Positions 1-64,000 of a stretch of 64,000 nucleotides of DNA are shown here, one piece after another. Position numbers and translations under genes: made by a program. The notes below the pieces were generated by a model. The model ran no database searches, had not been told where the DNA came from, and worked only from the letters and a program-made list of their open reading frames with translations. The number at the start of each line of letters is the position of its first letter. The stretch's first letter is position 1. This stretch comes from Streptomyces sp. NBC_01478 (lineage in GTDB: Bacteria; Actinomycetota; Actinomycetes; Streptomycetales; Streptomycetaceae), in the NCBI RefSeq assembly GCF_036227225.1, contig NZ_CP109444.1:1860001-1924000 (forward strand), read 5' to 3'.

Positions 1-825
1 GCGGAACATGTGCAGCGGGGTGATCGGCTGCCGGGAGCGCCGCTCGACCAGGACGAACAGCGCGAGGACGACGACGGCCGCGCCGAACGAGGCCAGGGTG
101 AGCCAGTCGCTCCAACCCTCCTGCGCGGCCCGGATGAAGCCGTACACCAGCAGCACCATGCCCACGGTGGAGGTCAGCGCGCCGGTGAGGTCGAAGTGGC
201 CGGGATGGCGTTCGGACTCGCGGATCCAGCGCGGGGTGGCGAGGACGATGAGCAGTCCGATGGGCACGTTGACGAAGAGCACCCAGCGCCAGTTCAGCCA
301 CTCGACGAGGATCCCGCCCATCAGCAGTCCGATCGCGCCGCCGCCGGCCGAGACACCGGCGAAGACCCCGAACGCCCGGTTGCGCTCCGGGCCTTCACGG
401 AACGTCGTGCTGATGAGGGCGAGGGAGGTCGGCGAGGCGATGGCACCGCCGACGCCCTGGAGGGCGCGGGCGGCGAGGAGTTCGCCGGAGTTCTGGGACA
501 ACCCGCCGAGCAGGGAGGCGAGTACGAAGAGCAGCACCCCGAACACGAACACCCGCCGCCTGCCGAGAATGTCACCGGCCCGCCCACCGAGCAGCAGCAG
601 ACCGCCGAAGGTGAGGGTGTACGCGTTGACCACCCAGGCCAGGCTGGTGGTCGAGAACCCCAGCGAACTCTGGATGTGCGGCAGCGCGATGTTCACGATG
701 GTGATGTCGAGGACCACCATCAACTGACAGGACGCGATGACCAGCAGCGCCATCGTGCTTCCGCCACCGCCCGGTTCCCGGGTGGTGGACTGCGCTGCGG
801 AGGCTTGCTGAGGACTGCTGCTCAT
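1..825 (-). CDS. MFS drug-resistance transporter (DHA2/EmrB-QacA type), 3' end outside window
   Basis: The reverse strand encodes the first 275 residues of a multi-span membrane transporter that runs off the left edge. It begins MSSSPQQASAAQ, has a short hydrophilic tail, then a first membrane segment with MVVLDITIVNIALP, which is motif C-like wording typical of 14-span DHA2 proton-coupled exporters. The loop sequence GGRAGDILGRRRVF is the MFS motif A between segments 2 and 3. A later stretch (about residues 130-200) has glycine-rich helices expected for segments 4-6. The start at 825 is the first ATG after the upstream region and matches family N-termini. It is divergent from the lyase gene at 977. 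The substrate cannot be told from sequence; family members usually export antibiotics or other amphiphiles. Confidence 0.9.
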   Translation of the reverse strand, partial: MSSSPQQASAAQSTTREPGGGGSTMALLVIASCQLMVVLDITIVNIALPHIQSSLGFSTTSLAWVVNAYTLTFGGLLLLGGRAGDILGRRRVFVFGVLLFVLASLLGGLSQNSGELLAARALQGVGGAIASPTSLALISTTFREGPERNRAFGVFAGVSAGGGAIGLLMGGILVEWLNWRWVLFVNVPIGLLIVLATPRWIRESERHPGHFDLTGALTSTVGMVLLVYGFIRAAQEGWSDWLTLASFGAAVVVLALFVLVERRSRQPITPLHMFR

Positions 826-877
826 GGCGGTTCGCACTCACGAGAGGCCGGTGAACGACTCCGTCCACTGGATGCTC

Positions 878-890
878 ACCGTTCGACGGT
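878..890. promoter_or_regulatory. Short perfect inverted repeat between divergent genes
   Basis: ACCGT-TCG-ACGGT is a perfect 5-bp dyad lying 53 bases before the exporter start and 87 before the lyase start. Its place in a divergent promoter region suggests a repressor site, but no TetR or MarR gene is visible next to it, so this is only a candidate. Confidence 0.25.
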
Positions 891-976
891 ACGCCCGCCC
901 CCTGCTCCCCACCACTCGATCATCCCGAGTCCAGGCGTTAGGTTCACACATGACAGGACAAGGGGAGAAACCTTTG

Positions 977-2629
977 GTGACCGAGGTCGTCGTCGACGGA
1001 CGGACGTTGTCCTACGGCGATGTCGTCGCCGTCGCCCACCATGGCGCCCATGTCGCGCTCGCGGACGGGGTGTTGCCGCGTCTGGTGCGTGAACGGGCCG
1101 TCGTGGACGACGTGGTCGACCGGCAGGTGCCGACATACGGCCTGACGACGGGACTGGGCGCCCGCTCCTCCTACGCCCTGCCCCGTGCGGAACTGGACGC
1201 GTTCAGCGTCCGCACGGTCCGGGGCCGGGCGAACGCGGTCGGCGATCCCCTGCCGGTCCCGGTCGTACGGGCCGCTCTCGTCTCCCGGGTCAACGGCCTC
1301 GTGGGCGGCGGCAGCGGCGTGCGGCCGGAGATCGTACGGCTGCTCGTGGAGATGCTCAACGCGCGGGTGCATCCGGTGATCCCCGAGGTGGGGTCGATCG
1401 GCGCGTCCGACCTGTGCCAGATGGCGCACGTCGGTCTGGTCGTCATCGGCGAGGGCGGCGCCGAGTACGACGGTGAGGTGCTCGACGGCGCCACGGCCCT
1501 GCGCCGCGCAGGTCTCGCCCCGGCTCAGCTCGGCCCGAAGGACGGCCATGTGCTGTGCAGCGCAAGCCCGTTGGCGGCCGGCATCGGCGCCCTCGCCCTG
1601 CACGAGACGGCCGCGCTCCTCACCCTGGCCCAGGCGGTCACGGCCCTGACCTACGAGGGCTTCCGGGCCAACACCAGCCCGCTCGACGCCCGGGTACTGG
1701 CCCTGCGCCCGGCTCCCGGCCAGTCCCGCGCGGCGGCCGAACTGCTGTCCCTGCTGACCGGGGGTGAGTTGACCGACCCCCGCAACGCCCGCCGGGTCCA
1801 GGACCCGGTCAGCCTGCGGTGCGCCGCGCAGATGCATGGCGCGGGGTACGCGGCGCTGGCGTTCGCGGACGCGGCGCTGATGCCGGAGTTGAACGGGTGC
1901 GGGGACAATCCGGTGGTGCTGGGCGGTGCCGGGGGTGTCGTGGAGGGATTGAGCGGCGCCGGTGACAACCCGGGAACGCCGCCTGGTGCCGGAGACACCC
2001 CGGATTCGCTGACCGACACCGGCGGCGAGCCGCACGCACCGGCGCCGCGCGCCAACGCCGAGATCCTCTCGTCCGGCAACTTCCACACCCCCGCCCTGGC
2101 CCTCGCCTACGACACCCTCGCGCTGGCCCTGACCCAGACCGCCGCCGTCTCCGCCGAGCGCATGCGCAGGTTGCTCGACCCGGCCGTCACCGGGCTCCCC
2201 GCGAACCTCTCGCCGTACGGTCCGGAACGCTCCGGTTTCGCGCCGCTGGTCAAGACGGCGCAGGCGCTGGTCGCAGAGGTGCGGATGCTGTCCGTGCCGG
2301 TGTGCACCGATCCCCGGCAGGGCGCGGACGCCGTGGAGGACGACTCGACCAACGCGGCGCTCGGCGCACGGCGGTTGACGACGATGCTCGGCCGGCTGCG
2401 CCAACTGCTCGCCGTGGAGGCGGTGGTGGCCTCGCAGGCGGTGGATCTGGCGGCGCCGGCCGCGCTGGGGCGGGGGCCCGGGTACCTGCACCGCGCCATC
2501 CGGAAGGTCGTGCCCACCCTGACCGACGACCGCCCGCACGGGGTGGACGTGGAGACGGTGAGCCGCGACATCCTGGGGTCCGAAGACGTCCGCGGCACAC
2601 TGAACTCCTGGGCGAAAGAAGCGACATGA
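977..2629 (+). CDS. Aromatic amino acid lyase (HAL/PAL) family protein with altered MIO motif
   Basis: The fold is that of histidine/phenylalanine ammonia-lyases: YGLTTGLG near residue 54 (catalytic Tyr loop), a MIO-region sequence, QDPVSLRCAAQMHGA, and SSGNFHTPALAL followed by LLDPAVTGLPANL. Two key places differ. The Ala-Ser-Gly triad that cyclises to the MIO cofactor reads GSIGASDLCQMAH, so the Gly is deleted and Asp follows Ser. The KEGLALxNGT stretch reads KDGHVLCSASP, so the substrate-binding Asn is also gone. A glycine-proline-rich insertion of about 45 residues interrupts the region before SSGNFHTP. The GTG at 977 has AGGGGAG ten bases upstream and is preferred; an in-frame ATG at 950 would add nine residues. 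The stop overlaps the next start (ATGA). Family membership is clear; lyase activity is not. Confidence 0.85.
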   Translation: MTEVVVDGRTLSYGDVVAVAHHGAHVALADGVLPRLVRERAVVDDVVDRQVPTYGLTTGLGARSSYALPRAELDAFSVRTVRGRANAVGDPLPVPVVRAALVSRVNGLVGGGSGVRPEIVRLLVEMLNARVHPVIPEVGSIGASDLCQMAHVGLVVIGEGGAEYDGEVLDGATALRRAGLAPAQLGPKDGHVLCSASPLAAGIGALALHETAALLTLAQAVTALTYEGFRANTSPLDARVLALRPAPGQSRAAAELLSLLTGGELTDPRNARRVQDPVSLRCAAQMHGAGYAALAFADAALMPELNGCGDNPVVLGGAGGVVEGLSGAGDNPGTPPGAGDTPDSLTDTGGEPHAPAPRANAEILSSGNFHTPALALAYDTLALALTQTAAVSAERMRRLLDPAVTGLPANLSPYGPERSGFAPLVKTAQALVAEVRMLSVPVCTDPRQGADAVEDDSTNAALGARRLTTMLGRLRQLLAVEAVVASQAVDLAAPAALGRGPGYLHRAIRKVVPTLTDDRPHGVDVETVSRDILGSEDVRGTLNSWAKEAT

Positions 2630-3525
2630 CCAACGTCGACGTACACCAGCATCTGTGGACCCCCTCGCTGGTGACGGCGCTGCGCGCGCGCCGCGAGCCG
2701 CCGTACCTGGACGGCTGGACGTTGTTCCTGGACGGTGAGCCGCCCTTCGAGATACCGCCCGCCGACCACGACCTCGCGCGGCGCGCTGACCTCGCGACCG
2801 CCGACGGTCTCGGCCGGGTCCTGGTCTCGCTGTCCGCCCCGATCGGCGTGGAGTGGCTGCCCGAGGCGGAGGCACGGCCCCTGCTCGACGCCTACCACGA
2901 CGGCGTGGCGGCGCTGCCCGAGCCGTTCGGGGCCTGGGCCGCGGCCTGTGTGCGGGACATCGACGCGGACGCGACCGCCAAGGACCTCGACCGGGGCTTC
3001 GCCGGCCTTCAACTCCCCGCCAACTCCCTTGTCGACGCGGCCGGTTATGCCCGCTGCGCCCCGCTCCTCGACCTGCTCGAAGAGCGCGACCTCCCGCTCT
3101 TCGTCCACCCGGGGCCCGCGGTGGGCTCCTCGGCGGACCCCGCCTGGTGGCCCGCGATGGTGCCCTACGTCCAGCAGATGCACGCCGCCTGGTACGCCTT
3201 CCGCGCCTTCGGCCGCCCGCGCCATCCACGCCTGCGGGTGTGCTTCGCCCTGCTGGCCGGACTCGCCCCGCTGCACGGCGAACGGCTGGCGGCCCGGGGC
3301 GGACAGCGGCAGAAGGGCGACCCGGGCGTGTTCGTCGAGACCTCGTCCTACGGCCCGACCGCCGTCGAGGCGACCGTGCGCGCCCTCGGCGTGAACGCCG
3401 TGGTCCAGGGCTCGGACCGCCCGTACGCGGAGCCTCCGTACCATCCGGGATACGGCCTGGGCGGCGCGGCGGCGTACGCCTTCCGCATCGCCAACCCGCG
3501 GAGACTGCTGACCGGCCAGGGGTGA
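2626..3525 (+). CDS. Amidohydrolase 2 family metal-dependent hydrolase/decarboxylase
   Basis: A 299-residue TIM-barrel amidohydrolase of the Amidohydro_2 group (ACMSD/LigY-like). The N-terminal metal motif is VDVHQHLW; a second metal-ligand region is LPLFVHPGP around residue 160, and GSDRPYAEPP near residue 265 supplies the C-terminal Asp typical of the family. No signal peptide, so cytosolic. Its ATG overlaps the lyase stop by four bases, so the two are translationally coupled and probably act on successive intermediates. Family members hydrolyse or decarboxylate ring-derived carboxylates or lactones; the substrate here is unknown. Confidence 0.85.
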   Translation: MTNVDVHQHLWTPSLVTALRARREPPYLDGWTLFLDGEPPFEIPPADHDLARRADLATADGLGRVLVSLSAPIGVEWLPEAEARPLLDAYHDGVAALPEPFGAWAAACVRDIDADATAKDLDRGFAGLQLPANSLVDAAGYARCAPLLDLLEERDLPLFVHPGPAVGSSADPAWWPAMVPYVQQMHAAWYAFRAFGRPRHPRLRVCFALLAGLAPLHGERLAARGGQRQKGDPGVFVETSSYGPTAVEATVRALGVNAVVQGSDRPYAEPPYHPGYGLGGAAAYAFRIANPRRLLTGQG

Positions 3526-3547
3526 CGGAGATCGATGTGACGCCCTG

Positions 3548-5008
3548 TCAATTCGCCGCGTTCATCAGGTCGAGCGCGCTCTGTTGCCGGGCCGCGTCGG
3601 TGGAGTCCACCGGCCCGGCCCAGTGCAGCCCGTACGCGTCAAGGGAGTTGCGGTCGTTCGCGTACGCGGTGTCGGCCTGGCGTTTGATGTAGGTGGTGTA
3701 AGGGCGGTCGGACAGACGGGAGTTGAAGGCGCCGAGGCCCCGGATGTACGCGCCCTTGAAGGACGGCCCGTCACCGCCGCAGCCGCTCGTCTCGCACGGC
3801 TCCCGCAGGATCCCACCGGAGTTGAGGGCCGTCGACGTGGTCGAGGCGTCACCGATCTGCCGACCGGTGGTGAGGAGAGCGGAGTCCCCGGTCGCCCGGT
3901 ACAGCTCCGACAGACCGCCGAGCAGGACGCCTTGGTTGTACGACCACGTCGTGTCGCCGTTGTTGCCGCAGGTCGCGAGGTTGATGCCGTCGTTGACGAG
4001 ATGGGAGCCGTTGATCATGCCGGTGCCCTTGAACCACGACCACTCGGCGTTGGCGCGGCCCAGGTAGGTCGTGTCGCCGGCGATGCGGTTGTGCAGGGCC
4101 GCGTTCAGCTCCAGGTAGAGGGAGTTGGCGATGGCGTTCTTGTAGGTCTTCGCCGTGCTCCACCACACTCCGCCGCCGCAGGTGGAGTCCCAGTACCTGG
4201 CCATGTAATCGGCGTCCGCGCGGGCGGTGTTGAGGTAGCGGGAGTCGCCGGTGAGGTCGTACGCGTCGACCCAGGCCAGTCCCCACCAGCCGGTGTCGTC
4301 GATGTAGTCGTTGGTGAAGTTGCCGCCCTGGGCGGAGAGGTTGCGGTCGTAGGTGTTGGCGATGGCGTACTTGTAGCTGCCCATGCCGGTGACGCGGATG
4401 TTGTCGATGAGTGCGGTCAGGGCGTTGGCCGAGTTCCACCAGCCGGTGGTGTCGAACAGTCCGGTGCCCAGGTTGTAGGACTGCATCAGCGCGGTGGCGG
4501 CGGCAGTGGGGCGGCTGCCCGCGTTCCACGTCGTCCGGGCCCACGGTGTGCAGGCGATCTCGGCCCGGTCCCCCGCCTTGCCGCAGGCGCGCAGGGCGCC
4601 GACGCCGAGGGCGTTCCAGTCGTCGACGTTGTACATCAGGGTGCGCCAACCCCCTTGCCCCGCGGGGACGGTGGTGTCGCCGAGCTTGCTGCCCGAGCTC
4701 CAGGTGCGGCCGCCGTCGAAGGAGCGGTCGAGCCAGACCTCGTCGCCGGGGCTGCCGTTGGTGATCGAGGCCCAGCCCATCGCGTCGGTGTCGTCGAAGT
4801 GCAGGGCGATGGCGCGGGAGTAGATGGTGGCCGACACCGGCTGGCGGTCACCCGGGGACAGGGCCGGGTCGCGGGCGTCGCAGTACTTGTTGCAGACCGT
4901 CGCCTCGGCGGCGGCGCTCGCGACACCGGTGGAGACCGGCACGAGCAGGGCCAGGGCGGCGATCAGGCCGGTCCCGATCCGCCTGATGCGTCTTGCTGTT
5001 GAGGTCAT
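3548..5008 (-). CDS. Secreted GH76 endo-alpha-1,6-mannanase
   Basis: The product (486 aa) starts [10 protein letters not shown] and has a Sec signal ending near SGVASAAA-type residues 28-33. Residues about 38-165 form an extra N-terminal beta-rich region ([13 protein letters not shown]). The alpha/alpha-barrel GH76 domain follows; the paired catalytic aspartates are in [14 protein letters not shown] (about D237-D238), and [14 protein letters not shown] is another family signature. GH76 enzymes cut alpha-1,6-mannan backbones such as those of yeast cell walls. Only 32 bases separate it from the upstream GH27 gene on the same strand, so the two form an operon. The reading frame is open further upstream to 5197, but that stretch is the antisense of the GH27 3' end, so the ATG at 5008 is taken as start. 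Confidence 0.92.
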
Positions 5009-5040
5009 GCCGGCTCCATCGAGGTGGGGGGTGCGGGAGG

Positions 5041-6654
5041 TCAGCCCAGGCGCCATTGCTGGTTGGCGCCGCCGTTGCAGGACCACAGCTCCAGGGCGAC
5101 GCCGTTGACGTTTCCGGCCGCCTGGTCGCCGCCGGTGACGTCGAGGCAGAGGCCCGACTGGGTGCCGGTGATCGTGCCGTTGGGGTTGAGGCTCCACTTC
5201 TGGTTGGCGCCGCCGTTGCAGGTGTAGAGCTGCACCTTGGTGCCGTTACTGGTCTGGTTGTTGTACGCGTCTAGACACTGAGTGCCGCCGTAGAGCCGGA
5301 GTTCACCGGCGGCGGTGATGGTCACGGCCTGGTTGGTGCCGCCGCCGCAGTCCCAGATCTCGATCTTGGTGCCGGGGGTGGTCTCGCCGTTGTAGGCGTC
5401 GAGGCAGCGGTTGGAGGAGGCGCCGATCAGCGGGTGGGTGGTGCCGACGCTGGTACCGCTGCCGGCGGAGACCCGGTACATGACCGAGCCGTGGCCGGGG
5501 ACGCTCGCGGAGATGGTGCCGGTGGTGCTGCTGATCACGTGCGACCAGAGGTTGTTGAGCCTGTACGAGGACGCCGAGGGCAGGCCGGCCGCCGTCGCGG
5601 AGGTGGTGATGGTGGCGGCGGAGGAGTTCTCGTTGAAGAGGACCACCGAGACGTCGCCGTTGGCGAGGGGCTTGGAAAGGACGTGCAGGCCACCGGAGTT
5701 GGAGATCTCGGTGCCCTGCTTGCCCAGGGAGTCCTGGTCCACGGCGATGACGTCCTTGTTGCCGTAGAGGGAGAGCGTCGCGGCGGTGGCCTTGCGCAGG
5801 TCGGTGCCGGCGATCAGCGGTGCGGCCATCTCCGACCAGAGGCTGAAGTGGGAGCGGTCCTCGGTGAACGACATGCCGTTGCCGACCTCCAGCATGTCGG
5901 GGTCGTTCCAGGCGCCCGGCTTGGCGTACGCGGCGAGCTTGACGTTGGCCTTGTAAAGGGACACCACGGTCGAGAAGTTGACGTTGATGTCGTCGGTCGT
6001 GCGCCAACTGTTGCCGACGCCCGCGCCCCAGGTCCAGACGTCGGCGAGGCCCCAGTTGCAGAGGCTGTAGACGATCGGGCGGCCGGTTGCCGCGAGGGCG
6101 TCGCGCATCGCGGTGTAGCGCTGCTGGTCGGGCACGTTCTGGTGGTTGCAGTTGTCGTACTTGAGGTAGTCCACGCCCCAGGCGGCGAAGCTGTTGGCGT
6201 CGGTCTGCTCATGGCCGAGGCTGCCGGGATAGCCGGCGCAGGTGGCGGTGCCGGCGCTCTCGTAGATGCCGAGCTTGAGGCCCTTGCCGTGGACGTAGGC
6301 GGCGGTGCCGCTGATGCCGTTCGGGAACTTGACCGGATCGGGGACGAGTTGGCCCGCCGCGTTGCGGGCCGAGGTCATCCAGCAGTCGTCGATGTTGACG
6401 TACTGGTACCCGGCGTCCTTCAGCCCGGAGGAGACGAGGTAGTCGGCGGTCTGCTCGACGAGTTGCTCGGTCACGTTGCAGCCGAAGGCGTTCCAGTCGT
6501 TCCAGCCCATGGGGGGCGTCCTGGCGAGGCCGTTGTCCAAGGCCTGCGCGGGCGGCGCGGCGCGCAGCACCAGCAGGGCCGGGACGAGGGCCAGCAGCAG
6601 CACCATCGTGAGGGTGACGCTCAGACGTCTCCTGAGGGGGGACGGCACGGTCAT
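5041..6654 (-). CDS. Secreted GH27 alpha-galactosidase with C-terminal ricin-B lectin domain
   Basis: 537 residues with a long signal peptide ending at about AQA (37). The catalytic domain begins [17 protein letters not shown]; the nucleophile lies in [10 protein letters not shown] (about D167) and the acid/base in SWRTTDDI (about D222). An antiparallel beta domain follows to about residue 390. Residues about 400-537 form a ricin-type (CBM13) beta-trefoil with repeated CLDAYN and QxW-like [16 protein letters not shown] ends. It should release terminal alpha-galactose outside the cell, for example from fungal galactomannan. It is the first gene of a two-gene operon with GH76, and a LacI-type operator sits 46 bases before its start. 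Confidence 0.94.
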
Positions 6655-6700
6655 GTCGAGGTCTCCTGTTTCGCCGTGTGGGGCCGGACGAACTCACCGT

Positions 6701-6714
6701 TGGAAACGTAACCA
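6701..6714. promoter_or_regulatory. LacI-family operator 1 (upstream of GH27-GH76)
   Basis: TGGAAACGTAACCA matches TGGWAACGTTWCCA with one mismatch and has the central CG typical of LacI/CcpA-type operators. It lies 46 bases upstream of the GH27 start. Confidence 0.75.
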
Positions 6715-6820
6715 TCGTGAAGGTTCCATCAGCGCGGCCGCACCGTCAATGGTCCGGACCAAAATGTCCCGGGAGTGAACTACCCGTGTCGTCAGATGCG
6801 TTGACGGCCTCATGAGTCGA

Positions 6821-6834
6821 TGACAACGTTTCCA
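6821..6834. promoter_or_regulatory. LacI-family operator 2 (upstream of second GH76)
   Basis: TGACAACGTTTCCA matches TGGWAACGTTWCCA with two mismatches in one half-site. It is 34 bases before the plus-strand GH76 start; the divergent promoter region thus holds one operator per gene. Confidence 0.65.
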
Positions 6835-6868
6835 TCATCCGCGCCCACCCGCGCCCTTGGAGGCCCTC

Positions 6869-8035
6869 ATGTCCCCGCGTCCCTCCCGGCGAGTGATGAT
6901 CGGTTCCGGTCTGGCCGCGCTGACGGCGGCGGCCACACCCGCGCTCGCGGCCGAACTCCCCGGCGCCGCCCGGGCGTTGTCCCGCGCCACGTCCCTCTAC
7001 TCCGCGCTGGGAAGACACTTCGACACGGCCGACGGCTCCGGGCTGGTCCGCGAGCAGCTCCCGGCAGCGGGCGGCGACAACGCGTACTCGTACGAATGGC
7101 CCTTCTCGCAGGTGCACATCGCCGCGCTCGATCTCACCGCTGTGGACGGGCGGTTCGAGCCGGAGCTGACCCGGCGGGCGGCGGCGCAGGAGCACTACTG
7201 GAACGCCGGCGGCGGGACGACGAAGCTGCCCGGCTACGCCTCCTACCCCGTCGCGCCGTACGGCTCGGGCGGTGACATGTTCTACGACGACAACGAATGG
7301 GTCGGACTGGCGAAGGTCCAACGGCATCTACAGACGGGAGACGCCGCCGCGCTGGCCCGCGCGAAGGAGATCTTCGACCTGGTCAGGTCCGGCTGGGACA
7401 CCGACAGCGGTCATGCCGCGCCCGGCGGGGTCTTCTGGACGCAGGCCGACTGGAGCCACGACCGCAACACCGTCTCGAACATGCCGGGCGCCCAACTCGC
7501 CCTGCGCCTGCACCAGATCACCGGCGAGGCGGACTACCTGGACTGGGCGAGGCGCTTCCACGACTGGACCGACACGCATCTCCAGAGCCCAAATGGCCTG
7601 TACTGGGACCACCTTGACCTGCAAGGCAGCATCGAGAGGACCTTCTGGTCCTACAACCAGGGCGTGCCCGTCGGCGTCGCCGTGCTGCTGTACGAGGTCA
7701 CCCGCGACCGCGCCCATCTGCGCCGGGCGGAGCGGGTCGCCGCCGCCGCGTACGCCTACTACGTCATGCAGGGGCGGCTGTTCACGCAGCCCGTGTTCTT
7801 CAACTCGATCTTCTTCAAGAACTTGCTGCTCCTGGAGTCGGTGACCGGGAAGGACACCTACCACCGGGCGATGGCCGCGTACGCCGACCAGGTGTGGGAC
7901 ACGATGCGCGATCCCGCCACCGGCCTCGTGCACTTCGATACGGCCGGCGGCACCCAGGCGATCCAGCAGGCGGCCCTCGCGCAGATCTACGCCGTGCTCG
8001 CCTGGCCCCGCGCCAAGTGGCGGACGCTGTACTGA
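6869..8035 (+). CDS. Second GH76 family alpha-1,6-mannanase-like protein, exported
   Basis: 388 residues. The N-terminus MSPRPSRRVMIGSGLAALTA has paired arginines before a hydrophobic stretch and ends at ALAA, so it is exported, possibly by Tat. The GH76-like helical repeat domain fills the rest; the catalytic pair is in MFYDDNEWVGLAKV (about D140-D141), with RTFWSYNQGVPVGVAV matching the family signature. GGAGG at 6859-6863 precedes the ATG at 6869 and decides the start. It lacks the N-terminal beta domain of the other GH76 and probably differs in substrate length or side-chain tolerance. Its 3' end almost touches that of the convergent regulator gene (two bases). Confidence 0.88.
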   Translation: MSPRPSRRVMIGSGLAALTAAATPALAAELPGAARALSRATSLYSALGRHFDTADGSGLVREQLPAAGGDNAYSYEWPFSQVHIAALDLTAVDGRFEPELTRRAAAQEHYWNAGGGTTKLPGYASYPVAPYGSGGDMFYDDNEWVGLAKVQRHLQTGDAAALARAKEIFDLVRSGWDTDSGHAAPGGVFWTQADWSHDRNTVSNMPGAQLALRLHQITGEADYLDWARRFHDWTDTHLQSPNGLYWDHLDLQGSIERTFWSYNQGVPVGVAVLLYEVTRDRAHLRRAERVAAAAYAYYVMQGRLFTQPVFFNSIFFKNLLLLESVTGKDTYHRAMAAYADQVWDTMRDPATGLVHFDTAGGTQAIQQAALAQIYAVLAWPRAKWRTLY

Positions 8036-8037
8036 CG

Positions 8038-9093
8038 TTACGGGTGCCCGATCTCCCCCGTGCCGCGCGCGATCAACTCGACCGGGAGGACGGTGCGGTG
8101 GGAGGGGGAGTCGTCGCCGTCGATGCGGTCCAGCAGGATGTGGGCGGCCCGGCGGCCGAGCTCCTCGGTGTCGGAGGTGACGACGGTGACCGGGGTGGCG
8201 AGCATGTCGGCGAGCTTGAAGTCGTCGAAACCCACTACGGCCACGGTGACTTGGAGCTCACGGCAGGCCCGTAGGACGCCCTCGGTGAGGAAGCCCGTGG
8301 TGGAGAAGACCGCGGTGGGCGGGTGCGCGGAGGTGAGCAGGGTGCGAGTGGCGGCCTCGGCCTCCTCGGAGGTGCCGCGGCGCAGGGTGACGACCAGGCT
8401 GTTGTCGGGCTCGATGCCGCCGCGGCGCAACGCCTTGCGGTAGCCGCGCAGTCGGCGGCCGGTGCTGTAGTACGAGGGCGCGACGAGGATCGCGATACGG
8501 CGGTGGCCCTGGTCGATGAGGTGCTGGGTGGCCTTGTGCCCGCCGTCCTCGTTGTCGACCAGGACGACATCGGCCTCGGCGCCGGTGGCCGGGCGGTCGA
8601 CGAAGACGATGGGCACGTGGTCGTGGCCGTTGATCTCGTTGAGGAAGGCGTGGTCGCCCTGGTCGGGGACGATGATGAGCCCGGCGACCCGGCGGCCGAT
8701 CAGCTCGCCGACGGCCCGGCGCTCGACCTCGGGGTCCTCGTCGGCGGTGCTCAACAGGACGGCGTAGCCCGCCTCGTTGGCGACCTCGACGGCGGCCTTG
8801 GCGAGGGAGGCGTAGAACGGGTTGGTGAGGTCGCCGAGCAGCAGTCCGATGGTCATGGAGTTCTGGCCGGGGCGCAGGGAGCGCGCGATCTCGTTGCGCT
8901 GGTAGCCGATGGCGGTGATCGCCGCGTTCACGCGCTCGGCCGTCTCCTCGCGGACCGTGCCGATGCCGTTCACGACGCGGGAGACGGTGACGACGGCGAC
9001 TCCGGCCCGCTCCGCGACGTCGCGCATCGTGGGCCTGGTGTTCTGGCGGTGCGGGGGACGACTGCTCACGTGAGTTGAAGACCAACCTTCCAT
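8038..9093 (-). CDS. LacI-family transcriptional regulator of the mannan locus
   Basis: 351 residues: a LacI helix-turn-helix at about residues 22-45 (TMRDVAERAGVAVVTVSRVV) with hinge helix region to about 75, followed by a periplasmic-binding-protein-like effector domain (IGLLLGDLTNPFYASLAKA through VVGFDDFKLADMLATPVT). The protein should bind near-palindromic operators with central CG and release DNA on binding a sugar. Five such sites lie in front of the neighbouring mannan genes, so it is the likely local repressor. It is last in the transporter gene row on the same strand, 69 bases after the binding-protein gene, separated by an inverted repeat. A GTG further in is an alternative start, but has no better ribosome site. 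Confidence 0.93.
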   Translation of the reverse strand: MEGWSSTHVSSRPPHRQNTRPTMRDVAERAGVAVVTVSRVVNGIGTVREETAERVNAAITAIGYQRNEIARSLRPGQNSMTIGLLLGDLTNPFYASLAKAAVEVANEAGYAVLLSTADEDPEVERRAVGELIGRRVAGLIIVPDQGDHAFLNEINGHDHVPIVFVDRPATGAEADVVLVDNEDGGHKATQHLIDQGHRRIAILVAPSYYSTGRRLRGYRKALRRGGIEPDNSLVVTLRRGTSEEAEAATRTLLTSAHPPTAVFSTTGFLTEGVLRACRELQVTVAVVGFDDFKLADMLATPVTVVTSDTEELGRRAAHILLDRIDGDDSPSHRTVLPVELIARGTGEIGHP

Positions 9094-9103
9094 CGCGTAC
9101 CGG

Positions 9104-9144
9104 GGGCCGGGACCGCCCTCAGGATACGTATCGGGTCCCGGCCC
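9104..9144 (-). terminator. Inverted repeat between binding-protein and lacI genes
   Basis: GGGCCGGGACC (9104-9114) and GGTCCCGGCCC (9134-9144) are perfect 11-bp complements with a 19-base loop. It lies just after the stop of the transporter binding-protein gene on the minus strand and before lacI. It could be a terminator, a partial terminator setting lacI level, or an mRNA 3'-stabilising hairpin for the binding-protein transcript. There is no U-tract. Confidence 0.55.
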
Positions 9145-9162
9145 GCCGCTCGGCCCGGGACG

Positions 9163-10458
9163 CTAACTGTTGTTCTTGATCACATCGTTGATCTTGTCGG
9201 TCATCGTCTGGAGGTCGGACAGCGGCTTCTTGCCGTTGAGGATGTCCGGCCAGTAGGCGGTGATCAAGTCATTTGACTGGCTGGCCCACTGGGTGGTGAA
9301 GCGCACGCCGATGGTGGTCGGCGTGTTCAGTCCCGCCTTGACGGTGGCCGCGACGGTCGTCTGGCCGGCCTTGTCGAGAGCGCCGAAGTAGGCGCTCTGG
9401 GACGAGAGATAGGCCGGGGCGGCGACCGGGGAGTCGGGCAGCACCTTGGTCCACACCGTGGAGTCGAGGTACTTGAGGACCTTGAAGGTGGCGTCGGCGT
9501 TCTGGGTGTACGACGGGGTGCAGATGCCCACGGCGTCGTACAGGGTGGCGGGCTTGGTCACCTGGGGCAGCGGCGCGAAGCCGTACTTGATCTTCGGCTT
9601 GTCGGTGAGGAAGCCGGCGGCCAGCCACTGGCCGCTCCACAGCATCGGGATCTGTCCGGCGGCGAACAGCCCCTGCTGGTTGCTGATGTCGTAGCCGGGA
9701 GGTGCGATGGCCCCGCTCTTGATGCCGGCCACGACCTTGCCGACGCCCTCGGTGTACGTCGAGTCGATGGTCGTCTTGGTGGGCTGGTGCACGTTGTCCG
9801 CGAAGGGCTTCCCGCCCGCGGACAGGGCGTACGTGCTGAGCGAGAAGGGGCCGTCCGTGGAGGTCAACGCGTCGGCGACCAGGCCGTACTTGGCGCCCTT
9901 GGCGTGCAGTTTCGCGGCGGCGTCGAACATCTGGTCCCAGGTCCAGCCGGCGGCGGGCACGGTGATGCCGGCGGCCTTGAAGGCGTCGATGTCGTACCAG
10001 ATGCCGTAGGTGTTCAGCAGGGAGGGGACGCCGCCTATCTTGCCGTCGGCGGTCTTCCAGTTCTTCATCGTGGACGAGACGAAACTGCTCGCGCCGAAGT
10101 CACTGGAGTCGGAGAGCCTGGAGGCCCAGTCGGTGAGGAGGCCCTGGCTGGTGTACTGCTGCTCGGTGTCGTTGCCGCACCAGAACAGGTCGGGGAGCTT
10201 CTTGGCCTGGGTCAGGGCGGCGAGCTTGTCGCTGTAGTTGCCGTTGGGGGTGTCGACGCGCCTGACCGTGATGTTCGGGTCGTGGAAGCCGGTCAGGGCC
10301 TGGTCGATGGCCTTGTTGGTGGCGGCGGACTCCCAGGTCATGAGGGTGACCGTGACCTTGCCGTCCGACTGCTTCCCGGACGAGCCGCCGCAGGCCGCCG
10401 TCGCGAGCAGTCCCCCCGCCGACAGCAACACTGCGGCGCAACGGATCCATCGTTTCAT
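9163..10458 (-). CDS. Sugar ABC transporter solute-binding lipoprotein
   Basis: 431 residues, family 1 extracellular solute-binding protein. The signal peptide ends in the lipobox LLATAACGG, so the mature protein is a lipoprotein anchored outside the membrane. The mature part begins with VTVTLMTWESAATNKAID and contains DLFWCGNDTEQQYTSQGLL and PMLWSGQWLAAGF, typical of oligosaccharide-binding members. The start at 10458 has AGGAGGCC upstream; an upstream in-frame ATG at 10485 has none. It follows the two permease genes. By context the ligand is a manno-oligosaccharide or galactosyl-mannoside produced by the GH76/GH27 enzymes. Confidence 0.92.
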   Translation of the reverse strand: MKRWIRCAAVLLSAGGLLATAACGGSSGKQSDGKVTVTLMTWESAATNKAIDQALTGFHDPNITVRRVDTPNGNYSDKLAALTQAKKLPDLFWCGNDTEQQYTSQGLLTDWASRLSDSSDFGASSFVSSTMKNWKTADGKIGGVPSLLNTYGIWYDIDAFKAAGITVPAAGWTWDQMFDAAAKLHAKGAKYGLVADALTSTDGPFSLSTYALSAGGKPFADNVHQPTKTTIDSTYTEGVGKVVAGIKSGAIAPPGYDISNQQGLFAAGQIPMLWSGQWLAAGFLTDKPKIKYGFAPLPQVTKPATLYDAVGICTPSYTQNADATFKVLKYLDSTVWTKVLPDSPVAAPAYLSSQSAYFGALDKAGQTTVAATVKAGLNTPTTIGVRFTTQWASQSNDLITAYWPDILNGKKPLSDLQTMTDKINDVIKNNS

Positions 10459-10518
10459 CGTGGCCTCCTGATACCTGGCTGGCATACGGCTCGTAGGTGG
10501 GTCGGAACGGGGTGTGGA

Positions 10519-11430
10519 TCAGCGCTGGTTGACGGTGCCCAGGGCGCTCAGACCTTGGATGAAGTAGCGCTGGGCGACGAAGAACACGATCAGCGGCGGG
10601 AGCATGTAGAGCAGGTTGGTGGCCATGTAGAGGTTCCAGTCCGGGGTCTGGCCGGCGAACTGGGTGACGAAGGAGGCCATGCCCACGCTCAGCGGCCACT
10701 TCTGGGACGAGTACAGGTAGATCAATGGGTTGAGGTAGTCGTTCCAGGACATCTGGAAGGCCAGGATTGACATCGTTATCCAGGCGGGCTTCGTGATCGG
10801 CAGCATCACGCTCACGAAGATCCGGACGTGTCCCGCGCCGTCGACCTTGGCCGCCTCGTCGATGGAGTGCGGGATCGACAGGAAGTACTGGCGGGCCAGG
10901 AAGATGAAGAGCGGGTTGCCGCCGAGGAAGGCCGGGACGATCAGCGGGAGCCAGGTGTCGTACCAGCCGATGTCCTTGAAGAGCTGGAACAGCGGGATGA
11001 TGCCGACCACCGGCGGCAGCAGCATGCTGCCGACGAAGACGTAGAACCACACCTTCCGGCCGGGGAAGCGCAGCCGGGCCAGGGCGTAGCCGGCCATCAT
11101 GGAGGTCATCACCCCGCCGATCACCGAAAGACCGGTGATGACAAGGGAGTTGAGCAGCAGGCGCGGGAAGTGGATGACCTTCGGGCCGTCGATGAAGTTC
11201 TTGAAGTGGAACTCGTGGGGCAGCAGTTTCGGCGGGACCTCGAAGACCGCCGAGGGACCTTTCAGCGCGACGGTGAGCATCCAGAGGATGGGCAGGATCA
11301 TCACCGAGCTGATCAGCAGCGCGGTCGCGTACCAGGACGCCTTGCGTACGGCCCGGCCGCGCGGCTTGGCCGGGAGGGGTGTCTTCGGCGCCGTCGTCGG
11401 CGCCCTCGTGACGTCAGGAGACGTGGTCAC
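10519..11430 (-). CDS. Sugar ABC transporter permease, MalG type
   Basis: 303 residues with six predicted membrane segments. The cytoplasmic EAA loop [20 protein letters not shown], which docks the ATPase, is intact near residue 205. The first 16 bases of the gene overlap the end of the upstream permease gene. With that permease it forms the channel for the adjacent binding protein. No ATPase gene is nearby; Streptomyces carbohydrate importers of this type commonly share a single ATPase (MsiK) encoded elsewhere. Confidence 0.93.
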
Positions 11431-12421
11431 TGTAGGTCCAAATCGACGAGAAGCGGGCGGTGGCGGCGATCACGACGACGATGACGAGGAAGAGCACCCA
11501 CACCTGGGCGGAGGCGTAGCCGAACTGGGAGACCTGCCCGAGCCGGGGGAAGCCGTTGTCGTAGATCGACAGCATCAGGGTCCTGGTGCTGAACCCGGGG
11601 CCGCCCTGGTTGTCCGGCGAGAGGATCTTCGGCTGGTTGAACGCCTGGAGGGCCGTCACCATCTGGAGGACCACCTGCAGGATCATGATCGGGCTGATCA
11701 GCGGGAGGGTGATCCGGAAGAACACCGTGCGGGAGCCGGCGCCGTCGAGCCTGGCCGCCTCGTACAGCTCGGTGGGGACCGCCTGGAGTGCGGCGAGGAA
11801 GATGATCATCGTGGAGCCGACGCTCCACAGCATGACGATCACGATCGACGGCATCGCCGAGTCGTCCCCGGACAGCCACTCGCTGGTGGGCAGATGGAGC
11901 CAGTGCAACACCTGGTTGGCCAGGCCGACTTGGGGGTTGAAGACGAATTTCCAGAGCGTGATGGTGGCCACCACGGGCAGGACGACCGGCAGATAGCACA
12001 GGGTGCGCAGCAGGCCGACGCCCCGCATCCGCTGGTTGCAGAACACCGCCAGGGCCAGCCCGATGATCAGCGACAGCGGCACGTACAGGACGACGAGCAG
12101 CAGCGTGGCGCGCACCGAGGGCCAGAAGGACGGGTCGGTGGTGAACATCCGGCGGAAGTTGTCGAGGCCGACGAACTTCGGGTCCGTCAGGCCGTTGTAG
12201 GTCGTCAGCGCGAAATAGGCGGACCGGAACAGCGGGTAGACGACGAACGCCGTGAAGCCGATGAGCGCCGGTGCCAGGAACACATACGCGGCCAGGGTGT
12301 CCGAGGACCTCTTCGGTGGTCGTCGCCAGGGACCTCCGAGACGGCCCGGACTCCCCCGGCCGGGCGGCCGGTCCACGGGCGGTACGGCGGTTCGCGTCTC
12401 TTGGTGCGGAGCGGCTGTCAC
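11414..12421 (-). CDS. Sugar ABC transporter permease, MalF type
   Basis: 335 residues. A proline/arginine-rich cytoplasmic N-terminus (about 40 residues) precedes the first membrane segment [20 protein letters not shown]. The EAA loop [21 protein letters not shown] is present near residue 225. It is the first gene of the permease-permease-binding protein row, followed by lacI, and is divergent from the GH125 gene. An operator lies about 84 bases before its start. Confidence 0.93.
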
Positions 12422-12504
12422 ACGCGCTCACCTTCTTCCTCCGAGGAGTTGACGATCACTCGGACCGGGCCGACCCGACCGTCTGGTGGTCGCCGACTCC
12501 TTCA

Positions 12505-12518
12505 AGGTAACGTTTCCA
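12505..12518. promoter_or_regulatory. LacI-family operator 3 (upstream of ABC transporter row)
   Basis: AGGTAACGTTTCCA matches TGGWAACGTTWCCA with one mismatch. It is in the divergent region between the transporter permease and GH125 and can control either or both. Confidence 0.75.
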
Positions 12519-12571
12519 TTCCCTGGCGATCACACCGTGGCGCACGCCACATGAGGGAGTCAAGAGGCGCG

Positions 12572-13999
12572 ATGGTAACGTTTCCCGGATCAACATCCGG
12601 AACAGTGTGGGCAGTTCCGGAGTCGCTGAGCACGCTCGGCCGACGGCTGGCGGGCGAGTTGCGGGGTGGTCCGGCGGGGGACATCGTCGAGCGGTGCCTG
12701 GCCAACACGTGGGCCACGTCGATGAGTTGGGGGCGTTCACCGGAAGGCCCGGCGAGCGGGTTGCCGGCCGGCGTCTCGGGCGGCTCGACGGACGTACCGT
12801 CGGAGGTCTTCGTGAAGACCGGCGACATCCCGGCGATGTGGCTGCGGGACAGCACGGCGCAGGTCCGCCCCTACCTCGCCGTCGCCACGGACCCGGAGGT
12901 CGGCGACGTCCTGGCCGCCGTCTCACGCCGTCAGATCCGCTGTGTCCTGCTGGACCCGTACGCCAACGCCTTCAACGACGGCCCCACCGGCGCGCACGGC
13001 GAACCGGCCGACCGTCCCGCGCCGGGTGACTGGGTGTGGGAGCGCAAGTACGAACTCGACTCCCTGTGCGCGCCGTTGCAGCTCGCCTACGCGATCCGGC
13101 GGGCCACCGGCCGCGAGGACCATCTCGACGAGGCGTTCCATCGAGCCGCCCGGCTGATCGTGCGGCTGTGGCGGGCGGAGCAGTCCCACGCGGACTCGCC
13201 CTACCGCTTCGTCCGCCCGTCCGGCCCGTTCGCCGGAGACACGCTCCCTCTCAACGGCCGCGGTGGGCAGGTCGGTTGGACCGGCATGACCTGGTCGGGC
13301 TTCCGGCCGAGCGACGACCCTTGTGCCTACGGCTATCTGGTGCCGGCCAACGCGCTGGCGTCGGCGAGCCTGCACGGGCTGGCCGAGCTGGCGGCTGCGG
13401 TGTTGGACGACACCGAACTCGCCCATGAGGCCTGGCGGTTGGCGGACGAGATCGACGCCGGGATCCTGGCACATGCGGTGGTCCCGGTGGACGGCACCGG
13501 GATCCTCGCCTACGAGGTCGACGGCCTCGGCGCCGCGCTGCTCTGCGACGACGCCAACCTCCCGAGCCTGCTGAGCCTCCCGCTGAGCGGTTGGTGCACG
13601 CCGGAGGACCCGCTGTACCGGGCTACTCGCCACTTCGCGCTCTCCGAGGCGAACCCCTGCTATTTCAGCGGGAGTTACGCCTCCGGGATCGGCAGCACGC
13701 ACACACCCGACCGCCACGTCTGGCCGCTGGCGATCGCCACCGCCGGCCTCACGGGCGACACGGACGAGGCCGCGCGAGCACTGGAGACCCTGGCCGCCAC
13801 GACCGCCGGTACCGGCCTGATGCACGAGAGTTTCCATGTCGACGCGCCGGGCCGGTTCACGCGGGACTGGTTCGGCTGGGCAAATGCGATGTTCTGCGAG
13901 CTCGCCCTGGAGGTGTGCGGGGACGGGGTGCGGCAACTGTTTCCGGTGCATCCGCGGGCGTTGCCCGGCGGGTCGGGGACGGGGGGCGGGCCGGCGTGA
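12572..13999 (+). CDS. GH125 exo-alpha-1,6-mannosidase, cytosolic
   Basis: 475 residues with no signal peptide. GH125 signatures are all present: [18 protein letters not shown] near residue 80, [20 protein letters not shown] near 155, [13 protein letters not shown] near 240 and [19 protein letters not shown] near 420. GH125 enzymes remove single mannoses from alpha-1,6-linked manno-oligosaccharides with inversion. The missing signal peptide suggests it acts inside the cell on fragments brought in by the adjacent transporter. The ATG at 12572 lies after GAGG-containing sequence; an in-frame ATG at 12551 would add seven residues. It is divergent from the transporter and overlaps an operator. 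Confidence 0.92.
12573..12586. promoter_or_regulatory. LacI-family operator 4 (overlaps GH125 start codon)
   Basis: TGGTAACGTTTCCC matches the consensus with one mismatch. It overlaps the presumed ATG of GH125, so a bound repressor would block early elongation or an adjacent promoter. Spacing from operator 3 is 68 bases centre to centre. Confidence 0.7.
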
Positions 14000-14047
14000 C
14001 GCTGCGTCATCGACCGAGGCAGGTGGTTGGGAGTCGACAGTGCCCGT

Positions 14048-14531
14048 ATGAACGAACACGCTTCGGGAGGCGAACTCCCTGTGCCACGTGGGCTGTTCTG
14101 GACTCGACTGCGCGCCGGGCGCCGAGACGAGCGGTGACGACACGTCCGGGCGGGGTTGGGAGCGGACCCGGCGGATGGGTGTGAACACGCTCGCCTTCCG
14201 ACTGGCCCAGCACAACAGGCTGTTCACCGTGGACGCGGACTGTGTGCCCTGCGCACCGCAGACGGACTGGAACCTCAACCGGCAGTTCCTGGACCTGGTC
14301 GCACGCTCGGGTACGGCCCTGTTCGTGTCGGTGGATCCCGCCGCCCGCACGGACCATACGGACGCCGATCTCGCGGCGGCCGTCGGGCTCGCGCTGGACG
14401 GCGGGACACCCGGTGGTGTCGAGCAGCTCGACTGGCTCGCCACCACCGCACCTCGTCGCTGGCGGGTCGGTGCCGAGACTCTCGTCTACGACTGGGCCGA
14501 ACCCTGGGGAGCGACGCCTCTGGCTGTCTGA
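14048..14531 (+). pseudogene. Remnant of a glycosidase gene (alpha-galactosidase-like C-terminus)
   Basis: An open stretch from about 14088 encodes WERTRRMGVNTLAFRL, then HNRLFTVDADCVPCAPQTDW and LALDGGTPGGVEQLDWL, wording I associate with the C-terminal part of streptomycete alpha-galactosidase-like (clan GH-D) proteins. The catalytic region is missing. A separate short frame from an ATG at 14048 begins MNEHASGGELPVPRGLFWTR and stops after about 29 codons, which could be the old N-terminus in another frame. I read this as an internally deleted and frameshifted remnant. It ends three bases before the convergent beta-helix gene. Family assignment is from memory of the motif and is not certain. 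Confidence 0.55.
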
Positions 14532-14533
14532 CC

Positions 14534-16174
14534 TCAGGGGGCGATGGTCAGGCTGCCGTAGTCCGAGAGGTTGGTGAGGTTGACCTGGCTCAGGGTGGTC
14601 GCGGCGCTCGTGCTGCCGGGCATCACGATGTGGCTCAGAGCGACGCCCGAAATCGGCGCGCCGGGAAGGCCGTTGACGCGTGCGGCGGTCGTACCGGCGT
14701 TGCGGACCCGGACGTTGGAGATCGTGACGCCGGTGACCGGGCCGATGCCCGCCGTGCTGCCGGTCATCATCGCGAGCCAGGTGCGGTTGCCGTCGTTGCT
14801 GAAGCTGAGCCGTTCGATGTCGATGTCGTCGAACTTGAGGTTCGTCGCGCTCGCCGTGCCGTACTTGTGGTGGACGCCGATGCCGACCGCCGCGTCGTAG
14901 ACGACCACGTGCTGGAAGGTGACCTTGTTCTGCGACTCGTAGACGCCCTGGCCGACCTTGACGCCGTAGCAATAGGTCCAGGAGACAAGGTCGTTGAAGG
15001 TGACGTTGTCCAGCGGGCGGGCGGTGCCGGGGACCGACTTGTAGATGTCGGCGACGTCGGGCCAGGTCTTGGTGCTGAACGGGTCGTCGAGACCGATGCC
15101 GATCGCGTGGTCGACGGTGACGTTCGTGGACTCCATGACGTCGATGCCGTCGTTCTCGCCCATGTCGAACCTGTTGAACAGCTTGATGTTCCGGAAGGTC
15201 AGGTCCGAGGACCGCACCGGGATGACCGCCCAACTGCTGGACTCCCGGAAGGTGATGCCGTCGACCGTGAAGCCGCTCGTGTAGATCGGGGCGAGGAGGT
15301 TCACGCCGAGGTTGGAGGGCGCGAGCGCGGCCTGGCCGTTGCCGTCGATGATGCCGCGGCCGTAGATCTTGATGTTCGTCGAGGAGTACCGGGTGGAGAT
15401 GAACCAGGTGAGGTCACGGCCCTGCGAGGTCTTGTGTCCGGTCACCACATAGTGGCTGGCCTCACCTGTGTAGCGGAGGACCGCGCCGGGGGCGAGGTAG
15501 AACGCGAGGTTGCTGCGCAGGTAGAGGTTGCCGAGGGTGTAGGCGCCGGCCGGGACGTACACGATGCCCTGGGTGCCGTGCGCGGAGCCGTACGCGGCGG
15601 CGTCGTTGAGGGCGTTCTGGAAGGCGGTCGTGGTGTAGGCACCGGTGTTCGGCTGGGCCGAGTAGGGCGCGCTCTGTACGTTGAACACGCCGGTGCCGCC
15701 GGTCGCGGGGTGGTCGGTCTCGGCCGGATCGGCGGCGATGACCAGGTTGGGGCGGCCGTCGAGCTTGACGATCAGGTACTCGTCGTTCTGGACGGTGAAG
15801 GTGAGGGTCGGGCCGCTGACGGTTCCCGTGATCCCCAGCTTCTGCGGGCTGATGCTGTACGCGCCGATGGCCGTGTTGTTGAGCTTGGTGACCGAGAGGG
15901 TGGCGGTGCCGGTGCCGAGGGCGAGCTGAGCGATGTCGTAGCCCGTGTACTTGGTGACGGGTACGGACGTTCCGTTGACGGTCAACTTGTAGTCGGTGGA
16001 GGCCGGGTAGACGGACGGGACCGGGTATGCCGTCACGGTGCCCGTCGCGGCCCGGGCGGGGTGCGGTGTTCCCAGAAGTGCCGCCATGCCGAGCAGAAGT
16101 GCCGTGAGCCCAAGGGCCAGACAGCGCCGGAGGGGACTCCCGGCTCCGGCGATCGGCGTCCGTGGTGAGCTCAT
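14534..16174 (-). CDS. Secreted right-handed beta-helix glycoside hydrolase (GH28-like; GH49/GH87 possible)
   Basis: 546 residues with a signal peptide ending at ARAATG (about 43). Residues about 45-160 look like a beta-sandwich (YKLTVNGTSVPVTKYTGYDI), followed by a parallel beta-helix. The active-site-like strand motifs are GENDGIDVMES, IGLDDPFSTKTW and CYGVKVGQG, resembling the NTD/DD/GHG set of polygalacturonases, though the classic RIK motif is not evident. The N-terminal sandwich plus helix is also the plan of GH49 dextranases and some alpha-glucanases. An operator of the LacI set lies 17 bases before the start, so it belongs to the mannan regulon, which makes a fungal-wall polysaccharide a more likely target than pectin. 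Start ATG at 16174 follows GAGGAC. Confidence 0.8.
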   Translation of the reverse strand: MSSPRTPIAGAGSPLRRCLALGLTALLLGMAALLGTPHPARAATGTVTAYPVPSVYPASTDYKLTVNGTSVPVTKYTGYDIAQLALGTGTATLSVTKLNNTAIGAYSISPQKLGITGTVSGPTLTFTVQNDEYLIVKLDGRPNLVIAADPAETDHPATGGTGVFNVQSAPYSAQPNTGAYTTTAFQNALNDAAAYGSAHGTQGIVYVPAGAYTLGNLYLRSNLAFYLAPGAVLRYTGEASHYVVTGHKTSQGRDLTWFISTRYSSTNIKIYGRGIIDGNGQAALAPSNLGVNLLAPIYTSGFTVDGITFRESSSWAVIPVRSSDLTFRNIKLFNRFDMGENDGIDVMESTNVTVDHAIGIGLDDPFSTKTWPDVADIYKSVPGTARPLDNVTFNDLVSWTYCYGVKVGQGVYESQNKVTFQHVVVYDAAVGIGVHHKYGTASATNLKFDDIDIERLSFSNDGNRTWLAMMTGSTAGIGPVTGVTISNVRVRNAGTTAARVNGLPGAPISGVALSHIVMPGSTSAATTLSQVNLTNLSDYGSLTIAP

Positions 16175-16190
16175 CCGGGTGTCCTCTCGT

Positions 16191-16204
16191 TGGAAACGTT
16201 GCCA
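16191..16204. promoter_or_regulatory. LacI-family operator 5 (upstream of beta-helix hydrolase)
   Basis: TGGAAACGTTGCCA matches TGGWAACGTTWCCA with one mismatch and is placed just upstream of the ribosome site of the beta-helix gene. The remaining 185 bases to the divergent carboxylase gene hold no other feature I can name. Confidence 0.75.
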
Positions 16205-16388
16205 TAAACATGACAACACAATGGTCTGGACCACGCCACCCCCAGGCTTCTGGCCGCCGCTTTGCCGATCCGTTGTCACCTCAGGACGAACCTCCGTCGC
16301 CCAGGACTCAACTCCCGCAAACAGAACGGCGATCCCTCGGTGCGCTCCCGGATCGCTGCCATATTCGAGAACCACTTCGGAGGTGGCT

Positions 16389-17957
16389 GTGACGCTAGAG
16401 GCGACAACATCCCTGACGTCAGTGACAGATACGGCGGACCGGACCGCCGCGCGCATCGCCGACCTGGCACACCGTCGGACGCGGGCGCTGGCCACGGCCG
16501 CGCCGAGAAGACTCGGCGCTCTCGGTGCGCGGGAGCGGATCGAACGGCTGCTGGACGCGGGCTCGTTCGCGGAGACCGGCGGGTTCGTGCGGGCCCGGGC
16601 CGTCGGGGACGGGGCTCAACGCCCTTACGGCGACGGGGTGGTGACCGGATTCGGCACGGTGGACGGGCGGCCGGTCTGTGTCTTCGCGCAGGACTCCACG
16701 GTCTTCGGCGGCAGCATGGGCGAGGCCTTCGGCGAGAAGACCGTGGCCCTCATGGAGCTCGCCCTGAAGACCGGCTGCCCGGTCGTCGGCCTCAACGACT
16801 CCGGCGGCGCCCGCATCCAGGAGGGCGTCAACTCCCTCGCTCTCTACGCCGAGTTGGTGCGCCGCAATGTGAAGGCGTCCGGGGTGATCCCGCAGATCTC
16901 CGTCGTCCTGGGCCCGTGCGCGGGCGGCGCCGCCTACTCCCCCGCCATCACCGACTTCACCGTGATGGTGGACGGCGCGTCGCACATGTTCGTCACCGGC
17001 CCCGACGTCATCGAGGCGGTCACCGGTGAACGCACCACCGCCGAGGAGCTGGGCGGCGCCCGCACCAGCAACTCCGTCAACGGCAACGCCCACTTCCTGG
17101 CGGCCGACGAGGAGGACGCGCTCGACACCGTACGCGAGCTGCTGTCGTACCTGCCCGCCAACAACCTGGAGCGGCCACCGGAGTTCGCGCCCGGTTCCGT
17201 CGCCGACGGCGCCCCGCTGGACACGGTCGTGCCCGACCGGCTCGGGCAGGTCTACGACATGCGGGACATCCTGCACGCGGTCGTCGACGACGGTGAACTC
17301 CTGCATGTGCAGGAGCTGTTCGCGCCGAACATCATCTGTGCGCTGGCCCGCGTGGAGGGGGCGAGTGTCGGGGTCGTCGCCAATCAGCCGCTGCACTCGG
17401 CCGGTGTCCTCGACATCGACGCCTCCGAGAAGGCCGCGCGGTTCGTGCGGTTCTGCGACGCGTTCGGCATCCCGCTGCTGACCTTCGCCGACGTCCCCGG
17501 CTATCTCTCCGGCGTGCGCCAGGAGCGGGGCGGGATCATCCGGCGCGGTGCCAAACTCCTCTACGCGTACGCCGAGGCGACCGTCCCGAAGGTCACCGTG
17601 GTGGTGCGCAAGGCGTACGGCGGCGGGTACGCGGTGATGGGCTCCAAGCACCTCGGCGCCGACCTCAACCTCGCCTGGCCCACGGCCCGTATCGCCGTCA
17701 TGGGCGCGGAGGGTGCCGTGGGCCTGCTGCACCGGCGCGAACTCGCCGCCGCGGCCGAACCCGAGACGCTGCGGGCCGACCTGGTCGCCACGTACGAGTC
17801 CACGCACGGGACGCCGTACCTCGCCGCCGAGCGCGGGTACGTCGACGACGTGATCGCCCCGCGCGACACCCGCGCGCACGTCGGCCGTGCCCTGCGCGCG
17901 CTGCGCGGCAAGCGTGCCCCGATGCCGGAGCGGCGGCACGGCAACATCCCGCTCTGA
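16389..17957 (+). CDS. Acyl-CoA carboxylase beta (carboxyltransferase) subunit, AccD4-like by context
   Basis: 522 residues of a biotin-dependent carboxyltransferase (propionyl-CoA carboxylase beta class). Both crotonase-fold halves are complete: GGSMGEAFGEKTVALMELAL and GGARIQEGVNSLALYAEL with GPCAGGAAYSPA in the first, PGYLSGVRQERGGIIRRGAK and GGGYAVMGSKHLGADLNLAW in the second. It moves CO2 from biotin to an acyl-CoA alpha-carbon. The GTG at 16389 follows GGAGG at 16379-16383. No alpha (biotin carboxylase/carrier) subunit is here; it would be supplied from elsewhere, as in mycobacteria. Placed directly before an acyl-AMP ligase and a Pks13-type synthase, it most likely makes the alpha-carboxyacyl extender; general propionyl-CoA carboxylase is the alternative. 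Confidence 0.9.
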   Translation: MTLEATTSLTSVTDTADRTAARIADLAHRRTRALATAAPRRLGALGARERIERLLDAGSFAETGGFVRARAVGDGAQRPYGDGVVTGFGTVDGRPVCVFAQDSTVFGGSMGEAFGEKTVALMELALKTGCPVVGLNDSGGARIQEGVNSLALYAELVRRNVKASGVIPQISVVLGPCAGGAAYSPAITDFTVMVDGASHMFVTGPDVIEAVTGERTTAEELGGARTSNSVNGNAHFLAADEEDALDTVRELLSYLPANNLERPPEFAPGSVADGAPLDTVVPDRLGQVYDMRDILHAVVDDGELLHVQELFAPNIICALARVEGASVGVVANQPLHSAGVLDIDASEKAARFVRFCDAFGIPLLTFADVPGYLSGVRQERGGIIRRGAKLLYAYAEATVPKVTVVVRKAYGGGYAVMGSKHLGADLNLAWPTARIAVMGAEGAVGLLHRRELAAAAEPETLRADLVATYESTHGTPYLAAERGYVDDVIAPRDTRAHVGRALRALRGKRAPMPERRHGNIPL

Positions 17958-18057
17958 CCGCCCTGTTCGGCCCTCTCGCCCTGTTCGCCCTCGTCGGCCG
18001 ACGCCGCGATGAACCGCGAAGTACCGCACTGTTCCGCGATGTGAGGAGCCACGCCCG

Positions 18058-19800
18058 ATGGACACCCGCCGTCCCCCGCTCGCGCCCGCGTACCGGACTC
18101 TGCCCGAGTACGTGCGGCACTGGGCCGAACTCACCCCGGACCGCCGGGCGTTCACGTTCGTCGACCATCCCGCCCCCGACTCCCGCGGTGTGCACCGCAC
18201 TTTGACCTGGCAGCGGCTGGATCTGCGCGTGCGGGCACTGGCCGCCCGGATCGCCGAGCACGCCGAACCCGGCGCGCGGGTCGCCCTGTTGTGCCCGCAG
18301 GGGACGGACTACATCACCGGATTCCTCGCGGCCCTGACGGCCGGGACGGTGGCCGTGCCGCTGTATCCGCCCGGGCTGCCGGGGCAGGGCGACCGGCTCG
18401 TCGGGGTGTTGGGCGACGCGCGCCCCTCCGTCGTGGTGACCACCGAGCGGGTCCTCGCGGAGGTGACCGACTTCTGCGAGCGCGCCCATGTACCGGTCCT
18501 CGCGGCGGACCGGGTCCCGGACTTCGCCGCCCTCGACTGGCAGGCGCCCGCGCCGGATCCGGCCGCGACCGCCTACCTCCAGTACACCTCCGGCTCCACC
18601 CGCGCCCCGGCCGGCGTGGAGATCACCCACGCCAACGTCGTCGCCAACGCCCGCCAGGCGCTCGCCGCCTACGGTGCCGACACGCATCAGGTGACCTGCG
18701 TGGGCTGGCTGCCGCTCTACCACGACATGGGGCTGGTGCTGAGCGTCGCGGCCCCGGTCGTGCGCGGGCTGCTGTCGGTGCTCATGGATCCGACCGCGTT
18801 CCTCCACGAACCGGCGCGCTGGCTGAGGCTGTTGGCCGCGCATCCGCAGGCGCTGAGCGCCGCGCCCAACTTCGCCTACGACTACTGCGCCTCCGCCGTC
18901 ACCGGGGCGCAGAAGGAGGGGCTGCGGCTGGACGGGGTCGCCGCGTTGCTCAACGGCAGCGAACCCGTCCGGCCCGGCACCGCCGACCGTTTCCACGCCG
19001 CGTTCGCCGCGCAGGGGCTCGCGGCGGACGTGCACTGTCCGTCGTACGGGCTCGCCGAGGCCACCGTCTTCGTCAGCGCCGCCCGGCCCGGCCGCCCGCT
19101 CGGCCGGTTCGCCCTCGACCGTGACGCCCTCACCGCCGGGAAGGCCCTGCCCGCGCGGCCCGACGACCCCCGCGCCGTACTGCTGGCGGGGTGCGGAACG
19201 CCGGTGGGGCAGCGCGTGCGCATCGTCGATCCGGTCGCCCGTGCCGTGCTGACCGAGGGCGAGGTCGGGGAGATCTGGGTGCAGGGTCCGAACGTGGGCC
19301 GCGGCTACTGGAACAACTCCGCGCAGACCGGGAGCGTCTTCGGCGCCACGCTCGGCGCGGACGCGCCGGGGAGTTGGCTGCGCACCGGCGACCTCGGGAC
19401 CGTCCTGGAGGGGCAGTTGATCGTCACCGGCCGGCTCAAGGACCTCATCGTCGTCGACGGCCGCAACCACTATCCGCAGGACGTGGAGGCCACCGCCCAG
19501 GACGCGCATCACGCCGTACGACGCGACCGGCTCGCCGCGTTCGGGGTGCCGGGCGGCATGGGTGAGCGGGTGGTGGTCGTCGTCGAGCACGCGCGCACGA
19601 CCAGCCTCGCCGACATCGACGTACCGGCCCTGACGCAGGCCGTGCGCGCGGCCGTCTCCGCCCGGCACGGGCTGCGGCTCGCCGACGTCGTCCTCGTGGC
19701 GCCGGGCACCGTGCCCCGCACCTCCAGCGGCAAGGTGTCGCGCGCCCTGACCCGCACCCGCTACCTGGAGGGCGCCTACGCGGCGGAGACCGCGGTATGA
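18058..19800 (+). CDS. Fatty acyl-AMP ligase (FadD32-like)
   Basis: 580 residues of the adenylate-forming superfamily. The phosphate-binding loop reads LQYTSGSTRAPAGVEITH near residue 180, a form seen in fatty acyl-AMP ligases. Further motifs are WLPLYHDMGL, SYGLAEAT near residue 330, WLRTGDLG near 443 and GRLKDLIVVDGRNHYPQDVE near 460, the last also typical of this subgroup. The C-terminal lysine region is RTSSGKVSRAL. Such enzymes activate a long-chain acid as acyl-AMP and pass it to an acyl carrier domain without CoA. The stop overlaps the start of the synthase gene by four bases, and that synthase opens with a carrier domain, so the two are partners. A 100-base gap with no evident hairpin separates it from the carboxylase gene. 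Confidence 0.93.
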   Translation: MDTRRPPLAPAYRTLPEYVRHWAELTPDRRAFTFVDHPAPDSRGVHRTLTWQRLDLRVRALAARIAEHAEPGARVALLCPQGTDYITGFLAALTAGTVAVPLYPPGLPGQGDRLVGVLGDARPSVVVTTERVLAEVTDFCERAHVPVLAADRVPDFAALDWQAPAPDPAATAYLQYTSGSTRAPAGVEITHANVVANARQALAAYGADTHQVTCVGWLPLYHDMGLVLSVAAPVVRGLLSVLMDPTAFLHEPARWLRLLAAHPQALSAAPNFAYDYCASAVTGAQKEGLRLDGVAALLNGSEPVRPGTADRFHAAFAAQGLAADVHCPSYGLAEATVFVSAARPGRPLGRFALDRDALTAGKALPARPDDPRAVLLAGCGTPVGQRVRIVDPVARAVLTEGEVGEIWVQGPNVGRGYWNNSAQTGSVFGATLGADAPGSWLRTGDLGTVLEGQLIVTGRLKDLIVVDGRNHYPQDVEATAQDAHHAVRRDRLAAFGVPGGMGERVVVVVEHARTTSLADIDVPALTQAVRAAVSARHGLRLADVVLVAPGTVPRTSSGKVSRALTRTRYLEGAYAAETAV

Positions 19801-22800
19801 CGGCCGCCGACGCGAGAACGCTGCTGCGCCGCCGCATCGCGCAACGGGTCGCCGAGTGGAACGGCACGCCGGTCGACGACGTCCCGACGGACCGACCGCT
19901 CGCCGACCTCGGCATGTCCTCACGCGACGCGGTCGTGCTGGCGGGCGAGTTGTCCTCGCTGACGGGACGTGAGCTGCCGGCGACCCTGCTGTGGGAGGCG
20001 CCGACCGTGGACGCGCTGGTGGAGCGGGTGTGCGGTACGACGATGACACGTGTCGCTCGGGAGACCCCGGCCCCGGTGACACCCGGCGAACCCGTCGCGG
20101 TCATCGGCGTCGGTTGCCGACTGCCGGGCGGGGTGCGCGGTCCGGCCGACTACTGGCGGCTGCTCATCGACGGCGTCGACGCGATCGGCCGCGTTCCCGA
20201 GGACAGATGGGGCGACTTCTCGGCGTTCCCGCCCCCCGAAGTGCCTGTGCACGGCGGGTACTTGGACGACATCGCCGGGTTCGACGCCGACTTCTTCCGC
20301 GTCACCCCGCGCGAGGCCGCGGTGATGGACCCGCAACAACGCATCCTCCTGGAGGTCGTCCGCGAGACCCTCGACCACGCCGCCGTGCCCGCCACCGCTC
20401 TGGCGGGCACGGCCACCGGCATCTACGTCGGTGTCTCGGCCCCGGAGTACGGACAGCTCACCGGCGCCGATGCCGCAGCCGTCGATCCGTGGGCCCCGGC
20501 GGGCGCGGCGCTCAGTGTGACGGCGGGCCGGCTGGCGTACGTGCTGGACACGCACGGGCCCAACATGGCGGTGGACACGGCCTGTTCGTCCTCGCTGGTC
20601 GCCGTGCACCAGGCCTGTGCCAGCCTCCGCAGCGGCGAGACCGACGCGGCGATCGCCGCCGGGGTCAACGTCCTGCTGTCCCCCGTCGTCGGCGTCGCCT
20701 TCCAACGGGCGGGCGCCCTCGCCCCGGACGGCCGCTGCAAGCCCTTCTCCGCGGCGGCGGACGGCATCGGTCGCGGTGAGGGCTGCGCGGCGGTGCTGTT
20801 GAAGCGGCTGTCCGACGCGGAACGGGACGGCGACCGTGTCCTCGCGGTCATCCGGGCCACCGTGGTCAACTCGGACGGCCGCTCGAACGGGCTGCTGGCC
20901 CCCAACCCCGCCGCTCAGCAAGCCCTGTTGACGAGCGCGTACACACGGGCCGGACTCACCCCGGCCCACGTCGACCACGTCGAGGCGCACGGGACCGGCA
21001 CCCCGCTCGGCGACCCGATCGAGGCGGGCGCTCTCGGCGCGGTGCTGGGCGCGGGCCGTGACCCCGAACAGCCGTTGCTGCTCGGCTCGGTGAAGGGGAA
21101 TCTCGGCCATTTGGAGTCCGCCGCGGGCATCACCGGCCTGGTGAAGACGGTCCTCGCCCTCCACCACGACCTCGTCCCGCCCTCGCTGCACGGCGGCACC
21201 CTCGACGACGGACGGCTGCGCCTGGTCACCGAGCCCGAACCCTGGCCCCGCTACGGCGGTACGGCCACCGCGGGCGTCTCGGGCTTCGGGTTCGGCGGCA
21301 CCAACGCCCATGCCGTACTGGAGGAATGGCGGCCCGCGTTCCTCCCGGTCGACACGCCCGACGTCCTCCGGGTGGAAGAGCCCGCCGCCCGCCTGCACCT
21401 CCTCTCCGACGTCGACACCGAGCGGGTCCGCGACACCGCGTCCCGTCTCGCCGCGTGGCTCCGCACCCCCGAAGGGAGCGCCGCCCGCCCCGCCGACGTG
21501 GCGCGCACGCTCGCGGGACGGGCGGGGCGTGGGCCGGTACGTGCGGCGGCCGTCGCGGGTGGCGGGGGCGAACTGGCCGAGGTGCTGGACGCGTTGGGGC
21601 AGGGCGGCCAGGACGCTCGGGTGCTGACCGGCGACCGCGATCTCGTAGGGCGCGGTCCGGTATGGGTGTTCTCCGGGTACGGCAGCCAGTGGACCGGCAT
21701 GGGGCGCCAACTGCTCCTGGAGGAACCGGTGTTCGCCGCCGCCGTGGAGAAGCTCGACGCACAGGTGGCCGACGTGTTCGGCTTCTCGCTCCAGGAGCAC
21801 CTGGCCTCCGCCGGGGATCTCGACTCGCTGGATGCCGCCCAACCTGTCCTGTTCGGCGTCCAGTTGGCGCTCGCCGAGCTGTGGCGGTCGTACGGCGTCG
21901 AACCGGTCGCCGTGATCGGCCACTCCCTGGGCGAGGTGGCCGCCGCCGTCTGCGCGGGCGCGCTGGACGTGGCGGACGCGGCCCGGATCGTCGCCGTACG
22001 GGCTCGGCTGCTCGGGCGGTTGCAGGGCGGCGCGATGGCCGTGGTCGACCTCGCGGACGGCGAACTGCCCACCCTGGAGCGGGACTTCCCGGGGGTTCAC
22101 GTCGCCGTGCACTCCTCGCCCCGGCAGAAGGTCGTCACCGGGGACGAGATGGCCGTGGCCCGGCTGGTGCGCGGGCTGGAGGAGCGAGGGCGAGCCGCCC
22201 GGGTGATGCGGGTCGTCGGTGCCGGGCACTCACCGCAGGTGGATCCGCTGTTGCCGGAACTGGCCGAGGCCCTCGCGGACGTCCGGGGCCGGTCCCCGCG
22301 CATCCCCGTCTACTCGACCGTCCTCGACGAGCCGCGCGGCGCCTGCGAGTTCGACGCCGAGCACTGGGCCGCGAACCTGCGTCGGCCGGTGCGCCTGGAC
22401 CGGGCTCTCGCCGCCGCGGCGGCCGACGGCCACAGCGCCTTCGTCGAGATCTCGCCGCATCCGGTCCTCGCCCGGGCCGCCGCCGACAACGTGCCCGGCG
22501 CTCTCACCGTCGGCTCGCTGCGCCGCGACGCGGCCGGATCCGCCGCGTTCCTCGCGCAGTTGGGCGCCTTGTACGCGGCGGGACTGGACCTGCCGCTGCC
22601 GTCCGGCCGCGTCATCGACCTCCCGGCACCGCGCTGGCGGCACGTCCGGTACTGGTGGACCGACGGCCGAACCCCTGTCGCGGCGCACGCCGCTCACCGC
22701 TGGGCAGAGCCGTCCCCAGCACCGTTCCCGGAGGACTCGCCGGCCGCTCGCGTCAGCCACCACATCGCCACCGTCACCGGCCATCCGGCGGCCCGGATCA

Positions 22801-23744
22801 CCCCCGCCACGGCACTGACCGACCTCGGCCTGGACTCCCTCATGGCCGTCCGCATCCGTACCGCACTGGAACGCGACTTCGGCGTCGAGCTGCACCTGCG
22901 CGACCTCTTCGACGCCACCACGGTCGCCGAACTGGCCGACCGCGTGAGCCAGTTGACCGACTCGACGCACCCCCCGCTCTTCCTCTTCCACGCCGCCGGC
23001 GGAACCACCGACGTCTACCGCGCACTCGGCCAACTCCTGGGCGCCGACCGGCCGGTGCACGGACTGGACCGAATCGAGGACGCCCGTACCGTGTCCGAGA
23101 AGGCCCGCCGCTACGCCGAGGAGATCATCGCCGTCCGTCCCGACGGGCCGTATCTGTTGGGCGGTTGGTCCTTCGGCGGGTTCGTCGCGCAGGAGACGGC
23201 ACGTCAACTCACCGCGTCCGGGCGGGATGTCGGACTCGTCGTGCTCATCGATGCGGTACGCCCCCTCCCCCGGCCGGACCGCGTGCGCACCCATCTCACG
23301 GGTTTCGCCCGGCACATCGCCGACACCTACGGGGTCCGACTCGCCCTGCCCTACGACGAGCTCGTGGCGATGGACGACGACCACGAGCGCATCGACCTCG
23401 TGCTGCGCACCCTGCGCGAGGCCGTGACGGTGCCGCCGGCCGCGTTGGAGCATCAGCGCGCCTCGTACCTGGACCTGCGGATCGGTGAGGCGCACCGGCC
23501 GGGACGGTACGAGGGCCGGGTGGTCCTGTACCGGGCCACCGAACCGGCTCCGCACACCGTGCGCGACCCGGCGTACGAACGGGACGACGACGCGCTCGGC
23601 TGGGACGAGGTGTGCCCGCGGCTGACGGTCGTACCGGTGGCGGGGCATCACCTGTCGCTGCTCGACCCGCCGTACGTCGACGAGATCGCCGCCCATCTGC
23701 GGCGGGTGCTCGCCTCGCCGGGCGGACCCGCCGAATCGGACTGA
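19797..23744 (+). CDS. Pks13-like condensing synthase, ACP-KS-AT-ACP-TE
   Basis: 1315 residues with five domains in the order of mycobacterial Pks13, but without long linkers. An N-terminal carrier domain has DLGMSSRDAV with attachment Ser near 42. The ketosynthase (about 97-510) has DTACSSS (C263), VEAHGTGTPLGDP (H398) and KGNLGHLES (H438). The acyltransferase (about 620-910) has GHSLGE (S710); the specificity position reads GAGHS, neither the malonyl HAFH nor the methylmalonyl YASH form. The second carrier has LGLDSL (S1014). The thioesterase (about 1058-1310) has GGWSFGG (S1125) and a C-terminal GHHLSLLDPPYV His region. There is no ketoreductase. By homology it would join a FAAL-activated acyl chain to a carboxyacyl chain and release an alpha-alkyl beta-keto acyl product, perhaps onto a sugar. 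Confidence 0.93.
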   Translation: MTAADARTLLRRRIAQRVAEWNGTPVDDVPTDRPLADLGMSSRDAVVLAGELSSLTGRELPATLLWEAPTVDALVERVCGTTMTRVARETPAPVTPGEPVAVIGVGCRLPGGVRGPADYWRLLIDGVDAIGRVPEDRWGDFSAFPPPEVPVHGGYLDDIAGFDADFFRVTPREAAVMDPQQRILLEVVRETLDHAAVPATALAGTATGIYVGVSAPEYGQLTGADAAAVDPWAPAGAALSVTAGRLAYVLDTHGPNMAVDTACSSSLVAVHQACASLRSGETDAAIAAGVNVLLSPVVGVAFQRAGALAPDGRCKPFSAAADGIGRGEGCAAVLLKRLSDAERDGDRVLAVIRATVVNSDGRSNGLLAPNPAAQQALLTSAYTRAGLTPAHVDHVEAHGTGTPLGDPIEAGALGAVLGAGRDPEQPLLLGSVKGNLGHLESAAGITGLVKTVLALHHDLVPPSLHGGTLDDGRLRLVTEPEPWPRYGGTATAGVSGFGFGGTNAHAVLEEWRPAFLPVDTPDVLRVEEPAARLHLLSDVDTERVRDTASRLAAWLRTPEGSAARPADVARTLAGRAGRGPVRAAAVAGGGGELAEVLDALGQGGQDARVLTGDRDLVGRGPVWVFSGYGSQWTGMGRQLLLEEPVFAAAVEKLDAQVADVFGFSLQEHLASAGDLDSLDAAQPVLFGVQLALAELWRSYGVEPVAVIGHSLGEVAAAVCAGALDVADAARIVAVRARLLGRLQGGAMAVVDLADGELPTLERDFPGVHVAVHSSPRQKVVTGDEMAVARLVRGLEERGRAARVMRVVGAGHSPQVDPLLPELAEALADVRGRSPRIPVYSTVLDEPRGACEFDAEHWAANLRRPVRLDRALAAAAADGHSAFVEISPHPVLARAAADNVPGALTVGSLRRDAAGSAAFLAQLGALYAAGLDLPLPSGRVIDLPAPRWRHVRYWWTDGRTPVAAHAAHRWAEPSPAPFPEDSPAARVSHHIATVTGHPAARITPATALTDLGLDSLMAVRIRTALERDFGVELHLRDLFDATTVAELADRVSQLTDSTHPPLFLFHAAGGTTDVYRALGQLLGADRPVHGLDRIEDARTVSEKARRYAEEIIAVRPDGPYLLGGWSFGGFVAQETARQLTASGRDVGLVVLIDAVRPLPRPDRVRTHLTGFARHIADTYGVRLALPYDELVAMDDDHERIDLVLRTLREAVTVPPAALEHQRASYLDLRIGEAHRPGRYEGRVVLYRATEPAPHTVRDPAYERDDDALGWDEVCPRLTVVPVAGHHLSLLDPPYVDEIAAHLRRVLASPGGPAESD

Positions 23745-23753
23745 GGAGCCGCC

Positions 23754-24743
23754 ATGCCCTGCCACCGCCCTGCCGGAACGTCCCCGAACGCCGACCGGCC
23801 GCACCCTTCTCCCACCGGCCCGTCCCGCCGTACCGTCGCCCGGGCCACGGCGGCCACGGGACTGGCCGCGCTGTTCGGCGCCACGGTCTCCGTGGGCCGG
23901 GCGCGGGCCGCGACCCAGGTCTCGGCGCGCACCTTCGACGTGTCCGTGGCCTCCCCCGCGCTGGGGCGCAGCGCACCGGTGCGGCTCATCCTGCCGTCGG
24001 ACTTCGCCGCGCAACCCGCTCGGACGTATCCCGTGCTGTATCTGCTGCACGGGGCGCACGACGACTACACGTCCTGGACGCGGGAGACGGACATCGAGGC
24101 GTTCACCGAGGGCCGCGACCTGATCGTGGCGATGCCGGACGCGGGTCCCACCGGCATTCCGAGTGCCTGGCGCGGCGGCCCGGACTACGAGACCTTCCAA
24201 CTCCAGGAGATTCCGGCGCTGTTGGCCCGCGACTACCGGGCGTCCGGGGTGCGGGCCGTCGCCGGGGTGTCCACCGGGGGTTACGGCGCGATGGCGCACG
24301 CGGCCCGCCATCCGGGCGCGTTCACCGCCGCCGCGTCCTACAGCGGCATCCTCGACACCACGGCGCCCGGGGTGCCCTCGCTGGTGGACGCGATCGTGGC
24401 CCGCGAGAGCTTGTCGCCGCTCTCCCTGTGGGGCAATCCCCTGCTGGACGCGCCGACTTGGCGCGGCTTCAATCCGCGCGCCCAGGCCGGCGGGCTGCGC
24501 GGGACGCCCTTGTACGTGTCCAACGGCAGTGGTGTGGTGGGAGGTTCGGGCGACTGGCTGCCGGAGGCGCTGGAGAGTCTGCTGTGGCCCTCCGCGCACA
24601 GTTTCACCGGCGTTCTCGCGCTGCTCGGCATTCCGGTCACCACGCACTTCTACTCGGGTGGTGGACACAGTTGGGCTTACTGGAAAGGGGAGTTCACGGC
24701 CTCGTGGCCGATGCTCGCCGGTGCGCTGGGGCTGCCGGAGTGA
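23754..24743 (+). CDS. Secreted antigen-85-like acyltransferase/esterase (PF00756 family)
   Basis: 329 residues. The N-terminus has TGPSRRTVARATAATGLAAL, a twin-arginine-like signal, with cleavage near GRARA (51). The alpha/beta hydrolase domain has YPVLYLLHGAHDDYTSW, nucleophile elbow GVSTGGYGAM (S173) and GGGHSWAYWKGEF (H305), which closely resembles the HSWEYW stretch of antigen 85 mycolyltransferases. Antigen 85 proteins move mycolyl groups from trehalose monomycolate to envelope glycans or trehalose. Nine bases separate it from the synthase gene and GGAG precedes the start, so it is in the same operon. By context it would transfer the synthase product outside the cell; a plain esterase role is the alternative. 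Confidence 0.88.
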   Translation: MPCHRPAGTSPNADRPHPSPTGPSRRTVARATAATGLAALFGATVSVGRARAATQVSARTFDVSVASPALGRSAPVRLILPSDFAAQPARTYPVLYLLHGAHDDYTSWTRETDIEAFTEGRDLIVAMPDAGPTGIPSAWRGGPDYETFQLQEIPALLARDYRASGVRAVAGVSTGGYGAMAHAARHPGAFTAAASYSGILDTTAPGVPSLVDAIVARESLSPLSLWGNPLLDAPTWRGFNPRAQAGGLRGTPLYVSNGSGVVGGSGDWLPEALESLLWPSAHSFTGVLALLGIPVTTHFYSGGGHSWAYWKGEFTASWPMLAGALGLPE

Positions 24744-24865
24744 TGTCGGTGCAGCCGGGGCACGGAACGGAGCGCAGGGGACGTCCGTCCAACACGGGAC
24801 GTCCCCCTCGTCCCACGGGCAACGGTCCGTGGGCGAGCCGCCTCCGGGGGAAAGGAGTGTCCGTC

Positions 24866-26122
24866 GTGGCTGTCCCCACCCCGCGCGGAGTACCCACCGA
24901 GCCCGGAACGGCGCTGGTTCCCCCCGACCTGGCCGAGCTGCTGCGCGCCCAACTCGCCGCCGTCTCCAGCGAGGTGGAGGAGGTGGTGCGCAGCCAGGTG
25001 CCCGAGTACGCGCGGCCGGCCGACGGGACCTACCGCGAAAACCTCAGGTCCGGGGTGGTGCAGGCGCTCACGCTGTTCGTCGACCACATCGCGGACCCGC
25101 ACGGCCAGAACGCCGCGATGGCGGCGGCGTACTACGAGGAACTCGGGCGCGGCGAGGCCCTGGAGGGCCGCAGCCTGGAGGCGCTCCAGTCGGCGATCCG
25201 CGTGGGCGGGATGCACGCCTGGCGGCTGATGGGCCGTACGGCGGAGGAACTCGGCCTGGATTCGGCGGTGGTGGCCGCGCTGGGCGAGCTGGCGTTCCGG
25301 ACCGTGCACGAGGTCGCGGAGGCGGCCGCCGCCGGGTACGCGCAGGCGCAGTCCCGCAGCGCGGGCGAGGTGGAGCGGCGGCGCCGAAGACTGCTCGAAC
25401 TGCTGCTGGGCGAGGGGCCGTTGGCGCCGGAGGCGCTGCAGGACCTGGCGCACGGCGCGCGCTGGCGGGTGCCGTCGCGGGTTGCCGTGATCGCGCTGGC
25501 GGGCCCCGCGGACCCACGTGCGGAGGACCGGCCGCCGGCGATGCCGGGCGCGCTGGCGGACATGGAGTCCCGGCCGCCGCGGGTGCTGGTGCCGGACCCG
25601 GAGGGCTACGGCCGGTTCGGCGGGCGGTCGTTCGTCCTCGGCCTGGGCGGCCGTCCGGCGGCGATCGGTCCTACGGTGCCGGTCGTCGAGGCCGCGCGGT
25701 CCTTGCACTGGGCGACGCGGGCGTTGGGGCTGATGGGCCGCGGGGTGCTGCCCCGGCAGGGCGTGGTGCTGTGCGCCGACCATCTCTCGACGCTGCTGCT
25801 GCACAGCGACGAACCGCTGCTGGCCCAACTGGAGTTACGGGCCCTCGCACCGCTGGACGCCGCTTCCGAGGGCCAACGCCCGCGGCTGGCCGAGACCTTG
25901 CTGGCCTGGCTGCTCAGCGGCAGCAACGTCCCCGATGTCGCCGCCCGGCTCCACATCCACCCGCAGACGGTCCGCTATCGCCTGCGCCAACTGGAGAAGC
26001 TCTTCGGCGCGTCCCTGCACGACCCGGGAACCCGCCTTGATCTGATCCTCGCGCTGCGTTCGGCGGAATTACGGGACGGTGAGCACGACTCACGACCCGA
26101 CAAAAACAGAGACGGTTTCTGA
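24866..26122 (+). CDS. PucR-type transcriptional regulator with two TTA codons
   Basis: 418 residues. The C-terminus carries the PucR/CdaR-type helix-turn-helix: SNVPDVAARLHIHPQTVRYR followed by LRQLEKLFG near residues 350-385. The middle is a GGDEF-like/PucR linker, and the N-terminal half (about 20-170) is helical. AAAGGAG at 24851-24857 sets the GTG at 24866; a GTG at 24857 lies inside that ribosome site. Leucines 324 and 402 are encoded by TTA (25835-25837 and 26069-26071), so synthesis should depend on the bldA tRNA. It sits 122 bases after the acyltransferase gene on the same strand and may control the cassette. Confidence 0.88.
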   Translation: MAVPTPRGVPTEPGTALVPPDLAELLRAQLAAVSSEVEEVVRSQVPEYARPADGTYRENLRSGVVQALTLFVDHIADPHGQNAAMAAAYYEELGRGEALEGRSLEALQSAIRVGGMHAWRLMGRTAEELGLDSAVVAALGELAFRTVHEVAEAAAAGYAQAQSRSAGEVERRRRRLLELLLGEGPLAPEALQDLAHGARWRVPSRVAVIALAGPADPRAEDRPPAMPGALADMESRPPRVLVPDPEGYGRFGGRSFVLGLGGRPAAIGPTVPVVEAARSLHWATRALGLMGRGVLPRQGVVLCADHLSTLLLHSDEPLLAQLELRALAPLDAASEGQRPRLAETLLAWLLSGSNVPDVAARLHIHPQTVRYRLRQLEKLFGASLHDPGTRLDLILALRSAELRDGEHDSRPDKNRDGF

Positions 26123-26216
26123 ATTCCCGTCCATAACACCGGTCACGGGAACGCGAATACCTTCGGGACAGTCCTTTCCACAGGCGCCGCAAGCGCCCCA
26201 CCCTCAAAGGATTCCC

Positions 26217-26858
26217 ATGCGTATTCGCTTATGCCTCGCCGCGCTCTCGCTGGCCGGCGGGGCCGGGCTCGCCACCCTCTCCGCACCCGCCGCGTCGGCC
26301 GCCACCTGTTCGGATCTCGATGTCGTGGCAGCCCGTGGCACCTTCGAGCCGGGCACACTCGGCCTGATCGTCGGCGACCCGGTGTTCTCCGCGCTCCAGC
26401 AGAAAATCACCGGAAAGACTCTCTCCAGCTATGCGGTGAACTATCCGGCCGACCTTTCCCTCACGTCCGCCGCGACGGGAAACCTCGATGTGGTGAATCA
26501 CGTCAACGCGCAGGCGGCGGCCTGCCCGAATCAGCGTTTCATTCTCGTCGGCTATTCGCAGGGCGCGAACGTCGTCGACAACTCCCTCGGAATCAGCAGC
26601 GACGGCGCGGTGGTCGGCAGCCCGATCGTGGCGACCATCCCCGCGGCGGTCGAGCCGAAGGTCGCCGCGGTGCTGCTGTTCGGCAACCCGATCCGGGCCC
26701 TCGGCAAGAGCGTCACCGGCACCTACCAGAGCCGCACCATCGACTTCTGTGCCAACGGTGACCCCATCTGCCAGAACGGCGGAACCGACGTCCTCGCCCA
26801 CCTCGGCTACACCTCCGACGCGGGCGCGGCGGCGACGTTCGCCGCGGGCAGGATCTGA
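26217..26858 (+). CDS. Secreted cutinase-family esterase (Culp-like)
   Basis: 213 residues with a Sec signal ending at APAASA (about 28). The mature protein begins ATCSDLDVVAARGTFEPGTL, the usual cutinase start. The catalytic Ser is in ILVGYSQGANVVDN (S114); Asp is in GDPICQNG (about D182) and His in VLAHLGY (about H195). Four cysteines allow the two family disulfides. The fifth codon is TTA (26229-26231), giving bldA dependence like the regulator before it. In mycobacteria a cutinase-like enzyme (Rv3802c) is encoded within the mycolate locus, which gives this location meaning; hydrolysis of plant cutin or lipid esters is the simple alternative. A strong hairpin follows the gene. Confidence 0.9.
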   Translation: MRIRLCLAALSLAGGAGLATLSAPAASAATCSDLDVVAARGTFEPGTLGLIVGDPVFSALQQKITGKTLSSYAVNYPADLSLTSAATGNLDVVNHVNAQAAACPNQRFILVGYSQGANVVDNSLGISSDGAVVGSPIVATIPAAVEPKVAAVLLFGNPIRALGKSVTGTYQSRTIDFCANGDPICQNGGTDVLAHLGYTSDAGAAATFAAGRI

Positions 26859-26891
26859 GCCGTAGCAACGCGGCAGGGCGCGAACAAGACG

Positions 26892-26925
26892 GTAGGGCCC
26901 GGGAGTTGACCCTCCCGGGCCCTAC
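26892..26925. terminator. Perfect 14-bp hairpin between convergent genes
   Basis: GTAGGGCCCGGGAG (26892-26905) pairs perfectly with CTCCCGGGCCCTAC (26912-26925) around a six-base loop. It sits between the cutinase stop and the stop of the minus-strand hydrolase, so it can end transcription from both sides. Confidence 0.85.
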
Positions 26926-26941
26926 TGGTGCGCGGGGAGGG

Positions 26942-28693
26942 CTACTTGGGCGACAGGGCGAACGCGGCGAGGCTGCTGGAGACGATCTCGGGCCGGCCGT
27001 TGTTCTGGACGGGCGCCGCCGTCAGGACGTCCAGGTGCTGGTAGCCGGGGGCGATCACGGGGTGCAGGTCGGCCGGGATGTGGCCGGCCAGCAGTCCGTC
27101 GCCCGCGAGCACGGTGAGCGTCGGGTTGGCGGTCAACCCGCCCGGGTGCACGAGGAGTTGCTTCACCTGGGGCGAGGTGGCCAGCTCGATGTCGGTGACC
27201 AGCTTCGTCGGGAAGTACTGCTCGGTGAAGTCCAGCGGCTGCTCCCCCATGCTGCGGGCCAGTTCGTGGATGTCGGTGACTTCCTTGGACGCGCCGGTGA
27301 AGGGAGTCCCGTCCGCGGACCGGTAGCCGGGGTCGTCGGCGGCGCCGACCCGGTCGTAGTTCCGCCAGGTGTAGAGCGGGCCGTGCGGCTGGGCCGGGAT
27401 GGCCTTGTACTCGACGCCGAAGAGCTGCGACTGGTCCGAACTCCCGTTGGCGGCGGGGAAGTTCTTGTCGGTGAGCGGGCCGCCGTCGAAGAGGCCGACG
27501 CTGCTCTGCAGGAACGCGAGGGGGACGGAGTTGTCGTCCATGAGCGAGCCGAGGACGGCGTCGTTGGTGAGCCGGAAGTCCTTCACCGCGGGTGAGCCGG
27601 TGAGGAAGGTGGCGGTGTCCTTGGAGAACAGGAAGCGGTTCGTGGCCTCGATGTTGACGTTGGAGGGGAGATAGGCGGGCAGGTCCGCCTCGCCGTCGGG
27701 GGCGCGGACGGCGCCGAGTCCCGCGATCGCGAGCAGGGTCATGGTCTCGGGGTTGAGCAGCACGGGCGCGGACAGCGAGCGCGAGAGGAGCCCGCTGTCG
27801 AGCCCGGCCTGTACGACGCCGTAACCGAGCCCGATGTCAGGCAGGTTGGTGTCGTCGGGGATGCTGCCGCTCAGGTCCGCGAGCGAGGTGGAGATGGTCG
27901 TGTCGAGGGCGAAGTAGCCGGCGCACTGGTTCTGTCCGGCGTCCGCCGTGGTGGCGGGGTTGCCGTCGAAGTCGGCCGCCGCGAAGTACCCGGTGATCAC
28001 GCCGCCGAGCGAGTGTCCGCCGCACAGCACCTTGCGCTTGCGCAGCCCCTGGTCGGGCAACTCGGCGACGAGCAGGTCGTATTCGTCGCGCACGGTCTGT
28101 TCGATGCCGAGCTTCGCCATCCAGCCGAGCTGGTCGTTGCCGACGTACCCGGCGAAGGTCCGGCCGCCGACGGCCTTGCCCCGGTAGTAGTAGTCGACGG
28201 CCGTGTGCTGGTCGCCGGAGGCGACACCGGTGGGATCCTCAAGGCAGTTGGAGCGCCGGTCCAGGGCCCAGAACTCGATGTGCCGTCCCTGCGCGGCGGC
28301 TTGGGCGACCGTGTCGCGGGCGACGCTGTCGAACGCGCCGGCCCCCTCCAGGATGCCGGGCTGGGCCACGAGGATCCGGTCGGCGTCGGCCGACGCGCTC
28401 GGCCCGTCGGCGGCGCGGTAGCGCAGATACGACAGCCAGTCGCACGCCCCCGGACGGGCGCCGAACGACTGCGGTAACGGCACTTTCACCCGCACCACCG
28501 ACTCGGCCACACCGTCGGCGGGATGTGTCGACGCGACCGGGGTCTCGGTGCGCGCGCTCTCGCCCTGTGCCTGCGGGGCGGCCACGGTGAGCGCGCCCGC
28601 GGTCAACAGCGCCGCGAGCGCGGCACCGCGCCATGTACGTCCGGTCCTCGTGGCTCCGCGCCACGAACTTCCTTTGCTGCGACTCGTGTTCAT
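26942..28693 (-). CDS. Secreted alpha/beta hydrolase of unknown substrate
   Basis: 583 residues. A basic N-terminus, then a hydrophobic stretch AALAALLTAGALTVAAP, then AQG-type cleavage near 43. The nucleophile elbow CGGHSLGGVITGYFAAAD lies near residue 225, and a C-terminal GYQHLDVLTAAPV supplies a His. Long insertions around the cap region make it larger than usual lipases. It ends just inside the shared hairpin from the cutinase, so this is the third secreted serine hydrolase gene within five kilobases. I do not recognise a specific family beyond the alpha/beta fold; lipid or ester hydrolysis outside the cell is likely. Confidence 0.8.
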   Translation of the reverse strand: MNTSRSKGSSWRGATRTGRTWRGAALAALLTAGALTVAAPQAQGESARTETPVASTHPADGVAESVVRVKVPLPQSFGARPGACDWLSYLRYRAADGPSASADADRILVAQPGILEGAGAFDSVARDTVAQAAAQGRHIEFWALDRRSNCLEDPTGVASGDQHTAVDYYYRGKAVGGRTFAGYVGNDQLGWMAKLGIEQTVRDEYDLLVAELPDQGLRKRKVLCGGHSLGGVITGYFAAADFDGNPATTADAGQNQCAGYFALDTTISTSLADLSGSIPDDTNLPDIGLGYGVVQAGLDSGLLSRSLSAPVLLNPETMTLLAIAGLGAVRAPDGEADLPAYLPSNVNIEATNRFLFSKDTATFLTGSPAVKDFRLTNDAVLGSLMDDNSVPLAFLQSSVGLFDGGPLTDKNFPAANGSSDQSQLFGVEYKAIPAQPHGPLYTWRNYDRVGAADDPGYRSADGTPFTGASKEVTDIHELARSMGEQPLDFTEQYFPTKLVTDIELATSPQVKQLLVHPGGLTANPTLTVLAGDGLLAGHIPADLHPVIAPGYQHLDVLTAAPVQNNGRPEIVSSSLAAFALSPK

Positions 28694-28768
28694 GGCCGGA
28701 CCGTAGGACGGCCGGGACCCCGGGTTCAGCCGGTGCTCACAAGAACGCAGCGCCCGGCGAGCCCCTTG

Positions 28769-28797
28769 TCACCGGCCCGCAGAGAACGGGCCGGTGA
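28769..28797 (-). terminator. Perfect 11-bp hairpin after the OsmC gene
   Basis: TCACCGGCCCG (28769-28779) pairs with CGGGCCGGTGA (28787-28797) around a seven-base loop, two bases beyond the stop of the minus-strand OsmC gene. It separates that gene from the promoter of the alpha/beta hydrolase. Confidence 0.8.
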
Positions 28798-28799
28798 GA

Positions 28800-29234
28800 T
28801 CAGGCGTCCTTGATCGTCACGGTGACGGGCGTGCCGGTCTCGACCGTACGGCTGACCGTGCACAGCCGGTCGTGGGAGACGGTGACGGCGCGGGGCAGGA
28901 TCGCGCGGGCCCGGTCCCCGGCCTCCCCCTCCGGGAAGGTCACGGCGAAGGTGACCGCCAGGTCGGTCATCCGATTGCCCAGATCGTCGCTGACCTTGTT
29001 GCCGGTCACGGTGACGGTGAACCCGTCCGGTTCCGCGTGCCGAGTGGTCGCCACATCCACGTCGGCCGCGGTACAGCCCCCGATCGCGGCGAGCAGCAGC
29101 TCGACCGGGGTGAACTCGGTGGCGCCGCCGGCGGCGGTACCGAAGTCGATCGTGCCGCCGCGGGCGTTGGCCGCGGTGAAGCGGCCGGGGGCGGTGCGGT
29201 CGACGGTGACTTGGCGCAGGGGGTTGTCGGTCAT
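28800..29234 (-). CDS. OsmC/Ohr family peroxide-detoxification-like protein
   Basis: 144 residues, cytosolic. The central helix LLLAAIGGCTAADVDV holds the first family cysteine and VSHDRLCTVSRTVETG the second, the pair that reduces organic hydroperoxides in OsmC/Ohr proteins. The ATG at 29234 gives the usual length; the reading frame is open much further upstream but only as antisense of the next gene. It stands alone, between a hairpin and the peptidoglycan hydrolase. YhfA-like OsmC members with unknown roles are an alternative. Confidence 0.88.
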   Translation of the reverse strand: MTDNPLRQVTVDRTAPGRFTAANARGGTIDFGTAAGGATEFTPVELLLAAIGGCTAADVDVATTRHAEPDGFTVTVTGNKVSDDLGNRMTDLAVTFAVTFPEGEAGDRARAILPRAVTVSHDRLCTVSRTVETGTPVTVTIKDA

Positions 29235-29320
29235 GGTGGGGATCTTTCCAGAGAGCGCCACCGGATCGCGCTGTCGGCCGGTGCGGGCAGGGCGTGTCCG
29301 CGCTGCCCGCACCGAACCCG

Positions 29321-31234
29321 TCAGGACACCTGCGAAGCGTCGACCAAGACAACCCGGTGGTTGTACTGAATGGTGTAGTACTTGGCCGCCCCCGTGACAT
29401 ACCTGTCGCCCGAGACGAAGAAGTCGTCGGCGCTGACCGGTGGTTGGGTGGCGACGTAGGCCTGGCCCGCCGGGAAGGCGTAGACGGTCAGGGGTTTCTG
29501 TGTGGACGGGGACAGGCCCGAGGGGTACTCCGACGCCTGCGGGTAGCCGGAGCCGTAGAGGGTCGCGGGCTGGTCGCCGGAGTGGAGGACCGTGGCGTCC
29601 GGCGCGGGACAGGTGTTGACGCCGTGGGGGTTGTAGAACCACACCTTCGCGCCGCTGAACCAGATGGCCGTCCAGTCGCCGTCGACGTCGGCCACCACGA
29701 ACTGCTGGCCCGCCTGGACGGTGCTGCCCCAGTCGTGGATCGAGTCGGTGCCCGCGCTCGCGCCGGGGTGGACGGCCGGGTCGGCGAACAGGGGCGCGTC
29801 GGCGCTCGGGGCGGTGCGCACGGGAAGGAAGTTGGCGGGCTCGGTGCTGTCGGTGCACGCGGTGGTGGCGCCGGTGGGGTCGTCGGCCGGGCAGATCTGG
29901 ACGGTCTGCTCGTTGGTCGCGAACCTCGGGCTGACGGTGATCGCCGAGCCCACCGTCGGGACGTGGCGCGCGGCGCTCTGCGCGCTCGGTCCCTCCGCCG
30001 GGGCGACCATGTCCATGAACGCGGTCCAGTCCCAGTACGGACCGGGGTCCCAGTGCATGCCCGGCACGTAACTGTCCTGTGGGCCGGGCACGTTGTCGTG
30101 GCCGATGATGTGTTCGCGGTCGAGCGGGATGTCGTACTTCGCGGCGAGGTACGTCACCAGATCGGCCGTCGCCTGATACTGCGCCTGCGAGTACCAGGTG
30201 GCGCCGTGCGCGGCGTGGCCCTCGTGCTCGATGCCGATCGAGTGCATGTTGAACCAGTAGTTGCCGGCGTGGAACGCGATGTCCTTGGTGTGGGTCATCT
30301 GCGTGACGGCCGCGTCCGAGGCCCGCATGACGTAGTGCGCCGAGTCACCGGACCCCACCGTCTGGAAGGTCTTGATCGCGGCGTCGTAGGACGACTCGGT
30401 GTCGTGCAGGACGATGTACTTGATCTGCACTCCGTCGTCCGGCCGGCCCGCCACCTGCCCGTTGGTGGCGGCCGCGGCGAGGAAGGTGCAGTCGACCGTG
30501 GGCGGGCACTCGGTGTCGGTGGCCGACACGGCTGCTTTCAGCTTCAGTTCGGACAACTGCCCCGTCTCGGGGTGGACCGATCGCTCCGCCGCGAGGTGGA
30601 CGTGCTGTCCGTCGAGGGTGGTCCGTGCGGCGCCCGAGGACACGGTCCGGAAGACGCGGTCGGCGAAGAGCTGTGCGGCCTTCCGGTCCGACGACTGGCT
30701 GTACCTGGCCACCGCTCCGTACCAGTCGGCCGGGTCGGCGGAGCTCTTCCCCGTCAACTCCCGCTCGTACGAGGCGAGCAGGGCGGCACCGGCCCGGATG
30801 TTCTCGCGGTCGTCGGTGCGCAGTCGCGCCGCCTGGGTGCCGGTGAGTTCGGCCGCCGTGTCGAGGGTGTGCAGGGCCGGGGCCGAGGTCAGCGCGGTGA
30901 GGTCGCCGCGGCCGGCGGCACCCGCCGAACCTCCGGAGACCATCGTGGCGGTGACGTCCGTGAGGTTCATCGGGCCGTAGCCGCCCGAGGTGTTGTACTG
31001 CCCGTCGTGGTCGTCCCACCGCGACTCCTGGTACGACACCGCCAGCAGCACGGGCAGCGGTACGCCGAACTCCTCGGCCGCGTCGGTGAAGGCGGACTGC
31101 CGGTCGGCGGCAGGGGTCTGGGCGGCCTGTGCCGTGGACGGCAGAACGGCGAAACAGCCCGCGGCCACGGTGCCGCCGGCCAGGATCGCGGCCAGCGCCT
31201 TCCGGGGTGATCTTCTACGTGAGGATTGCTGCAA
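29321..31234 (-). CDS. Secreted peptidoglycan hydrolase: lysozyme-like domain plus N-acetylmuramoyl-L-alanine amidase
   Basis: 637 residues with a signal peptide ending at AQAA (about 37). Residues about 45-165 resemble a lytic transglycosylase-like fold (FGVPLPVLLAVSYQESRW, then GGYGPMNLTDV, with the Glu in YQESRW). Residues about 245-400 are an Amidase_2 domain: YIVLHDTESSYDAAI, HYVMRASD, FHAGNYW, SIGIEHEGHA and EHIIGHDNVPG supply zinc and catalytic residues. The last 200 residues contain two SH3-like stretches (NFLPVRTAPSADAPLF, GDWTAIWF). It should cut cell-wall peptide side chains from glycan and perhaps the glycan too. It could act in cell-wall turnover or in attack on other bacteria. 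Confidence 0.9.
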   Translation of the reverse strand: MQQSSRRRSPRKALAAILAGGTVAAGCFAVLPSTAQAAQTPAADRQSAFTDAAEEFGVPLPVLLAVSYQESRWDDHDGQYNTSGGYGPMNLTDVTATMVSGGSAGAAGRGDLTALTSAPALHTLDTAAELTGTQAARLRTDDRENIRAGAALLASYERELTGKSSADPADWYGAVARYSQSSDRKAAQLFADRVFRTVSSGAARTTLDGQHVHLAAERSVHPETGQLSELKLKAAVSATDTECPPTVDCTFLAAAATNGQVAGRPDDGVQIKYIVLHDTESSYDAAIKTFQTVGSGDSAHYVMRASDAAVTQMTHTKDIAFHAGNYWFNMHSIGIEHEGHAAHGATWYSQAQYQATADLVTYLAAKYDIPLDREHIIGHDNVPGPQDSYVPGMHWDPGPYWDWTAFMDMVAPAEGPSAQSAARHVPTVGSAITVSPRFATNEQTVQICPADDPTGATTACTDSTEPANFLPVRTAPSADAPLFADPAVHPGASAGTDSIHDWGSTVQAGQQFVVADVDGDWTAIWFSGAKVWFYNPHGVNTCPAPDATVLHSGDQPATLYGSGYPQASEYPSGLSPSTQKPLTVYAFPAGQAYVATQPPVSADDFFVSGDRYVTGAAKYYTIQYNHRVVLVDASQVS

Positions 31235-31375
31235 GGATCTTCCCCTGTGTCTGGTGCCCTGCGGCAGACGTGCGGCGCGACGCCTGCCGGAACCACTCTG
31301 CGGAAGCTTCCAGCATCGCCTACCGGACTTGGCAACTCCCTTACCTGACAGGCGAGTCGGCGCCTTACCTGGGCG

Positions 31376-34030
31376 TCAGCCGCGGGCGCGGCAGGGCGGG
31401 TCGAAGTCCGTCGCCGCGAAGTACCGTGCCCATTCGGCTCTGGTGATCCTCGGGTACGCGCTGTCGCAGACGCGGGCGGCGACCCGGTCGAGGCCGGTGT
31501 CCCACAGCCGGATCGTGAAGTCGTTGCCGCCGGTGGCCAGGGTGTCGCCCTGCGGGCCGAACGCCACGGCCGGTACCGGGTTCGCGTGGCCGGTGAGGAC
31601 GGCGGGAGCAGTCGTGGTCGTATCGCGTACGTCCCACAGCAGGGCCTTGCCGTCGGCCGCGCCGGCGGCCAGTCGGCGGCCGTCCGGGGAGAAGGCCAGG
31701 GCGTAGAGCCAGGAGCCGGACGGCCGTAGCCGTGTCACCTTCGGCGGGCTGCCGAGGTCGCCGAGGTCGATCAGCCAGACTGCCCGGTCCGGCCGGTGGA
31801 CCGCGGCCAGGCGCCGGTCGTCGGGGCTGAACACGCCGTCGGTCAGCGGCAACGACCGCAAGGGGGAAGGGAGTTCGCGCGGGCTGCGCGGATCGCCGAT
31901 GTCCCAGAACCGCAGGGTGCCGACGTTGCCCGTGCTCGTCACCAGCGTGCGGCCGTCGGGCCGGAACGACGCCATCGTGACATCGGGTCCGCCCTCGGCG
32001 ATCCGGCTCAGCGGCCGGGGACGCCCGGGGTCGGAGAGGTCCCACAGTCCGGCTCCGTGCTGCGCCCATACGACGAGCAGCCGACCGCCGGGGGCGAACC
32101 CGGCCCCGGCGACCTCGCCGGCGTCGCAGGGAAGGACCGACCTGAGCCGTGGTCTTCGTGGGTCGGTCACGTCCCAGACGCGGACGGTGGTGTCCTCGCT
32201 CGCGGTGACGAGGGTGCGGCCGTCCGGGCTGAAGGCCACGGACCGGACGAACCTGGTGTGTCCGCGCAGGACCGCCAGCGGCCACAGGGCCCGGCCGCCG
32301 GTGACCTGCCACAGGCGTGCGGTGCCGTCCCAACTGGCGCTGGCGAGCAGCCGGCCGCCGGGGGCGAACGCGACGGACGTGACGACGTCGTCGTGGGTCG
32401 CGAGCGACAGGTCCAGCAGCCGGTCGGCGTTGGCGAGCACGCGGCCGTCCGGGCTGAACACGGCCTGGTAGGCCCCGCCGGGAACCGCGCCGACGCGCCG
32501 GGGACGGTCCGGTTCGGTGAGGTCCCAGAACAGGGTGGACCCGCCGACCGAGACGAGGGTGCGGCCGTCGGGGCCGAACGCCACCGACCAGACGATCGCG
32601 GTGTGACCGGGCAGGACGGTCGGTGGTCGGGCCTGGGAGCCGCCGTCGCCGAGGTGCCAGATCCGTGCGGTGTGGTCCCAACTGCCGGTCGCCAGGCTCC
32701 GGCCGTCCGGACTGAACGCCACCGAGGTCACGATGTCGGTGTGTCCGCGCAGCACGTCGAGTCGGCGCGGCTCGGCGGGGTCGGTGACGTCCCACAGCCT
32801 GGCGGTGGTGTCTCCGGTGGTCGCCAGCGTGTGCCCGTCCGGGCTGAACGCGGCCGAGGTGACCGCGCCGGTGTGGCCGGGGAGGGTGGCCAGCCATCGG
32901 GGATGCCGGGGGTCCCGTACGTTCCAGAGCCGGGTCACGCCGTCGGTGTGACCGACGGCGATCGTGTCGCCGCCGGGCCGGAACACCAGCCACAGCGGCC
33001 CGGCGGCCGACTCCGGCAGGGAGCTCAGCGCGGCGGGCGCCCGCGGGTCCGTCACGTCCCACAGCCGCACCGACCGTTCGCTCGCCGTCGCCAGGACACG
33101 ACCGCCCCGCCCGAAGGAGACCGACAGCATCCGCCAGGGCTGGCTCAGGACCGCGAGCCGGACGGGACGGTGGGCGTTCCGTACGTCCCACAGCCGGACC
33201 GTGCGGTCCCAACTCGCGGTGGCCACCACCGAGTTCCGGGGAGCGAAGGCGGTCGAGACGACGTCGGCGGTGTGGCCGGTGAGGCGGCTCGTGTACGGCG
33301 TCGCGAAGGTGTTCATGAGCTGAGCACGGACGTCGGCCGTGGGGGCCAGCCGGAAGGCGGCCAGGTTCAACTGCGCGGCCAGCGCCGGGTTCTGCTGCCG
33401 CAGCTCGGCCGCGTCGGTGGCGACCTTGCGCGCGACGGCCACGTTGCGCTGCCGTACGGCCGAGTCGCGCGAGGCGACGACCAGCACGCCGGTGGTGACC
33501 GCGGTGATCACCAACACCGTGAGCAGCGTGGCCAGTTGACGCAGACGGACCGTCCGCCGTCTGACCGCCGCCAGCTCGCCGGCCTGCGCGTCGCTGCTCG
33601 CGTCGAGGAAGCTCCGTTCCCTGGACGTCAGCCGCTTCCCGTCCACGGCGGCCAGGTCCAGCGCGGCGGACAGGCGGGCCCCGCGCCACACCGCGTGCGG
33701 GTCGCGGCCGTGGGCCTCCCAGTCGGCGGTCGCGTCGGTGAGCTGCCGGTGCAGGAGCAGCCGTTGCCGGGCGAGGGATTCGAGCACGAACGCGGTGTCC
33801 GGGCCCGGGTCCAGCTCGTCCGCGGTGATACGGCGTCTGGTGTCCTCGGTGCCGTCGCCGAGTGCGGTCAGCCGCAGGAACAGCGATCTGGCGAGGTCCT
33901 GCCGTACCGGCGACAGCGCCCGGTAGGCGGTCTCGGCGGTCCGCGCGAGCGCGTGCTGGATGCCGCCGGCCGCCAAGTACCCGTCCAGGGTCAGGCGGTT
34001 GCCGCTGCGGCGGCGCCAGGTCTCCACCAT
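31376..34030 (-). pseudogene. WD40-repeat membrane protein, 5'-truncated (lost NTPase half of an nSTAND-type gene)
   Basis: The frame encodes 884 residues from the first ATG. The start, MVETWRRRSGNRLTLDGYLA, is the wording found just after the P-loop NTPase in streptomycete HTH-NTPase-WD40 proteins (there SHALLETWRRR), so several hundred N-terminal residues are absent. A helical region to about 160, one membrane segment LRQLATLLTVLVITAVTTG, then about fourteen WD40 blades (for example HTDIVTSVAFSPDGRSLATG) suggest two seven-blade propellers. Sequence homologous to the family continues upstream only to about 34042, where it stops abruptly against another truncated gene on the opposite strand. 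Expression of the remaining part is unlikely. Confidence 0.75.
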
Positions 34031-34044
34031 CGCGTGCGAGACCC

Positions 34045-34860
34045 CTGGAGTACTGCCGACGCGTCAACACCGGCCAACTGGACAGCGTGCTCGATCTGTT
34101 CGCGGACGAGGCGCGGCTCGTCGACCCGTTGGGCAGCGAGCCGGTGACCGGCCGCGCGGCCATCGGCGCCCGGCTGGCCCCGGCGCTGAGCACATCCCTC
34201 CACGAGGAGCCGGGCCGTCCGTACGCGGCCCATGACGGCCGTTCCGTCGTGTTGCCGGCCACCGTCACGGTGGGCGCACCGGGCCTGCCGCCGCGACGGG
34301 GGGCGTGGACCCGGGTGATGGGCGTCCTGGATGTGGGCGAGGACGGCCTCATCCAGGAACTGCGTGTCATGTGGGGTGTGACGGACACATCGTGGTCCAG
34401 CGGCCCGACGGCCGACGAGGAGCACCGCAAGGAACTCGCCCGCGCACACTGCCTGCGTATCAACGAGGGTGACGTGGACGGTCTGCTCAAGCTGTACTCG
34501 CCGCGTATCCGCTTCGAGGATCCGGTCGGCTCCTGGATCCGGACGGGCTTGGAGACCCTGCGTGCACACGCCACGATGTCGGTGGGCAGCCACGTCCAGG
34601 AGACGGCCGGGATCACGGTCGCCGCGCAGGACGGGCGCCACGCGGCGGTCACGGTCTCCGCGACGACGGACTACCTGCCCTCGGGTCCCCTCCTGGCCCG
34701 CCACAACCTGATGACCCTGCCGACTCCGGCCGACTCCGGCCGGGCCCGCATCGGCATCGAGTACGTGATGGTGATCGGCGTGGACGGCGACGGCCTCATC
34801 GACGAGATGCGCGCGTACTGGGGGGCGACCGACGTCTCGCTGCTCGAACCGGCGGGGTGA
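34045..34860 (+). pseudogene. Duplicated SnoaL-like (NTF2 fold) protein, 5'-truncated
   Basis: The frame has two tandem NTF2/SnoaL-like domains: the first from LEYCRRVNTGQLDSVLDLF to about VMWGVTDTSW, the second from HCLRINEGDVDGLLKLYSP to RAYWGATDVS. The ketosteroid-isomerase-like wording FADEARLVDPLGSEPV and SPRIRFEDPVGSW repeats in each. The first domain begins inside its first helix with no ATG or GTG before it; the first in-frame GTG is at 34087 and lacks a ribosome site. The break coincides with the break in the minus-strand WD40 gene. If translated from 34087 it would lack helix 1 of the first domain. Confidence 0.65.
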
Positions 34861-35398
34861 GCCTGTCCGTTGAACAGCTGCTCCGGGTCTGCTCAGCACC
34901 TTTCCGATTGCCGCGCATGATGTGCACACAGTGACAAATCCGCAGTGGTCGGCTCGCCTCGGTCGACTCCCGACCAGGATCCGGACCGACGTCGCTCCTG
35001 GGGAGAATCTCCAGTGTCGCAACCGGCCACGGATACACACCGTTTGGAGCGGCCGGACATCACACCCGCAGTCGCCAGTCCTCGGGCCTCACCCAAGGAA
35101 CGACAGGCGAACCATCCTGTCTGAATTATCGCGATTCGTATCCGCCAAACTCCGTTAGGGCAACTCCCGTTCGGTCCTGCTTGTGGTGGCCGCCACCCAG
35201 CGGGCAGCCGTTCCGCACTGGTCATCTGATCCGGACACAGGGCGATCGGGACTCCGGCGGCCCGCCCACACATCATGGCGCTGCATGAAATTGCTCGTTT
35301 GATAGCTATAAATTACCCAAAGAAGCCATGTGCTTTCATGGAAGCGCGCACGGCGCGCATCCGGCGCGCTTCGATCGGGCACATCGCTACAGGGGGCT
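34861..35398. other. Intergenic region, regulator promoter side
   Basis: No convincing gene. Short open frames here have codon use unlike neighbours. The right end (35281-35345) is unusually AT-rich for this genome and contains the dyad CCATG-tgcttt-CATGG (35326-35341) and the sequence GAAATTGC (35287-35294); it probably holds the promoter of the DeoR-type regulator. The left 400 bases show nothing I can name. Confidence 0.6.
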
Positions 35399-36193
35399 AT
35401 GAACATGGCGGCACCGCAGGTCAGGTGGAGCGCGCTGCTGGACATGCTGACACGCGACGGCCGGATCGAAGTGGAGGCGGCGGCCTCCGCATTGGGGGCC
35501 TCCGCCGCGACCATCCGGCGCGACCTGGACGAACTCGCCCGCCAGCAGATGGTCACCCGCACCCACGGCGGGGCGGTGATCAACGCGATCGCCTACGACC
35601 TCCCGCTCCGGTACAAGGCCGCGCGCAACGCGCCCGAGAAGGAACGCATCGCGAACGCGGCGGCCGGCCTGGTCAAGGCCGGAGAGGTGGTGGGACTGAA
35701 CGGCGGCACGACCACCACCGAGGTGGCCCGGGCGCTCGCCACCCGTGCCGACCTCAGTTCCGGTGGCACGGACACCGCGCTCACCGTTGTCACCAACGCT
35801 CTGAACATCGCCAACGAGTTGGTCGTACGGCGGCACGTCAAGCTTGTCGTGACCGGCGGGGTGGCCCGCCCTGCGTCGTACGAGCTCATAGGGCCGCTGG
35901 CCACCGAACTGCTCATGGAGATCGCGCTGGACCATGTCTTCATCGGCGTGGACGCCATCGACGTCACCCACGGCGCGACCGCCCATCATGAGGGCGAGGC
36001 CAGCATCAACCGGGCGCTCGCCCAGCGCGCCCAGCAGGTCGTCGTGGTCGCCGACTCCTCCAAGCTCGCCCGGCGGGCCTTCGCCCGGATCTGTGCCGTG
36101 GAGGACATCAACGTCCTGGTGACGGACAAGGCCGCCACCGACGCGCTCACGGAGCCGTTCACCGCGGCCGGTGTGGACGTCATCCGGGCCTGA
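35399..36193 (+). CDS. DeoR-family sugar-responsive regulator
   Basis: 264 residues. The N-terminal winged helix (about 8-62) has RIEVEAAASALGASAATIRR followed by DLDELARQQMVTRTHGGAV, the DeoR family signature. The C-terminal DeoRC domain has VVGLNGGTTTTEVARAL, LTVVTNALNIANELV, FIGVDAIDV and VVVVADSSKLARRAFA, the sugar-phosphate isomerase-like effector site. AGGGGG precedes the ATG at 35399. It is convergent (20 bases) with the ABC transporter row and is the only regulator next to the glycan operon, so it likely represses both until a phosphorylated sugar accumulates. Confidence 0.93.
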   Translation: MNMAAPQVRWSALLDMLTRDGRIEVEAAASALGASAATIRRDLDELARQQMVTRTHGGAVINAIAYDLPLRYKAARNAPEKERIANAAAGLVKAGEVVGLNGGTTTTEVARALATRADLSSGGTDTALTVVTNALNIANELVVRRHVKLVVTGGVARPASYELIGPLATELLMEIALDHVFIGVDAIDVTHGATAHHEGEASINRALAQRAQQVVVVADSSKLARRAFARICAVEDINVLVTDKAATDALTEPFTAAGVDVIRA

Positions 36194-36213
36194 CGCCACG
36201 CGTCGTGGCCGGC

Positions 36214-37107
36214 TCACCCCCGGACCCCGCCGGCGGTCAGACCACTGACGAGGTAGCGCTCCACGAAGACGAACAGGACCACCACCGGCACGATCGCGAC
36301 GAGCGAGGTGGCGAAGAGGTACTGCCACTGCTCGTGGTAGGAGGTGACGAAGCCGGGGATGGCCCGGGTCAGAGTCATCCGGTTGCTGGAGGAGGTGATG
36401 GTGAGCGCGACCACGTACTCGTTCCAGGCGCCGATGAACGTGTACACCAGAGCGGTCACCACGCCGGGCATCGCGAGCGGCAGGGTGACCCGGACCAGCG
36501 CGCCGAACCGCCCGGTACCGTCGAGATAGGCCGCTTCCTCCAGCTCCTTGGGGATGCTCGCGAAGTACGCGTTGAGGATCCAGATGCAGAACGGCAGGTT
36601 GAACGCCGCGTTCACCAGGATCAGTGCCTCGGCGGTGTCGGTCAGGTCGAGGCCGACCATCTCCCGGTAGATGCCGACCAGCAGCGCGGTCGGCGCGAAC
36701 ATCTGGGTGACCAGCACCAGCACCAGGAACGCGCCGCGCCCGCGGAAGCGGTGCCGGGCCGTGTAGTACGCGGCGGGCAGCCCGACGGCCAGGGTGAGCA
36801 GGGTCGCCGCCGCGGCGACGTACAGGGAGAACAGCAGCGCGTCGGTGACCGGCGGGTCCGTGAGCGACCAGACGTTCTTGAAGTTCGACCACTCCCACCG
36901 GGACGGCAGATAGGACGGCGGGGACTTCATCAGCTCCGGCGTCGGCTTGAGCGCCGTCAGCAGCATCTCGACGTAGGGCGCGAGAAACGCCAGCGCCACC
37001 AGCCATCCGACGGCGGTGAGTGCCACGGTACGCAGCCTCATCGGACGCCTCGGTGCCCTCGTTCTTGCCGCGGTTCGCGTTCTTTCCGGGACGGAGGTCC
37101 GGCTCAT
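36214..37107 (-). CDS. Sugar ABC transporter permease, MalG type (second system)
   Basis: 297 residues, six membrane segments, EAA loop EEAAYLDGTGRFGALVRVTLP near residue 195. The start overlaps the upstream permease stop by four bases (ATGA). A longer open frame continues upstream but only as antisense or out-of-frame sequence of the partner permease. It ends 20 bases from the convergent DeoR gene. Confidence 0.93.
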   Translation of the reverse strand: MSRTSVPERTRTAARTRAPRRPMRLRTVALTAVGWLVALAFLAPYVEMLLTALKPTPELMKSPPSYLPSRWEWSNFKNVWSLTDPPVTDALLFSLYVAAAATLLTLAVGLPAAYYTARHRFRGRGAFLVLVLVTQMFAPTALLVGIYREMVGLDLTDTAEALILVNAAFNLPFCIWILNAYFASIPKELEEAAYLDGTGRFGALVRVTLPLAMPGVVTALVYTFIGAWNEYVVALTITSSSNRMTLTRAIPGFVTSYHEQWQYLFATSLVAIVPVVVLFVFVERYLVSGLTAGGVRG

Positions 37108-38069
37108 GCGGTGTCCTCCTGTCGGCGGACCACGCGCAGATACACCAGCACAACTGCCAGGATCAGCACGAAGTTGACGACGGCCATGGCGGCCGACTCG
37201 CCCACCGCCTGGTTGTCGAAGGCGAGTTTGTAGAGGTACGTGGTGGTCGTGTCGGTGTCGAAGCCGGGGCCGCCTCGCGTCATGGCCCAGATGATGGGGA
37301 ACGAGTTGAACACGTTGATCACGTTGATGATCGCGGCGACCAGCAACGAGGGCCGCAGCAGCGGCAGCGTGATGCCCAGGTAGGTGCGGACCGGACCGGC
37401 GCCGTCCACCCTCGCCGCTTCGTACACCTCGGCCGGGATGCTCTGCACCCCCGCCAGCAGGACGAACGAGGTGAAGGGCAGCGAGACGAACACGGCCACG
37501 CCCATCATCGCGGCGAACGCCTGACCGGGGTGGGCCAGCCAGTTGACGGGGGTGTCGAGGACGCCGAGGTCCATGAGCACCTCGTTGACCACGCCGTAGA
37601 AGTCGTTGAGCATCCACCGCCAGATGAGGGCTGTCATCAGGACGGACGCGGCCCACGGCACGATCAGTGCCCACCGCACCAGCCGCTGTCCGGGGAACCG
37701 GGTGTTCAGGAGTTGAGCGAGGGCGAGGGCGAGCAGGATCGTGACGACCACGACCCCCACGACCCAGATCAGCGTGCGCAGCAGCACCCCCGGCAGGTCG
37801 TCCTCCGCGAACAGGTCGGCGTAGTTGCGACCGCCCGCGAACCCGCGGGACAGGCCGGTGGAGCTGATCCGTGTCAGGGAGGTACGGATCATCTCGACCA
37901 CCGGCCAGACGACCATGCCGAGGATGAGTACGGTCGCGGGACCGAGCCACAGCAGTGGCTCCAGCGCACGCAGGCCGCGCCTGTGGCGGCGGCGTGGGGC
38001 AGGCTCCGGCGCTGCCGGGGCACCTTGCCGGCCCCCGGCAGCGCTCACGGTGACGTCGTGGACCGTCAC
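37104..38069 (-). CDS. Sugar ABC transporter permease, MalF type (second system)
   Basis: 321 residues. An arginine- and proline-rich cytoplasmic tail precedes LEPLLWLGPATVLILGMVVW. The EAA loop YEAARVDGAGPVRTYLGITLP is near residue 225. It follows the binding-protein gene by four bases and overlaps the next permease, so the three are one unit. As in the first transporter there is no ATPase gene. Confidence 0.93.
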   Translation of the reverse strand: MTVHDVTVSAAGGRQGAPAAPEPAPRRRHRRGLRALEPLLWLGPATVLILGMVVWPVVEMIRTSLTRISSTGLSRGFAGGRNYADLFAEDDLPGVLLRTLIWVVGVVVVTILLALALAQLLNTRFPGQRLVRWALIVPWAASVLMTALIWRWMLNDFYGVVNEVLMDLGVLDTPVNWLAHPGQAFAAMMGVAVFVSLPFTSFVLLAGVQSIPAEVYEAARVDGAGPVRTYLGITLPLLRPSLLVAAIINVINVFNSFPIIWAMTRGGPGFDTDTTTTYLYKLAFDNQAVGESAAMAVVNFVLILAVVLVYLRVVRRQEDTA

Positions 38070-38073
38070 CTGA

Positions 38074-39330
38074 TCAGTCGCCCTTCTGCGCGGTCTGCTG
38101 GATCTTTTTCAGGACCTTCGACGGATCGGCGTCCGCCACCGCCGTGCCGATGCGCTGCTTCACGGCGCCGTCGACCGCGGCCCAGGCGGGGTCGTCGGTG
38201 GGAGCGAACTGCGCGTCGGACAGGGCGTCGACGAACGGCTTGTAGTAGGCGGCGTCCTGATCGGAACTCAGCGTGTCGCCCGCCGACTTGGTGACCGACA
38301 GGAAGCCCTCGGTGGAGACGAACTGTGCCGCGTTGCGCTGCTGGTAGAAGTAGTCGAGGAACTTCTTCACCGCGGGCCTGTTCGACCCGTCACTCTTCTT
38401 GAACGCGACGAGGTAGTCCTGCACGCCGAGCGTCTTGTGGGTGCTGCCGTCCTTGCTCGGCAGGGCCGCGACGCCGTAGTTCAGCTTCTTGTCGACGGGG
38501 TCGATGAAGCCCTTGCGCATGAACACCGCGCCGTTGAGCATGCCGATCTTGCCCTGCGCGAACTCGTTGAAGACGTCCTTGCGGTTGGTGGCCTCCGGGT
38601 TGGGCTGGGTGACCCCTTCCTTTGTCAGCTTCCGCAGGTAGGTGAGCGTGTCGATGTTGGCCTGTTGATCGACGGCCCACTTGCCCGAGGCGTCGGTCCA
38701 GCCGCCGCCGTTGTTCATCGCCCAGATCTGGAACTCGGCCTGGGCCTCCTCTGCCCCGAGGGGTAACCCGAGTCCGATGTATCCGGCCTGCTTGATCTTC
38801 TTGGCGTCGGCCTCGACCTCCGCCCAGGTGGACGGCGGCTGGGAGATCTTCGCTTTGGCGAAGATCTCCTTGTTGTAGAAGAACAGCCGCGCGCTGGAGA
38901 TGAACGGCAGACCGTACTGCGTGCCCTTGTACTCGGCCTTCTCCTTGAACAGCGGCAGGAAGTCGGCGAGCACCCCCGGGGAGACGACGTCCTGCGCCTT
39001 GTAGACCAGGTCGTCGCGGGCGAAGTCGGAGAACTTGTTGTAGTTGAGGAGGTCGGGCTCCTGCTTGGTCTGGACGTACGTCTTGACCTTGGAGTCCATC
39101 TGTTCCCAGTCGACCACTTCGAGGTTCACGTGGTAGCCGGGGTTTGCGGCCTCGAAGTCCTTGATGAGCGCCTTCCAGTAGGCCTGGGTGTCGTCGTCGT
39201 ACTTCGCCGCGACGAAGCGGATCGTCTTGCCGTCGGAGCCGCTGCTGTCGGAGGCGCTGCCCTTGCCGCAGCCGGTGAGGGCCAGAGCCAGGGTCAGAGC
39301 CCCGGCGACGCCCATGAGGTGCCGTTTCAC
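38074..39330 (-). CDS. Sugar ABC transporter solute-binding lipoprotein (second system)
   Basis: 418 residues from a GTG at 39330 that follows GAGAGG at good spacing; an upstream in-frame ATG at 39402 would place 24 non-signal residues before the signal. The lipobox is ALALTGCGKG. Family 1 solute-binding features include TIRFVAAKYDDDTQAYWKAL, NLEVVDWEQMDSKVKTYV and GKIGMLNGAVFMRKGF. It is first in a binding protein-permease-permease row, the reverse gene order of the first transporter. Its ligand is likely a mono- or disaccharide released by the divergent glycan operon, perhaps containing GalNAc, GlcNAc or Gal. Confidence 0.92.
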   Translation of the reverse strand: MKRHLMGVAGALTLALALTGCGKGSASDSSGSDGKTIRFVAAKYDDDTQAYWKALIKDFEAANPGYHVNLEVVDWEQMDSKVKTYVQTKQEPDLLNYNKFSDFARDDLVYKAQDVVSPGVLADFLPLFKEKAEYKGTQYGLPFISSARLFFYNKEIFAKAKISQPPSTWAEVEADAKKIKQAGYIGLGLPLGAEEAQAEFQIWAMNNGGGWTDASGKWAVDQQANIDTLTYLRKLTKEGVTQPNPEATNRKDVFNEFAQGKIGMLNGAVFMRKGFIDPVDKKLNYGVAALPSKDGSTHKTLGVQDYLVAFKKSDGSNRPAVKKFLDYFYQQRNAAQFVSTEGFLSVTKSAGDTLSSDQDAAYYKPFVDALSDAQFAPTDDPAWAAVDGAVKQRIGTAVADADPSKVLKKIQQTAQKGD

Positions 39331-39343
39331 GGTGTACCTCTCC

Positions 39344-39368
39344 GCATGCAGTGCTTGCACTGCCATGC
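39344..39368. promoter_or_regulatory. Extended dyad in front of the second transporter row
   Basis: GCATG-CAGTGC-TT-GCACTG-c-CATGC is an almost perfect 11+11 dyad with one extra base in one arm. It ends 14 bases upstream of the GTG start of the binding-protein gene, so it overlaps the leader. It could be an operator or an mRNA hairpin near the ribosome site. I see no second full copy in the window. Confidence 0.45.
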
Positions 39369-40331
39369 TTGTTTCTGCGCGATTGTCGGCGTTTTCAATC
39401 AACTAACGTCATCATGCTCAATGAATCGCGCATGCTGTCAAGGGCCGCCGGATCACGCATCGGTCAAGCCGTGCACCCAGGGCGGGCGACCACCACGGAG
39501 GCGCTGGAACCACTCGGCCGACCGCGGGGACGGGCTTCGGCGACCGCGGCCGACCGCGGATCCGCGGACCCCTGCGGCGGGACCGGCGGACCCAGCGCTC
39601 GTCATCGACTTCCCCGACGAGACCCCGGCCGCCCAGACCTGCTCCACCACCACCGAACCGGCGCTCCCGCGGCTCCCATGGGGCGAGGCCCCGGGACATC
39701 CGCAGGCGCAGGAGCGGTCCACGGTGCGGAGCCCGCCGCCCAAGAGGTGCTCGCAGCCTGGCAGTTCACGATCCCCGGACGGGTGCAGGCGTGCAGGATC
39801 GCCCCGGAGGCGGCGCTCAGGAGGCGCGAGTCGGCAGGCCACTGGACGGAGGCGTTCGCGTCGAAGTTCGGGGACCCGGTGTGCAGTGGATGGCCCCGCC
39901 CTCAGCCGCACCCCGGTCGCGGATCTCGTCGTGGTGCACGCGGCGCGGACCCGGACAACCCACACCGTCCGGCCCGTTCCACCGCCCCGGCCCGACGCCC
40001 GTTCACACAGATTTTACCGTTCGATTCGGGCGATCCCGGGGCTCGCGAGGGTGTCTCACAGGCCCCGTGGCCGTCCGCCACCAGGCACGCAGGCGGCCCC
40101 TGGAGCCTCTCCTCGCCCCAACTGGGCCTCCCGCACCGCATATTGACAGGCAGCGCACCGTGCAAGAGCATGAGCGAAATTGCGCTGAATCTTGCATCTC
40201 CAAGCAATATCAAACATCTCTCAGGCACCGCGCATCCTCGTGACCGCACCGAAGCGACACCGCGCAGACCGCGCCCAGCACCACGTATCGCCGTTCATCG
40301 AGCCAGAGTCCTGTCCGACAGGAGGACCCGA
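39369..40331. other. Nearly 1-kb intergenic region between divergent transporter and glycan operon
   Basis: No gene supported. Between about 39430 and 40130 the DNA is GC-rich and open in several frames, but none has family wording, a ribosome site or consistent codon bias; it may be decayed coding DNA. From about 40140 the sequence becomes AT-richer, with TTGACA at 40143-40148 and a GAAATTGC element at 40176-40183 shared with the regulator's promoter region, so the operon promoter is probably here. Confidence 0.55.
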
Positions 40332-43300
40332 GTGCACGTCCGACCGAGCAGACCCAGCGGCTTCCTCCTTGTCGCCGCCCTGACCGCCGCTTTCCTGGCC
40401 CCCGTCACCGGCCCGGCGGCCCACGCGTCGTCCCTGTCCGGCGCCTCCGCCGCCGGGCCGAAGGTGACCCACAGCGCGAAAGCTGTCACCGTGTCCGTCC
40501 CGGCCTCCGCGGGCGCCCCCGGCTACACCCTCGACGTGGCCACCGACGAACTCTCCCTGACCACACGTCGCGCGGGCAGAACCGTCCTCGCCGCCGCCTC
40601 CGGAGACACCGGCGCACTGCGCTTCACCACGTCCGACGGTGCGTGGCAGCATGCCACCGGCATCACCGGCTGGACGTGGCACAACGGCGTCCTCACCCTC
40701 ACCGCCGACACCACCCTCGCCGGGGCCACGGTCGAGGCCCGCATCACCCCGCAAGCCGACCGCTACCAGCTGGACTGGGACGTCGAGGGCGGCAGCCCGA
40801 CCAGCCTCGGACTCGCCTACGACCTGGCCTCGGCCGGCCACTGGTACGGACACGGCGAGGCCGAGACCCCCCAGGGCGGACCGGGCGTCGACCAGCCCTG
40901 GCCGCTGGACAGCGGAGAGGTGCAGCACAGCGACTTCGGACCCGCCTCGTACAACATGATCGATCCCTTCTGGTACACCTCGGCCTCGACCGGACTGCGC
41001 GTCGACACCGGCGACACCATGAACGTGTCGATCAACGGTGGCAAGGACGGCCTCGGCCGCTTCACCGTCGACTCGGCCGCGACCTACAAGGCCACCGTCT
41101 TCGTCGAGTCGACGCCGCTGGACGTGTACCGCGACTACATCGGGATCGTGGGCAAGCCCCAGCAGAGCGACGCCACCTACACGCAGTACGAGAAGCCGCT
41201 GTGGAACTCCTGGGCTCAGTTCTACACCCACGTCGACCAGCAGAAACTGCTCGACTACGCCACCGAACTGCACGACAAGGGACTCGACGGACACACCATC
41301 CAGCTCGACGACAAGTGGGAGTCCGGGTACGGCAATCTCACCTTCGACTCCACCACCTTCCCCGACCCCAAGGGCCTCTCGGAGAAGATCCACGACATGG
41401 GGTTCGACTTCGGGATCTGGGTCACCCTGTGGATCAACCTGGACTCCGACAACTACCAGTACGCCGCCGACCACGGCTATCTACTGAGGAACGCCGCCGA
41501 CACCACCAAACCGTGCGACGTGACCTGGTGGAACGGCACCGCCGGGATCATCGACCTCGCGAACCCCGACGCCAAGGCCTGGTACGAGGGAAATCTCAGG
41601 AAACTGATGGCCACCTACGGCATCGACGGCCTGAAGTTCGACACCCGCTTCTTCGACGAGAAATGCGCCCCGCGCGACGGCTACCAGGCCACCGACTACC
41701 AGAAGCTCGGCACCGAACTGGCCGACGAGTTCGACCTGCAGGGTGCCGGCATCCGGGTCCACTGGAGCTCCACCGCCCATCAGGCCGGCTTCGTCACCCG
41801 GCAGGTCGACAAGGGCACCGGCTGGGACTCGCTGCGGGCATCGGTCGGCCAGAACCTGGCGATCTCCACCATCGGCTACCCCTTCGTCGAGTCCGACATG
41901 ATCGGCGGCTCCGGCGGACAGGCCGCACCGAGCAAGGACGTCCTGGTCCGGTGGGCCCAGTCGGCGTCACTGATGCCGCTGATGTACTCCTCCACCTCGC
42001 CGGTGGAGACCAATGACGTCACCACCGGCCAGAAGGTGACGTACGACCAGCAGACCATCGACCTCTACGCGGCGGCGATCAAGGCGCACGAACGGCTGGC
42101 CCCCTACATCTGGGACCAGGTGCAGGCGACGCTGAAGACCGGCGACCCGATCATGCGCCCGCTGTTCTTCGACTTCCCGAAGGACCAGGCGAGTTACACG
42201 GTCGACGACGAGTGGATGCTCGGCCCGGCCGTCCTGGCCGCGCCCAAGCTCGGCTCCGGCGCGACCCGTACGGTGTACCTGCCGTCGGGCAACTGGTTCG
42301 ACGTCAACCAAGGCACGGTCATCCACGGCCCGGCGACGCTCAAGGGCTATGCGGCGCCGCTCGGGGTGACCCCCGCGTTCGTCAGGCTCGGCGCCAACGG
42401 CGCCCTCAAGGCGATCCGGGCGCTGAAGCGGGACGGCGTCCCGGCCGCGTCCGTGCTGATCGGCCCCGACGCCCCCAGTACCGGCTCCGGTAAGCCCTTC
42501 GAGGTGACCACCACCGCCACCAACTGGGGCACGGGCCCCCTCAGCGGCGTCCGCACCTCACTGACCGTGCCCGACGGCTGGACCGCGCAGGCCACCACAA
42601 CGGCGACCGCACGTTCCCTCAGGCCCGGGGCCGCGTACACCACCGACTGGACCGTCACCCCGGCCGCCGACGCCGCATGGGCCGGCCATGACCTCACCGG
42701 CACGGTGACGTACAGGACATCCGCCGGGAAGACCGTCACCGTCGACGACACCGTCCGGGCGACGGTGGAGGCGACTCCCGACAGCGTCCAGGACCCGTAC
42801 CGCACGACACAGACCACCGACGCCCAGTACGCACAGGCGGGCGACCAGTTCGCCATCTGGGCGGCCGGACAGGACCTGTCCGGCTGGAAGGACGAGAAGG
42901 GCGCGGTCTATCTGGCCGGCGCTGCCGGTCAACAGTCCACCGTACGGGCCCAGTTGGTCTCCCAGACCGGCGAGAGCCCGGCGGGCAAGGCCGCCATCGC
43001 CATCGCCAACGACCTCACGGATCCGTCGAAGGGCGGCTACGCGGTACTGGCCATGACCAAGAGCTACGGGCTGGAGTTCATGACCGACAGCAACGGCGAC
43101 GGAGTCCTCGACACCTGGGCCGGCGGCGGCTCCACCTACCATCCGGCCCACCTGAAGCTGGTCCGTGACGGCACCACCTGCACCGCGTACGCCAGCAAGG
43201 ACGGCGAGACCTGGACGACGGTCGGCACCGCACAGGTCCCGTCCGCGGCCGGCGCCGAGGACGCCGGGCTGGTCGCCAGCGCGGTCAACGCCAACTACCC

Positions 43301-43349
43301 GGGCGACACGGCCGAGGCCGTCTTCAAGGGATTCTCCGTCACCTCCTGA
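40332..43349 (+). CDS. Secreted GH31 glycosidase with NEW3 and C-terminal module
   Basis: 1005 residues. The GTG at 40332 follows GGAGG at 40321-40325; the signal ends at AAHASS (about 37). The GH31 N-terminal beta domain runs to about 280 (GLAYDLASAGHWYGHGEAE), then the barrel with WNSWAQFYTHVDQQKL, HTIQLDDKWESGYG, nucleophile GLKFDTRFFDEKC and presumed acid/base Asp in TRQVDKGTGWDSL, then YPFVESDMIGGSGG. A NEW3-type domain (about 42470-42770) and a last module (about 42780-43346) follow. GH31 includes alpha-glucosidases, xylosidases, galactosidases and alpha-N-acetylgalactosaminidases; the setting makes the last worth testing. First gene of the operon. Confidence 0.9.
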   Translation: MHVRPSRPSGFLLVAALTAAFLAPVTGPAAHASSLSGASAAGPKVTHSAKAVTVSVPASAGAPGYTLDVATDELSLTTRRAGRTVLAAASGDTGALRFTTSDGAWQHATGITGWTWHNGVLTLTADTTLAGATVEARITPQADRYQLDWDVEGGSPTSLGLAYDLASAGHWYGHGEAETPQGGPGVDQPWPLDSGEVQHSDFGPASYNMIDPFWYTSASTGLRVDTGDTMNVSINGGKDGLGRFTVDSAATYKATVFVESTPLDVYRDYIGIVGKPQQSDATYTQYEKPLWNSWAQFYTHVDQQKLLDYATELHDKGLDGHTIQLDDKWESGYGNLTFDSTTFPDPKGLSEKIHDMGFDFGIWVTLWINLDSDNYQYAADHGYLLRNAADTTKPCDVTWWNGTAGIIDLANPDAKAWYEGNLRKLMATYGIDGLKFDTRFFDEKCAPRDGYQATDYQKLGTELADEFDLQGAGIRVHWSSTAHQAGFVTRQVDKGTGWDSLRASVGQNLAISTIGYPFVESDMIGGSGGQAAPSKDVLVRWAQSASLMPLMYSSTSPVETNDVTTGQKVTYDQQTIDLYAAAIKAHERLAPYIWDQVQATLKTGDPIMRPLFFDFPKDQASYTVDDEWMLGPAVLAAPKLGSGATRTVYLPSGNWFDVNQGTVIHGPATLKGYAAPLGVTPAFVRLGANGALKAIRALKRDGVPAASVLIGPDAPSTGSGKPFEVTTTATNWGTGPLSGVRTSLTVPDGWTAQATTTATARSLRPGAAYTTDWTVTPAADAAWAGHDLTGTVTYRTSAGKTVTVDDTVRATVEATPDSVQDPYRTTQTTDAQYAQAGDQFAIWAAGQDLSGWKDEKGAVYLAGAAGQQSTVRAQLVSQTGESPAGKAAIAIANDLTDPSKGGYAVLAMTKSYGLEFMTDSNGDGVLDTWAGGGSTYHPAHLKLVRDGTTCTAYASKDGETWTTVGTAQVPSAAGAEDAGLVASAVNANYPGDTAEAVFKGFSVTS

Positions 43350-43366
43350 GCTGAGAGGGCCCGGCC

Positions 43367-45229
43367 ATGTCACGCGTTCCCACCGCCGTCGCCGCCTTCG
43401 TCGCCGGCATTGTCATAGCCGCGACCACCACGGCGATCGCCGGCACCAGTACCCCGGACACCGACGTCAACTCCAGGTCCACGACCACCTGGCTGACCGT
43501 CAAGGTCGCCGACGCCATGGGCACCAGGGACACGATCACCTGGGTGCCCACCGGATCCTTCGCCTCCTCCGCCGAGGTCCGGGTCCCGCGCTACCCGACC
43601 ACCGCCATCCAGGGCAAGGACACCACGCGACTCTCGCTGGCCGCCGTGCGCAACGAGCAGGTCTCCGCGCAGCTCGCCATCGCCTCCGGCCACGACCTGC
43701 ACGACGTGAAGGCGAGCGTCGGTGACCTCGCCGGACCCGGAGGGGCGAAGATCTCCGGCTCGGGCACCCGGGTCAGGTTCGTGAAGTACGTGCCCGTGCA
43801 GCGCTCCAAGAGCGAGATGGACTGGTCGGCCACCATCGACCAGGTCAGCTCCGCCACCGAGGTGTCAGGAGACCGGGACCCGGACGTCGTCGGCGACGCC
43901 CTGGAGGAAGCCTCCTCCATCGACGTGCCCGCCTACGCGGCGCAGCCGCTGTGGTTCACCTTCCACATCCCGAAGTCGGCCACCGCGGGCACCTATTCGG
44001 GCACGGTCGAGGTCACCGCCGACGACGGCACCAGGGTCGGCTATCCGCTGTCCGTCGAGGTCGCGAACGCCGCCGTGCCGGACCCGAAGGACTACAGCTT
44101 CTTCCTTGACGTGTGGGCGCAGCCGGAGACGATGGCGCTCAACAGCGGCGTCGAACTCTGGTCCGACAAGCACTGGAAGCTCATCGAGGCCTATGACCGG
44201 GACCTGGCCGGCCACGGTCAGAAGGTCATCAACACCACCATCGTCGACAACCCCTGGCACCACCAGTGGTCTCTGGGCACCCGCCAGTCGCAGACGGCCA
44301 CCCCGTACTCCAGCATGGTCGCCTGGAAGTGGGACGGCAGCCGGTTCTCCTTCGACTTCTCCCGCTGGGACGCCTATGTACGGACGGCGTTGAAGTCCGG
44401 GCTCGGGCCGGACATCGGGGCCTTCTCGATGCTGGCGTTCCAGGACGGCGAGCACGTCACCTACACCGACACCCGCACCGGCAAGACCGTCAACGAGCCG
44501 GTCGATCTGGGCGGCGCCCGCTGGCGCGAGGCGTGGGGGACGTTCCTGCCCGCCTTCGTCAGGCATCTGAAGACCAAGGGCTGGCTGGATCACACCTACC
44601 TGTCGTTCGACGAACGGCCGGTGGACACCATGACCGTGGTCAAGGACTTCGTCCACGAGGTGGCACCGGACTTCGACGACCGGATCTCGGTCGCCGGGTC
44701 GGCCGGCACGACGGACATCGCCTCCGACCTGTCCGTCAGCTGGGACACCATCGACCAGATGACGGCCGAGAAGGCGGCGGAGCGCCGCGCGGCCGGCAAG
44801 ATCACGACCTTCTACGTGTACGGCACCCCGGCCCACCCCAACACCTTGGCGTACTCCCCCGCCGTGGAGGCGCGGATGCTGCCGTGGATCTCCGCCCAGC
44901 GCCACCTGGACGGTTTCCTGCGCTGGTCGTACAACAGCTGGACGTCCGACCCCTTCTCGCAGCCGGTGTACATCTTCACCCAGGGCGACGAGTACCTCGT
45001 CTATCCCGGCAGGAACGGCCCGATGTCCAGCATCCGCTGGGAGCAACTGAAGGAAGGCATCGAGGACTTCGAGCTGATCGCCCAGGTGCGGAAGAAGGAC
45101 GGCGGTAAGGACGACTCCGCCCTGACCGACGCCCTCACCACCGCGACCCGCGACCTCGACGGCCGTACGAAGAACGTCTCCGACATCGAGGCCGCGCGGG
45201 CAACCGTGGTGAAGGAGCTGACGTCATGA
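43367..45229 (+). CDS. Secreted GH123-like (DUF4091) glycosidase
   Basis: 620 residues with a signal-like segment AAFVAGIVIAATTTAIAGTS. An N-terminal beta-sandwich (to about 240) contains VRNEQVSAQLAIAS and QPLWFTFHIPKSATAGTYSG. The barrel follows with SFFLDVWAQPETM, a carboxylate pair in HTYLSFDERPVDTM, and FLRWSYNSWTSDPFSQPVY with GDEYLVYPGRNGPMSSIRWE, the DUF4091 signature. GH123 enzymes release beta-linked GalNAc by substrate-assisted catalysis, using an adjacent Asp-Glu pair like the one seen. It starts 17 bases after the GH31 stop. Confidence 0.85.
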   Translation: MSRVPTAVAAFVAGIVIAATTTAIAGTSTPDTDVNSRSTTTWLTVKVADAMGTRDTITWVPTGSFASSAEVRVPRYPTTAIQGKDTTRLSLAAVRNEQVSAQLAIASGHDLHDVKASVGDLAGPGGAKISGSGTRVRFVKYVPVQRSKSEMDWSATIDQVSSATEVSGDRDPDVVGDALEEASSIDVPAYAAQPLWFTFHIPKSATAGTYSGTVEVTADDGTRVGYPLSVEVANAAVPDPKDYSFFLDVWAQPETMALNSGVELWSDKHWKLIEAYDRDLAGHGQKVINTTIVDNPWHHQWSLGTRQSQTATPYSSMVAWKWDGSRFSFDFSRWDAYVRTALKSGLGPDIGAFSMLAFQDGEHVTYTDTRTGKTVNEPVDLGGARWREAWGTFLPAFVRHLKTKGWLDHTYLSFDERPVDTMTVVKDFVHEVAPDFDDRISVAGSAGTTDIASDLSVSWDTIDQMTAEKAAERRAAGKITTFYVYGTPAHPNTLAYSPAVEARMLPWISAQRHLDGFLRWSYNSWTSDPFSQPVYIFTQGDEYLVYPGRNGPMSSIRWEQLKEGIEDFELIAQVRKKDGGKDDSALTDALTTATRDLDGRTKNVSDIEAARATVVKELTS

Positions 45230-48200
45230 GGGGACGCTGGAGAGCTCTCCTCACCGCCTTGACTCTCGCCACCGGCTGCCTGGGCACCACGGCGGCCCAC
45301 GGCGAGACCCGCGCGGCGGTCAAGGCGGCCTCGCCCCAGGCGCACACCGTGACCTACGACCAGTACTCGGTGAAGATCGACGGCAGGCCGCTGTACATCT
45401 GGGGTGCCGAGATCCACTACTTCCGGCTGCCCAGCCCGGACGCCTGGCGGGACGTGCTGCAGAAGATCAAGGCGGGCGGCTTCAACGCGGTGTCGCTGTA
45501 CTTCGACTGGGGCTACCACTCCAGCAAGCCCGGCTCCTACGACTTCACCGGTATCCGGAACGTGGACCGGCTGCTGGACGAGGCCGAGCGGGCGGGCCTG
45601 TACGTGATCGCCCGTCCCGGCCCGTACATCAACGCCGAGGTCTCCGGCGGCGGCTTCCCTGCCTGGCGCAAGACCCGCACGGGAGTCAACCGCACCTCCG
45701 AGGCGGGCTATCTGGCCGATGCGCGGGAGTGGATGAGCCGGATCAACCCGATCATCGCCCGGCACCAGCTGACCCGGGGCACCGGCAGCGTGATCCTCTA
45801 CCAGGTCGAGAACGAGTACCAGGGCGGTCGCCACGACGCCGCCTACATGCAGACGCTCATCGACTGGGCCAGGGCCGACGGCATCGACGTACCCACCTTC
45901 GTCAACGACGGCGGCGCCAACCAGAACTGGGTGAGCGGCAAGGGCGCCCCCGACATCTACGGCTTCGACGCCTACCCGCAGGGCTTCGACTGCGCCCACC
46001 CCGACACCTGGCGGAACCTGCCCGACTACAGCTACGTCAAGGCCTGGAAACCCCAGTCGCCACTGATCATCCCGGAAGCGCAGGGCGGCGCCTTCGACCC
46101 CTGGGGCGGCACCGGCTACCAGAGCTGCGCCCAGCTCACCGGCAGCGACTTCACCCGGGTGTTCGCCAAGACGAACATCGCCGCCGGGGTGAGTGGCCAG
46201 TCCTTCTACATGACCTACGGCGGCACCAACTGGGGCTGGCAGGCAGACCCCAACGCCGTCTACACCTCCTACGACTACGGGGCCGCGATCAACGAGTCCC
46301 GGCAACTCACCGACAAGTACCAGGAGTTCAAGCGGCTCGGCTACCTGGTCACCTCCGTGGGCTCGCTGGCCCGCACCGATAAGGCCGACGCACCGGCCCC
46401 CACCGATGCCACGCTGCGCATCGACCGCCGGGTCAATCCCGACGACGGCACCCAGTTCTTCACCGTCCGGCACGCCGACACCACCGTGAAGACGACGAAC
46501 AGCACCACGCTGTCGATCTCGGGGAAGGACGGCGACTACCCACGGGTGCCCCAGCAGGGCGCCATCACCGTCGCCGGCCACGACGCCAAACTCCTCGTCG
46601 CCGGTTACGACCTGGGCGACCAGCGACTGGTGTACTCCACTTCGGAGATCATGACCCACGCCCGGATCGGCGACCACGAGGTGGCACTGCTGTACGGGCG
46701 GCACGGCGAGGGCGGCGAGACCGTACTGCGCTACGCCGCGAAGCCGAAGGTCACCGTCCTCGACGGGGACGTCTCGGTGCACTGGGACGCCGGCCGCGGT
46801 GATCTGCGGCTGGACTACACGCACTCCGGCCTCGCCCGCGTCCTCGTCAACGGACTGGAACTCCTCATCGCCGACGACGCCGAGACCGCCCACTGGTGGC
46901 GCCAGGACACCGGCGCAGGACCGGTTCTCGTCCGCGGCCCTTCGCTGGTGCGCACCGCCGAGGTGACCGCCGACGGCACCTTGAGGCTGACCGGCGACTC
47001 CACGAAGAAGACGAAGATCGACGTCATCGCCGACACTTCCAAGGTGGCCAGGACGACCTGGAACGGCGACGCCATCGCCGTCACCCGGTCCCCCCGCACG
47101 GTGGATCTGCCGGCGCTGACCACCTGGAAGTACCACGACGAGGCACCGGAGGCGGCCCCCGGATTCGACGACTCGTCCTGGACCACAGCCGCCCGTCTCA
47201 CCTCGAACAACCCCGATCTGGACGGCTCGTTGCCCGTTCTCGCCATGGACGAGTACGGCTACCACCAGGGCAACGTCTGGTACCGGGGCCGGTTCACCAC
47301 CACCGGTCACGCGACCGCGCTCGCGCTCGACGCGAACACCGGACCCACAGGGCAGTACTCGGTCTGGCTCAACGGGACCTACCTCGGCAGCTCCGGGGAC
47401 GGGGCACACACCTTCGACATCCCGGTCGGGACGCTCAGCGCCAGCGGCGAGGACAACGTCGTCTCCGTGCTGGCCGTGAACGCCGGCAACAACGAGGAAT
47501 GGGGCCACGACTACTCGAAGGAACCACGCGGCCTGATCAGCGCCGCGGTGGTCGGCGGCGCCTCGACCCTCACCTGGAAGATCCAGGGCGACCTCGGCGG
47601 CGAGGACCCCGTCGACACGGCCCGCGGCGCCTACAACAACGGCGGCCTGTACGGCGAGCGGAGCGGCTGGTCGCTGCCCGGTTATCCGGACGGCGGCTGG
47701 GCCCACAGCACCCTGGCGGCCGCCACTGCGACGACGCACCCCGGGGTGCGCTGGTACCGCACCACCGCCCGGCTCGACCTGCCACGCGGCCAGGACACCT
47801 CCGTCGGGCTGGACCTCGGCGAGGAGGCGGGCGCGAGCACGGCGCACCAGACGCTGATCTACGTCAACGGATGGCTGATCGGCCGCTACCTGCCCGCCAC
47901 CGGACCGCAGACCCGCTTCGTGATCCCCAAGGGACTGCTGCACGAGCAGGGTGAGAACACCATCGCCCTGGCCGGCTGGTCGACCGCCGGCAATGCCGGC
48001 CCGGGCATGGCGAAGCTCGTCGACCTCGGCACCGTCACGGGCGGCATCGACGTAGCCACCGTGGCAGCACCTTCGTACAACGCGAAGACCTATGCCGTGC
48101 AGCAGGCGACAGCCCAAGTCACCGTGGACGCCGGTCCGTTCCTCAGCACCGGTACGGCCGCCGAGGTCCCGGTCTCGCTGACGATCCCGAGGCACGCCGC

Positions 48201-48891
48201 CGTCGCGCGGAAGGTGACGCTGTCGCTCGCGGTCCCGGACGGTTGGAGCGCGAAGGCCACCGGTCCGACCGGGTTCGCCCGGGTGCGGCCGGGCGCCACG
48301 GTGACCACGACGTACACCGTCACCCCGCCCACCGACCCGGTCGCCTACACACTGCTGACCGCGACCGCGACCCTGCGGCAGCAGGGCGGTACGGGGACCG
48401 TCACAGGTGAACGCGCCGTCCAGGTGCCGCCGCCCGGACCGCTCGGCGACACGTACGTCAGCGACCTGCCCCTGGTCAAAGCGGTGAACGGCTGGGGACC
48501 GGTCGAGAAGGACCTGTCCAACGGCGAGTCCGAGGCGGGCGACGGGCGCACCCTCTCCATCGGCGGCACCACATACGCCAAGGGCCTGGGCGTGCACGCC
48601 GACAGCGAGGTCCGCGTCTACCTCGGCGGCGGCTGCACCCGGTTCACCGCGACCGCCGGGGTGGACGACGAGGTGGGCGACGGCGGCAGCGTCTCGTTCC
48701 GGGTGGTCGCCGACGGCCGGACGCTGCTGAACACCCCGGTGGTGTACGGCACCGACGGCGGCACCGCCATCGACGTGGACATCACCGGCGCGGGCTGGCT
48801 GGACCTGCTGGTGGACGGGGGCGGCGACATCTCCTCCGACCACGCCGACTGGGCCGCCGCCCGGCTGACCTGCGCGGGAGGCACCCCATGA
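45226..48891 (+). CDS. Secreted GH35 beta-galactosidase with NEW3 and NPCBM domains (first copy)
   Basis: 1221 residues; start overlaps the GH123-like stop by four bases. Signal ends near AHGET (27). The barrel has YIWGAEIHYFRLPSPDAW, ARPGPYINAEVSGGGFPAW, acid/base in LYQVENEYQGG (E197) and nucleophile in LIIPEAQGGAF (E284), with MTYGGTNWGWQ. Beta domains (about 420-950) are typical of large GH35 enzymes. A NEW3 domain lies near 960-1060, and an NPCBM domain at about 1085-1220 (NGWGPVEKDLSNGESEAGDG, TYAKGLGVHADSEV). It should remove terminal beta-galactose outside the cell. Confidence 0.92.
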   Translation: MRGRWRALLTALTLATGCLGTTAAHGETRAAVKAASPQAHTVTYDQYSVKIDGRPLYIWGAEIHYFRLPSPDAWRDVLQKIKAGGFNAVSLYFDWGYHSSKPGSYDFTGIRNVDRLLDEAERAGLYVIARPGPYINAEVSGGGFPAWRKTRTGVNRTSEAGYLADAREWMSRINPIIARHQLTRGTGSVILYQVENEYQGGRHDAAYMQTLIDWARADGIDVPTFVNDGGANQNWVSGKGAPDIYGFDAYPQGFDCAHPDTWRNLPDYSYVKAWKPQSPLIIPEAQGGAFDPWGGTGYQSCAQLTGSDFTRVFAKTNIAAGVSGQSFYMTYGGTNWGWQADPNAVYTSYDYGAAINESRQLTDKYQEFKRLGYLVTSVGSLARTDKADAPAPTDATLRIDRRVNPDDGTQFFTVRHADTTVKTTNSTTLSISGKDGDYPRVPQQGAITVAGHDAKLLVAGYDLGDQRLVYSTSEIMTHARIGDHEVALLYGRHGEGGETVLRYAAKPKVTVLDGDVSVHWDAGRGDLRLDYTHSGLARVLVNGLELLIADDAETAHWWRQDTGAGPVLVRGPSLVRTAEVTADGTLRLTGDSTKKTKIDVIADTSKVARTTWNGDAIAVTRSPRTVDLPALTTWKYHDEAPEAAPGFDDSSWTTAARLTSNNPDLDGSLPVLAMDEYGYHQGNVWYRGRFTTTGHATALALDANTGPTGQYSVWLNGTYLGSSGDGAHTFDIPVGTLSASGEDNVVSVLAVNAGNNEEWGHDYSKEPRGLISAAVVGGASTLTWKIQGDLGGEDPVDTARGAYNNGGLYGERSGWSLPGYPDGGWAHSTLAAATATTHPGVRWYRTTARLDLPRGQDTSVGLDLGEEAGASTAHQTLIYVNGWLIGRYLPATGPQTRFVIPKGLLHEQGENTIALAGWSTAGNAGPGMAKLVDLGTVTGGIDVATVAAPSYNAKTYAVQQATAQVTVDAGPFLSTGTAAEVPVSLTIPRHAAVARKVTLSLAVPDGWSAKATGPTGFARVRPGATVTTTYTVTPPTDPVAYTLLTATATLRQQGGTGTVTGERAVQVPPPGPLGDTYVSDLPLVKAVNGWGPVEKDLSNGESEAGDGRTLSIGGTTYAKGLGVHADSEVRVYLGGGCTRFTATAGVDDEVGDGGSVSFRVVADGRTLLNTPVVYGTDGGTAIDVDITGAGWLDLLVDGGGDISSDHADWAAARLTCAGGTP

Positions 48892-51800
48892 AGCTCATGA
48901 AACTGCTGCGTACCGTCCTGTCCACCGCTCTGGCCGCCGTGCTGCTCGCCGCACTCACCGCTGCGGTCCCGGCCGCCCGGGCCTCGGCCGCATCCCCGGC
49001 GCGGTCGACGGCGGTCCACCAGGTCGGCTACGACAAGTACTCCGTCACGATCGACGGCCGGCGGGTCATGCTGTGGTCCGGGGAGTTCCACTACTGGCGG
49101 CTGCCCAGCCCCGACCTGTGGCGGGACGTCCTGCAGAAGATCAAGGCGAGCGGTATGAACGCCGTCTCGATCTACTTCGACTGGGCCTACCACTCCCCCG
49201 CCCGGGGCACGTACGACTTCACCGGCGTCCGTGACGTCGACAAGCTGCTCGACATGGCCCAGGAAGCCGGGCTCTACGTCATCGCCCGGCCCGGCCCGTA
49301 CATCAACGCCGAGACGGACGGCGGAGGTTTCCCCGGCTGGCTGACGACCCAGAAGGGCCGGGCCCGCTCCACCGACCCGGACTACCTGGACGCCGCCCAC
49401 GAGTGGCTGCGCCACATCGACACCGTCCTCGCCCGCCACCAGGTCAGCAACGGCACCGGCCCGGTGCTGCTGTACCAGGTGGAGAACGAGCTGTACGACC
49501 CGGACGGCCGCGCCTACATGGTCGACCTGAGCAAGCAGGCGCGGTCCGACGGGATCACCGTCCCACTCGTCGGCAACGAGCCGGAGCCGCAGTACGCGGG
49601 CGGCGAGGGGCTGGACTTCGTGGGGGCGCTCGACCAGTACAACGCCTTCTGCCAGGGCCCGTGGTGGGTGCCCGAACTGACCCGCCCCGACGCCACGAAA
49701 CCGCTCGCGGTCTTCGAGGCGGGCACCGGCTGGTTCCAGACCTGGGGAGACACGGGCTACGACAAGTGCCGCCAGACCATGGGCCCCGCCTACCAGAAGA
49801 TCGTCAACAAGGCCGAGATCATGCAGGGCACCACGATCGAGAACCTGTACATGACCTACGGCGGCACCAACTGGGGATGGCTCGCCGACCCGCGCCAGGT
49901 GTACACGTCGTACGACTACGGCGCCCCGATCACCGAGGCCCGCCAGACCGGCGCCGACTACGACGAGCTCAAGCGGCAGGGCCTGTTCTACACCACCACC
50001 GCCCCGCTGACGAAGACGGAGCCGGTCGACGCGCCCGCCTCCTCCGACGCGGCGGTCAGCCTCATGGCCCGCGCCAACCCGGACACCGGAACGCAGTTCC
50101 TGTACCTGCGGCACGCCGACGCGACGGCCGGCTCCGACACCACCACCGGGTTCAACTGGCAGACCCCGGACGGCACTTATCCGGTGAGCGTGCGGCTGAA
50201 CGGACAGACCGGCAAGATCCTCGTCGCCGGGTACGACCTGGGCGGACAGCGCCTCGTGTACTCGACCAGCGAGCTGATGACGAGTACGACCGCCGACGAC
50301 CGGGACGTCGCGCTGCTGTACGGCGCCGACGGCGACCCGGGGCAGACCGTGCTGCGCTACGCGTCGAAGCCCACCGTCACCGTGCTGGACGGCACGGCCA
50401 AGGCCACCTGGGACGCGGACCGCGGCGACCTGAAGCTGGACTACACCCACTCCGGCCTCACCCGGATCCTGATCCACGGCGGCGGCCGACGCGACCTGAC
50501 GCTGCTCATCGGAACCGACGACCAGGCCGCCGACTTCTGGCGGCCCGACGGCAGCACCCTGGTGCGCGGCACCGAACTCGTGCGTACCGCCACCGTCCAG
50601 GGAAGCACGCTCGCGCTCACCGGCGACGCGTCGAAGGCCGGGCCGCTGGAGGTGTTCGCCTCCTCCACCGTCCGGAACGTCACCTGGAACGGCAGCCGGG
50701 TCACCGTACGCCGCACGGCGTCCGGCAGCCTGCTCGGGTCCGTGCCGGGGCCCAAGGACGTGAAACTGCCGCAGCTGACGCACTGGAAGAAATCCGCCGA
50801 GACGCCCGAGGCGGCCCCCGCCTTCGACGACTCCTCCTGGACGTACGCCGACAAGCTGACCACGGACAACCCCACCCAGCCGGGCACCCTGCCCGTCCTG
50901 TACCAGGACGAGTACGGCTCTCACTACGGATACGTCTGGTACCGGGGCCACTTCACGGCGTCCGGCACCGAGAAGTCCCTGTCGCTCACGGCGAACGCGA
51001 CCAATCCCGACACCTCCTCGCGGGCCGTCGGCGCCTACTCGGTGTGGATCAACGGGAAGTTCGCCGGGACCAGCGAGACCGGCCGGCATACCTTCCCCCT
51101 CGATCCCGGGGTGCTGCACAAGGGGGCGGACAACGTCGTCTCCGTCCTGGTCGGGACGATGGGCCACAACGAGGACTTCGCCTACGACAGCGACGACCAC
51201 AAGCAGCCGCGCGGCCTGACCGCCGCCTATCTCTCCGGCTCCGATGCCCGGATCACCTGGCGCATCCAGGGCGCACGGGGCGGCGAACAGCCCGTGGACA
51301 CCGCGCGCGGCGCCATGAACACCGGCGGCCTGTACGGCGAGCGGTCGGGCTGGACCCTGCCGGGCTACCCGGACCAGAAGTGGAAGGACACCTCCTTGCC
51401 GGCGTCCGACACCACCCCGGGCATCGCCTGGTACCGCACGAGCTTCACCAGCCGTATGCCGGCGGGCCAGGACGTCTCCGTCGGCGTGACCATCGCCGAC
51501 GACGGCACGCGCGACTACCGGGCCCTGATCTACGTCAACGGCTGGCTGATGGGCCAGTACGTCAACGACACCGGCCCACAGCACACCTTCCCCGTCCCCA
51601 ACGGCATTCTGCGCGCCGACGGCAGGAACACCATCGCCATCGCCTCCTGGAACGAGGACGGCGCCGGCGGCGGCCTCGGCAAGGTGACGCTGACCCAGCT
51701 CGGCAACGTCACCTCCACCCTGCGCGTCGCCGACGTCAAGGCCCCCTCGTACGACCCTGCGGTCTACGCCCGGCAGGCCACCGCGGCGGCCGTGGGCGTC

Positions 51801-52577
51801 GACGCCCCCGACACCGTCGAGCCGGGCGGCACCTACCAGGTCACCGCCACCGTCGCGGTACCCCGCACCGGCCGGGCGCTGCGCCGCACCGCCCTCAGTC
51901 TGAAGGGCCTCCCCGACGGCTGGACAGCGACGCCGCAGAACCCGGTACAGGTGGGCACCGTGAAACCGGGGGCCACGGCCGAAGCGCGGTGGCCGCTCGA
52001 CGTCCCGGCCGACCAGGCGACGGACGCGATCCTCGTCCTGAAGGCGACGGCGTCCTTCAACGGCGGTTCCGTGACCGGGGAGAAGGTGGTCGCCGCTCAG
52101 CCACCGCCGCTCACGGCCGGCGAGCACTACCTCAGCGACCTGCCGTTCCAGTCCAGCAGCAACGGCTGGGGCCCGGTCGAACGCGACCTGTCCAACGGCG
52201 AGAACGCCGAGGGCGACGGCCTGCCCCTCGCACTGCACGACACCACGTACGCCAAGGGCCTCGGCACGCACGCCGCGAGCAGCGCCCAGGTCTGGCTCGG
52301 CGGCAGCTGCACCACCTTCCACGCGGCGCTCGGCCTGGACCAGGAGACGTACGGCCGCTCCGACGGCCCGGCCACGGTGGACTTCACCGTCCTCGCCGAC
52401 GGGGAGCAGGTCTACGACAGCGGCACCGTGGACCGCGACACGGAAACCAAGGCGATCGACGTCGACGTCAGCGGAGCACGGCAGCTGGAACTCGTCGTCT
52501 CGGACGCCGGGGACGGCAACGCCCTCGACCATGCCGACTGGGCGGACGCCAAGGTGACCTGCGGCGGAGGTGCCTGA
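48888..52577 (+). CDS. Secreted GH35 beta-galactosidase with NEW3 and NPCBM domains (second copy)
   Basis: 1229 residues, same architecture as the preceding gene and overlapping it by four bases, so an ancient tandem duplication. Signal ends near ARASA (33). Catalytic Glu in LYQVENELYDP (E201) and VFEAGTGWFQTW (E277). The nucleophile region differs from the first copy (FEAGTGWFQTWGDTGY versus PEAQGGAFDPWGGTGY), as does the substrate loop GAL-DQYNAFCQGPWW, suggesting a different linkage or aglycone. NPCBM at the end (NGWGPVERDLSNGENAEGDG). Confidence 0.92.
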   Translation: MKLMKLLRTVLSTALAAVLLAALTAAVPAARASAASPARSTAVHQVGYDKYSVTIDGRRVMLWSGEFHYWRLPSPDLWRDVLQKIKASGMNAVSIYFDWAYHSPARGTYDFTGVRDVDKLLDMAQEAGLYVIARPGPYINAETDGGGFPGWLTTQKGRARSTDPDYLDAAHEWLRHIDTVLARHQVSNGTGPVLLYQVENELYDPDGRAYMVDLSKQARSDGITVPLVGNEPEPQYAGGEGLDFVGALDQYNAFCQGPWWVPELTRPDATKPLAVFEAGTGWFQTWGDTGYDKCRQTMGPAYQKIVNKAEIMQGTTIENLYMTYGGTNWGWLADPRQVYTSYDYGAPITEARQTGADYDELKRQGLFYTTTAPLTKTEPVDAPASSDAAVSLMARANPDTGTQFLYLRHADATAGSDTTTGFNWQTPDGTYPVSVRLNGQTGKILVAGYDLGGQRLVYSTSELMTSTTADDRDVALLYGADGDPGQTVLRYASKPTVTVLDGTAKATWDADRGDLKLDYTHSGLTRILIHGGGRRDLTLLIGTDDQAADFWRPDGSTLVRGTELVRTATVQGSTLALTGDASKAGPLEVFASSTVRNVTWNGSRVTVRRTASGSLLGSVPGPKDVKLPQLTHWKKSAETPEAAPAFDDSSWTYADKLTTDNPTQPGTLPVLYQDEYGSHYGYVWYRGHFTASGTEKSLSLTANATNPDTSSRAVGAYSVWINGKFAGTSETGRHTFPLDPGVLHKGADNVVSVLVGTMGHNEDFAYDSDDHKQPRGLTAAYLSGSDARITWRIQGARGGEQPVDTARGAMNTGGLYGERSGWTLPGYPDQKWKDTSLPASDTTPGIAWYRTSFTSRMPAGQDVSVGVTIADDGTRDYRALIYVNGWLMGQYVNDTGPQHTFPVPNGILRADGRNTIAIASWNEDGAGGGLGKVTLTQLGNVTSTLRVADVKAPSYDPAVYARQATAAAVGVDAPDTVEPGGTYQVTATVAVPRTGRALRRTALSLKGLPDGWTATPQNPVQVGTVKPGATAEARWPLDVPADQATDAILVLKATASFNGGSVTGEKVVAAQPPPLTAGEHYLSDLPFQSSSNGWGPVERDLSNGENAEGDGLPLALHDTTYAKGLGTHAASSAQVWLGGSCTTFHAALGLDQETYGRSDGPATVDFTVLADGEQVYDSGTVDRDTETKAIDVDVSGARQLELVVSDAGDGNALDHADWADAKVTCGGGA

Positions 52578-54580
52578 TGCCCATCGGGAGAGGAACCCTC
52601 CACTGCGGCTCTGCGGCACTGATCCTGGCCGCCCCGCTGCTCGGCACGGCTCCCGGCGCCGCGGGCTCCGGGCCGGTCACCTTCGCGACACCCGACTACG
52701 AACTGCGCGTCACCACAGACCAGTTGACCCTCACCACGGTACGGGCGGGTCGGACTGTGCTGGCCACGGCGGCCGGGGCGTTCCGGTTCCGGATCGGCGA
52801 CGACTGGTACCTCGTCCGGGAGGTCGCCGACAGCAGTCGCGAGGGCGACACGGTGCGCGTCACCGCCGCCACCGATCTCCCGGACGTCACCGTGGACCTG
52901 AGGATCACTCTGCGGTCCGACCGGTACGACGTGAACTGGTCGCTGTCCGGGGCCACCGCCGACGTGCTCAGCACGGCGTACGACCTGGACAGCGCCGGCC
53001 ATTGGTACGGGCACGGCGAGAACACCGACCAGACCGTCCAGCCGTGGCCGCTGGACTCGGGGCAGCTGGTCGACACCGCGTTCAGCCCGGCGTCGTACCA
53101 GGTGGTGTCCCCCTTCTGGTACACCGCCGACGGCACCGGGCTGCGGGTCGACACCGGCGAGCCGATGGACGTGCGCATCAACTCCGGTGGCAACGGGCTC
53201 GGCGAGTTCACCGTCGCCGGTGACCGTCCGGCCGACTCCACGGTGTTCGTCGAGGACACCCCCGCCGAGGTGTACCGCGACCACATCGCGCTGGTCGGCA
53301 GGCCCGAGCGCTCCGACACGTCCTACGCCCAGTACGCCACCCCGCTGTGGAACTCCTGGGCGCAGCTCTACGGCGAACAGAACCAGCAGAACGTACTCGC
53401 CTGGGCTCGTGCGCTGGCCGCCGCCGGGCTCGGCGGGCACGCCCTGCAGATCGAGGAGAGCGTGATCGCCGCCGACTTCGACGAGCGCTTCCCCGATCTC
53501 CCCGCCCTCTCCAGGGAGTTGAAACGCCTCGGCTTCGACCTCGGCATGTGGACCGGCCTGTACATGCCCGAGACCGCTGCCGGCTTCTCCCAGGCCGTCG
53601 ACAAGGGATATCTGCTCAAAGACCCCTCCGATCCGTCCAGGCCGTGCCTGTTCACCTGGTGGAACGGTCGGCAGACCGGGCTGATCGACCTCGCGAACCC
53701 GGCCGCGCGGCAGTGGTACTCCCGGAGCCTCAAGGCGCAGGTGAGCGAATCCGGAGTGGCGGGATTCAAGTTCGACACCGCCTTCTTCGACGACCGGTGC
53801 GCCCCTTACCCGGGGGCCACCCGTGCCGACTATGTCGGATACGGCACCGAACTGGCCGACGAGTTCGACCAGCAGGGGGCGGGATTACAGGTCGCGTGGA
53901 ACGCCGCGCAGGCCCAGGGCTTCGCCACCCGTACGGCCGACAAACCGACCACTTTCGCCGGGCTGCGCGCCGCGGTCTCGGCCAACCTGGCGGTCTCCAC
54001 GATCGGTTACCCGTTCGTCGAGACCGACATGATCGGCGGATCGCTCCAGTATCCGCCGCCCGCCAAGGAGGTTCTGGTCCGCTGGGCGCAGGCGGCCTCC
54101 CTGATGCCGCTCATGTACGCCTCGACCTCACCCACCGGCGCCAAGGACGCGACGACCGGCGAGTGGGTCGGCTACGACCCACAGACGGTCGGGCTGTACC
54201 GCGCGGCCGTCGCCACGCACGAGCGGCTGGCTCCCTATATCTGGGACCAGGTCCAGCAGACCCTGAAGACCGGCGACCCGATCATGCGGCCGCTGTTCTT
54301 CGACTTCCCGAAGGACGAGGCGGGTTACACGGTTGCCGACGAGTGGATGCTCGGCCCGGCCGTGCTGGCCGCGCCGAAGCTCGACGAAGGCACCACCCGG
54401 GACGTCTTCCTGCCCTCCGGAGTGTGGCGCGACGTCAACCGCGGCACGGTCGTCCGCGGCCCCACGACGCTCAAGGCGTACGCGGCGCCGCTCGGGGTCA
54501 CCCCGGCGTTCGTGAACCTCCGGGCCAAGGGCGCCGCCAAGGCGCTCAAGGCGCTCCGCGCTGCCGGCGCGACACGGTGA
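52577..54580 (+). CDS. Secreted GH31 glycosidase, short form
   Basis: 667 residues; the ATG shares a base with the previous stop (TGATG). Signal ends near GAAGSG (31). It matches the catalytic part of the first GH31: SAGHWYGHGENTDQTVQPWP, WNSWAQLYGEQNQQN, nucleophile GFKFDTAFFDDRC, Asp in TRTADKPTTF, YPFVETDMIGGS and PYIWDQVQQTLKTGDPIMRP. It stops after the C-terminal beta domain and lacks the NEW3 and last module of its paralogue. A TTA codon (53885-53887, residue 437) makes this gene, too, formally bldA-dependent. A much longer open frame reaches upstream to 49403, but that part is a shadow of the GH35 gene. Confidence 0.9.
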   Translation: MPIGRGTLHCGSAALILAAPLLGTAPGAAGSGPVTFATPDYELRVTTDQLTLTTVRAGRTVLATAAGAFRFRIGDDWYLVREVADSSREGDTVRVTAATDLPDVTVDLRITLRSDRYDVNWSLSGATADVLSTAYDLDSAGHWYGHGENTDQTVQPWPLDSGQLVDTAFSPASYQVVSPFWYTADGTGLRVDTGEPMDVRINSGGNGLGEFTVAGDRPADSTVFVEDTPAEVYRDHIALVGRPERSDTSYAQYATPLWNSWAQLYGEQNQQNVLAWARALAAAGLGGHALQIEESVIAADFDERFPDLPALSRELKRLGFDLGMWTGLYMPETAAGFSQAVDKGYLLKDPSDPSRPCLFTWWNGRQTGLIDLANPAARQWYSRSLKAQVSESGVAGFKFDTAFFDDRCAPYPGATRADYVGYGTELADEFDQQGAGLQVAWNAAQAQGFATRTADKPTTFAGLRAAVSANLAVSTIGYPFVETDMIGGSLQYPPPAKEVLVRWAQAASLMPLMYASTSPTGAKDATTGEWVGYDPQTVGLYRAAVATHERLAPYIWDQVQQTLKTGDPIMRPLFFDFPKDEAGYTVADEWMLGPAVLAAPKLDEGTTRDVFLPSGVWRDVNRGTVVRGPTTLKAYAAPLGVTPAFVNLRAKGAAKALKALRAAGATR

Positions 54581-54590
54581 GGGGCGGCAC

Positions 54591-55823
54591 ATGCATGCGA
54601 TACGGAGCAGGTTCGCGGTGTTGCTGCTGGCGGTCGTCGCCGTCGTGGCGGGGACGGTGGCGCCCGCCGGCGCCGATCAGCGGGACGGCCGGCCCGACGA
54701 CCGGCGCGACTGGACCGGGACGTGGGCCACAGCGCCGAGCGAGTACTACGACGTCTCGGGGATGTCCGAGGTGACGGTACGGATGCCGGTGCGCACCAGC
54801 GTCGGCGGCTCCTGGGTACGCATCCGCCTGTCCAACGCCTATGCCACTGCACCGGTGACCATCGGGCACGCGACCGTGGGGCTGCGCGACGGCGGCTCCG
54901 CTGTGGCGCACGCGTACGGCCTGAGGTTCGGCGGGAAGCGTGACGTGACCGTCCCGGCGGGCGGCGAGGCGGTCAGCGACCCGGTCCGCCTCACCGTACC
55001 GGCCCTGGCCGACCTGGTGGTCAGCCTCTATCTGCCCGGCCGGGTCACGCACGTCAGCGACCACTGGTGGGCCCAGCAGACCGTGTACTGGACGGACTAC
55101 GGAGCGGGCGACCACTCCGCCGACGCCGCCGGTGACGCCTACACCTGGACCACCACCAGCTGGCCGTTCCTCAGCGGCGTCGAGGTGACCGTGCCAAGGG
55201 CCCGGTCGGTGGTGGCGCTCGGCGACTCGATCACCGACGGGTCCTACTCGACGCCCGACACCGACCAGCGCTGGCCCGACCTGCTGTCCGCCCGGCTGAA
55301 CACCTGCCTGCCCGGCGCCGGGGTGCTCAACGCGGGCATCACCGGCAACCGGATCACCGCCGGGACCGCGACCAACCCGTCGGCCCTGGACCGCCTCGAA
55401 CGGGACGTGCTCTCCCAACCGGGGGCCAGGAGCCTGGTCCTCTTCGAGGGGATCAACGATCTCGGCGGGGCAACCGCCGAGCAGATCATCGCCGCCATGA
55501 CGGAGATCGCCCACCGGGCGCACCAGCGTCACCTGCGCGTCGTCGCCGCCACGATCACGCCCTACAAGGACTTCACCTGGGGTGGCTGGAGCGAGGCGAC
55601 GGAGGCCCGGCGGCAGCAGGTCAACGCCTTCGTCCGGGACTCCGGCGGGATCTTCGACGACTACGCCGACTTCGACAAGGCGGTCCGGGATCCGGCCGAC
55701 CCGCGGCGGCTCGGCGCGGCGTACGACTCCGGCGACCATCTGCATCCCGACGACGCCGGAATGAAGGCCTTCGCCGACTCCATCGACCTGACCACCCTCG
55801 GCCTCGGCCGCGGCTGTTCCTGA
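54591..55823 (+). CDS. Secreted SGNH/GDSL esterase (first copy)
   Basis: 410 residues with a signal ending near AGADQ (29). Residues about 40-195 are a beta-rich domain (RDWTGTWATAPSEYY) usual in this GDSL subgroup; the SGNH domain follows with VVALGDSITDGSYS (S213), GITGNRI, FEGINDLGG and SGDHLHPDDAG supplying Ser, Gly, Asn and Asp-His. Such enzymes remove O-acetyl or other acyl groups from sugars or lipids; in this operon O-acetyl groups on sugars are the likely target. Ten bases follow the GH31 stop. Confidence 0.88.
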   Translation: MHAIRSRFAVLLLAVVAVVAGTVAPAGADQRDGRPDDRRDWTGTWATAPSEYYDVSGMSEVTVRMPVRTSVGGSWVRIRLSNAYATAPVTIGHATVGLRDGGSAVAHAYGLRFGGKRDVTVPAGGEAVSDPVRLTVPALADLVVSLYLPGRVTHVSDHWWAQQTVYWTDYGAGDHSADAAGDAYTWTTTSWPFLSGVEVTVPRARSVVALGDSITDGSYSTPDTDQRWPDLLSARLNTCLPGAGVLNAGITGNRITAGTATNPSALDRLERDVLSQPGARSLVLFEGINDLGGATAEQIIAAMTEIAHRAHQRHLRVVAATITPYKDFTWGGWSEATEARRQQVNAFVRDSGGIFDDYADFDKAVRDPADPRRLGAAYDSGDHLHPDDAGMKAFADSIDLTTLGLGRGCS

Positions 55824-55832
55824 GGAGGACCT

Positions 55833-57971
55833 GTGCTTGGACATCTGCGTGGACACCTGCGCGGACGCCGAAGAAGCGCGGCACTGGCAGCAGCCGTGGC
55901 TGCCTTCCTCACGGTGCTCCTCCCGGCGGGGCCCGCCGAGGCCGGTCAGCGGGCGTGGACGGGTACTTGGACCACCGCGCAGCACGCCTCGTACGACCCG
56001 GGAACCTCGGAGGTGACCGTACGGATACCGGTGCGGGTGAGCGCCGGCGGGTCGAGTGTGCGGATCCGGCTGACCAACGGCTTCACCACCGAGCCCGTGA
56101 CGATCGGGCACGCGACCGTGGGGCGCCGGGACAGTGGCGCCGCCGTCGCAAAGCCGTACCAGCTGCGGTTCGGCGGCAAGGACGGGGTGACGATCGCCGC
56201 CGGGGAGCAGGCGGTGAGCGATTCCGTCCGGCTCCGGGTGCCGGCCCGCAGCGATCTGGTCGTCAGCCTGTACTTCCCTGGCCGGCTGACCCACATCAGC
56301 CAGCACTGGATGGGTCTCCAGACGGTCTACTGGACGCCCGACGGCGGCGGGGACCACGCCGGGGACGTCGGCGGAGACGCGTTCACCAGGACCGACTCCA
56401 CCTTCCCGTTCCTGACCGGTGTCGACGTACGGGGCGGTGACACGGGAGGCTCCGTGGTGGCGCTCGGCGACTCCATCACCGACGGGGCGGCCTCCACGGC
56501 GAACGCCGACCGGCGCTGGCCCGACTATCTGGCGGGGCGGCTGTCTGCCTGCTCGACCACTGCCGGAGTGCTGAACGAGGGCATCAGCGGCAACCGGATC
56601 ACGGCCGGGACCGACGGCAACCCGTCGGCACTGGACCGGCTGGAGCGCGATGTGCTGTCGCAGCCGGGCGCCCGGACGGTGATCCTCTTCGAGGGCGTCA
56701 ACGACCTCAGTTGGGGCGGTGCCACCGGCACTCAGGTGATCGACGGCATGAAGGAGATCGCGCGCCGTGCGCACGCCCGCGGTCTGCGGGTCATCGGAGC
56801 GACAGTCGTCCCGTATCGCGGCTGGGGCGACTGGTGGACCGAGGCCAAGGAGGCCGACCGGCAGCAGGTCAACACGTTCGTCCGGGACTCCGGCGGCGTC
56901 TTCGACGGCTACGCCGACTTCGACAGGGCGGTACGGGACCCGGCCGACCCCACCCGCTATGCCGCCGCGTTCGACTCGGGCGACCATCTGCACCCCAACG
57001 ACACCGGGATGAAGGCGTTCGCCGACGCCGTCGACCTCGCCGGCCTCCGGGTGGCCCGCGACTGCCCCTCCGCCCGAGTCCGGCTCACCCCGTACCTGCC
57101 GAGCCTGCGCTCCGGGGACGGCTCGGAGATCACGGCGGCTGTCACCAACACCGGCCGCAGCGCCGTAACGGAGGTGCGCACCCGGCTCGACCTGCCGGAC
57201 GGCTGGACCGCGACGGCGGACAGCACCGGCCGGCGCACGCTCGACCCGGGCGACAGCACGACCGTGACCTGGACCGTCACCCCGTCGGCCGACGCCACAT
57301 GGGGCGCCGCCCGGATCGGTGTCGCGTCGTCCTTCCGCCAGAGTGGGCGCGTCCGGCATGACAGTGACAGCGTGGACGCCACCGTCGTCCCCGCCCCGAC
57401 CGGTGTCCGGGCGCCGTACCTGACCACCACCACCGCCGAGGGCGCCCAATACGCCCAGAACAGCGGCCAGTTCGCCATCTGGGCCGGCGGCCAGGACCTG
57501 TCCGGCTGGAAGGACGAGAAGGCGGCCGTCTACCTGCCCGGTGCCGCGCCTGCCTCGGGCAGCGTCATCGCCCGCGTCGTAGGCCAGACCGGCAGCGGGC
57601 CCTCCGCCAAAGCCGGAATCGCGGTCGCCAACGACCTGACGGATCCGGCGAAGGGCGGCTACGCCGTGCTGACCATGTCCCGGCAGTTCGGCGTGGAGTT
57701 CATGACCGACAGCGACGGCGACGGCAAGCTCGACACCTGGGCCGGCGGCGGCGCCTCCTACCACCCCGCCTGGCTGAAGCTCGTGCGCGACGGCAGCGCC
57801 TGCGCCGCCTACGCGAGCACCGACGGATCCGCCTGGCAGCAGGTCGGCACCGCGAACGTGCCGTCCGCGAGCGGCGACGGGGACGCGGGCCTGGTCGCGA
57901 GCGCCGTCAACCTCGACTACCCCGGCGAGACCACCACCGCCGTCTTCGACTCCTTCTCGACCACTCACTGA
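55833..57971 (+). CDS. Secreted SGNH/GDSL esterase (second copy) with NEW3 and C-terminal module
   Basis: 712 residues from a GTG with GAGGAGG before it; signal ends near AEAGQ (35). The first 410 residues repeat the plan of the previous gene (GDSITDGAAST, GISGNRITAG, FEGVNDLSWGG, SGDHLHPNDTG). A NEW3 domain (57070-57390) and the C-terminal module (about 57404-57968; FAIWAGGQDLSGWKDEKAAV, GVEFMTDSDGDGKLDTWAGG) follow, so it is the longer of a tandem pair. Confidence 0.9.
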   Translation: MLGHLRGHLRGRRRSAALAAAVAAFLTVLLPAGPAEAGQRAWTGTWTTAQHASYDPGTSEVTVRIPVRVSAGGSSVRIRLTNGFTTEPVTIGHATVGRRDSGAAVAKPYQLRFGGKDGVTIAAGEQAVSDSVRLRVPARSDLVVSLYFPGRLTHISQHWMGLQTVYWTPDGGGDHAGDVGGDAFTRTDSTFPFLTGVDVRGGDTGGSVVALGDSITDGAASTANADRRWPDYLAGRLSACSTTAGVLNEGISGNRITAGTDGNPSALDRLERDVLSQPGARTVILFEGVNDLSWGGATGTQVIDGMKEIARRAHARGLRVIGATVVPYRGWGDWWTEAKEADRQQVNTFVRDSGGVFDGYADFDRAVRDPADPTRYAAAFDSGDHLHPNDTGMKAFADAVDLAGLRVARDCPSARVRLTPYLPSLRSGDGSEITAAVTNTGRSAVTEVRTRLDLPDGWTATADSTGRRTLDPGDSTTVTWTVTPSADATWGAARIGVASSFRQSGRVRHDSDSVDATVVPAPTGVRAPYLTTTTAEGAQYAQNSGQFAIWAGGQDLSGWKDEKAAVYLPGAAPASGSVIARVVGQTGSGPSAKAGIAVANDLTDPAKGGYAVLTMSRQFGVEFMTDSDGDGKLDTWAGGGASYHPAWLKLVRDGSACAAYASTDGSAWQQVGTANVPSASGDGDAGLVASAVNLDYPGETTTAVFDSFSTTH

Positions 57972-57982
57972 GAGGCAGTTCC

Positions 57983-59413
57983 TTGACCGTCAGCCGCAGA
58001 AGGTTCCTGACGACAGCCACCGCTCTCGGCGGGGCCGTGCTGCTCGCCCCGCCCGGCGCCGCACAGGCGATCGCCAACGGCAGTCCCGGCTACCTCCCCA
58101 CCAAAGCGTCTCTGGACACCCACCCCGTCCCCCGCTGGTACAAGGATGCCAAGTTCGGCATCTTCGTCCACTGGGGCGTCTACTCGGTCCCCGCCGGCTC
58201 CGCACGGCAGATGGCCGCCGAGTGGTACCTCTGGTACCAGAGCGACAAGAACAACCAGACGTGGGCCTACCACCGCGACACCTACGGCGAGAACTTCGTC
58301 TACGACGACTTCATCCCGCGGTTCACCGCCGAGAACTACGACCCGGACTCCTGGGTGCGGCTGTTCGAGCAGGCGGGCGCCGAGTACTTCGCGCTCACCA
58401 GCAAGCACCATGACGGATTCGCGCTTTTCCCCAGCCAGGTGACGGACCGTCACGCCGGGAAGTACGGGCCGAAGCGTGATCTGGTGGGCGAGCTGATGGC
58501 GGCGGCGCGCAGGCGTGGCACCGTACGGCCCGGCCTGTACTACTCGCTCGGGGAGTTCTTCAACCCGGCGCTCGACCGGCCCATGAAGAACTTCTACACC
58601 GACCAGGAGGTCCCCATGACCGGCTACCAGCCGGTCGACGACTACGTCGGGGACTACGAGCTGAAGCAGCTCTACGAGATCATCGACCGCTACGACCCCG
58701 AGCTGCTGTGGGCCGACGGCCAGTGGTTCCGCAAGACCGACACCACGCCGTGGCGCAGCGAAGAGCCGATGGCCCACTACTACAACCGGGCCATGAACCG
58801 CCCCCGGCCCAAGGGGGTCGTGGTCAACGACCGCTTCGACACCCACTTCGACTTCGCGACGTACGAGCAGCGCACCAACCCCACGATGGACCCGCAGAAG
58901 TGGGAGTGCTGCATCACCATGGGCTACTCCTGGGGCTACAACAAGTTCGAGCTGGACGAGGACTACAAGACCTCGGAGTTCCTCATCCACCTGCTCGCCG
59001 ATGTGACCAGCAAGAACGGAAACCTGCTGCTGAACATCGGCCCCAGGCCGGACGGCACGATCCCGGACATCATGCAGCAGCGGCTGCTTGACATCGGCGC
59101 CTGGCTGGACGTCAACGGCCCTGCGATCTACGGTTCCACGCCGTGGCTGCGGGCTGAGGAGGAGGGCAGCCCCGTCGGTATCCGGTACACCGTCTCTCCG
59201 GGCAAGTTCAACATCATCGTGCTGGGCGCCCCCAGCGGAACGCTGTCGGTGCCCGCCGACATACCCGTGAGCGCCGACTCACAGATCCGGCTACTGGGAC
59301 ACAGCGAGCCGCTGCGCTGGACCCGCAGCGACGGCAAGGTCCACATCCAGGTCCCGGCCACCCTGCCCAGCGACATCGCCAACACCTTCACCGTCGACTG
59401 GAACCGAAGGTGA
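57983..59413 (+). CDS. GH29 alpha-L-fucosidase, probably Tat-exported
   Basis: 476 residues from a TTG start preceded by GAGAGG. The N-terminus MTVSRRRFLTTATALGGAVL is a clear twin-arginine signal. GH29 signatures are WYKDAKFGIFVHWGVYSVP, TSKHHDGFALFPS and nucleophile ELLWADGQWF (D245); FDFATYEQRTNP and NLLLNIGPRPDGTIPD are also typical. It should release L-fucose from glycan ends. The stop overlaps the next gene by four bases, in another frame. Confidence 0.93.
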   Translation: MTVSRRRFLTTATALGGAVLLAPPGAAQAIANGSPGYLPTKASLDTHPVPRWYKDAKFGIFVHWGVYSVPAGSARQMAAEWYLWYQSDKNNQTWAYHRDTYGENFVYDDFIPRFTAENYDPDSWVRLFEQAGAEYFALTSKHHDGFALFPSQVTDRHAGKYGPKRDLVGELMAAARRRGTVRPGLYYSLGEFFNPALDRPMKNFYTDQEVPMTGYQPVDDYVGDYELKQLYEIIDRYDPELLWADGQWFRKTDTTPWRSEEPMAHYYNRAMNRPRPKGVVVNDRFDTHFDFATYEQRTNPTMDPQKWECCITMGYSWGYNKFELDEDYKTSEFLIHLLADVTSKNGNLLLNIGPRPDGTIPDIMQQRLLDIGAWLDVNGPAIYGSTPWLRAEEEGSPVGIRYTVSPGKFNIIVLGAPSGTLSVPADIPVSADSQIRLLGHSEPLRWTRSDGKVHIQVPATLPSDIANTFTVDWNRR

Positions 59414-60366
59414 GCCGCATGACGACGCGTACGGCGACCGGGACCGCGCTCGACACCCTCGGCCCCGCCCTGACCGTCACCACCGATCCGGCCGACCCGG
59501 CGAGCGGCGACGCGCTGACCGCCACCGCCGTCCTCACCAACACCTGCCCCTTCCCGCTCCGCAACGCCGTCCTCTACCTGATGGATCCGGGCGCGACGAC
59601 CGCGACGAGGACGATCCCGCTCGGCGACCTGCGCCGCGGCGCGAAGATCACTCGTAGCTGGGCGACGACGATGCCGACGGACGTGGCCGGGAACGTGTCG
59701 TTCACCGCGCACGTCGTCTTCGACGTCGCCGGGCGCAGCGCCGACTGCGCCCGGTCCGCCAGAACGTTCACCGTGCCCTACCGGCCGGTCGGGGTACGGG
59801 ATCCCTACCGCTCCTTCGCCACCGCCGACGGCGCGGCCTTCGGCCAGTACGGCAGCCAACTGGTGATCTGGGCGGGCGGCCGGGACCTGTCCGGCGGCAC
59901 GGACGAAAAGGGCGTCATCCACCTTCCCGGCGCCGCCGGCGAGTCCAGCGTGGTGCAGGTCGAGACGGTCAGCCTGACCGGCAGCGACAACCCCTCGGCC
60001 AAGTACGGGATCGCGGTCGCGAACGACCTCACGGCGCCGGAGAAGGGCGGCTACGCGGTGCTCACCATGTCGCTCGACTACGGCCTGGAGTTCATGACCG
60101 ACAGCGACGGCGACGGGCATCTCGACACCTGGGCCGGCGGCGGCGCCTCCTACCACCCCGCCTGGCTGCGACTGGTCCGCTCCGGGACCGCGTACACGGC
60201 GTACGCCACCGGCAACGGGCTGGCCTGGGACGAGATCGGCAGCGCGACCGTGCCCTCCGCGAGCGGCGCCCTGGACGCCGGGGTGGTGGCGAGCGCGGTG
60301 AACCTCAACTACCCGGGCACGACCGTGCAGGCCGTGTTCGACCACTTCACCGTGGAGGAGTCATGA
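59410..60366 (+). CDS. NEW3 plus C-terminal-module protein without catalytic domain or signal peptide
   Basis: 318 residues from a GTG overlapping the fucosidase stop (in-frame ATG at 59419 is an alternative). No hydrophobic N-terminus. Residues about 18-130 are NEW3-like (DALTATAVLTNTCPFPLRN); residues about 130-318 are the same module that ends the first GH31 and the second SGNH esterase (LVIWAGGRDLSGGTDEKG, GLEFMTDSDGDGHLDTWAGG, SYHPAWLRLVRSG). Those modules are elsewhere parts of exported enzymes. It may be the detached C-terminus of the fucosidase, or a partner protein carried out with it. Confidence 0.8.
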   Translation: MSRMTTRTATGTALDTLGPALTVTTDPADPASGDALTATAVLTNTCPFPLRNAVLYLMDPGATTATRTIPLGDLRRGAKITRSWATTMPTDVAGNVSFTAHVVFDVAGRSADCARSARTFTVPYRPVGVRDPYRSFATADGAAFGQYGSQLVIWAGGRDLSGGTDEKGVIHLPGAAGESSVVQVETVSLTGSDNPSAKYGIAVANDLTAPEKGGYAVLTMSLDYGLEFMTDSDGDGHLDTWAGGGASYHPAWLRLVRSGTAYTAYATGNGLAWDEIGSATVPSASGALDAGVVASAVNLNYPGTTVQAVFDHFTVEES

Positions 60367-61280
60367 ACACCGGCCGGACACACCGTCAGACCTACCGCCC
60401 CGACGAGGACTTCCTCACCCCGCCCGTCTCACTCACCGTCGTACCGTCCGCTCCGGAGTCGGGCTCGGCCGTGACCCTGACCGCCACCCTCACCAACACC
60501 GCCCGGGTCGGGCTGCTCGGCACCGTCCTGTACCTCGCCGTGAACGGCACCGGACGGCCGTCCGCCCTCGGTCGCCTGGCGCCCGGAGGATCGGCGACCC
60601 GCACCTGGCGCACCCGGCTCGCCGACGACGCCGAGGGCGAGGTCTCGTTCACCGCCCATGCCCTCTTCGACGTCGGCCCCGGCAGCTCCGACTGCACCCG
60701 CGCGTCCTCCTCGGTACTGCTGCCGTACCGGTCGCTTCCCGGCGCCTTCGACAACGCCGGCATCGCCTCCGACGACGCCCTCACCGTCGCCGACATCGAC
60801 GGTTCGGCGTCCAGCCTGTCCGCGCAGGCACTGGCAGCGGCCGGGCTGACCCCGGGGGCGGCGGTCACGTACAACGGGGTGACCTTCACCTGGCCGGACA
60901 CCCGGCCCGGGAACCTCGACAACGTGATCTGCTCCGGGCAGACCGTGCTGCTGTCCGGCTCGGGCTCCCGGCTGGCCTTCCTCGGCACCAGCACCTGGGG
61001 CGCGGGCAAGGGGGACGGCAAGGTCGTCTACGCCGACGGCTCCGAGCAGGCGTTCTCCGTCGACGTCCCCGACTGGTACGGGGCGAACGCGTCGGCGGCC
61101 GTCGTGCTGCCCTACCGCCACATCGCCACGGGCCGGGACGACAACCAGGTCAGTCTCTACACCTTCGGCGTCGATCTCGACTCGGGCAAGGAGCTGCGGT
61201 CTCTGGTCCTGCCGAAAGTGAGCGACGGCCTCCAGTCGGGCGTAGCCGCTCTGCACGTGTTCACGATGACGGTCGCCTGA
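60363..61280 (+). CDS. Second signal-less NEW3 and sugar-binding-like protein
   Basis: 305 residues, ATG overlapping the previous stop by four bases, no signal peptide. Residues about 20-125 are NEW3-like (GSAVTLTATLTNTARVGLLG); residues about 128-305 form a beta-rich domain beginning GAFDNAGIASDDALTVADID and containing YNGVTFTWPDTRPGNLDNVI, wording seen at the ends of secreted glycosidases and phosphoesterases. No catalytic motif. As with the preceding gene, its parts belong outside the cell while the protein carries no export signal. Confidence 0.78.
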   Translation: MNTGRTHRQTYRPDEDFLTPPVSLTVVPSAPESGSAVTLTATLTNTARVGLLGTVLYLAVNGTGRPSALGRLAPGGSATRTWRTRLADDAEGEVSFTAHALFDVGPGSSDCTRASSSVLLPYRSLPGAFDNAGIASDDALTVADIDGSASSLSAQALAAAGLTPGAAVTYNGVTFTWPDTRPGNLDNVICSGQTVLLSGSGSRLAFLGTSTWGAGKGDGKVVYADGSEQAFSVDVPDWYGANASAAVVLPYRHIATGRDDNQVSLYTFGVDLDSGKELRSLVLPKVSDGLQSGVAALHVFTMTVA

Positions 61281-61294
61281 GCGCCGGGAAGGAC

Positions 61295-64000
61295 ATGACG
61301 TTCATGAACGACAACCGAGGCATCACCCGCAGACGGGTACTGACGGGTGCGATCGTGCTGGGCGGCGCCACGCTACTGCCCCGCGCACAGGGCGCGTTCG
61401 CGTCCAGTGGCCGGTTCGATCATGCTCCCGCGGCGGCCGCGCTGCGGCGGCTCGTGCCCGACCACCATCGGCAGATCACCCTGCGTCCCGTCACCGGGGA
61501 GGGCGACCGGTTCCGTGTCACCGGCCGGACCGGGCAGATCACCGTCGAGGGCACCAGCCCGGCGGTGCTGCTCACCGGCTTTCACACCTACCTCAGGCAG
61601 GTCGCACAAGCCTCCGTCTCCTGGAACGGCGAGCAGCTAGACCTTCCCCGGCTGCTGCCCGCGCCCGGCGGGGAGATCAGCGGATCGGCGAACGTGCCGC
61701 ACCGGTTCGCCTTCAACGACACCAGCGAGGGCTACACGGCGCCGTACCGGAAGTGGGACACATGGGAGCGGGAACTCGACGTGCTCGCGCTGCACGGAGT
61801 CAACGCGGTGCTGGTGTACATCGGCGGCGACGCGGTCTACTACGACACGTTCCGGAAGTTCGGCTACTCCGACGCCGAGGTGAGGGCCTGGATTCCCGCC
61901 CCGGCCCACCAGCCCTGGTGGCTGCTGCAGAACATGTCCGGTTTCGGCGGCCCGACGCCCCGCAGGCTGATCGAGGAGCGGGCCGCCCTCGCAGAGAAGG
62001 TCATCGGCCGCGTGCGGGAGCTGGGTATGACGCCGGTACTGCCAGGCTACTTCGGCACCGTGCCGGACGGGTTCACCGACCGGCACGGAGGCGACGCGAC
62101 GATCGTCGCACAGGGCACCTGGGGAGCCTTCAAGCGCCCCGACTGGCTCGACCCCCGCACCTCGGCCTTCGCCGAGGTCGCCGCCGGCTTCTACCGGAAC
62201 CAGGCGCAGCGGTTCGGCGACAGCACGATGTACAAGATGGACTTGCTGCACGAGGGCGGCAACGCCGGTGACGTGCCGGTCGGCGACGCCGCGAAGGCCG
62301 TCGAGGCCGCGCTGCAGGCCGCCCACCCGGGTGCCGTGTGGGCGATCCTGGGCTGGCAGACCAACCCGTCGAAGGCGATCCTGGAGGCCGTCGACAAGAG
62401 CCGGATGCTGGTCGTCGACGGCCTGTCGGACCGCTACACGACGGTGACCGACCGGGAGAGCGACTGGGGCGGCACCCCGTACGCCTTCGGCAGCATCTGG
62501 AACTTCGGCGGCCACACCCCGATCGGCGCCAACGCTCCCGACTGGGTGGACGTGTACCCGAAGTGGCGGGACAAGGAGGGCAGCACGCTCGCCGGGATCG
62601 CCGCGATGCCCGAGGCCGCCGACAACAACCATGCCGCCTTCGCGCTCCTGACCGACCTGGCCTGGACGCCCGGCAGCATCGACCTGGACGACTGGTTCGC
62701 CGCCTACGCCACATCCCGCTACGGCGCCGCCGACCAGCACGCCGTCACCGCATGGCGGACGATCCGCGACACCGCGTACAACATGACGCGCGCCGACTCC
62801 TGGAGCGAGGCCCCCGACGGCCTGTTCGGCGCCCGGCCGAGTCTCGGCGCGAACAAGGCAGCAGCCTGGGGCCCGGAGTCCGACCGATACGACACCACGG
62901 TGTTCGACACCGCCCTCACCGAACTGCTGCGCGTCCCCGCCGCGTTGCGCGCCGGCTCCGCCTACCGGTACGACCTGGCCGACGTGGCCCGGCAGGTGCT
63001 GTCCAACCGCAGCCGGATACTGCTGCCGCAGATCAAGTCGGCGTACGAAGCCGGGAACCCCGACCGCTTCGACCGGCTGACCTCGGTGTGGCTGGACTGG
63101 ATGCGGCTGATGGACCGGGTGCTGGCCACCAGCGAGCAGCACCTGCTGGGGAAGTGGCTGGCCGACGCCCGGTCCTGGGGCGCCACCGGAGCCGAGAAGG
63201 ACCAACTGGAGTACGACGCACGGTCGATCATCACCACCTGGGGCGGCCGCGCGCAGAGCGACGAGGGGCTGCACGACTACGCCAACCGGGAGTGGTCCGG
63301 GCTGGTCGGCGGGCTCTATCTGACGCGCTGGCGTACGTACTTCGACGAGTTGTCGGCGGCACTGAAGAAGGGGAAGGAGCCCGCGGCCATCGACTGGTTC
63401 GCGCTGGAGGACACCTGGGCGCACCGGCACGACACCTACCCGGTCCGGGCCAGCGGGGACGTCCACCGGCTCGCCGACCTGATCCGCGACACTCTGGCCG
63501 TCGACCCCCACCAGACGAACCTGGCCGCCTCCGCCGACCGGGGCTCGCTGTCGGCCGGTCGGCCGGCCACCGTCACCGTGACGTTCACCAACCGCAACGG
63601 CTTCGCGGCGGCGACCGGCGTGACGCTGTCGGTCGACCCGCCGGAGGGTATGTCGGCGGAGCCGACCGGCATGGTGACGGCCGCCTCCGTGGCGCCGGGC
63701 GAGTCGTTCTCCGCGTCCTTCAGGGTCGCCCTGGCCGGGGCGGCCGCCGGGGAGCCGGTGCCCAGGGTGCCGGTGACGGCGACGTACCGGACGGGCGGCA
63801 CGGCTGGGTCGGCGATCGCGGCAGTGCGGCTGCTGGTGGGAACGGGTGTCGAGGCGCCGTACCGTACGGCTTCGTTCAACGACGCGGTGTTCGGCGAGTC
63901 CGGGGACACGCTGGCCGTCGAGGGCGGCGGCGCGGACCTGTGGGGCGCCACGAACGAGTTCGGCGCGGTCTACCGGGCAGGCGCCTTCGGCGACAGCTCG
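61295..64000 (+). CDS. GH89 alpha-N-acetylglucosaminidase, Tat-exported, 3' end outside window
   Basis: At least 902 residues, continuing past the window. The N-terminus NRGITRRRVLTGAIVLGGAT is a twin-arginine signal. The GH89 (NAGLU) regions are complete: HRFAFNDTSEGYTAPYRKWD, ALHGVNAVLVYIGG, presumed acid/base Glu in MYKMDLLHEGGNAGD (about 62230-62270), and nucleophile Glu in GIAAMPEAADNNHAAF (about 62600-62640). The all-helical C-terminal domain follows, then NEW3 (63520-63830) and the start of the shared module (VEAPYRTASFNDAVFGESGD from 63849). It removes alpha-linked GlcNAc, as found on gastric-type mucin and heparan. ATGs at 61295 and 61304 are both possible starts. Confidence 0.9.
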   Translation, partial: MTFMNDNRGITRRRVLTGAIVLGGATLLPRAQGAFASSGRFDHAPAAAALRRLVPDHHRQITLRPVTGEGDRFRVTGRTGQITVEGTSPAVLLTGFHTYLRQVAQASVSWNGEQLDLPRLLPAPGGEISGSANVPHRFAFNDTSEGYTAPYRKWDTWERELDVLALHGVNAVLVYIGGDAVYYDTFRKFGYSDAEVRAWIPAPAHQPWWLLQNMSGFGGPTPRRLIEERAALAEKVIGRVRELGMTPVLPGYFGTVPDGFTDRHGGDATIVAQGTWGAFKRPDWLDPRTSAFAEVAAGFYRNQAQRFGDSTMYKMDLLHEGGNAGDVPVGDAAKAVEAALQAAHPGAVWAILGWQTNPSKAILEAVDKSRMLVVDGLSDRYTTVTDRESDWGGTPYAFGSIWNFGGHTPIGANAPDWVDVYPKWRDKEGSTLAGIAAMPEAADNNHAAFALLTDLAWTPGSIDLDDWFAAYATSRYGAADQHAVTAWRTIRDTAYNMTRADSWSEAPDGLFGARPSLGANKAAAWGPESDRYDTTVFDTALTELLRVPAALRAGSAYRYDLADVARQVLSNRSRILLPQIKSAYEAGNPDRFDRLTSVWLDWMRLMDRVLATSEQHLLGKWLADARSWGATGAEKDQLEYDARSIITTWGGRAQSDEGLHDYANREWSGLVGGLYLTRWRTYFDELSAALKKGKEPAAIDWFALEDTWAHRHDTYPVRASGDVHRLADLIRDTLAVDPHQTNLAASADRGSLSAGRPATVTVTFTNRNGFAAATGVTLSVDPPEGMSAEPTGMVTAASVAPGESFSASFRVALAGAAAGEPVPRVPVTATYRTGGTAGSAIAAVRLLVGTGVEAPYRTASFNDAVFGESGDTLAVEGGGADLWGATNEFGAVYRAGAFGDSS

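Follow-up and report, generated by a model that had tools for sequence, protein, structure and literature searches.

We identified, in a window of 64,000 nucleotides (the whole stretch of DNA analysed) of the soil bacterium Streptomyces sp. NBC_01478, a seven-gene cassette that is probably a variant of the Pks13-type condensation cassette, with an exported alpha-branched, beta-oxygenated lipid as its probable product. Our searches of open-licence PMC papers found no account of it in Streptomyces. Six of the genes lie on the forward strand, at the positions that an earlier note on this DNA had given: accD, encoding an acyl-CoA carboxylase beta subunit (16389-17957, with a GTG start codon preceded by GGAGG), a fatty acyl-AMP ligase (FAAL; 18058-19800), a synthase of 1315 amino acids (19797-23744), an exported Ag85/PS1-like acyltransferase with a twin-arginine-like signal (23754-24743), a conserved PucR-type regulator (about 24866-26122, its start being uncertain) and a secreted cutinase, read from an ATG (26217-26858). 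As the same note had it, the synthase gene overlaps that of the FAAL, the five synthase domains follow the order ACP-KS-AT-ACP-TE, and nine bases separate the synthase stop from the Ag85-like gene; the overlap with the FAAL stop is ATGA. The expected Pfam domains (Carboxyl_trans; AMP-binding; ketoacyl-synt, Acyl_transf_1, two PP-binding and Thioesterase in the synthase; Esterase; HTH_30; Cutinase) each exceed their own cut-off. The seventh member, absent from the earlier note, is a convergent open reading frame of 583 amino acids on the reverse strand (26942-28693). It has a signal-like start and a GHSLGG motif resembling a nucleophile elbow, and we call it a secreted hydrolase-like protein; searches of Pfam, NCBIfam and solved structures returned no relative.

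The conserved block, which recurs across Streptomyces, is more than a chance arrangement, given that the seven genes keep the same order and orientation in 60 of 80 loci from named genomes, to which L084 adds a locus with all seven and an extra PucR match. Each part was scored at a 40-bit threshold, and the view upstream of accD covers about 2.5 kb in these loci. Ten of the 19 incomplete loci are merely cut by a contig end (L055, L066, L091, L094-L096, L108, L110, L113, L124), the six loci L097 and L130-L134 are short of at least one part inside the stretch, and L102, L128 and L129 are cut upstream and also miss the cutinase and the seventh gene downstream. Where enough upstream sequence is available, the FAAL was present in 69/69 loci and accD in 68/69; the cutinase was found in 72 of 80 loci and the seventh gene in 69 of 80 (78/91 at another threshold), and open reading frames outside the block recur in at most 9/91.

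FAAL, synthase and Ag85-like gene are the older core of the cassette. They occur, besides the mycolata, in another family of the order and in three more families of the class; divergent loci retain them at roughly 43-60% identity, and outside the order the identity of the Ag85-like protein goes down to 37%. Among 18 non-mycolata loci from the families f19, f20 and f48, chosen by high FAAL score, seven carry FAAL, synthase and Ag85 (L149, L150, L153, L156-L159), one has FAAL, synthase and accD (L146), one FAAL and a distant synthase (L160), five FAAL and an Ag85-like match without a synthase (L143-L145, L147, L148), and four FAAL alone or with weak KS matches (L151, L152, L154, L155). For more distant Streptomyces Ag85-like proteins, pieces of a synthase lie near five of 16 loci and none near 11, a count that leaves out weak ligase matches (25-27%) in L208. 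Pairwise distances of the four core genes are correlated (0.60-0.73 in 77 loci, 0.45-0.63 in 73 type-1 loci), a result that the shared ancestry of the species could also yield and that carries no weight in our reading.

The synthase matches NF040607 (mycolic_Pks13) best among the NCBIfam models, at 1137 bits and below the cut-off of 2100; the synthase of the mycolata locus L161 scores 2831 bits on this model. Its best solved relatives are Pks13, with which it shares its domain order, and catalytic motifs were found in both ACPs, KS, AT and TE. Starred branches of the KS tree (98/98 and 100/99) put the cassette together with Pks13, the PpsA-like synthases and further synthases linked to a FAAL, as does one of the AT tree (98/98), with modular and other Streptomyces FAAL-PKS rows on the opposite side. 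In each tree the six Pks13 rows cluster as a separate clade (100/100). The cassette shares their side of the starred branch but is not part of that clade, and the mutual order of Pks13, EXT and cassette is not resolved. The rows are samples of loci; the second KS tree is without L013, L016, L018, L160 and one of two L054 rows, and the AT tree without L034, L037 and L039, in which there was no AT match. We rejected a place for the synthase among ordinary Streptomyces FAAL-PKS or modular synthases, since the KS, AT and FAAL trees separate them. The earlier note had set against its own reading a synthase nested among short-chain polyketide loaders: no such nesting is seen with modular or ordinary Streptomyces FAAL-PKS synthases, but PpsA-like synthases, which we take to be users of small extenders, do share its side. 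Given this, and the unresolved order of Pks13, EXT and cassette, a long alpha branch does not follow from lineage by itself.

The cassette might instead encode a PpsA- or MAS-like synthase of methyl-branched lipids, fed by the FAAL and using malonyl or methylmalonyl units for extension. Its product would then be short-branched (a beta-keto acid, an ester or a pyrone) instead of resembling a mycolate. Mycobacterial PpsA-like synthases (L175, L179, L180 and L183, named by resemblance) also adjoin a FAAL and sit in the same starred KS and AT groups, the KS-AT part of the synthase aligns with MAS without a break (649 bits), and some source annotations name the synthase phthiocerol synthesis PKS A. 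We nonetheless think this reading unlikely. The AT specificity motif (forward strand, 22218-22232) reads GAGH(S), not the VASH or VAPH of the PpsA-like loci, in which the fetched stretches hold no accD or Ag85-like match; additionally, the conserved block has no second synthase gene. GAGH occurs in 68/68 loci with an AT match between L055 and L129, Pks13 has GASH in four of seven cases and GAGH in three, and comparators mostly read YASH, VASH or VAPH. Divergent cores show AAGH (L049, L050, L052, L053, L132-L134), GAAH (L146), AAAH (L149) or GGAH (L156-L158), and a few comparators have unusual motifs (L185 GAPH, L017 AAGH, L186 VAGH).

The carboxylase bears on the same alternative. PccB is nearest to AccD among solved proteins, as a PpsA- or MAS-like system would have it, but the short-chain Phe/Asp pocket pair, present in the genome's own PccB-like protein (L188), is missing from AccD in 74 of 74 type-1 loci, and methylmalonyl-CoA would seem not to need a dedicated AccD. 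The specificity residues are Val/Ala in 73 of these loci, as in the window, and Ile/Ala in one; all seven AccD4 proteins combine Gly, Ser or Ala with Ala. Grouping with AccD4, apart from PccB, has a support of 91/96, not starred, in a final tree from which L190 (the same sequence as L189), the partial L194 and the duplicate L191 are omitted. MccB, the alkylmalonyl-CoA carboxylase of stambomycin biosynthesis, resembles the cassette AccD in having Ala where PccB has Asp and in lacking Phe at the equivalent of position 161, changes that fit longer acyl-CoAs (PMC5187497); it differs in serving a modular macrolide synthase and in having Gly at position 161, where the cassette AccD has Val. This Val takes up more room than the Gly found in most AccD4s and may hold the alpha chain to medium length. 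The FAAL best matches the fatty-acid--AMP ligase subfamily of NCBIfam (559 bits, below the cut-off of 775) and reaches 507 bits on the FadD32 model NF038339 (cut-off 975). In its tree (98/98) the cassette lies with FadD32 and 10 of 11 other MYCFAAL rows, and nine comparison FAALs (eight from Streptomyces, one from f19) lie on the other side with one f19 row.

The Ag85-like protein has PS1 (6sx4, 130 bits) as its best solved relative and belongs with Corynebacterium PS1 and antigen 85 to the Pfam Esterase family. The catalytic residues are kept in the counted rows: Ser in 103/103, His in 102/102 and, at a position picked by alignment alone, Glu in 99 and Asp in three of 102; a loose RR pattern lies upstream in 74/87. 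Nevertheless, 40 rows of the cassette type and its relatives are set apart from 16 rows of mycolyltransferases, PS1 and antigen 85 among them, by a branch with support of 100/100, and we therefore rejected a true mycolyltransferase. An ordinary esterase of the genome itself was rejected as well: of its seven other loci, L002-L008, three showed a partial match, on very long branches, and four none. A grouping of f19 proteins with mycolyltransferases in the first Ag85 tree (96/92) was lost once 17 more Streptomyces proteins were included and three own-esterase rows left out.

The cutinase is the sole PF01083 match in the genome. It had been likened to Culp6/Rv3802c, a likeness that does not hold, with 23 bits on NF050160 against a cut-off of 570 and a carbohydrate-esterase-5 chain as best solved relative. 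One could imagine that the cutinase and the second secreted hydrolase-like protein free cutin or suberin acids from plant polyesters, which the FAAL would channel into a storage or surface lipid. That the genome has a single cutinase, with such a solved relative, would fit, as would the presence of the cassette in S. stelliscabiei and S. ipomoeae, which are plant-associated. We consider this improbable, however, because divergent cassettes keep FAAL, synthase and Ag85 without a cutinase, which places the cutinase outside the basic mechanism. It is missing, for instance, from the divergent L131-L134, and so was apparently added later.

As far as sequence tells, the core does function in the manner of accD4-fadD32-pks13-fbp, as the earlier note had proposed. 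In 7/7 accD4-pks13-fadD32 reference loci (L161-L167, family f6, regarded as mycolata on the strength of L161, which passes the Pks13 cut-off) the common enzyme types adjoin, fbp included, and the two systems share the synthase domain order, a GASH or GAGH motif in the AT and a non-short-chain AccD signature. That the five genes came over as a mycolate operon is not supported: the Streptomyces cassette has a different gene order, with accD first and the FAAL ahead of the synthase, both synthase and FAAL stay below the mycolate-family cut-offs, and the Ag85-like protein lies in a separate clade. Furthermore, the Pfam AT ends at residue 929 and the ACP starts at 987 with no DH-like region between them, whereas Pks13 is described as carrying a pseudo-dehydratase (DH*) region there (PMC11649247). 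EmbABC (PF04602), for arabinogalactan, was found in none of 25 genomes, the source genome included, with a positive C. glutamicum control, and the seven cassette genes include no ketoreductase or exporter, so none of the CmrA/Rv2509 reductase or MmpL3 exporter families of the mycolate pathway. By these comparisons, namely the Pks13 and FadD32 scores, the placement of Ag85-like protein and cutinase, and the lack of a block reductase and of EmbABC, the cassette is not the mycolate system itself. Nor do they support the envelope or spore lipid that the earlier note had named as its product.

The same absences of reductase, exporter and EmbABC leave room for a diffusible secondary metabolite, in which the beta-keto acid is freed to give a long-chain ketone (by decarboxylation) or small-alcohol ester with a role in signalling, as a surfactant or as an antibiotic. 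The Ag85-like protein would then be a tailoring esterase without an envelope role. The cassette-type Ag85 gene occurs in 53 of 392 Streptomyces genomes, as specialised metabolism would predict, and the PucR regulator and sharp block borders are in keeping with this. However, the exported Ag85-like partner is retained beside the synthase in L049, L050, L053 and L133, where no accD, regulator or cutinase adjoins. We regard such a metabolite as possible, if somewhat doubtful; as it overlaps with the first steps of the mechanism we favour, the confidences in the different readings do not add to one.

That favoured mechanism, which we consider reasonably likely, is that the cassette joins two acyl chains into an alpha-branched beta-keto lipid, which an exported enzyme would transfer to an acceptor beyond the membrane. 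We observe the genes, the order of their domains and the residues; every reaction is a prediction from them. The FAAL would turn a free fatty acid, presumably an ordinary C14-C18 Streptomyces acid, into an acyl-AMP, to be loaded on the N-terminal ACP and then on the KS cysteine. AccD, together with a biotinylated alpha subunit encoded outside the block, would carboxylate a medium- or long-chain acyl-CoA, and the AT, whose motif has Gly in place of Tyr, His or Val, would transfer the resulting bulky carboxyacyl group to the second ACP. One decarboxylating Claisen condensation by the KS would give a 2-alkyl-3-oxoacyl chain, which may be released by the TE or passed to a sugar or glycerol acceptor and re-esterified outside by the Ag85-like enzyme. 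The type-1 Streptomyces cassette would have gained regulator, cutinase and second secreted hydrolase-like protein, perhaps for ester remodelling or recycling. Given the presumed C14-C18 chain, the product would come closest in its chemistry to corynomycolate and not to the very long mycolates. Without a ketoreductase in the block, the free product could decarboxylate to a ketone, by analogy with a mycobacterial reductase mutant described as forming a ketone in this way (PMC2568869).

Food for speculation is the origin of the chemistry. In several relatives of the cassette, DH and KR domains sit between AT and ACP. A reducing ancestor that formed beta-hydroxy products unaided may thus have been trimmed down to both Pks13, which keeps a DH-like remnant, and the shorter synthase of Streptomyces. 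We offer tentatively, and with less than even confidence, the view that Pks13-type condensation is an old actinobacterial trait that was not invented by the mycolate bacteria; if true, the mycolate pathway would be a single offshoot within a broader family of branched lipids that are exported. The cassette hints that the fatty-acid welding chemistry behind mycobacterial coat lipids occurs more widely than in the mycobacterial group; being conserved and genetically tractable, this Streptomyces cousin of the mycobacterial machinery would make the question testable. It would supply outgroups for tracing how Pks13, FadD32 and antigen 85 evolved, and would direct attention to a class of exported lipids, in a much-studied genus, that has yet to be described.

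Six genes lie on the forward strand of the window: accD (16389-17957), a fatty acyl-AMP ligase (FAAL, 18058-19800), a 1315-residue synthase (19797-23744) overlapping the FAAL by ATGA, an Ag85-like protein (23754-24743) starting nine bases past the synthase, a PucR-type regulator (about 24866-26122) and a cutinase (26217-26858). The earlier note had described this set, and its observation is confirmed because all six genes were found on that strand and the two ACPs, KS, AT and TE of the synthase each have their catalytic motifs present. They are faced by a convergent seventh gene of 583 residues, with a signal-like start and a GHSLGG motif, for which Pfam, NCBIfam and solved structures gave no match. 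Searching with an alignment of eight Ag85-like proteins, we found 124 relatives in named genomes and kept the best 80 (79 titled Streptomyces, one Actinobacteria bacterium). Within these best 80 of 124, all seven genes are complete in 60 loci, and one further locus (L084) has the full set plus an extra PucR hit. The remaining 19 include ten merely interrupted by a contig end and six without one or more parts inside the available stretch: the seventh gene (L097, L130), cutinase and seventh gene (L131), these two and a regulator beside the core (L132, L134), or accD, cutinase and seventh gene (L133). L102, L128 and L129 are cut upstream and have neither cutinase nor seventh gene downstream. Again among the best 80 of 124, the cutinase occurs in 72 loci and the seventh gene in 69; where enough upstream sequence is available, the FAAL is found in 69/69 loci and accD in 68/69. 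No open reading frame outside the block recurs in more than 9 of 91 loci, with only about 2.5 kb visible upstream of accD. From the recurrence of the seven genes and the rarity of shared flanks, we therefore define the conserved unit as 16389-28693. Frames directly upstream of accD recur in no more than 5 of the 91 cassette loci, farther ones being beyond most loci's view. Upstream of the cassette, at 9163-15700, the window encodes a solute-binding protein, a GH125 alpha-mannosidase and a GH28 hydrolase. The reverse strand at 31376-34030 encodes a large protein with WD40 repeats and a match to an nSTAND1 NTPase.

With the FAAL protein as query, orthologues of at least 78% identity were found in nine of 101 genus genomes, the source genome (a single contig of 12.12 Mb) included, and at 51-57% in four more. 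At a threshold of E 1e-60, the Ag85 alignment matched 110 of 392 genus genomes. Scores exceed 420 bits in 53 of these, the next match falling to 277 bits, and 53 is a lower bound because in another genome (G001) the FAAL and synthase of the cassette sit on a short contig ending before the Ag85 gene. Three named strains have two cassettes each (L055/L129, L065/L130, L056/L131), and the second copies L130 and L131 pair up in the KS, AT, AccD, FAAL and Ag85 trees, as if the cassette had moved as a unit. Elsewhere in the source genome, beyond the window, lies an incomplete second accD (G000:C1:1529271-1529702; L194, L198) that shares 66% identity with residues 1-194 of the cassette copy. The 19-kb stretch around it gave no match to the remaining cassette genes, and this accD is perhaps a remnant.

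The best NCBIfam model for the synthase is Pks13, the mycolate synthase (1137 bits versus a cut-off of 2100); the divergent locus L053 scores 1286 bits and the mycolata locus L161 2831 bits. We take the latter's family, f6, as mycolata because L161 passes that cut-off and its seven loci each group accD, synthase, FAAL and an Ag85-like gene. Pks13 chains also rank first among solved structures, and a KS tree (45 rows) sets the cassette and its relatives with Pks13 on one side of a branch with support values of 98/98. After addition of 15 KS domains from near f6 and f19 FAALs, six PpsA-like domains fell on the cassette/Pks13 side (100/99) and nine did not; this tree gives no branching order among Pks13, relatives and cassette. 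The AT tree (57 rows) concurs at 98/98, the PpsA-like rows again lying with the cassette. The AT motif is stated to track extender specificity (PMC6164871, partial text). GAGH stands at this site in the window, as in all 68 loci among L055-L129 having an AT match; seven Pks13 loci have GASH (four) or GAGH (three), and the divergent core has AAGH, GAAH, AAAH, GGAH or GAGH; comparators mostly read YASH, VASH or VAPH, with exceptions including GAPH (L185), AAGH (L017) and VAGH (L186). The Gly, we infer, makes room for a long branch.

As to the carboxylase, PccB prefers short chains and MccB accepts hexanoyl-CoA, two pocket positions changing from Asp to Ala and from Phe to Gly; every enzyme of this kind whose known substrates have no more than four carbons carries the Phe (PMC5187497, partial text). 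Aligned to PccB, the cassette AccD has Val at the Phe position (assigned to 161 by counting from a Tyr named in that partial text) and Ala at the Asp position, where the best aligned chain, itself a PccB form, also reads Ala. This Val/Ala pair occurs in 73 of 74 loci of the type-1 Streptomyces form (Ile/Ala in one) and in L132 and L134; L130 and L131 read Ala/Ala, the two loci of the related set EXT Gly/Ala, and seven mycolata AccD4s pair Gly, Ser or Ala with Ala. Among the paralogues in the source genome itself, L188 has Phe/Asp, L187, L189 and L190 have Phe/Ile, L192 has Phe/Tyr and L193 has Thr/Tyr. The AccD tree joins cassette, EXT and AccD4 at 91/96, a branch below our mark of strong support. 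Two carboxyltransferase genes of the source genome (G000:C1:245346-246800 and 11878008-11879462), with equal scores, identical matched rows and opposite orientation, are equidistant from the contig ends, as expected for terminal inverted repeats.

In the FAAL tree (56 rows) a 98/98 branch divides the cassette from nine comparison FAALs, of which eight belong to the genus. On the cassette's side are the mycolate ligase FadD32 and 10 of the 11 rows that sampled FAALs of mycobacteria or f19. The Ag85-like protein keeps Ser, His and an acidic residue, follows a loose twin-arginine pattern in 74 of 87 loci, and has Corynebacterium PS1 as its best solved relative (130 bits); in the fuller tree a 100/100 branch divides it from the mycolyltransferases (16 rows, seven mycolata loci). 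The cutinase, the sole PF01083 match in the genome, is not Culp6 by NCBIfam, and its proposed role as Rv3802c counterpart was not borne out.

Outside the typical cassette, FAAL-PKS-Ag85 is kept at roughly 43-60% identity, with accD not adjacent, in divergent Streptomyces or order-level loci (L049, L050, L053, L133); the divergent L132 and L134 retain accD. For a more distant Streptomyces Ag85-like protein, synthase pieces adjoin in 5 of 16 loci. Beyond the order, we fetched 18 loci chosen for high FAAL score from families f19, f20 and f48; nine are without either a synthase match or Ag85 and accD. FAAL-PKS-Ag85 occurs in f20 (L156-L158) and f48 (L149), FAAL-PKS-accD-Ag85 in f48 (L150), FAAL-PKS-accD in f20 (L146), and the three core genes in other orders in f19 (L153, L159). 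In five further f19 loci (L143-L145, L147, L148) FAAL and Ag85-like matches share one 20 kb with no synthase match. All three insert-bearing synthases scanned (L156, L150, L052) have DH and KR domains between AT and ACP; the domain scan found no KR in L053, L132 or the Pks13 of L161. Six insert-bearing synthases (L146, L149, L150, L052, L156, L157) contain a KR-like string, YAAAN or YATAN, and all of these except L052 have a dehydratase-like string too. Pks13 is reported to retain a pseudo-dehydratase between AT and ACP (PMC11649247, partial text). Our boldest reading, a tentative one that we hold at somewhat less than even odds, is that Pks13 and the Streptomyces synthase may descend from a reducing ancestor trimmed twice.

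EmbABC was found in none of 25 genomes, the source genome included, with C. glutamicum as positive control, so the product is unlikely to be attached to arabinogalactan in the manner of mycolates. Among the seven cassette genes we recognised no reductase or exporter; a beta-keto acid, if freed, could decarboxylate to a ketone, and ketone formed in this way has been seen in a mycobacterial reductase mutant (PMC2568869, partial text). Of the earlier mycolate-condensation reading, the analogy of mechanism is well supported by sequence and strict identity with the mycolate system is unsupported. The lipid reading would most likely fail if the extender unit were small or the product diffusible. On balance, we class the cassette as a variant of Pks13-type condensation and favour, with moderate confidence, an exported alpha-branched, beta-oxygenated lipid as its product.
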